DNA of 24,666 nt from a virus, in the IMG/VR virus record IMGVR_UViG_3300023238_000043, positions 1 through 24,666 of that record; one strand, given 5' to 3'. The notes beneath the pieces are model-generated. The model was not told the DNA's origin, did not search any database, and saw nothing but the letters and a program-made list of their open reading frames with translations. How positions within the stretch are numbered: position 1 is the stretch's first letter; each line of letters begins with the position of its first letter. Positions 1 through 24,666 of this stretch are shown piece after piece. Both the position numbers and the translations under genes were made by a program.

Positions 1-682
1 TTGAATTGTAGTATCGTTCTTTTCCTTGGAATCTAGTTCTATCTGTTACTGTGCAACCTTGATTCTCATCTATTAACTGAGTAACAGGACTATCAAGTAT
101 CACACTTGGTTTGGTGTGAGCATGAGAAACATTAACCGAAACACCAGTCTTGTTGTCCATGCCTTTCTTCGGCCAATATACATTGTATCGATTATTGTTG
201 TTCGCTTTACAGTATAAGTCAGTGACAGTATGGAGTATACTCATAGGTCCTCGACAGTTATGCTTCTCGTCATTAAGGACATAATCACAAAACATCTCTG
301 CAATCTCTGGTCTAACTGTGTAACACTCAAGCGCAATACCAATATTACATGTTGGCATCTCTGTGTATTTTATCATAATACGTCTGAACATGTCAACCTG
401 TTCTGGGATTAAATATGCATCATGCTCCATAATCCATACACGTTTGCCAATCGCGATTCTCCGCATGAGTCTGAATGTAGAGTGTATGTGTGCTATTTCT
501 TGTGGTGATCTGTCTTTATGTTTTGATAACGTAAGATGTGGGAATAATGTATCTGGTGTTATACATTGTATTACGTTTATGTTGAGTACGTCAGATACGC
601 ATTCAAAAGATTTGAGGGATAATTCGTTGTACTTTACTGCGAGTGGATTGTTTAGATCAACTCCCATATATGCTTCAATCAT
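1..682 (-). CDS. Glycosyltransferase-like protein, C-terminus cut by window edge
   Basis: An open frame starts at ATG 682-680 and runs without a stop to base 1, giving 227 visible codons. It begins MIEAYMGVDLNN and is preceded by an AGGAT ribosome site at 693-689. Around residue 83 it has V-W-I-M-E-H-D-A-Y-L: a hydrophobic strand ending in an acidic E-H-D-A cluster. This resembles the metal/nucleotide-sugar motif of GT-A-fold glycosyltransferases, and the region before it (SPQEIAHIHSTFRLMRRI) is helical and basic. A sugar-transfer role is inferred from this motif and is not certain. The gene lies downstream of hsp20 and a 30-aa peptide gene and is separated from them by a GC-rich hairpin. No promoter is visible between the hairpin and the start, so it probably relies on read-through from the hsp20 late promoter. 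It could instead be an unrelated phage-specific protein. Confidence 0.7.
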   Translation of the reverse strand, partial: MIEAYMGVDLNNPLAVKYNELSLKSFECVSDVLNINVIQCITPDTLFPHLTLSKHKDRSPQEIAHIHSTFRLMRRIAIGKRVWIMEHDAYLIPEQVDMFRRIMIKYTEMPTCNIGIALECYTVRPEIAEMFCDYVLNDEKHNCRGPMSILHTVTDLYCKANNNNRYNVYWPKKGMDNKTGVSVNVSHAHTKPSVILDSPVTQLIDENQGCTVTDRTRFQGKERYYNS

Positions 683-693
683 TAGTTCATCCT

Positions 694-719
694 AAAAGTT
701 GGGAGGCATCTCACCTCCC
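694..719 (-). terminator. GC-rich hairpin, partial terminator or mRNA stabiliser
   Basis: The perfect 6-bp stem gggagg (701-706) / cctccc (714-719) has a 7-base loop. On the minus strand it is followed two bases later by CTTTT (698-694). A similar short T run lies on the other side (723-726), so it could act weakly in both directions. The T tract is short and the next gene starts only 12 bases later, so attenuation or RNA protection is as likely as full termination. Confidence 0.5.
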
Positions 720-734
720 GAGTTTTCTTGACTG

Positions 735-827
735 TTAAATCAGTGCTGTGATTGATACGAACAATGCGATAGTACACATTGAACCTATTAACCAAGAACC
801 GACCCTGTCTACTTTAGACGTTGCCAT
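735..827 (-). CDS. 30-aa single-pass membrane peptide
   Basis: A short ORF in the gap after hsp20: ATG at 827-825, TAA at 737-735, 30 residues. The N-terminus MATSKVDRVGSW is polar and basic. It is followed by a hydrophobic stretch of about 18 residues (LIGSMCTIALFVSITALI) running to the C-terminus, so the predicted topology is one membrane helix with a short cytoplasmic N-tail. GGAG (841-838) lies 10 bases before the ATG. The gene starts 21 bases after the hsp20 stop and should be cotranscribed with it from the late promoter at 1341. The family is not recognised. The support is the ribosome site, fit to the gap, and clear membrane-helix composition. Chance cannot be excluded at this length. 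Confidence 0.6.
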   Translation of the reverse strand: MATSKVDRVGSWLIGSMCTIALFVSITALI

Positions 828-848
828 TTCTTTTTTTCTCCACGAAAA

Positions 849-1277
849 TTAATTGATTTTAATTTTACGTGGACGCTTCTCTGCGGGCAATTCGACCTTT
901 AGATTAACTACAAGGATACCTTTGTCCAGAGTCGCTCCTACTACTTCAACATACTCGGAAAGTCGAAAAGTTCGTTGAAACTTTTTAGTGGAAATACCTT
1001 TGTGTAGGTATTCAACAGGCGCATCCACACTTTGTTGATTGCCTGCTATGTTCAAAGTTCGCTCGTCCTGTTCAATGATAAGATCGTCCATCTCAAAACC
1101 CGCGACTGCTACCTCTATCACATAATCAAACTCGTTGATTTTTACTACGTTATGTGGAGGGTAAGTGTCTTTGGCATTTCTCGTGACAAAATCTAATTCA
1201 GCGAAGAGGTGGTCAAAACCCACAAATGATGCTCGTGGATATAGACTGGGTACTTTGATACTCGTTGTGTTCGTCAT
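849..1277 (-). CDS. hsp20: Small heat shock protein, Hsp20/alpha-crystallin family
   Basis: The 142-aa protein has an alpha-crystallin domain at about residues 40-130. It contains YPPHNVVKI, the strand-rich VIEVAVAGFEMDDLII segment, a YLHKGISTKKFQRTF block, and the A-x-x-x-G-I-L-x-V-x-L signature (ATLDKGILVVNL). It ends with I-K-I-N, the I-x-I type tail that docks subunits in sHSP oligomers. The family holds unfolding proteins as an ATP-independent chaperone. In T4-type marine phages it is a common accessory gene, thought to protect folding of phage or host proteins late in infection. The ATG at 1277 has a strong AAGGAG site (1290-1285). A late promoter and hairpin lie upstream (1306-1348), so late expression is expected. 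Length is typical of IbpA-like proteins. Confidence 0.93.
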   Translation of the reverse strand: MTNTTSIKVPSLYPRASFVGFDHLFAELDFVTRNAKDTYPPHNVVKINEFDYVIEVAVAGFEMDDLIIEQDERTLNIAGNQQSVDAPVEYLHKGISTKKFQRTFRLSEYVEVVGATLDKGILVVNLKVELPAEKRPRKIKIN

Positions 1278-1305
1278 AGTGCTTCTCCTTAATTAAAAGC
1301 AAGAT

Positions 1306-1335
1306 AAAAATGTAGACCGGACCATCCGCATCTAC
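1306..1335 (-). terminator. Intrinsic terminator-like hairpin abutting the hsp20 late promoter
   Basis: On the minus strand GTAGA (1335-1331) pairs with TCTAC (1316-1312). An inner CGG/CCG pairing extends the stem, and A plus five Ts follow (1310-1306). This fits a terminator for transcripts arriving from regA and the 43-aa ORF. Its 5' arm begins at about +1 of the late promoter at 1341-1348, so on late mRNA it would be a 5'-terminal stem-loop. Confidence 0.5.
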
Positions 1336-1340
1336 GCGCT

Positions 1341-1348
1341 TATTTATA
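1341..1348 (-). promoter_or_regulatory. T4-type late promoter for hsp20
   Basis: The plus strand reads TATTTATA, that is TATAAATA on the minus strand. This is an exact match to the T4 late octamer read by gp55-RNA polymerase on the gp45 clamp. With T4 spacing, transcription would start near 1335, 58 bases before the hsp20 ATG. It sits directly after the stop codon of the 43-aa ORF. Confidence 0.8.
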
Positions 1349-1480
1349 CTAACAGTAACCCTGTTTCGTATAAAACTTGTACAGGTCAACATAGTATTGA
1401 AACTGTATTGGACTGTGATCAGGATTAGGAAGTTCCCCGAAGAGTTCTTCCATCCTGTGTATATGTTCTTCTACTGTCAC
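1349..1480 (-). CDS. 43-aa ORF translationally coupled to regA
   Basis: GTG at 1480-1478 overlaps the regA stop TGA (1479-1477) in a GTGA junction, and the stop TAG is at 1351-1349. The product has 43 residues. Its first half is acidic and helical (VEEHIHRMEELFGELP) and its second half aromatic (QFQYYVDLYKFYTKQGYC). The overlapping start, the lack of any other gene in this 130-base gap, and the late promoter beginning exactly at its end all favour a real gene. There is no transmembrane segment and no family I recognise. In T4 the DNA polymerase gene 43 follows regA, but it is not in this window. The GTG start and length make it easy for gene callers to miss. Confidence 0.65.
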   Translation of the reverse strand: MTVEEHIHRMEELFGELPNPDHSPIQFQYYVDLYKFYTKQGYC

Positions 1481-1848
1481 TTGTTACCTATATTATACTT
1501 GGGACATAACTCCCACTCACTCTTTTCTTTGTGAGAAATAATCTTAATCTGTCTTAGCGGTGCGCATTCAGCAACCATCTCTTTATCAACGATGCTTACT
1601 AAACCCCAATCTGCTAACAACTGAGCAATACTATTTCTTCGTAGTAGATCCATCTCTTCTAAATTAGACTTCTTTCCGTCTAGTAGAAATAGTTCTTTAA
1701 AGTGTACAATGAAGTATCTGCCTTGCTTGTGTAGAATGTGACAAGACTGAAACAGTTTATTTTCTTTACGTGAGGCAACACCCATTCGTGTCAGAGTCTC
1801 GCGTACTTTTAAGAAGTCATCGGGTTCTTGAAGAATAACTTCTAACAT
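1477..1848 (-). CDS. regA: RegA translational repressor
   Basis: RegA binds the start regions of early phage mRNAs and blocks ribosome loading, and in T4 it controls clamp and clamp-loader genes. The sequence follows T4 RegA nearly throughout: EPDDFLKVRETLTRMG, F-QSCHILHKQGRYFIVHFKE, RRNSIAQLLADWGL and the ending W-x-L-x-PKYNIGN. I prefer ATG 1848-1846 (123 aa) because it lines up with the T4 N-terminus (MLEVIL against MIEITL). The frame is open back to GTG 1881, which would add 11 residues overlapping gp62 and has AAAAGGA nearby. A GGAC-ATC-GTCC mini-hairpin (1860-1850) precedes the ATG and could take part in autoregulation. The gene follows gp62, as in T4. Confidence 0.93.
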   Translation of the reverse strand: MLEVILQEPDDFLKVRETLTRMGVASRKENKLFQSCHILHKQGRYFIVHFKELFLLDGKKSNLEEMDLLRRNSIAQLLADWGLVSIVDKEMVAECAPLRQIKIISHKEKSEWELCPKYNIGNK

Positions 1849-1867
1849 ATCGGACGATGTCCATAAT

Positions 1868-2245
1868 TTAATTCCTTCCACCTTTATAGATCCTTTTCTT
1901 AATACTTATTATTTGGTCGGGTGTGAGGAGTTTAAGAGCAGACTTTGCTTTCTCGTTGCTATAACCATAATACTCTTTAACTGCATCCACGTCATCAGAT
2001 TTGGTCGCTTTATCCCATTTAGAGAACCGCTTCCTCTTTCTAACTATATTTAGCAGAAAATGAAATTGCAGTTTCTTGTCTAAACTATGATGTTGATTCA
2101 TAGCATTAGCGACTGCAACAGTGTCTGGAAAGTAAGAAAGGGATCTATTTACCATATATGGAGCATAACCCTTCTCAGTCAGGTCATCTACCATCAGGTC
2201 TTTCTTAGTTAGATTAATCGCCATCACATAATCAAAAGGGTTCAT
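1868..2245 (-). CDS. 62: Clamp loader small subunit gp62
   Basis: The 125-aa protein carries the gp62 core: a Y-x-P-Y-M-V-N-R-S-L-S-x-F-P-D segment (about residues 28-42), V-A-x-A-M-N (46-51), the central FHFLLNIVRKRKRFSKW block, and a C-terminal helix-rich basic region. gp62 forms a 4:1 complex with gp44 that opens and loads the gp45 clamp at primer ends. T4 gp62 is 187 aa. This one lacks the N-terminal extension and part of the C-terminus, as in marine T4-type phages. ATG 2245 lies within the last codons of the DexA-like gene (14-base overlap), with AGAGG about 11 bases upstream. RegA follows directly. Confidence 0.88.
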   Translation of the reverse strand: MNPFDYVMAINLTKKDLMVDDLTEKGYAPYMVNRSLSYFPDTVAVANAMNQHHSLDKKLQFHFLLNIVRKRKRFSKWDKATKSDDVDAVKEYYGYSNEKAKSALKLLTPDQIISIKKRIYKGGRN

Positions 2246-2837
2246 TGTAGAATACGCCTCTTAGCAACTGCTGTATTCTGAAAATGTCCATAGCGATATC
2301 GTGTGCAGGGTTGTGAGCAATGAAGTCGCCTTCATTAACACCCTTAGGTATGAATGAGTTGTTGATATTAATACCATGACCAATTGCAATACCTTCAATC
2401 ATAGTACGAGTATCACGAACATCCCAGAATCTGTAGGGTTCTGATACGCCTAGCATATTGCATATAGATGTAGTGAGAACAGGATCAAAAGTGTTGCCTC
2501 GCGTATAAACTGTTTGACCAGGTGTCATTGTTAAACGAAGAAACGTAGGCAGTTCTGTGATTGATACATCTGTTGACAGAGGTTTGAGTTGCGACATTGC
2601 CGCTTCTCCTTGCTTCTGCCACCACGCGAGTGTATTCTTATCTACAATACGTCCATACTTCTCGACCTGCTCTTTGACATCAAACTTCATTATCTTAGCA
2701 AGACCAACTAAGTCCATATAAGAGTATGGAGTATCAGAAAGAAACATATCTTCGTCAACTGTCATTGCCGCCACGTTCACTACAGGAGCGGTGTTCAAGT
2801 CAGTGCCTAATGTTTCATAATCATAAATATTAATCAT
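2232..2837 (-). CDS. dexA: DexA-like 3'-5' exonuclease (DEDDh)
   Basis: The 201-aa protein starts MINIYDYETLG, with exonuclease motif I as D6-x-E8. Motif II is probably D118 in GNTFDPV, and motif III is H175-x4-D180 in AHNPAHD, the DEDDh arrangement. T4 DexA shows the same landmarks: DFETMG, STIEWW (here NTLAWW), FWNQRDIRTRIE (here FWDVRDTRTMIE) and FVAHDSIHD (here FIAHNPAHD). DexA degrades single-stranded DNA 3'-5'. An RNA substrate is possible, because related folds act on RNA. ATG 2837 has GGATGG about 8 bases upstream, whereas ATG 2849 would overlap the upstream gene and has a poorer site. In T4 dexA is far from here, so its place between clamp loader genes 44 and 62 is unusual. Confidence 0.85.
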   Translation of the reverse strand: MINIYDYETLGTDLNTAPVVNVAAMTVDEDMFLSDTPYSYMDLVGLAKIMKFDVKEQVEKYGRIVDKNTLAWWQKQGEAAMSQLKPLSTDVSITELPTFLRLTMTPGQTVYTRGNTFDPVLTTSICNMLGVSEPYRFWDVRDTRTMIEGIAIGHGININNSFIPKGVNEGDFIAHNPAHDIAMDIFRIQQLLRGVFYNEPF

Positions 2838-2839
2838 TT

Positions 2840-3625
2840 TCAATACCATCCATTATCATAATCTATTTTATATAACTTTTTCACTCTAGCATAATCACTA
2901 GGAGTCATATTTCTTGTAATCAGTTCACTCGGTTCTAGTATCTTATAATAATCCATATAAGAAACTTGCTGTCTATTCTGTTCTGTTGTGGTACAAATAT
3001 CTAATAGAATATCTTGAGTAGACCTATAGTCCGAGTTGTTCGAAATATTCTTATGAGTATACCATACTTTTCTATCATAGTCAATACCATAAAACGAAAG
3101 AATGTGTTTATACATCTCTTCAATATTATTTAAGTTATAGACATAATCATAATTACTACGCAAACCCATATACAAAGTCTGAGTCCAGAAATGCTGATTA
3201 AGAACTTTACCTGAATACAGATCATCAAGTAGTAGTTTCACGCTAGAATATGCATCATAATCTTTGTTGATCAGAGGTATATCTTCGGGTGATGCATAGT
3301 TGCTCTTTGCCTGTAATTGAAGCATTTCGACCGCAGACTTAAATCTCTCTATAGGATCTCGCGTGACCGCGAATCGTACACTATCATATCTAAAAGGAAC
3401 ATCAAATTGATTGCCATATTTCAGAACTTGAAGTTGTCGCCAAGACGATGCCCCTCCTCTCACATGCTGAAAGTCTATCTGTTCTTTTTGAAAAGGAATA
3501 TTAGGTGCCACGACTTTCATAACCTGATGAAAGAATCCCTTTAAAGACGAGAATCCGTTCTTTGGGCATATTCTTATATCAATACCTTCGGGCAGATATA
3601 ATATGTTATCCGGTGTAATTGCCAT
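2840..3625 (-). CDS. Sulfotransferase-like protein
   Basis: The 261-aa protein has the two PAPS-binding signatures of sulfotransferases. A 5'-phosphosulfate loop lies at about residues 20-29 (C-P-K-N-G-F-S-S-L-K). The 3'-phosphate site is at 87-99 (V-T-R-D-P-I-E-R-F-K-S-A-V), including the R-D-P-x-x-R-F-x-S core. The family moves sulfate from PAPS to hydroxyl or amino groups of sugars, peptides or small molecules. No signal peptide or membrane helix is seen, so it should be cytoplasmic. The start (ATG 3625) overlaps the gp44 stop by one base (TAATG), so it is translated with the clamp loader. It separates gp44 from gp62, which are adjacent in T4, and so appears to be a later insertion. The substrate is unknown. 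It may modify phage or host surface glycans. Confidence 0.78.
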   Translation of the reverse strand: MAITPDNILYLPEGIDIRICPKNGFSSLKGFFHQVMKVVAPNIPFQKEQIDFQHVRGGASSWRQLQVLKYGNQFDVPFRYDSVRFAVTRDPIERFKSAVEMLQLQAKSNYASPEDIPLINKDYDAYSSVKLLLDDLYSGKVLNQHFWTQTLYMGLRSNYDYVYNLNNIEEMYKHILSFYGIDYDRKVWYTHKNISNNSDYRSTQDILLDICTTTEQNRQQVSYMDYYKILEPSELITRNMTPSDYARVKKLYKIDYDNGWY

Positions 3626-4563
3626 TAATTCATCTTCACGTTTGCCATAACCTCAGTCATACAAGCAACAATGTTTAACTCATGGTCTGCGACAAAGGCA
3701 TTCTTATACTGATAATCAGCAAGAATTAACACTAACTGCGGAATAGAATCTGGGTCGACCTTATCAAACATCTTATCATATAACGAACGAAAGATAGATG
3801 ATGCATCAACATCAATGTTATTGACGACCCAAGAGCGCATCTTCTTAAAGTCTTTTGTTTTTAGATGTTCGTATAGTTGATCAATCTGACTATCAGTACT
3901 ACAATCAATAGCAATAGACTCTAATTGACCACCCATCGAGAAGCGTTGACACTCATTGATTACTCGTCTCCAATCAGGAGCATGTTTCATAATCATGTTA
4001 GCAATAAGTTTATCGTTATATGTAACACCTTCAGTATCAAGAATTGTCTTGAGTCGTTCCATGAACTGACCACACAATTGACCCATGTCTTTCTTAGATG
4101 TATTGAATTCATATACACCACAGCGAGAATGGATAGGTTCGATGATACGGTTCTTAAAGTTACAAGTTAAGATAAATCTACAGTTGTCAGCGAACTCTTC
4201 GATGAAACCGCGTAGTGCGGGTTGAGTTGATTGCGCATTAAGATAATCTGCCTCATCTAGGATAACAACTTTAACGTCACCGCCAAGAGATACCGAAGAT
4301 GCAAATCTTCTAATCTTACCACGAAGTGTGTCGATGTTACCGTCTTCAGAACAGTTGACCACAATACAATCATAGTCAAGTTCTTTACATAGTGCCTTTG
4401 CTACAGTTGTTTTACCAAGACCAGCAGTACCAGTAAAAAGCATATTGGGCATCTCGCCGCCTTCTACGATTTTAAGGAATACATCTTTCAGTGATTTAGG
4501 AAGAATGGTGTCTTTAATTGTTTGTGGGCGATATCGCTCGGTCCAGATGAATTGGTCACTCAT
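3625..4563 (-). CDS. 44: Clamp loader large subunit gp44 (AAA+ ATPase)
   Basis: The 312-aa protein has Walker A at residues 45-52 (GTAGLGKT), Walker B at 100-106 (VILDEAD), sensor 1 at about 131-139 (ILTCNFKNR) and the S-R-C arginine finger motif at 146-148. It begins WTERYRPQT, the conserved clamp-loader start. T4 gp44 is 319 aa. Four gp44 subunits with gp62 use ATP to load the gp45 clamp for DNA polymerase and late transcription. I place the start at ATG 4563; the frame extends to TTG 4581, but the ATG gives the family N-terminus. The sigma70-type promoter at 4629-4657 begins this unit (44, sulfotransferase, dexA, 62, regA, 43-aa ORF). The stop overlaps the next start by one base. Confidence 0.95.
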   Translation of the reverse strand: MSDQFIWTERYRPQTIKDTILPKSLKDVFLKIVEGGEMPNMLFTGTAGLGKTTVAKALCKELDYDCIVVNCSEDGNIDTLRGKIRRFASSVSLGGDVKVVILDEADYLNAQSTQPALRGFIEEFADNCRFILTCNFKNRIIEPIHSRCGVYEFNTSKKDMGQLCGQFMERLKTILDTEGVTYNDKLIANMIMKHAPDWRRVINECQRFSMGGQLESIAIDCSTDSQIDQLYEHLKTKDFKKMRSWVVNNIDVDASSIFRSLYDKMFDKVDPDSIPQLVLILADYQYKNAFVADHELNIVACMTEVMANVKMN

Positions 4564-4601
4564 AATATTTGTATCTCTCAAAAGTTAAAATTGTATAATA
4601 T

Positions 4602-4647
4602 AAAAAAATGTCTTGTCTACTATACGTAATTATACAGCAGACAAGAC
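4602..4647 (-). terminator. Intrinsic terminator of the gp45-FkbM unit, with promoter in its loop
   Basis: On the minus strand GTCTTGTCT-type arms (9 perfect pairs, 4639-4647 with 4610-4618) flank a 20-base loop, and A plus seven Ts follow (4608-4602). The stem starts just after the FkbM stop at 4654. The loop contains the TATAAT box of the gp44 promoter, so RNA made from that promoter lacks the 5' arm. Confidence 0.78.
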
Positions 4648-4657
4648 CAAAAGTCAA
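4629..4657 (-). promoter_or_regulatory. Sigma70-type promoter for gp44 operon
   Basis: On the minus strand TTGACT (4657-4652), 17 bases, then TATAAT (4634-4629). The predicted start is near 4622, about 60 bases before the gp44 ATG. The TGA inside the -35 box is also the stop codon of the FkbM gene. Confidence 0.85.
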
Positions 4658-5499
4658 GCATTTAATTTCTTAAAATAAAAATCGCCCCAGTTCGGATTAT
4701 AAGGCGGTATTTCTGCCGGCGGAATCTCGGAGTATCTTCGAAACTCTCTTGGATGATTATCTTTAAACTCGGATAGTATAAAGTCACCAGATTTCCAGAA
4801 TACATCATCAGAATGATCCGGTGACGTAAAGAATACAAGTTCTTCAGATAATGGATACACGTACTTATCCATTGCATAACCTATCACACTATAATCTAAT
4901 GTAAGTAATAGTGCAACTACTTCATTGTGCCTATTCGATATTTCAATCTTTATTACTGGATCGTTATTACTTAATAACTCTTTTGCTCCCTGCAATAAAT
5001 TATATTCACATCCTTCAACATCAATCTTTATATAAGAAACATTGACAAAGTTAAATGAGTCTAATGTTCTAGTAACTACTGTAGTACTGCCGATCAGTTT
5101 ACGATCTTCATTAACGACAGGAGGAACAAAGTCAAGATGATTTGTTCTTCCGTTTCCTTTATATACAACAAGAGATGCTGTAGCATTCTCGTCGCTTAAT
5201 GCTAGTCGATGTGTGATAATATTATCATGATGCTTTAAATTTTCTCTAAGGCAAACATAATCTTCACCAGGTTCAAAGGAATGTATTTCTCCGAAGTCCT
5301 TTACATATGAAACTGATTCAATACCAGTACTAGCACCGCAATCCAAATAAACTTTATCGGGTCCGTAAATATCACCAAGATTCAGAGAATCAATAACAAT
5401 TCTTGATTTTCCAAATGACGAAGTGATATTACGATGACCTTTGTCATTACCTCTAGTGAAGTAATCATGACCGAGAATATTCGCGATAGGCGTCAGCAC
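4654..5499 (-). CDS. FkbM-family methyltransferase
   Basis: The 281-aa SAM-dependent methyltransferase has motif I at about residues 51-59 (Y-L-D-C-G-A-S-T-G), the S-F-E-P motif at 74-77 (acidic residue for SAM ribose), T-L-D-S-F at 145-149, and the FkbM hallmark Y-I-K-I-D-V-E-G-x-E-Y at 156-166. FkbM enzymes O-methylate sugars or small molecules. Phage copies are often near carbohydrate genes, and the substrate here cannot be told. The start is GTG 5499, four bases after the stop of the 63-aa gene, with no strong ribosome site, so expression may depend on coupling. The stop lies inside the -35 box of the gp44 promoter. It sits between clamp gene 45 and loader gene 44, which are neighbours in T4. 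Confidence 0.88.
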   Translation of the reverse strand: MLTPIANILGHDYFTRGNDKGHRNITSSFGKSRIVIDSLNLGDIYGPDKVYLDCGASTGIESVSYVKDFGEIHSFEPGEDYVCLRENLKHHDNIITHRLALSDENATASLVVYKGNGRTNHLDFVPPVVNEDRKLIGSTTVVTRTLDSFNFVNVSYIKIDVEGCEYNLLQGAKELLSNNDPVIKIEISNRHNEVVALLLTLDYSVIGYAMDKYVYPLSEELVFFTSPDHSDDVFWKSGDFILSEFKDNHPREFRRYSEIPPAEIPPYNPNWGDFYFKKLNA

Positions 5500-5503
5500 A
5501 AAA

Positions 5504-5695
5504 TCATTCTACCGCTTGTGCCTGAGCGTCTTCAACAATCTGTATCAATGCAATACACTGATCGCGTAACTGTCCAATAGTTGCTAGTTCTTCACCTTTA
5601 AAACCACCTCGTGCCGCAACTGTGTCGATTACTGCAACAGTTGATCGGGTGATACGATTAGCGAGGTCTGTCATTTCGTTAGTTGTTTTAATCAT
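5504..5695 (-). CDS. Small protein downstream of the clamp gene, unknown function
   Basis: A 63-aa, mostly helical protein (NEMTDLANRITRSTVAVIDTVAARGG, then ATIGQLRDQCIALIQIVEDAQAQAVE). There is no transmembrane segment or metal motif. The heptad-like spacing of hydrophobics in both halves suggests a helical hairpin or an oligomerising peptide. ATG 5695 lies two bases after the gp45 stop, with GGAG nine bases upstream inside the gp45 coding end, so it is coupled to the clamp gene. A role with the clamp is possible from position only. No family recognised. Confidence 0.75.
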   Translation of the reverse strand: MIKTTNEMTDLANRITRSTVAVIDTVAARGGFKGEELATIGQLRDQCIALIQIVEDAQAQAVE

Positions 5696-5697
5696 TA

Positions 5698-6372
5698 CTA
5701 TACTCCGTAAGTACTAGATTTTTCAAGGGCACACCAGTATTCGATGCCATTATCTTTGTTCACAAAATGTGAGATTAGTTTCTTAGAGATACCAACTTCA
5801 TAATCACCATCAATCATTTTTAGATTAGAGATGTTAAAGATAAAGTTGAACTTCTCTTCAGCAAATACTCCATCAACATCAATAGAATATACGTTTGATG
5901 TACGATCATTGTTATCGATCACAGACAATGATACAACACCATCAGTTGCGGTCACTGACATTTCAGTATGACCAAGAACAGATGCCGCACGTTTGATACT
6001 TGATAGCGTAGCACTATCTAGTGTAAACTTAACTTCGGTCTCAGGCATAATAATGTCCTTCGAAGGAGTAGTTAGCATCTCAATGTCAGAGTAGAAGTAC
6101 TTGATACGTGAGCGACCAGCACTATCTGTTACGAGAACATATGAGTCTTCGAACTTGAGTCGAGGAGAGTCTACCAGAGATAGAACACTCAGAAACTCAC
6201 TGAGTTCATAGATGCCAAATGTCTTGGGGAATGTCACATCTAGTTCAACAGAACTTAGGACATTCTTTGCTTCTGATACAGTCTTGATTACATTGCCTTC
6301 AGTGATCACAATGTTTGGGTTGATAGTAGCATAGTTCTTGAGAACTTGCATTGTCTTTTCAGTTAATTCCAT
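5698..6372 (-). CDS. 45: Sliding clamp gp45
   Basis: The 224-aa protein matches T4 gp45 (228 aa) in layout: MELTEKTMQVLKNYATINPNI at the start, the F-G-I-Y-E-L-S-E-F-L-S-V-L-S-L loop-strand region near residues 50-65, and two repeated beta-rich domains. The trimer encircles DNA, gives the polymerase processivity, and in T4-type phages is also the mobile activator of late transcription through gp55 (and gp33). A perfect sigma70-type promoter (6404-6432) ends about 30 bases upstream, giving a leader near 25 bases. The next gene starts two bases after its stop. The clamp thus has its own promoter, separate from gp46/47. Confidence 0.95.
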   Translation of the reverse strand: MELTEKTMQVLKNYATINPNIVITEGNVIKTVSEAKNVLSSVELDVTFPKTFGIYELSEFLSVLSLVDSPRLKFEDSYVLVTDSAGRSRIKYFYSDIEMLTTPSKDIIMPETEVKFTLDSATLSSIKRAASVLGHTEMSVTATDGVVSLSVIDNNDRTSNVYSIDVDGVFAEEKFNFIFNISNLKMIDGDYEVGISKKLISHFVNKDNGIEYWCALEKSSTYGV

Positions 6373-6403
6373 AATATATCTCAGTTGGTTTGTTTATGGG
6401 TGT

Positions 6404-6432
6404 ATTATAACATAGAACTTTAGGGATGTCAA
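6404..6432 (-). promoter_or_regulatory. Consensus sigma70-type promoter for gp45
   Basis: On the minus strand TTGACA (6432-6427), 17 bases, TATAAT (6409-6404), with TGT before the -10 giving an extended -10. The TGA within the -35 box (6431-6429) is also the gp46 stop codon. Confidence 0.9.
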
Positions 6433-8135
6433 GCGACTTTACTAAAGTTTTTCTCTTTAATGAATTCAATCTTTGAATCAAAGTATTGCTCCAGGATTGC
6501 TCCTTTATGACTGATAACAAAGATGCTAGAATCACCATCCATACTATCAATTATCTTAGTTAGGTTATCCACACCATCAGCATCAAGAGACGAATCGAAA
6601 GTTTCATCTAGTATCAACAGATTAGTGGCAACACTGTTCTTCATCTTAGCGATCATACGCCAGGTAAATAGTAACGCCAGATCGATGCGTTGCTTCTCGC
6701 CCTCAGAGAAAGAATCATACGAGAACGAATCACGGTGACGCGAACGAATAGTTTCTTTGAAAGTGTCATCTAGGTCAAACGAGACATAGAAGTCCAGAAT
6801 CTGGAGATACTGATTCGTTAGTTTATTAATGACAGGCAAGTACTGCTTAATGATTTTGGTTTTAATACCAGTATCTTTCAACAGTTCTGCTATAACAACA
6901 CCGTATGATCCTTCATCAGCAATCACAATATGCTCATCATGTAGAACTTGCTTACTCGCTTCGAGTTCTGCTTTTGCCTCTAATGCTTCATCAATACTTG
7001 CTGTCTCTTCATCAATCTTAATAAGATCATTCTGAAGAACTGACATACGTTTCTGCCACTCGTTCACTTGAGCATTACTGATATGTACATCATTAATGGC
7101 AGAGACTAGTTGCCTGCTATGTGTCTCTACACTTCCACGTCTATCGTCGAGTTCGTTGATTTTGGTGGACGCTTGGGTTCTACCTTCTTCGAGTTCTTCT
7201 CCCTTAGTTCGTGCGTGTGCTGTTTTTGTTGATTTAAGGGATTCTTCGATGTCCTGGTCACAGGTTGGACAGATGTCATTACTTTCATAGAATTTAATTT
7301 CCTTTGCAAGTTCTTTCTGTTTAACCTGAAACTGATGGTCGTACTTCTCGAACTCTACTCTCTGCTTGTTTATCTTAGCAAGTTGCGACTTTACCATTGC
7401 AAGTTCATGCTCAAGATCAGCAGTATTAGTTGCTATACGTTCATCAATCTTCTCGCCCAACTCAGTAATCTCTACCTGCTTCTTCTCTTTCTGTTCGGAA
7501 CTAAGTAGACGAAGTGTGTTTACATATCGTTCTTGGTTCTTAATCTTATCACGAATCAACTCTAACTGAACTTGATTAGTCCGACCCTTCTCACGTAGCA
7601 CAGACATACGCTCTTTAAGAATACCATTCATCTTAGAGAATACGTTAATGTCAAGTAGGTCTTCGATCACATCTCGTCTATGTTGAGCAGGGAGTTGCAT
7701 GAATGGAACAAATGAAGATGATCCAAGAACAACTATCTGGTGAAACGATTTGTGATTCAACTTCAGAATATTCTTCTCAAGTACTGATTGATACTCCTTG
7801 TTGTGACTGTCCTGATTGACCAGAACATTATCTTTCCATATCTCGAAAGTATTAGGTTTAATACCACGATGAATCTTATACTCACTTACACCAACAGAGA
7901 ACTCTACTTCAACTTCAGTTCCTTTATTGTTGATAGAATTGATCAACTGATTCTTCGTGATACTCCGATGTGCCTTACCGAACAGTGCGAATGACAGAGC
8001 ATCCAACATCGTAGACTTACCTGCACCGTTCTGACCTACTACAAGAGTAGACCTAGAACGATTCAGTTGGATCTCAGTGAAACTATCACCGGTCGATAAG
8101 AAATTCTTATATCTTAATGTTTTAAAAATAATCAT
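6429..8135 (-). CDS. 46: Recombination nuclease subunit gp46 (Rad50/SbcC-like)
   Basis: The 568-aa ABC/SMC-type ATPase has Walker A at residues 34-42 (GQNGAGKST), a long central coiled coil with the zinc hook C-P-T-C at 289-292, the signature F-S-E-G-E-K-Q-R at 476-483, Walker B L-L-I-L-D-E at 506-511, and the switch histidine in V-I-S-H-K-G. It pairs with gp47 (Mre11-like) to resect DNA ends, creating single strands for UvsX recombination-dependent replication and for host DNA breakdown. Length matches T4 gp46 (560 aa). ATG 8135 overlaps the gp47 stop in an ATGA junction, as expected for a fixed-ratio complex. Confidence 0.96.
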   Translation of the reverse strand: MIIFKTLRYKNFLSTGDSFTEIQLNRSRSTLVVGQNGAGKSTMLDALSFALFGKAHRSITKNQLINSINNKGTEVEVEFSVGVSEYKIHRGIKPNTFEIWKDNVLVNQDSHNKEYQSVLEKNILKLNHKSFHQIVVLGSSSFVPFMQLPAQHRRDVIEDLLDINVFSKMNGILKERMSVLREKGRTNQVQLELIRDKIKNQERYVNTLRLLSSEQKEKKQVEITELGEKIDERIATNTADLEHELAMVKSQLAKINKQRVEFEKYDHQFQVKQKELAKEIKFYESNDICPTCDQDIEESLKSTKTAHARTKGEELEEGRTQASTKINELDDRRGSVETHSRQLVSAINDVHISNAQVNEWQKRMSVLQNDLIKIDEETASIDEALEAKAELEASKQVLHDEHIVIADEGSYGVVIAELLKDTGIKTKIIKQYLPVINKLTNQYLQILDFYVSFDLDDTFKETIRSRHRDSFSYDSFSEGEKQRIDLALLFTWRMIAKMKNSVATNLLILDETFDSSLDADGVDNLTKIIDSMDGDSSIFVISHKGAILEQYFDSKIEFIKEKNFSKVA

Positions 8136-9205
8136 ACGATATCTAAGGTCTGTGCCTCAATCATTAATTGGTGAACTTCACTCTTGATCCGGTCTTTGTC
8201 TAAGACTGTATCTACAGCGTCTATGTAAGTATACAACAAATCCTCGGTAGAGTCAACATTTATTTTATCATCATCAACATCATTACCCATAAACTCTGAA
8301 AAGTTCTCTGCAATCTTCAGTTCATGTATCTGTTTCATCTGCAAACGATCCACAAACTTCTCGAACAATTTAGGTTTAGATTTGTTCACTACAACTAACT
8401 TAACATACTTATGGTCTACGTCAGGTAGTTCACCAATGCCATACTTGTAGTCTGCTTTCTCTACTGTATCATCATAGTATACACGTTCAAAGATACGTAG
8501 TGGATTATGTACAGGTGTCAGTTCACGAGTGTCTGTGTCCAGGACATGAAAGTACTTAGGATCATGCGCATCAGACCAGAAGAACTCGTACTGTGACCCA
8601 AGATAATGAATCGGTCCTTGCTGTGACTTAGTATGAAAATGACCAGATAGAACCATTTCGAATCTATCGAACGTCGATGATTTCATACCATGTACACAAG
8701 GAATGCCCGCTTGCATCTCAAACCCTTCTAACTCCAAGTGCGCACCTACATGAGATGCTTTACACGTAGCAAGAAACTCCATCGTGTGCTTTTCGTTATC
8801 TTGGTTTATCCACGGAACAAGTGCAAAATCAAGACCATCATAATTAACAACAGTAGGTTTTTCGATGATACGAACCTCTGCCATATAATGTCCGAGTAGT
8901 TCTTTTAGAGCATTCAGTTGATTCGTGTTCTTGTAGTACACATCGTGATTGCCAGGAATAATGTCCATGTGTATTTTATACTCACGGAGTTTCTCTAGGA
9001 ATATCTTACGATTGTGTTCTAGTGCCTTAAAGTTAATGGTCTTTCTGTTCTCATAATAATCACCAAGATGCACAATCTTAGTAATCCCGTTCTCTTTCAG
9101 ATATGGAAAGAACACATCACGATAGAATCTCTCTTGATAGTCCATAAAGACTTCAGAAGAATTTCGTACACCGCAATGCGTATCATTTAGGAAAGCAATC
9201 TTCAA
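8132..9205 (-). CDS. 47: Recombination endonuclease subunit gp47 (Mre11/SbcD-like)
   Basis: The 357-aa calcineurin-type phosphodiesterase has all metal-binding motifs in order: D8-x-H10 (NDTHCG), G-D49 (HLGDYYE), G-N86-H87-D (IPGNHD), a later HVGAH, and G-H-F-H (SGHFHTKS). Together with gp46 it forms the end-resecting nuclease. T4 gp47 is 339 aa. The ATG at 9205 is three bases after the gp55 stop, and its stop overlaps the gp46 start, so 55, 47 and 46 form one transcription unit. The C-terminal part is less conserved and likely carries the gp46 contact. Confidence 0.96.
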   Translation of the reverse strand: MKIAFLNDTHCGVRNSSEVFMDYQERFYRDVFFPYLKENGITKIVHLGDYYENRKTINFKALEHNRKIFLEKLREYKIHMDIIPGNHDVYYKNTNQLNALKELLGHYMAEVRIIEKPTVVNYDGLDFALVPWINQDNEKHTMEFLATCKASHVGAHLELEGFEMQAGIPCVHGMKSSTFDRFEMVLSGHFHTKSQQGPIHYLGSQYEFFWSDAHDPKYFHVLDTDTRELTPVHNPLRIFERVYYDDTVEKADYKYGIGELPDVDHKYVKLVVVNKSKPKLFEKFVDRLQMKQIHELKIAENFSEFMGNDVDDDKINVDSTEDLLYTYIDAVDTVLDKDRIKSEVHQLMIEAQTLDIV

Positions 9206-9208
9206 ACT

Positions 9209-9820
9209 CTAGTCCTCAAAATGATCTGATAAGTCCGAATCAACAGAGCGACTTCGACGTTTGCGCTTATTGTCTTTGGCATACTCTTTAATGAGTCTAT
9301 CATTGGACTTAACATAGTCGATTCTACCACGCAATTCTTCGACAAATGCTTGGGTCTGCTGTTGTACTCCAGCGTCAAGCAATTCACTACTCACCATCTC
9401 TGACAAACCACTCTCTGACAGATAGCGAATCTTGATGTCTTGTTGCTTCTTCTCTTTCTCAATACGACGAAGAAATGCATACCAACTAATCTGTGTGAAG
9501 TATGCGAATGCATTAGGTTTACCAGTTCGTGTAGCAGTCTCCAGATTGTAGTTTTCAATTGCTTTGAGGCAGTTTTCTACAGCATCCATTACCATTTCTT
9601 CGCGATACGTATATCGGACGAAGTTAGATTTGTGTGATAGTCCTTCACATATCTTTAAAAAGCATTCCGCAATGTAGTTAGTGACGATTGGCGGTACTTC
9701 GCCTCTCGCTACTGCGGCATTCTTAGATGCAACATAGTCTACTACCGACTGTGAGAACAGAGCATTATTAACGTAATGTGGTTTCTCTTTCGGTTTTAGT
9801 TTCTTTGTTGGTTCTTTCAT
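9209..9820 (-). CDS. 55: Late-transcription sigma factor gp55
   Basis: The 203-aa protein resembles T4 gp55 (185 aa) in its central sigma-2-like region: YREEMVMDAVENCLKAIENYN, then PNAFAYFTQISWYAFLRRIEKEKK. This matches the T4 segment with [22 protein letters not shown]. gp55 directs RNA polymerase to TATAAATA promoters, five of which are in this window. Its C-terminus is a basic stretch (DNKRKRRSRS) followed by S-D-L-S-D-H-F-E-D. This fits the acidic/hydrophobic tail by which T4 gp55 docks on the gp45 clamp. A perfect sigma70-type promoter inside the upstream gene (9872-9900) drives it, with a leader of about 45 bases. The ribosome site is weak (GAGTAAG). Confidence 0.92.
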   Translation of the reverse strand: MKEPTKKLKPKEKPHYVNNALFSQSVVDYVASKNAAVARGEVPPIVTNYIAECFLKICEGLSHKSNFVRYTYREEMVMDAVENCLKAIENYNLETATRTGKPNAFAYFTQISWYAFLRRIEKEKKQQDIKIRYLSESGLSEMVSSELLDAGVQQQTQAFVEELRGRIDYVKSNDRLIKEYAKDNKRKRRSRSVDSDLSDHFED

Positions 9821-9838
9821 TATCTTTGCTTACTCGGG

Positions 9839-10297
9839 TTAGTTGTGGATTGGTATGTTCTTGTTAGGACCATTATACACTGCTTCGTTTTGATTGTCAA
9901 CCACTCTCTGTCTTAAATCAGAAGAAGAGAATCTATGGGATCTTTCATTGAAGTAGATGTGCATACCGCGCTTGCGACAGAGGTCTCTGCCAGTGAACTC
10001 TTTGTCTTTGTACTCTTCGCCAAGTATACGCACATCTATATCGTACATAGAAAGAATGTCAAGAAGGTCACGCTCGGTGCTGTAGGGAACAATCTCGTCA
10101 ACATACGAACACGCTTGAAGTTGCGTGTAGCGTTCAACGATGGTTTGGATGGGTGCGTTCTTTTCGGGGCGATCTAGTTGAGGGTCAACTTGAAGTCCTA
10201 CTATAAGATATTCACATTGTTCTTTTGCGTTGCGGAGCATCTGTACGTGACCAGCATGTAGCAGATCGAATGCCGAGCAAGTGAAACCAATTTTCAT
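9839..10297 (-). CDS. Cytidylyltransferase-like nucleotidyltransferase
   Basis: The 152-aa protein has the HxGH nucleotidyltransferase signature in G-F-T-C-S-A-F-D-L-L-H-A-G-H (about residues 4-17), followed by M-L-R-N-A-K. The C-terminal block R-x-S-S-S-D-L-R-Q-R-V resembles the ISSTxLRxRI motif of TagD and RfaE-type enzymes. The family joins CTP (or ATP) to glycerol phosphate or sugar phosphate to make activated precursors. The exact substrate cannot be decided. A perfect sigma70-type promoter (10330-10358) starts it. The codons near the 3' end (VVDNQNEAVYN) also encode the gp55 promoter, so this stretch carries a double constraint. Similar genes sit near gene 55 in marine T4-type phages. 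Confidence 0.85.
   Translation of the reverse strand: MKIGFTCSAFDLLHAGHVQMLRNAKEQCEYLIVGLQVDPQLDRPEKNAPIQTIVERYTQLQACSYVDEIVPYSTERDLLDILSMYDIDVRILGEEYKDKEFTGRDLCRKRGMHIYFNERSHRFSSSDLRQRVVDNQNEAVYNGPNKNIPIHN
9872..9900 (-). promoter_or_regulatory. Consensus sigma70-type promoter for gp55-47-46
   Basis: On the minus strand TTGACA (9900-9895), 17 bases, TATAAT (9877-9872). It lies wholly inside the end of the cytidylyltransferase coding sequence. The predicted start near 9865 is about 45 bases before the gp55 ATG. Confidence 0.85.
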
Positions 10298-10329
10298 TAT
10301 ATAATGCCATTTCGTTTAATATAGAGTCC

Positions 10330-10358
10330 ATTATACACTATTAATGAACGATTGTCAA
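10330..10358 (-). promoter_or_regulatory. Consensus sigma70-type promoter for the cytidylyltransferase gene
   Basis: On the minus strand TTGACA (10358-10353), 17 bases, TATAAT (10335-10330). The predicted start near 10323 leaves a leader of about 26 bases before ATG 10297. It lies back to back with the plus-strand promoter at 10385-10413 inside the same 158-base gene-free gap. Confidence 0.9.
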
Positions 10359-10362
10359 GAAG

Positions 10363-10399
10363 TAAAAATAATTAAAGAAAAAGGTTGACATCCTTTCTC
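10363..10399 (-). terminator. Probable terminator after the uvsY-uvsW-161 aa unit
   Basis: On the minus strand GAGAAAGG (10399-10392) pairs with CCTTTTTC (10384-10377), 8 pairs including one G-U, around a 7-base loop. A T-rich tract follows (TTTAATTATTTTT, ending near 10364). It stands just before the -35 box of the next promoter. The plus-strand -35 box TTGACA falls exactly in the loop. Confidence 0.55.
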
Positions 10400-10413
10400 A
10401 TTTATAGTATAAT
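10385..10413 (+). promoter_or_regulatory. Perfect-consensus sigma70-type promoter pointing rightward (antisense)
   Basis: On the plus strand TTGACA (10385-10390), 17 bases, TATAAT (10408-10413). The predicted start is near 10420. No rightward gene lies downstream. Only a 9-codon frame (ATG 10423) is close, and beyond 10456 the RNA would be antisense to the 161-aa gene and uvsW. Sequence match is exact; function is inferred. Confidence 0.65.
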
Positions 10414-10455
10414 GCACTTAGAATGTTTTTAATCATAAAAAAACTCTTTTGACAC

Positions 10456-10941
10456 TCAGTGAACAATATCGTCATCTGTTGGATTAGACTTTAAGAAAGG
10501 AAACTGTACAACATTAGATCCGTCTTTGCTCATCACTCGTTTCATAGACTGTTCTAAGCGTCCTCTATTTTTATCTAAGTTTCTTTGGTACTCTGCTTCC
10601 GCTTCCGCAACTTCTTCGTCACGCTCAAAGGCAACAGCATTCATTTCTTCTACAGCATAAACATACTCAGAGGCAAGGTGCTTGCTAGGACGATTGCTCG
10701 TAATTACATGACTCATATTCATTACCATATATTCTTTCTCGCCCTCACAAAAATTGACAAAGGGGCGAAACATAAAGACACTCTCGCCAGACTCGTTCAT
10801 TTGTCCGTTCACTATCTGCATAACATTCTTAATAATAATTTCATTAATAGCGGGGTCAGCAGGATCGTTCCACTCCAAAACTTCACAAACTATTTCATGA
10901 CCACTACTTAACTTAAACTGAGCAAAATCTATTTCGTTCAT
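10456..10941 (-). CDS. 161-aa protein of unknown function, possible Sm-like N-domain
   Basis: ATG 10941 overlaps the uvsW stop by one base (TAATG), so it is cotranscribed and coupled. Residues 1-80 are beta-rich, with F-K-L-S-S-G-H-E-I-V-C-E-V-L near the start and later E-Y-M-V-M-N-M-S-H-V-I. The short-strand pattern with a G-x-E-I turn recalls Sm/LSm-like folds, but this is a weak analogy. Residues 95-130 are charged and helical (alternating E, A, R, K), and the tail is acidic. There is no catalytic motif, membrane segment or signal peptide. Its place after uvsY and uvsW suggests early expression with recombination functions. It could bind nucleic acid; I do not claim it. Confidence 0.7.
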   Translation of the reverse strand: MNEIDFAQFKLSSGHEIVCEVLEWNDPADPAINEIIIKNVMQIVNGQMNESGESVFMFRPFVNFCEGEKEYMVMNMSHVITSNRPSKHLASEYVYAVEEMNAVAFERDEEVAEAEAEYQRNLDKNRGRLEQSMKRVMSKDGSNVVQFPFLKSNPTDDDIVH

Positions 10942-12416
10942 TATATATCAACCTGTGTTATCTTATAGGGGAACTTCTCACTAGTATATATCTTTATTCT
11001 TTCTGCACTATGGCGAAGAGTAAAGTTTGCTTTCTTACCTATATGTAGATCATCTGCTATATCATATAATTTAGCAGTTGAACCATCATCACTCTGCCTT
11101 AACCCACGCCCGATAGACTGGAGTACACGTATCTGAGACTTGCTCGGAGACGCGAATATAATGTTGTGCAGATTTCGAATGTTAATACCAGTAGAAAAAG
11201 TGCCAAGAGAGGCAACAATGATACAATTATTATGCTTATCAACGATATTACGGATCTGCTCTCTATCTGCTGTCTTCGTCTCCCCACTAACATAGAATAT
11301 CCTTTGTCCTTCTTTAAGTTTATCTTCTACTAAATCACGTAGAACTTTACCATGTCTATCAACCAAGTTGAATAGTACTAGCGTATTTCCTTTCTGACTG
11401 ACAGCAAGGTTTGCAATAAAGTTATTGCGCTTCTCGTATGATACAATGAAATCAATCTCTTCTTGGTAAGTCCTGCCTTCGGTCAACTTACAAAACTCTT
11501 CGGCATACTTCAGTAGTATGATATCAATATCCAGTTTTGCTAATGTCTCATTTTCTTGTAGTGCGTGTGTAGTAGTAACACGATGTACTGGACCAAATAG
11601 TCCCTCTAGTACTAACTTATGTACTTGAGTACCGTCGAGTGTACCTGTTGTTCCCCACCTGTACTCAGCATTCTTTGCTTTGTTCATAATAGATGATAAA
11701 GACTTCGACTTGAATCCATGTACTTCATCACCAAAGATAGCACCATAGTCTTCAAACCAAACTGGGTGTAACTTATAGATGGACTGCCATGTTGTGACAA
11801 CAATACGCTTATCAGTCTCTTTATCTTTACCAGAGTAAATCTTATGTACTTCGTTATCTACATCCATTCCGTATGATTTAAAGTCAGCATACATCTGCTC
11901 AACAAGAGAAGTTGTCGGAACAATAACAAGAATCTTCTTATCATGATTCACCATGTACCATTGCATTAGCAGATAGATGATAAAGGATTTACCAGAACCA
12001 GTCGGTGATATTAGAATGCATCGCTTATATGTGATTGCATGTGTTATAGCATCATACTGATAGTCGCGAGGTTTGAATGGAATACCTAAAGTATCCATCC
12101 AATTCATGGTCTCTACGTGATTGACTTTGTTAGTTTCGTACGGGAAACCGTAAGGACCTTCGTCCACCTTGATGCCATACCCACGTTGCATAGCAAACTT
12201 CTTTATAGCATAGTATAACCCTGCATTGATCTGTCCTGTGTTACGATCCAGCATTCTTATCTTGCCGTCCCACAACCGCTTCTTTACAGCGGGCATGAAC
12301 TTCGCGCCAGGAACTTCAAATGTAAAGTGTTCACTCAATTCATGGACCACATCAGGGTCACACTCCACCAATTGGAGCATCGAGTAATCTTTCATTTTCA
12401 GGGTTATTGTTTGCAT
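10941..12416 (-). CDS. uvsW: Recombination helicase UvsW
   Basis: The 491-aa superfamily-2 helicase has a P-R-D-Y-Q-Y-D-A motif at about 116-123, Walker A at 137-144 (SPTGSGKS), DExH box D-E-V-H at 230-233, motif III G-T-T-G-T-L at 255-260, and motif VI S-I-G-R-G-L-R-Q near residue 436. The N-terminal 90 residues match the small DNA-binding domain of T4 UvsW (KKRLWDGKIRMLDRNTGQINAGL). UvsW unwinds D-loops, R-loops and branched DNA and regresses forks, moving T4 from origin-dependent to recombination-dependent replication. ATG 12416 follows the uvsY stop with no spacer, with CAGGATT as ribosome site. Confidence 0.95.
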   Translation of the reverse strand: MQTITLKMKDYSMLQLVECDPDVVHELSEHFTFEVPGAKFMPAVKKRLWDGKIRMLDRNTGQINAGLYYAIKKFAMQRGYGIKVDEGPYGFPYETNKVNHVETMNWMDTLGIPFKPRDYQYDAITHAITYKRCILISPTGSGKSFIIYLLMQWYMVNHDKKILVIVPTTSLVEQMYADFKSYGMDVDNEVHKIYSGKDKETDKRIVVTTWQSIYKLHPVWFEDYGAIFGDEVHGFKSKSLSSIMNKAKNAEYRWGTTGTLDGTQVHKLVLEGLFGPVHRVTTTHALQENETLAKLDIDIILLKYAEEFCKLTEGRTYQEEIDFIVSYEKRNNFIANLAVSQKGNTLVLFNLVDRHGKVLRDLVEDKLKEGQRIFYVSGETKTADREQIRNIVDKHNNCIIVASLGTFSTGINIRNLHNIIFASPSKSQIRVLQSIGRGLRQSDDGSTAKLYDIADDLHIGKKANFTLRHSAERIKIYTSEKFPYKITQVDI

Positions 12417-12860
12417 TTAGAATCCTGCTTCAAATTGCTTCCATCGTATCATATTTCCGATTGTCTGGTGTCGCCACTTAATGTTCTCGACGATTTCTTT
12501 CAACACATCGATTAGTTCTTTTATATATGTGATCCTTGCTTCGCTCTTCATGATCTCGGGATCAGAGTTATAGTAGTAATCCATTTCCCCTTTAAGAATC
12601 TTCAGACCATCAAAGGGATCAGGATTCCATCCCTTCTTCTCGATCACTTCACGAGACATCTTACCTTGGTAATATAACCACTTATCTTTAAGTAGTAATT
12701 TCTGCTTGAACTCCACATCCTTTAACTTCAGGCGCGAGTCAGAGAGTAATGTTAGATACTTAGCATGGAGACGTGGTGTCTCCTGGGAACTAACGTCTAA
12801 TTGGTTAAACTCAATTTCACAGTCTTTCGTCCATTCTTGTAGAACAGTTTGTAAATCCAT
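12417..12860 (-). CDS. uvsY: Recombination mediator UvsY
   Basis: The 147-aa helical protein is similar in size and pattern to T4 UvsY (137 aa). It has L-H-A-K-Y-L-T-L-L-S-D near the start, a central L-L-K-D-K-W-L-Y-Y-Q-G-K, and the ending I-R-W-K-Q-F-E-A-G-F, matching the T4 ending with R-A-F-E-A-G-K. UvsY helps load UvsX recombinase on single-stranded DNA covered by gp32. It starts its own unit, with a sigma70-type promoter at 12899-12927 and an AAGGTGA ribosome site. uvsY and uvsW are neighbours in T4 too, here with uvsY first. uvsX is not in the window. Confidence 0.93.
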   Translation of the reverse strand: MDLQTVLQEWTKDCEIEFNQLDVSSQETPRLHAKYLTLLSDSRLKLKDVEFKQKLLLKDKWLYYQGKMSREVIEKKGWNPDPFDGLKILKGEMDYYYNSDPEIMKSEARITYIKELIDVLKEIVENIKWRHQTIGNMIRWKQFEAGF

Positions 12861-12873
12861 AATATTTCACCTT

Positions 12874-12896
12874 AAAAAATGTAGTTATTAACTACA
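12874..12896 (-). terminator. Terminator of the tail-tube paralogue gene, overlapping uvsY start
   Basis: On the minus strand TGTAGTT (12896-12890) pairs with AACTACA (12886-12880), 7 bp with a 3-base loop, followed by six Ts (12879-12874). The stem is AT-rich, so strength is moderate. The uvsY promoter would start RNA near 12892, inside the 5' arm, which breaks the stem in uvsY mRNA. Confidence 0.6.
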
Positions 12897-12898
12897 CT

Positions 12899-12927
12899 AT
12901 TGTATCATACAAAATCAAAATAGTCAA
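12899..12927 (-). promoter_or_regulatory. Sigma70-type promoter for uvsY-uvsW
   Basis: On the minus strand TTGACT (12927-12922), 17 bases, TACAAT (12904-12899), with TGA before the -10 as an extended -10. That TGA (12907-12905) is the stop codon of the upstream structural gene. One mismatch in each box. Confidence 0.7.
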
Positions 12928-13414
12928 ACTTAAACGATATAGGGAACGTAATAAACTGCCCATCGCTAGTTGAAGCAAAAGTAATGTCACCTAATGATAT
13001 AGGAAATGAGTTGACATACTTCAGTTCTCTTGCAACATTATTGCCGCTAGTCAGCACTGCTACTCTAATATCACAGTAGTGTGCAATGTCTTGGATCGCA
13101 CCACCCGCCAGAAGTCTACCAGTATTAGGTCTGTGTGGCGTTTCAACCATTCTTTCCATCCACTGAAACAATTCTTCGTAGACATTCATTTTCTCATCCA
13201 TTAGAATATCCATGGACAATGTGCCGAATGCAACTGTATCGCCCGTCAATGCAACAGACGCTCTACGATACGGCACATCAACAGCATTCATCTCCATAGA
13301 GGGATGCATCACTTGCTGTGCGTAGAATTGTAAATTAGGAAAGTTCTCACGAGATACTGTGATCTTAAATCCAGTTGGTGCGAGATAGTTAGTATCGCAT
13401 GTAAAGTCTGCCAT
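12905..13414 (-). CDS. Second tail-tube-fold virion protein (gp19-like paralogue)
   Basis: The 169-aa protein aligns by eye with the gp19 copy at 20234-19707: V-P-Y-R followed by A-L-T-G-D-T against V-P-F-R followed by K-I-A-G-D-R, then a strand, then V-Y-E-E-L-F-Q-W-M against V-R-D-A-F-E-R-W-M. Both end in a strand with Y-F/Y-W (F-K-F-D-Y-F-D-F here). T4-type phages build the tube from gp19 and start it with gp19-fold proteins gp48 and gp54, so this may be a tube or tube-initiator/baseplate component. Which one is not decidable here. A late promoter (13440-13447) and a GGAGT ribosome site precede ATG 13414. Its stop lies in the uvsY promoter. Confidence 0.78.
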   Translation of the reverse strand: MADFTCDTNYLAPTGFKITVSRENFPNLQFYAQQVMHPSMEMNAVDVPYRRASVALTGDTVAFGTLSMDILMDEKMNVYEELFQWMERMVETPHRPNTGRLLAGGAIQDIAHYCDIRVAVLTSGNNVARELKYVNSFPISLGDITFASTSDGQFITFPISFKFDYFDFV

Positions 13415-13439
13415 TGTTTCTTACTCCAGTTTATACAGA

Positions 13440-13447
13440 TATTTATA
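13440..13447 (-). promoter_or_regulatory. T4-type late promoter for the tail-tube paralogue
   Basis: Exact TATAAATA on the minus strand, 26 bases before ATG 13414. With T4 spacing the transcript starts near 13434, leaving a 20-base leader that contains CTGGAGT. Confidence 0.85.
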
Positions 13448-13458
13448 CAAGTTTTAAC

Positions 13459-13644
13459 TCAGTATCCACCAGTCTTAAACCAACCCTTTCCTTTAAGATG
13501 AAATCCACCACCACCAGCAACAAAGACTTTCTTTAGTTCTTCTTCTTTACATTTAGGACAAGTAGTCAATGGATCGTCTGACATTTTTTGCATCACTTCT
13601 AATTTGTTTTCACACTTCTTACATTCATAATTGTATGTAGGCAT
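13459..13644 (-). CDS. FmdB-type zinc ribbon protein
   Basis: The 61-aa protein starts MPTYNYECKKC, with a second C-P-K-C at about residues 33-36. Two CxxC knuckles form one zinc ribbon typical of the FmdB/CxxC putative regulatory family. The middle has the usual M-S-D-D-P-L-T-T-C-P-K-C spacing, and the tail is glycine-rich with F-H-L-K-G-K-G-W-F-K-T-G-G-Y, also a family hallmark. The function is unknown; regulation or protein binding has been proposed for the family. I choose ATG 13644 over GTG 13647 because family members start MPxYxYxC. It follows the gp23 terminator and has no clear promoter, only a TAAATA core at 13672-13677. Confidence 0.85.
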   Translation of the reverse strand: MPTYNYECKKCENKLEVMQKMSDDPLTTCPKCKEEELKKVFVAGGGGFHLKGKGWFKTGGY

Positions 13645-13684
13645 CACGTTTCTCAGAGTTTAATTATAGAACTATTTAGCAGAC

Positions 13685-13710
13685 AAAAAAAACCCCTCCG
13701 TGAGGAGGGG
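13685..13710 (-). terminator. Strong intrinsic terminator after gp23
   Basis: On the minus strand CCCCTCC (13710-13704) pairs with GGAGGGG (13699-13693), a 7-bp all-GC-rich stem with one A-T and a TCAC loop, followed by eight Ts (13692-13685). It is the most GC-rich hairpin in the window and ends the long head operon about 50 bases after the gp23 stop. Confidence 0.93.
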
Positions 13711-13758
13711 TATAAAGATTAAAACAAGTTTCTTATTATTATCTTTTCTACTACAGTC

Positions 13759-15099
13759 TTATGCGAGGATGTTGTCTACGCGGAAGATACGGTAGTATTG
13801 GTTGGTACGAGCGGCAGCAAGTCCGTCTTGAGCACCAGCAGTTCCAGCATATGGGTTAGATACCATACCATAACGAGTCTTGAACCCGATACGTGGTTGG
13901 AAATCATTCTCGCCAACTGCGCGAACCATTTGTAAAGGAACATATGGGCAGTAGAAGATACCAGCGTCATATGGGTTAGTGCCTTTATAACCAACAGTAA
14001 CGTAGTCACCAGTGGCGTAGGGATCGATGAACACTTTAGTGCGACCGTTAAGAACACCAGCAAAAGTATTACCAGTATCATCTACGTTCAAGTTAGCAGA
14101 GATAGCAGGTGAATAATCAAGCATACCGGCAGCAACAAGGGCAGTAGCAACATCTGAAGAACAGATTACTACGTTACCTTTACCGCGACGAGTGTCTTTG
14201 GCGATTTGGTTGCTTTCGCGTTCGATTTGAACTAACAAACCTTTGAACTTCTCTACGCTCCAACGACCGTCTGCATCAGTTGACAAGTCAAAGATACCTT
14301 GAGTCTGGACGTTAGAAGTAAGACAACCGATCTTCGCTTGACTGTTGATAGTACGAACGATTTCGCGGTTGATCTCAGCAAGAATCTCAGTAGACAAGAT
14401 GTTTGCAAGTTCAGTTTCAGCATCCAAACCGTGGATTGCTTTAAGATCCTGAGCAAGTTCAAGCGAGTATTCTGCTTTCAATGCACGAGACTTAGCGGTT
14501 ACAGTTGCTTTCTCGATTGAGAAACCCATTTCAGCGAATGCAGAACCAGTGTTGCCAAGTGCTTCAGCATCAGCAGTAGGCATAGCGCCGCCAACTTTTG
14601 GTACATAAGTAGCGCCAGAATCAGCAATGCTTGAGTCAACGTCAGTATCAGTTGCGCCAACTAGACCAGAAGAACCACGGCCATCAGTAGTAGCAGAAGA
14701 GTCGCCGGAATAACCAGTTACTGCTTCGTTGTACAATGCTTCGTCACCAGCAGTAGCACCGGCACGAGTAGTCTTGTAGTTGCTCTTCATAGCGAAGATC
14801 AAACCAGTAGGACCAGTCATAGGTTGAACACCAGCAAGATCGTATGCCATCAAGTTAGGCATTGCACGACGAACGAGTGCAATCAATACTGGATTCCAGT
14901 TAGCAGTACCAGTTACAGAGGCGTTGCTGTTACCTGGAGTTTCATTAAGCATGTTGCTTTCTTCGAGGAATGCTTTCTCTTGGTTCTCAAGGATAGCGGC
15001 GGTTACTGCTTTACGGTGATGATCGGTGATGGCGCCGGCAGAACTTTCATTCAGCACTGGACTCCACTTCTCAATTAGTTTATCGTATGATTGTTGCAT
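13759..15099 (-). CDS. 23: Major capsid protein gp23
   Basis: The 446-aa protein matches T4 gp23 in blocks: ILENQEKAF, V-R-R-A-M-P-N-L-M-A-Y-D-L-A-G-V-Q-P-M, EMGFSIEKATVTAKSR, L-K-A-E-Y-S-L-E-L-A-Q-D-L-K-A-I-H-G-L-D-A, and the C-terminal VGYKGTNPYDAGIFYCPYVPL with F-K-T-R-Y-G. It forms the hexamers of the HK97-fold prohead. T4 gp23 is 521 aa; this one is shorter, as in marine relatives. The N-terminal pro-region should be cut by gp21 at an L/I-x-E site, and L51-N52-E53 fits best. ATG 15099 has TAGGAGT upstream. The gene ends the head operon before a strong terminator. No separate gp24 vertex gene follows. Confidence 0.97.
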   Translation of the reverse strand: MQQSYDKLIEKWSPVLNESSAGAITDHHRKAVTAAILENQEKAFLEESNMLNETPGNSNASVTGTANWNPVLIALVRRAMPNLMAYDLAGVQPMTGPTGLIFAMKSNYKTTRAGATAGDEALYNEAVTGYSGDSSATTDGRGSSGLVGATDTDVDSSIADSGATYVPKVGGAMPTADAEALGNTGSAFAEMGFSIEKATVTAKSRALKAEYSLELAQDLKAIHGLDAETELANILSTEILAEINREIVRTINSQAKIGCLTSNVQTQGIFDLSTDADGRWSVEKFKGLLVQIERESNQIAKDTRRGKGNVVICSSDVATALVAAGMLDYSPAISANLNVDDTGNTFAGVLNGRTKVFIDPYATGDYVTVGYKGTNPYDAGIFYCPYVPLQMVRAVGENDFQPRIGFKTRYGMVSNPYAGTAGAQDGLAAARTNQYYRIFRVDNILA

Positions 15100-15119
15100 T
15101 TGGTTAATACTCCTAGTAT

Positions 15120-16166
15120 TTACTTATTAGATTTTTTGATTGCGGTAAGGTACTGTTCCATCACTGACCCAGGTACAGGTCCAGTTTCTTCAGCAGACCA
15201 GTCTTCATTGATATCTTCTACAATAGTTGCTACGTCTTTCTTAAAGTAGGACTCTTTAACAGTCTTTACTTTATGTGCGAAAGATTCAGCATCTTCGAAG
15301 TCGAGTGATTCAACTAGACCTTTTAACTTCTCAACCTGAGTGTCAGCAAGATCGCCAGCAGATTCACGAATGATCGCGTCACGCTGAAGTCTTTCTAATT
15401 TCTCAGACATTTCAATGGCAGAACCAGTTTGAGCATTAAGTTTCTCTTCTAATTCTGAAACTTGCTCCGCTAGTTCATCAACAAGATTCACTTTGGATTC
15501 AGGTACTTCGATGTAAGATTCGATGAACAAGTCTTTCAGACTGCCCATAAAGTTCTCAGCGATTTCAGTACGCAGACCAGATTCAACAGCAATCTGATTT
15601 TCTTTCATCCAGTTCTCAACTACATAGTTAAGATATGAATCAACTTTCTCAACTAGGTCACTTCGAGTTGCCTCAAGTTCTTCGTCAAGTCGTGATTGGT
15701 ATTCATCTTCAATTCTTTCAATTTCTTCTGAAAGTTTTGAACGAATAGCAGTATCAAAGATTACAGCAGTTTTCGCTTTAAACTCATCTGATAAAGTTTG
15801 CTCTGATTCAACAAGGTCATTCAATTCGTCAGTTACAGAGAATTCAGGCAGTTCAACTGCGTCTGAAACTTCCATATCATCAAATTCTTCTGACATCTTG
15901 GTGTATGCAGCATTTAGATCCGCTTTCTTCATAGAAGATAACTTACCATACATTGCATTCAGCAAACCTGCTTTAGTCTTTGGTGCAGGATCTTGTTTAG
16001 TATTGTCGCCCTTACGTGCTGGCGCTTTAGACTTAACTCCATCTTCTGCTTTATCTACGGACGCGATTGCGTCTGCTTCGGTGCCTACTGGCATCATTTG
16101 AGTACTTCCTTCCTCGATTGAGTTATCCTCATCAACAGGAAGTACAATTTTCATATCTTCCGACAT
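15120..16166 (-). CDS. 22: Prohead scaffold protein gp22
   Basis: A 348-aa acidic, mostly helical scaffold with long coiled-coil stretches (about residues 100-180 and 205-245). The C-terminal half resembles gp22 of T4-type phages: L-A-E-Q-V-S-E-L-E-E-K-L, then R-L-Q-R-D-A-I-I-R-E and E-D-A-E-S-F-A-H-K-V-K-T-V-K-E-S-Y-F. It forms the core around which gp23 assembles and is then digested by gp21. The frame is open to 16220, but that start overlaps gp21. ATG 16166 has a perfect AAGGAGT seven bases upstream and gives MSEDMKIVLP, so I use it. The gp21 stop TAA is part of this ribosome site. Confidence 0.92.
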   Translation of the reverse strand: MSEDMKIVLPVDEDNSIEEGSTQMMPVGTEADAIASVDKAEDGVKSKAPARKGDNTKQDPAPKTKAGLLNAMYGKLSSMKKADLNAAYTKMSEEFDDMEVSDAVELPEFSVTDELNDLVESEQTLSDEFKAKTAVIFDTAIRSKLSEEIERIEDEYQSRLDEELEATRSDLVEKVDSYLNYVVENWMKENQIAVESGLRTEIAENFMGSLKDLFIESYIEVPESKVNLVDELAEQVSELEEKLNAQTGSAIEMSEKLERLQRDAIIRESAGDLADTQVEKLKGLVESLDFEDAESFAHKVKTVKESYFKKDVATIVEDINEDWSAEETGPVPGSVMEQYLTAIKKSNK

Positions 16167-16176
16167 GTTTGACTCC

Positions 16177-16836
16177 TTAATAGTTCGATTTGAGTAACGA
16201 GAGGAAATTTTTGTACTCACGAATCTGCGTCTCGTAGAGATGCTTTTTCGGAGCAGTTCTTATTTCTGTCTCCATATTTTCAATTACTTGAGAAGAGAGG
16301 ATACCATTGTTCCATACCCAGTCAACGCCTTCCATGATACCATTAACAAATGCTGATGGTGCCGATGGATCTTGTACGATATCGACTGTATTTAACATAT
16401 AGTCATCTTTAACGTACATAACGCCATTTCTATTCTCAAGACTACCCATACCACGAGTTGACACGCCTAGTTGAACGCCACCTTCGAGAAGACCTTTTAC
16501 AATCCTACCCATCGGAGTATCCAATATTTGTGCTTTTCCAACAACATCATTACCTTCCCATTGAAGGTCAGTAATGAGATGTGAAACTTTATCAAGATTT
16601 ACAGTCGGACCTTCGGGATGATTCAACTCACCAACCGCTCGCTTCTGACTTACTTGTTCTTTGACGTATTTATCTACAGCACGTTCCATAATCTGCTTAG
16701 GGTAAATACGACCATTTCTATTCTTTTGCTCTGCCGACATAAAGATGCCTTCAATGACAAACTTCTTCTCACCTTGTGCATTCTTTTCGACAATGCATTG
16801 CACATCATTCTCTGTGTATTCAGTGATCAGTTTCAT
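16177..16836 (-). CDS. 21: Prohead core protease gp21
   Basis: The 219-aa serine protease of the T4 gp21 family (herpesvirus assemblin fold) has the catalytic His in G-E-L-N-H73-P and Ser in G-V-S126-T-R-G-M-G-S. The start block FVIEGIFMSAEQKNRNGRIYP is also conserved. The enzyme matures the prohead by cutting scaffold gp22, core proteins and the gp23 pro-region after L/I-x-E, and is self-processed. Its own C-terminus has helical stretches that may act as the core-anchoring tail. ATG 16836 overlaps the preceding TAA by one base, with AAGGAAAT as ribosome site. Confidence 0.95.
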   Translation of the reverse strand: MKLITEYTENDVQCIVEKNAQGEKKFVIEGIFMSAEQKNRNGRIYPKQIMERAVDKYVKEQVSQKRAVGELNHPEGPTVNLDKVSHLITDLQWEGNDVVGKAQILDTPMGRIVKGLLEGGVQLGVSTRGMGSLENRNGVMYVKDDYMLNTVDIVQDPSAPSAFVNGIMEGVDWVWNNGILSSQVIENMETEIRTAPKKHLYETQIREYKNFLSLLKSNY

Positions 16837-17042
16837 TACATTTCCTTGGCAAATGCTACGCCCATCTTTTCCGCTTCTTTCTGCGAACGATAGGTGTCGA
16901 GTTTTTCACCATCAATGAAGACAGTAAATCCTTTGGCATCTTTGTGAATCATTACTTTCACTTTGCCAACTTTCGTATCGAAGACATGTTCGCCAGCAGG
17001 CATCTTAGTCTTCGCTTCTCTAATTTCTTTGAATGATATCAT
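16836..17042 (-). CDS. 68-aa prohead-core-like protein with capsid-targeting-type N-terminus
   Basis: Starts MISFKEIREAKTKM. This resembles the capsid-targeting peptide of T4 internal proteins (MKTYQEFIAEA) and contains I-R-E|A, which fits the gp21 cleavage rule L/I-x-E. The remaining 58 residues form a compact beta-rich, lysine-rich domain (EHVFDTKVGKVKVMIHKD, GFTVFIDGEKLDTY). Its position between gp67 and gp21 is that of T4 gene 68, but it is half the length and I see no direct similarity to gp68. It is probably packaged in the prohead core and trimmed by gp21, and may remain in the head with DNA. ATG 17042 overlaps the previous stop (ATGA), and its stop overlaps the gp21 start (TAATG). Confidence 0.8.
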   Translation of the reverse strand: MISFKEIREAKTKMPAGEHVFDTKVGKVKVMIHKDAKGFTVFIDGEKLDTYRSQKEAEKMGVAFAKEM

Positions 17043-17677
17043 TTAAACTGTTCCAAATCTATGACAAACATATTGAAAGCACCAAATATCTTTGTTCTAT
17101 TCTTGCTTATAGACAGTAGGTATGCCCACTGTGCTTTTGTCCAATTAGTATCTGCTTCAATAATAATGGCGCTTTTAGCATAAGGTGTAAACTTAGTCAA
17201 AACTTCTTGGATCCTTTCTTTGCCTGAAGTCTTATAGACTGGAAAGAATCTTTGAAGCAATACATAATCATAAAATGTTTCACAATCACGTATCTTGAAA
17301 TCATCTGCTAGTACATCTGTGCATAGATAATCAACAGGCACTTCCCACGATTCTCTTACACACTTAAAGTGGTCAACTTGCTCTTCCCACTCTACTGTTG
17401 ATATATGTAACTTCTTACCAAGTCGATTATTAACAAACTCAAGAAACGCAGGTCCTATACCAATATCTAAGTATATCCCACCTCTATCAAATGTCAGTAA
17501 CCTCTTATATAGTAATTCATTAAACTTAATCTGGTTACGCATGTTCTTAGCATTCATGTACTGCACTGTGCTAAGATGCATAGGAACCGCGAACAGTTCC
17601 TTATGCTTCATTACGTAGTAAAGATGATCCTCTGATGCCTGATCAATGATCGCTTCAAATTTTTTGTCTACTAGCAT
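17039..17677 (-). CDS. Class I SAM methyltransferase-like protein in the head operon
   Basis: The 212-aa protein has a Rossmann pattern: motif I Y-L-D-I-G-I-G (69-75), an acidic strand end S-T-V-E-W-E (93-98), D-Y-L-C-T-D-V-L (116-123), then Y-D-Y-V-L-L-Q-R-F (136-144) and a late S-A-I-I-I-E-A-D strand. This order fits a SAM-dependent methyltransferase, although motif I has only G-I-G. It is tied to head genes: ATG 17677 follows gp67 by 20 bases, and its stop overlaps the next start (ATGA). Two TATAAATA octamers lie directly upstream, one only one base from the ATG. The Shine-Dalgarno is poor (AATAAG). Substrate unknown; it may be a capsid protein, packaged DNA or a host molecule. Confidence 0.65.
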   Translation of the reverse strand: MLVDKKFEAIIDQASEDHLYYVMKHKELFAVPMHLSTVQYMNAKNMRNQIKFNELLYKRLLTFDRGGIYLDIGIGPAFLEFVNNRLGKKLHISTVEWEEQVDHFKCVRESWEVPVDYLCTDVLADDFKIRDCETFYDYVLLQRFFPVYKTSGKERIQEVLTKFTPYAKSAIIIEADTNWTKAQWAYLLSISKNRTKIFGAFNMFVIDLEQFK

Positions 17678-17678
17678 T

Positions 17679-17686
17679 TATTTATA
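17679..17686 (-). promoter_or_regulatory. T4-type late octamer touching the methyltransferase start
   Basis: Exact TATAAATA on the minus strand, ending one base before ATG 17677. With T4 spacing the start would be near 17673, inside codon 2, so it cannot give a normal leader for this gene. It might serve the downstream 68-aa, gp21, gp22 and gp23 genes. Confidence 0.5.
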
Positions 17687-17694
17687 CTTATTAG

Positions 17695-17702
17695 TATTTA
17701 TA
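17695..17702 (-). promoter_or_regulatory. T4-type late promoter at the gp67 stop
   Basis: Exact TATAAATA followed by CTA on the minus strand, overlapping the gp67 TAA (17700-17698). It lies 16 bases upstream of a second copy. A start near 17689 gives a leader of about 12 bases for the gene at 17677. Confidence 0.75.
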
Positions 17703-18000
17703 CTTCAGAGTCGTCGAGGTCTTCATCTTCTTCATCTTCATCTTCTTCAATGTCATCCTCAGCATCGTCACCCGCATCTGCCCACATATCTGCTTGCGAA
17801 TTAAAGATTTGATCTGCAATTCTAATCTTCGCCTGATCAAGTGTATCTGACAGTCTCTCGCCAACTAAGTCATTAAACTGTGTCTCTGCCGCATTAAAGT
17901 CCTGCGCTTGTATAGCATCAATTAAATCAGCGATAGGTTGTGAACCAGTCTCAATAGGTTCTGCTTGTATCTCATCAATAATCACGTTTTCATCTGACAT
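17698..18000 (-). CDS. 67: Prohead core protein gp67
   Basis: The 100-aa acidic protein has a middle part (A-D-L-I-D-A-I-Q-A-Q-D-F-N-A-A-E, then L-D-Q-A-K-I-R-I-A-D-Q-I-F) that matches the T4 gp67 pattern L-I-E-A-I-K-S-N-D-L-V-A-A-R with K-I-A-I-A-R. The C-terminal 27 residues are almost all D and E, like the gp67 tail. T4 gp67 is 80 aa; it is a core protein needed for head shape and is cut by gp21. Earlier in-frame starts exist (ATG 18003, TTG 18012), but GGAG (18009-18006) is best placed for ATG 18000, giving MSDENVIIDE. It follows gp20, as in T4. Confidence 0.88.
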   Translation of the reverse strand: MSDENVIIDEIQAEPIETGSQPIADLIDAIQAQDFNAAETQFNDLVGERLSDTLDQAKIRIADQIFNSQADMWADAGDDAEDDIEEDEDEEDEDLDDSEV

Positions 18001-18021
18001 CATATTCTCCAAAATTTATCG

Positions 18022-19644
18022 TTACTTTTCTTGTGTAGTATCTATGTCTTTCTTAACTGGCGCTTTAGGTGCGGCAACTGGTGCAGTAGGAGCAGGTGCT
18101 TTAGGTGCTGGTTCTTCTTTCTCATCTTCAGCACCAGGAGTCCTGTCTACAATCTCATCGTCAGAGATTTCTTTAGCAATGTCCTTCTTCATGTCTTTCA
18201 TATCATCTTCGCTTAACTGAAGAACATTACGCATGACCCAATCTTTAGAGAAGTATTCACCAACGTACTGTGTTACTTCATTCATTAGACCAACACGCTC
18301 TCGAAGAATCTCCATCTCTTTAAGTTCGGTGAAATAGTTGTCCTTCATGAAATCTACATAGATGTCATCTTTCCACTCTTCCCAATCTTGCTCAGTAATA
18401 ATACCCTTGAGTAATAACTGCTTGCGCAAGATGTTCATGAACAGAGCAGAGAATCTACGTCTCAAGCGATCAATGAACTTTTGGAACTTAACTTCGTCTC
18501 GTGAAATCTCAGTACTACGACCTAGTGAGAACTGTGCCTCTTGCTCTAATCGACTGACAGGTACATTCAGTGAACGATACAAACGCTTCTGAAAGTAGAT
18601 AACATCATCAATCTGTCCAAGATTCTCGCCGCCAGGCAGTGTACTAATCTCAGTACCACGCCCGCCTTCTCTACGTGGCAACCAGAAATCTTCGAGCATA
18701 GACATATGCTTACGGTCATCTTTCATCTGACCAGTATCAGCATCATATACTAACTTGTTACGATACTGTGTCATAATGTCTTTCATGTATTGATCTGCCT
18801 TACCACGAGGTAAGTTACCAACATCAATATAAAAGATTCGACGTTCTGGTGCGCGAGCAAGTCTATAGATTACTAGACTATCTTCCATCATGCGCAACTG
18901 ATTAATGGGTTTTAATGCTTTGTGAAGATAAGATACTACCTTCTTTTTAGATTCGTCAAGTAGACCCGAAGTAACATATGCAATTGAGTCAGTCGCTAGT
19001 TTAACACCACTACTCTGATTGCCTGGTTTGTCTTCGTATACGTAGTACTCATCGATGCTATCAACAAGTTTAACGCCAGTTCTGGGATCTTTCTTGTATT
19101 TAATTTCTTTAACTTTGCGCACTTTTGCGCTATCGATGTTACGTATCTCTTGGATGCCCGCTTTCATGTTGCTTTCATTAACAAGCAAATGATAGTACAG
19201 TCTACCGTCTACGTAGAACGATCTGAATATATCGTGACCCAGTTCATTGAACTTGAGCATTGCAACAATGCTGTCAAACTCATCTCGAATCAAATCTTTA
19301 ATCTTATCTGATGCTTCAATATCATCAAGAGCAATCTCGACGGATGAAGAATTTTCTGAAGAAGAGATACCTTCATTTACAATCTCTTCAATTGCCATGT
19401 CTACTTCGGGATGCATTGCAACACCTCGATAGCGCATGATTAATTGTGCATTATCTTTAGACTGGTCGCCTTCCATGTTTACGTACTGACCAAAGTGACC
19501 AGCAGTAGCAGTTACATAACCTGCACCGTCATTGTCTGTTGGAGGCACGACAGATGGCAACTTCTCTTTATTAGAAGTCGCTTTGCCTGCTCTTTTGATT
19601 TCGAATCCAAAGAGTTTTAATGCGTTGTTGTCTTGGTCTGCCAT
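18022..19644 (-). CDS. 20: Portal vertex protein gp20
   Basis: The 540-aa protein resembles T4 gp20 (524 aa) in blocks such as M-R-Y-R-G-V-A-M-H-P-E-V-D-M-A-I-E, F-R-S-F-Y-V-D-G-R-L-Y-Y-H, the stem region with R-L-A-R-A-P-E-R-R-I-F-Y-I-D-V-G-N-L-P, and W-L-P-R-R-E-G-G-R-G-T-E-I-S-T-L-P-G-G. Twelve copies form the portal that starts head assembly and passes DNA. The C-terminus has a proline/alanine-rich linker (PAPKAPAPTAPVAAPKAP). The frame extends to 19677, but that region forms the UUCG hairpin. ATG 19644 with AGGAAAG upstream gives MADQDNNALK and is preferred. Confidence 0.96.
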   Translation of the reverse strand: MADQDNNALKLFGFEIKRAGKATSNKEKLPSVVPPTDNDGAGYVTATAGHFGQYVNMEGDQSKDNAQLIMRYRGVAMHPEVDMAIEEIVNEGISSSENSSSVEIALDDIEASDKIKDLIRDEFDSIVAMLKFNELGHDIFRSFYVDGRLYYHLLVNESNMKAGIQEIRNIDSAKVRKVKEIKYKKDPRTGVKLVDSIDEYYVYEDKPGNQSSGVKLATDSIAYVTSGLLDESKKKVVSYLHKALKPINQLRMMEDSLVIYRLARAPERRIFYIDVGNLPRGKADQYMKDIMTQYRNKLVYDADTGQMKDDRKHMSMLEDFWLPRREGGRGTEISTLPGGENLGQIDDVIYFQKRLYRSLNVPVSRLEQEAQFSLGRSTEISRDEVKFQKFIDRLRRRFSALFMNILRKQLLLKGIITEQDWEEWKDDIYVDFMKDNYFTELKEMEILRERVGLMNEVTQYVGEYFSKDWVMRNVLQLSEDDMKDMKKDIAKEISDDEIVDRTPGAEDEKEEPAPKAPAPTAPVAAPKAPVKKDIDTTQEK

Positions 19645-19668
19645 ATTCTTTCCTAGTAAATAATAATG

Positions 19669-19690
19669 AGGGAGCACCGAAGCACTCCCT
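19669..19690 (-). terminator. CUUCGG-capped hairpin between gp19 and gp20
   Basis: In minus-strand RNA, AGGGAGUGC pairs with GUGCUCCCU (9 pairs, two of them G-U) closed by a C-UUCG-G tetraloop (loop 19681-19678). The flanking ATTATTTA/TAAATAAT can extend it. C(UUCG)G hairpins are known in T4 intercistronic regions as very stable stops or RNA-decay barriers. There is no T tract, so it may shield the abundant gp19 message or attenuate gp20 instead of ending all transcripts. Confidence 0.75.
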
Positions 19691-19706
19691 ATTATTTAGT
19701 ACGGTC

Positions 19707-20234
19707 TTAACTAGTAGTATTTGATTCCCAATACTGATATGAGAACGTCACATCAAAGGTTTCAACTTCGTCACGAGTATCATAACTCAGAGCGATTGGT
19801 CCTACAAGTGTTGGGAAAGCACCTCTGAACTGATAACGCTTTAGTACGTCAGAGTTACGATCCAACTGATCAACAATTAAGTCTGCTTGATAATCGACAG
19901 GATTAATTAAACCAGTGTTAGATTGGTGTGCATTGATACCGTTCATCCAACGCTCGAAAGCATCACGAACATCGAAATCAGTATCGTTAATAATGGTTAC
20001 TGTCCAATCTTCGAATGTACGATCACCAGCAATCTTCATCTCACGACCACGGAATGGTACCAAAAGAGGTGCCATCTGTGATTGTGGCAACTGTGCTGAT
20101 TTGCAAAGGAATGACGTAAGTTCTACGTTACCCCCAGCATATGCCGGAAAGTTAAGGGTTGTCTTAAACAGGTTGGGGCGAGCACCGCCACCTCTGAGTT
20201 TCGATTTAAAATCATCTACGCCTAAAATTGCCAT
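19707..20234 (-). CDS. 19: Tail tube protein gp19
   Basis: The 175-aa protein matches T4 gp19 (163 aa) clearly: A-R-P-N-L-F near the start, then I-A-G-D-R-T-F-E-D-W-T-V-T-I-I-N-D against N-V-A-G-D-R-T-F-D-D-W-T-V-T-V-M-N-D in T4. The end V-E-T-F-D-V-T-F-S-Y-Q-Y-W-E also matches. Hexameric rings stack into the inner tube inside the gp18 sheath. ATG 20234 has GGGAGAA upstream and lies 13 bases after the gp18 stop. A UUCG hairpin just downstream separates it from gp20. It has a diverged paralogue at 12905-13414. Confidence 0.96.
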   Translation of the reverse strand: MAILGVDDFKSKLRGGGARPNLFKTTLNFPAYAGGNVELTSFLCKSAQLPQSQMAPLLVPFRGREMKIAGDRTFEDWTVTIINDTDFDVRDAFERWMNGINAHQSNTGLINPVDYQADLIVDQLDRNSDVLKRYQFRGAFPTLVGPIALSYDTRDEVETFDVTFSYQYWESNTTS

Positions 20235-20247
20235 TGTCTATTCTCCC

Positions 20248-21993
20248 TTATACCAGACCGACTACTTCATCGAAATCAACACCGGTTCTAACTGCTACGA
20301 AGTTCAAAGATACGTAGTTGATAGATCGTGCTGGTTTGATAAAGACAGTAGCGATAAATTGATTATTGTCAATCACTGATGCTGTGTTGTTTGTTTCGTC
20401 ACATACAACTCTAAAATCAGTAATGCCTCTACGACCCTTAATCTCTCTCAAGAAAGGTTCGACTATGTTTACGAACTCAGCACGAGTGAACTCATCATTG
20501 AATTCAAACATTACGTTCTGTGCTGCCGCTTTGATTGCACGTTCTACGCCTAAGAACAGACGACGGACGTTGATACGATCAAATGCAGATGGACGACCTA
20601 GTTTAGTCTTATCGCCATACAGAAGAATACCTTGTCCTGGCAGATTAACGATTGGGTTAACGCCTGCTTTGTACAGAGTATCACGCTGTGCTTTAGTTGC
20701 TGAGTATGCAAGATTAGTTACGCCATAGTACTGACCACGGCGACTGCCTGCAGGAGAGAACCAAGGTGCCGCAACATCATCAGTCAATGCCATTACACCA
20801 GCAGTCGATGCTGCCGCGGCAATATAAACATACTGATCATTATACTTGTCATACACTTTAAGATAGTTGTTATCAACAATCAAGTAAGAAGATGCAGGAA
20901 ACAAGTTAGCAGTAGCGACAGTGTTTGTTACTATAGCACTAGGTGCTACACCGACAACATCAGCACGTGCAGGAGATGTTACAACAACACAATCTTTACG
21001 TGCAGTAGCAATGCTTACAAGATTACTTACAACTGTTACTTGATCCGCTGAAAGTTGCGCACCAGGAGCAATGAGAAAGTCAACTTGAATAGTATCAACA
21101 TCTTCGAACAAACTGAATCCAGAGAGATATTCAGCAGTAGTGAATGTTCCACTGTTTGCACCGCCAGAAAGAATGGTGGTATCGATAGCAGTCTTAGTGC
21201 CAGTGCCATTAACGGCAGCAGTAAATAATACTGAAGTGGTAGTAGTTGCAACTTCGTCGGGCAGACTTACACATCGTACAAACTCAGAACCGGCATTGAC
21301 TACATCGACGGCATAGTTAGATGCGCCTTCAGGAGTTCTAGCATCAGTTGCTACAGATACGTATGGGAATGCTTCAAGAACAGTGCCAGGAGTGCCTGAG
21401 AATTGACCAGTACGATCAATAACTGCAATGTGAATTTCGTCAAAAGCAACATCACCAGAAGCAGATAAACCTGCTACATGAGATGAAGTACCTGGACGTC
21501 CATCGAAAGATGCTTTGTATGCCCAAGTAGCGAATAAATCAGTAGTTGCGCGAGGACAAATCTGAACGTCGATTGAGTTTCCAACAACACCAGCGTGTTT
21601 GCCAACGAACGTATGTCCGCCTGCACTTAACCCTGATTTAGTATTCAAGAAAGCATCATCGTTCTTGATTGTAGGTGCGCTTGCGCCTCCATCACTGTCA
21701 TATGAGTTAACTGCGGTAGCAGTAGCATCACGAACAACATAGAGATCGGTAGAATATTTTAGAAAAGAACTTGCTGTCAAGTAATCGACAACAGAACTAT
21801 CGTTTGTTAATGTAGGAGATCCGAATACACCTACCAATTGAGATTCATTTGAAATCTTTGTTGGTACGCCTATAGGTCCCCAGTTAAAGTCGCCAACAAT
21901 TGCACCAGTAGAAGAAGTGACAGCAGGAACAACACCTGATAAGTCAAACTCTTTTACTGTAATGTTGGGAGACTCTGATGGTATAAATGCCAT
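20248..21993 (-). CDS. 18: Contractile tail sheath protein gp18
   Basis: The 581-aa protein starts F-I-P-S-E-S-P-N-I-T-V-K-E-F-D-L-S-G-V, as sheath proteins do, and has the conserved C-terminal sheath domain: N-V-R-R-L-F-L-G-V-E-R-A-I, F-E-F-N-D-E-F-T-R, I-K-G-R-R-G-I-T-D-F-R-V-V-C-D, ending with I-A-T-V-F-I-K-P-A-R-S-I-N-Y. T4 gp18 is 659 aa; the middle surface domains are shorter here. The central region is rich in A, T, V and S and probably holds the variable surface domain. It has its own late promoter (22058-22065) and AAAGGAC ribosome site, fitting the need for many copies. Confidence 0.95.
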   Translation of the reverse strand: MAFIPSESPNITVKEFDLSGVVPAVTSSTGAIVGDFNWGPIGVPTKISNESQLVGVFGSPTLTNDSSVVDYLTASSFLKYSTDLYVVRDATATAVNSYDSDGGASAPTIKNDDAFLNTKSGLSAGGHTFVGKHAGVVGNSIDVQICPRATTDLFATWAYKASFDGRPGTSSHVAGLSASGDVAFDEIHIAVIDRTGQFSGTPGTVLEAFPYVSVATDARTPEGASNYAVDVVNAGSEFVRCVSLPDEVATTTTSVLFTAAVNGTGTKTAIDTTILSGGANSGTFTTAEYLSGFSLFEDVDTIQVDFLIAPGAQLSADQVTVVSNLVSIATARKDCVVVTSPARADVVGVAPSAIVTNTVATANLFPASSYLIVDNNYLKVYDKYNDQYVYIAAAASTAGVMALTDDVAAPWFSPAGSRRGQYYGVTNLAYSATKAQRDTLYKAGVNPIVNLPGQGILLYGDKTKLGRPSAFDRINVRRLFLGVERAIKAAAQNVMFEFNDEFTRAEFVNIVEPFLREIKGRRGITDFRVVCDETNNTASVIDNNQFIATVFIKPARSINYVSLNFVAVRTGVDFDEVVGLV

Positions 21994-22057
21994 GGTCTTG
22001 TCCTTTATTAGTTAAACATATGATAAGAATTCATAATACGGTTGTATATCAATGTTT

Positions 22058-22065
22058 TATTTATA
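22058..22065 (-). promoter_or_regulatory. T4-type late promoter for gp18
   Basis: Exact TATAAATA on the minus strand, just after the gp17 stop at 22079. A start near 22052 gives a leader of about 58 bases before ATG 21993. Confidence 0.85.
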
Positions 22066-22078
22066 CATACTGTTATTT

Positions 22079-23701
22079 TCAATATGTATCATTACCCCAC
22101 GTTGCCCATTGCTGGTGTTTATCATTCTCTGACTGTTCAATACGATCTATTTCAGCACTGCCGTCATCAATAAAACCGAAGGGCACGATATCATCTTCGA
22201 TCTGTCTTACTTGATTTTCGAACATCATCTGCTTTAAATTGATATCTGTCATGTCTGCGAAGAACTGTGTGGATACAAAGTAACCAAACATCACTAGATT
22301 CATCATCAAGTCATCGTGATTACCATCTGATGCTTCATAAGATTGTCCCTGTGCTGTAAACGTGGACATCTCAAAGATAGTATTCTCATCGACGATTTCT
22401 AACTTGTTCTCTTCAAGAATATCTTTGATAGCAGAACAACCTAGTCGCTTCGACTTACGGGTTATTTCAACACCAATTCGATTTGCTTTAGTAGCAGATT
22501 CGACATGGACATTCTCGTACTCTAAGTCGTGATACAGACCTTGACACACTACAGTGCCTTGATCGTTTGACTCGACTATAACATACGCTTCATTGTAGAC
22601 TTTCGCATATTTATATATAATGTCAGGGAAGAGTAATGGAGAGATATTGTTGTTGCGATATACACATACCTGTTGAAAAGGTCTTGTAGTAATATCGATT
22701 AATGTAAATGTAGAATAATCCTGACCTCTTCCCTTACTCACATCACAAGTCATGATATATTCGTGACTTTGTACAGGTTCTTTATATACGAGGCAATCAC
22801 CGCCTTCTAGTATCTGTATAGGATTAATTGCTCTCAAGTCTAATAGACAACCAGCATTAATCAGCGTATCACCTGTTCCGAAGAAGGTGTTACCAAACTC
22901 TTGATCGAACTGCAACTGCGAAGTGTTCGCAATAGTCTGTCGCTTCCACTCTTCGTCTCGTCCAGGTACATCCCACCAGTTTACGGTGAATGGTTTATAT
23001 TCATTAACTTTCTGAGTTGCACCCTGCCATATCTTGTGATATGTATTACCTATTCCGTTGGCGGTTGAGGTGATGATAACTTTTGTATCTTTGCCCGCAG
23101 AGACAACTGGATACGTTGAAGTATAGAACTCAGCAGCGCGTTCAACGAAAGCAAACTCATCGAGAAACAACAGATTAACAGACATACCCCGAATAGAAGA
23201 CCCACTAGTAGCAGCGGCAATAATTCGACTATTATTAGAAAATTCAATAGAACCTTTATTGAGTGCTTTACAACCTGGTTGCAGAAAGAACGGTAGATTC
23301 TCAAGAGCAAGTGTAATACGCTGTAGCATTTCACGAGAGGTTGCTCCTTTGTTCGCTAGAACAGCAATCGTTTTCTCTGGATGAAAGAGCGCATACCATA
23401 AAAGGTATACAACAGATGATATAGATTTGCCTGACTGTCTACAAGCAAGCACGATAGTGAATCTGTGTGCACCAAAGTGATCAAACATATTTTCTTGATA
23501 ATCATATAGATTAAAGTTTACAAGACCTTCATCTAATGATATAATCTTAATGTAAGTACGAGCAAAGTAAGCAGGATCATTACTGCACTTCGCGTACTCC
23601 ATGACTTCCCACTCAGTCCATTGTTGTAATACGCCGTCACGTTTTACATTAGGATTACCGAGATAGGATGTGCCGCTATTGAGGTTCGTCTGGAACGACA
23701 T
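22079..23701 (-). CDS. 17: Large terminase subunit gp17
   Basis: The 540-aa packaging motor has an N-terminal ATPase with Walker A A-C-R-Q-S-G-K-S at 86-93, Walker B L-L-F-L-D-E at 177-182, and the coupling motif T-S-T-A-N-G at 211-216. The C-terminal RNase H-type nuclease has D320 (M-T-C-D-V-S-K-G), E377 (Y-V-I-V-E-S-N-D) and D463/D464 (N-H-D-D-L-M). T4 gp17 (610 aa) has the same layout. It cuts concatemers and drives DNA through the gp20 portal. ATG 23701 overlaps the gp16 end by 26 bases, with AAAAGGT as ribosome site. An in-frame TATAAATA occurs inside at 22608-22615. Confidence 0.97.
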   Translation of the reverse strand: MSFQTNLNSGTSYLGNPNVKRDGVLQQWTEWEVMEYAKCSNDPAYFARTYIKIISLDEGLVNFNLYDYQENMFDHFGAHRFTIVLACRQSGKSISSVVYLLWYALFHPEKTIAVLANKGATSREMLQRITLALENLPFFLQPGCKALNKGSIEFSNNSRIIAAATSGSSIRGMSVNLLFLDEFAFVERAAEFYTSTYPVVSAGKDTKVIITSTANGIGNTYHKIWQGATQKVNEYKPFTVNWWDVPGRDEEWKRQTIANTSQLQFDQEFGNTFFGTGDTLINAGCLLDLRAINPIQILEGGDCLVYKEPVQSHEYIMTCDVSKGRGQDYSTFTLIDITTRPFQQVCVYRNNNISPLLFPDIIYKYAKVYNEAYVIVESNDQGTVVCQGLYHDLEYENVHVESATKANRIGVEITRKSKRLGCSAIKDILEENKLEIVDENTIFEMSTFTAQGQSYEASDGNHDDLMMNLVMFGYFVSTQFFADMTDINLKQMMFENQVRQIEDDIVPFGFIDDGSAEIDRIEQSENDKHQQWATWGNDTY

Positions 23702-24041
23702 TAATTACCTTTTGCTCTTCGGCATTCTTAATCAGCATTCGCTGTAAGTCTGTTGTACTGCCAATGAATACATTATTATTAGTAACAGTACTAGGTGCGT
23801 CTAAAGCGGGTTTAGTAGTTGCGGTGACTTCCTTATACTTCTTATTCAAGTCCATCAACTTATCATTAACATCAGATATGTTTTTAATCATGCCAGAAAG
23901 AACTTCGAATGCCCGAGGATGTTCACTCTCACGAGCAACTTCAATCATCAACTCTAAAGACTCACGACCTTTCTCAATCAGATCGTTGTATGTGTCACGA
24001 GAGGTGTTATAGTCTGCATCAATGTTATCATGTTCTGCCAT
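23676..24041 (-). CDS. 16: Small terminase subunit gp16
   Basis: A 121-aa helical protein whose centre (T-Y-N-D-L-I-E-K-G-R-E-S-L-E, A-R-E-S-E-H-P-R-A-F-E-V-L, then D-V-N-D-K-L-M-D-L-N-K-K-Y-K) is the coiled-coil oligomerisation core of T4-type small terminases. T4 gp16 (164 aa) forms rings that regulate gp17 ATPase and nuclease during packaging initiation. This copy has a shorter N-terminal DNA-binding part. The position just upstream of gp17, with a 26-base overlap, supports the call. The tail (TDLQRMLIKNAEEQK) may bind the large subunit. Confidence 0.87.
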   Translation of the reverse strand: MAEHDNIDADYNTSRDTYNDLIEKGRESLELMIEVARESEHPRAFEVLSGMIKNISDVNDKLMDLNKKYKEVTATTKPALDAPSTVTNNNVFIGSTTDLQRMLIKNAEEQKVINVVPDEPQ

Positions 24042-24044
24042 ATA

Positions 24045-24272
24045 TTATCTCTTTCGCTCAGACATTTGTTGTGCCCAAGTCAATTCTTCGATGAGTCGAT
24101 TATACCACGCTATGTCATATGTATCTGTATTCTTATCTCGCTCTTCAGCAAGTTGTTCAATACGGACATCGACATATTTCTGCTTGGCGATACTCAATTC
24201 TTCGTTTGCTTTATCCCAGAATTTCTTATCTATTTCAGTTGTATCAAGTTGGAACGACATCTCTGCTTTCAT
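24045..24272 (-). CDS. 75-aa helical protein upstream of gp16, unknown
   Basis: A 75-residue, strongly charged helical protein (DKKFWDKANEELSIAKQKYVDVRIEQLAEERDKN, then W-Y-N-R-L-I-E-E-L-T-W-A-Q-Q-M). It overlaps the upstream gene by 29 bases and ends three bases before gp16. A second possible start is ATG 24260 (MSFQLDTTEID). AAAAGG lies very close to ATG 24272, so the later start may be used. Close packing between neck and terminase genes suggests a late structural or packaging accessory. No family recognised. Confidence 0.65.
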   Translation of the reverse strand: MKAEMSFQLDTTEIDKKFWDKANEELSIAKQKYVDVRIEQLAEERDKNTDTYDIAWYNRLIEELTWAQQMSERKR

Positions 24273-24666
24273 ATCCTTTTACCATCACCGGTACACCGGT
24301 AGTACCATTAAATACAACACCCCAAACAAGAACACGAGTAGCATCAACACCTTCGGGTATCGGATAATCTAAATCATGTTCAGTACAATATGCTTGCACA
24401 TCTTGCCAATACGCATCGAAAAACATATCGTTCATGTTATCTATAATGCCATCTTCGTTGTGTATTCTAGCATAATATACACTACGTTGGTCACTCACCT
24501 CGGGAGGATAGGTGACTGAAGGTATTCTATTTCGGTGAACAATCTTCATTGACACAGTGTCATCATCAAGGTTAAACTTGTAACCGAACCAAGGCATCAA
24601 CATTGTATATACGTTTAAGTCTACATTGTATCTTGAATGTGGAGGTCGTCTATGTACGTATTGATT
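24244..24666 (-). CDS. Neck-region protein, N-terminus outside window
   Basis: The frame is open from the right edge to a TAA at 24244, giving 140 visible residues. An internal ATG at 24603 exists, but the frame continues upstream in clear coding style (H-R-R-P-P-H-S-R-Y-N-V-D-L-N-V-Y), so this is the C-terminal part of a longer protein. The visible part is mixed alpha/beta with many aromatics (M-P-W-F-G-Y-K-F-N-L, A-Y-W-Q-D-V-Q-A-Y) and ends G-Y-E-S-R-D-V-V-P-T. In T4-type order, neck genes 13, 14 and 15 precede 16, so a neck or tail-completion protein is plausible. I cannot match it to T4 gp14 or gp15 by eye. Confidence 0.7.
   Translation of the reverse strand, partial: NQYVHRRPPHSRYNVDLNVYTMLMPWFGYKFNLDDDTVSMKIVHRNRIPSVTYPPEVSDQRSVYYARIHNEDGIIDNMNDMFFDAYWQDVQAYCTEHDLDYPIPEGVDATRVLVWGVVFNGTTGVPVMVKGYESRDVVPT

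Follow-up and report, generated by a model that had tools for sequence, protein, structure and literature searches.

Genomic setting

The window, which is the whole stretch of DNA analysed here, is a 24,666-base virus record with T4-like genes on its minus strand; its relatives suggest a marine origin. Pfam matches to gp45, the clamp loader A subunit, RegA, UvsW and AAA mark it as a T4-type phage. The minus-strand gene order is gp45 (5698-6372, by Pfam), a small open reading frame of 63 amino acids (5504-5695, from the ORF list), an FkbM-domain methyltransferase (4654-5499; Pfam PF05050, E 6.2e-17), gp44 (3625-4563), the clamp-loader A subunit and RegA. The clamp loader gp44 was recognised by an AAA match, a sub-threshold Gp44_lid match and tblastn to annotated clamp loaders, and the nearest annotated gp44 is that of Phage C48C1 (Kyanoviridae). 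A promoter scan places a perfect consensus promoter at 6404-6432 (minus) ahead of gp45, the small ORF and FkbM, which would form one unit with FkbM as its last gene. The following gene, gp44, is predicted to be served by a promoter nested within a hairpin at the end of that unit, from which its leader would be about 59 nt long.

Several other features of the window and its relatives were recorded in passing. The gene at 9209-9820 was first guessed from gene order to be a sigma factor; it has no Pfam match and no claim is made for it. At 10330-10413 two perfect 12/12 promoters diverge (minus 10358-10330, plus 10385-10413). The plus-strand promoter aims antisense into the ORF at 10456-10941, its -35 sits within a minus-strand terminator-like hairpin (10399-10377), and it is conserved in L098, L202 and L087 (L098 and L202 look alike) and in the identical record L203. 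By eye, a TTATATTATG- or TTATTATGG-like string lies just 5' of the gp44 start at many loci, with or without a promoter or hairpin. Upstream of gp45 in contigs L012, L025 and L067, the promoter -10 doubles as the 3' arm of a short hairpin whose arms differ and yet pair.

A predicted promoter interleaved with a hairpin

On the minus strand, a site of the form TTGACT-17-TATAAT is interleaved with a hairpin, an arrangement noticed earlier from the sequence that proves stronger than first described. The predicted promoter matches the consensus at 11 of 12 positions with a spacer of 17 nt; its -35 hexamer TTGACT (4652-4657) overlaps the TGA stop of FkbM (4654-4656) and its -10 hexamer TATAAT occupies 4629-4634. 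The hairpin (4647-4610, -23.4 kcal/mol) has a 16-bp stem that includes G-U pairs, with a 5' arm at 4632-4647, a 6-nt loop at 4626-4631 and a 3' arm at 4610-4625 that holds the likely transcription start at about 4622, as judged from the position of the -10. It is followed by a single A (4609) and a tract of seven Ts (4602-4608), the predicted termination zone. The original prediction described a 9-bp hairpin with seven Ts ending the FkbM unit, the TATAAT in its loop and the 5' arm wholly inside the spacer. The seven Ts are there, with one A intervening, and the stem is longer than was thought. Because it runs to 16 bp, the -10 is split evenly between the loop and the top of the stem, and the 5' arm, although mostly spacer, also takes in the first half of the -10.

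The fold is far more stable than that of shuffled sequence, with z scores against shuffles of -6.3 for 4590-4657 and -7.8 for 4602-4657 and no shuffle out of 200 as stable in either case. RNA running from the predicted start at 4622 to 4540 forms no stable structure (-5.1 kcal/mol), with 185 of 200 shuffles matching or exceeding its stability. It follows from the sequence and these folds, as had been proposed, that RNA from upstream would carry both arms and RNA from the nested promoter the 3' arm only. A terminator acting on the plus strand was rejected, as no run of Ts follows the stem there. A known structured RNA family was likewise rejected, with Rfam 15 covariance models giving no match at E<=1 within window positions 4400-4800. 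A second promoter-like site, TAGACA-18-TACAAT (4619-4590, minus, 10/12), has its -35 in the hairpin 3' arm; its TACAAT is missing from L003 and L006, whose leader differs.

Comparison with chance expectation

Neither promoters nor terminators are unusually frequent in the window as a whole. Promoter-like sites number 50 in positions 1-12000 (40.4 expected, sd 6.4) and 27 in positions 12001-24666 (34.7 expected), while terminator-like sites number 7 (5.6 expected, sd 2.7) and 11 (7.2 expected), none of these counts being far above chance. Against them the nested element is an outlier. In a first scan of the window and three further sequences (G012, G001 and G002), it was the sole hairpin overlapping a promoter, and a looser scan added a nested case of low score in G001 and, in G012, a hairpin overlapping a -35. 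The looser scan of nested promoter/terminator pairs took in nine sequences, 1.22 Mb of T4-like sequence in total. At a stem score of at least 25 it returned three independent elements (RB49, G023 and the window), compared with none in 40 Markov-resampled sets; the raw count of five takes in G002, which has the same element as the window, and counts one G023 hairpin in two registers. At a stem score of at least 17 the raw count was seven against a mean of 0.9 in the resampled sets, with none in T4, KVP40, C48C1 or G012. A chance hairpin was rejected on the shuffle stability, on the resampled genome sets and on the conserved pairing described below.

Alleles of the element and their neighbours

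The core pattern of the element matched seven contigs, of which six carry the window element and one (L084) is unrelated. One of the six (L002/L083) shows no difference from the window in the segments compared. Five contigs (L003, L004, L005, L007 and L008) are without FkbM and carry the same element directly after the small ORF. Its 55 bases are exact in L002, L003, L004, L007 and L008, and the single change in L005 converts a G-U pair to G-C. Since the same 55 bases, save for that change, stand in five contigs without FkbM, the element behaves as a module. Identity between the window and L003, L005 and L008 is 92-93% for gp45 and 89-91% for gp44; they differ in the upstream gene and have diverged in the leader and first gp44 codons.

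This form, called allele A, has a counterpart in allele B, which accompanies FkbM in L098, L114, L136 and L138 (three of these correspond to L006, L009 and L010). The gp44 DNA of L008 and L006 is 99.0% identical over 900 bases, yet the first carries allele A and the second allele B, and both alleles fold. The presence of FkbM and the A or B allele are therefore uncoupled, as contigs with FkbM carry either allele and near-identical gp44 genes carry different ones, which is the pattern expected if exchange occurs at the cassette. In a gp44 tree of 131 rows, A and B fall in one fully supported clade of four and a third, broader type, C, needs five changes, and the tree fits a patchy history of the element.

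A wider dyad family at gp44

The wider family comprises 30 distinct sequences including the window, of which 27 lie at the gp44 promoter, and its C-type consensus reads TTGAC-N5-GTTTC-N6-TGTAYAAT-N11-GAAAC. A pattern for both outer arms matched 54 contigs and gp44 is the next gene in 51 of them. The three other copies precede Hsp20-like (L115), MazG-like (L125) and DNA-polymerase-like or gp43-like (L163) genes, names given by eye from the translated start, and the L125 copy is without a T tract. A pattern for the left half matched 72 contigs, 44 with gp44 just downstream; among the remaining 28, only L115 and L125 have the right arm, and of the 26 without it nine show GTTTCTTAT on the left. 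To lessen pattern bias, 121 distinct gp44 upstream sequences were collected via the gp44 protein and selected by the left half alone. Among the 17 distinct promoters obtained by this route, GAAAC stands at the same offset in 16, and B has GAAGC. In a further, pattern-derived form (L089 and L139), AAGAC lies further downstream.

Across 140 distinct gp44 upstream sequences, 33 have A, B or C and 57 another promoter, in some cases with an inverted repeat of a different kind at its -10; the remaining 50 lack a promoter at the threshold used. Related phages that keep a promoter and lose the stem thus occur outside the close relatives (the 57 of 140) and not among the nine nearest gp44 loci (92-100% identity), all of which carry allele A or B. 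A general enrichment of inverted repeats at the gp44 -10 was also considered (p<0.05 in 11 of 37 promoters thinned to below 75% identity and in 21 of 237 promoters elsewhere) and is not relied on, because the set is related by descent and the stem finder missed C-type stems with inner loops.

Where it is found, the element matches one place per record (3 of 6, 5 of 5 and 7 of 10 records positive in three sets), most records being fragments. A repeat present in many copies per genome was accordingly rejected, with the same reservation that fragments predominate. There are no copies of the element in RB49, KVP40, T4, C48C1, G022 or G023.

Conservation of pairing and of sequence

In an alignment of the 30 distinct elements, 86.6% of cells are paired, compared with at most 58.2% when the columns are slid by one to three, and in 7 of 17 pairs both sides have changed with the pair kept. 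None of 500 shuffles reached the observed values on four of five measures, including pairing, double changes and covariation score; the number of pair types was not above the shuffles (296 of 500 as high). A chosen set of seven alleles agreed with this, 10 of 500 shuffles reaching its count of pairs with a double change. These figures should be read with the sampling in mind, as the pattern used to select the 30 rows already fixes their outer arms, and a single lineage, represented by three near-identical A rows, supplies most of the double changes. Inner pairing in 25 C-type cores does not exceed that of shuffled controls, while in the A allele both arms are altered (GTCTT..AAGAC) and the inner stem is fully paired. 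Together the shuffle results and the C-type null indicate that pairing is kept between alleles, whereas the outer blocks of C are conserved at the level of sequence. Covariation of the stem arms among related phages, which had been proposed as a test, is borne out between alleles, by compensatory changes that come mostly from one lineage.

Terminator strength and separate upstream hairpins

Strength as a terminator was gauged with a classical score that takes in a T-tail sum and the stability per length. The window element scores -3, which is borderline, and allele B -16. Two other hairpins in the window served as controls: that at 13711-13692, preceded by a 446-aa ORF that is probably gp23 by eye, scores +56, and that at 19690 scores -20. 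Scores for 21 C-type dyads, a set from which a stability filter excluded L088, fall between -28 and -64 in 19 cases, with L097 at -18 and L158 at -2. The window stem is long and A+T-rich, with one A before the T tract.

Many relatives have another hairpin close by. Of 25 distinct A, B or C elements at gp44, 17 are preceded within 45 bases by a separate G+C-rich hairpin, and eight stand without one. The dyad hairpin is stronger in those eight than in the 17 (one-sided Mann-Whitney p 0.012, uncorrected for kinship). By the same measure, five of the 16 separate hairpins scored rank as good terminators (+22 to +51) and the other 11 do not. The idea that the hairpin insulates two operons is consistent with the stem, the T tract and the logic of the folds, but the separate hairpins ahead of 17 of 25 elements argue against insulation as its sole role, and the score is borderline. 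These 17 elements, with the one copy away from gp44 that has no T tract, suggest that the dyad probably has another or older role than termination. We read this as an older dyad promoter that may have taken over termination in lineages without a separate hairpin.

Relation to known elements of T4-type phages

Promoter early stem-loops (PeSLs) are, reportedly from work by Arbiol in 2010 and Comeau in 2014, composite promoter-terminator motifs of T4-type phages. They are said to combine a strong sigma-70-like promoter and a terminating stem-loop in one cassette, and to occur in several similar copies per genome that are able to recombine, and to act as a point of gene exchange. The window element would be a compact form of this kind of motif. 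It resembles PeSLs in having a predicted strong sigma-70 promoter and a stem-loop where two genes of a T4-like phage meet, and in being a near-identical cassette beside different genes, with the variable gene FkbM coming and going next to it. It differs in that promoter and hairpin are interleaved, whereas in PeSLs they are in tandem, and in that it lies at one place per record where found, in records that are mostly fragments, instead of in several copies. A single place per record leaves no repeats for it to recombine with.

The nested geometry itself is not unprecedented. RB49 has 12 tandem terminator-then-promoter pairs by our scan and two nested ones on the minus strand of AY343333, at about 3201-3155 (gene 39/ORF005c) and 112374-112330 (alt/ORF183c). 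The gene 39/ORF005c element consists of TTGACA-16-TATAAT and a 13-bp hairpin whose 6-nt loop is exactly TATAAT, followed by a T-rich tail, and its -35 lies four bases past the upstream gene. RB49 and GEC-3S thus share with the window a -10 inside a terminator-like hairpin with the 5' arm in the spacer. The gene-39 junction is present in 58 phage records, and the five inspected (RB49, GEC-3S, G2494, Phi1 and ECD7) all carry the same element. The nested form is already in public annotation: in GEC-3S a promoter at 3175-3202 (-10 at 3175-3180) overlaps a terminator at 3164-3191. For G2494 the gene-39 terminator is annotated by ARNOLD, the annotation of Phi1 and ECD7 has neither promoter nor terminator at this junction, and at the alt site GEC-3S has a promoter annotated only. 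Although the geometry is alike, the RB49/Krischvirus gene-39 element is unrelated in sequence, stands beside other genes in E. coli phages and has a terminator score of up to +27, above the -3 of the window.

KVP40 carries, on the plus strand at 85859, 100194 and 121377, three near-identical hairpins with a T tract in the promoter spacer. As in the window, a terminator-like hairpin overlaps a promoter, here in three copies, but it encloses the -35 and not the -10. In a palindromic promoter of G023 (minus, 95815-95860), a single long hairpin holds the -35 in its 5' arm and the -10 in its 3' arm, and by eye the site reads as a promoter on both strands. At the level of titles and the opening of abstracts, the literature searched yielded no paper on a -10 box within a terminator loop.

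Interpretation and alternatives

The reading that we favour, and hold to be reasonably probable, is that the 56-base element (4602-4657) is a compact nested terminator-promoter cassette of the window lineage, derived from a dyad promoter. Polymerase arriving from the gp45-small ORF-FkbM unit would make both arms and the U tract and stop at about 4608-4602, and host sigma-70 polymerase would start the gp44 unit from TTGACT-17-TATAAT. The resulting gp44 RNA would begin in the 3' arm, lack the 5' arm and so escape termination. As to origin, the element most probably goes back to an older gp44 promoter of this phage group with the dyad GTTTC-N25-GAAAC around its -10; the form in the window lineage has a fully paired stem and a longer T tract, with no separate upstream hairpin.

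The dyad could instead be mainly an operator of the gp44 promoter, with a dimeric regulator of phage or host binding GTTTC-N25-GAAAC centred on the -10 and the terminator-like appearance being a by-product. We regard this as rather unlikely, although it has several observations on its side. The exact offset of GAAAC in 16 of the 17 promoters chosen by the left half, the other having GAAGC, would suit a protein site, as would inner bases that vary in the C-type cores with pairing not above shuffle. The separate G+C-rich hairpins ahead of 17 of 25 elements, five of 16 scored being good terminators, point the same way, as do the copies before genes that look by eye Hsp20-, MazG- and gp43-like, one of them without a T tract. 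A fixed protein site is nevertheless hard to reconcile with the A allele, in which both arms changed and the inner stem is fully paired. The nine contigs that keep the left half without the right also weigh against an operator, as they do against the nested cassette, and a single place per record offers no hint of a regulon, with the reservation that the records are mostly fragments. More speculative still, and in our estimate improbable, is that the family of 30 hairpin-promoters controls gp44, and at times gp43-, Hsp20- and MazG-like genes, through the dyad, and that in the window lineage it became a hand-off device. A polymerase stopping some 15-20 bases past the gp44 start would stay on the DNA and restart at the nested promoter, tying gp44 output to the flux through the gp45 operon. 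Interference or hand-off is conceivable as initiation and termination would share the same DNA, and for hand-off it has been demonstrated in vitro that polymerase can be retained after intrinsic termination and restart at nearby promoters (PMC6978380).

Readings in which only half of the element works fare worse. That the promoter alone functions, with the hairpin a relic or without a role, would agree with the 57 of 140 distinct gp44 upstream sequences that have a promoter without the element and with the borderline terminator score of the window, but we consider it very unlikely given the stability of the hairpin, its compensatory conservation and its near-exact preservation beside different genes. 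That the terminator alone functions and gp44 is served elsewhere, for instance from the weaker TAGACA-18-TACAAT site (10/12), seems scarcely credible, as L003 and L006, whose leaders are without the TACAAT, keep the 11/12 promoter.

Returning to the nested cassette, if both functions are real, some 56 bases would insulate two operons and restart transcription without an extra protein, and the same bases would be under three constraints at once, those of promoter, stem and T tract. The relatives of RB49 are tractable for the more general question of a terminator and a promoter sharing DNA, and of whether a polymerase that stops there restarts there. Beyond this, the conserved GTTTC-N25-GAAAC dyad points to a way of regulating the clamp-loader gene in these phages of which we found no description.
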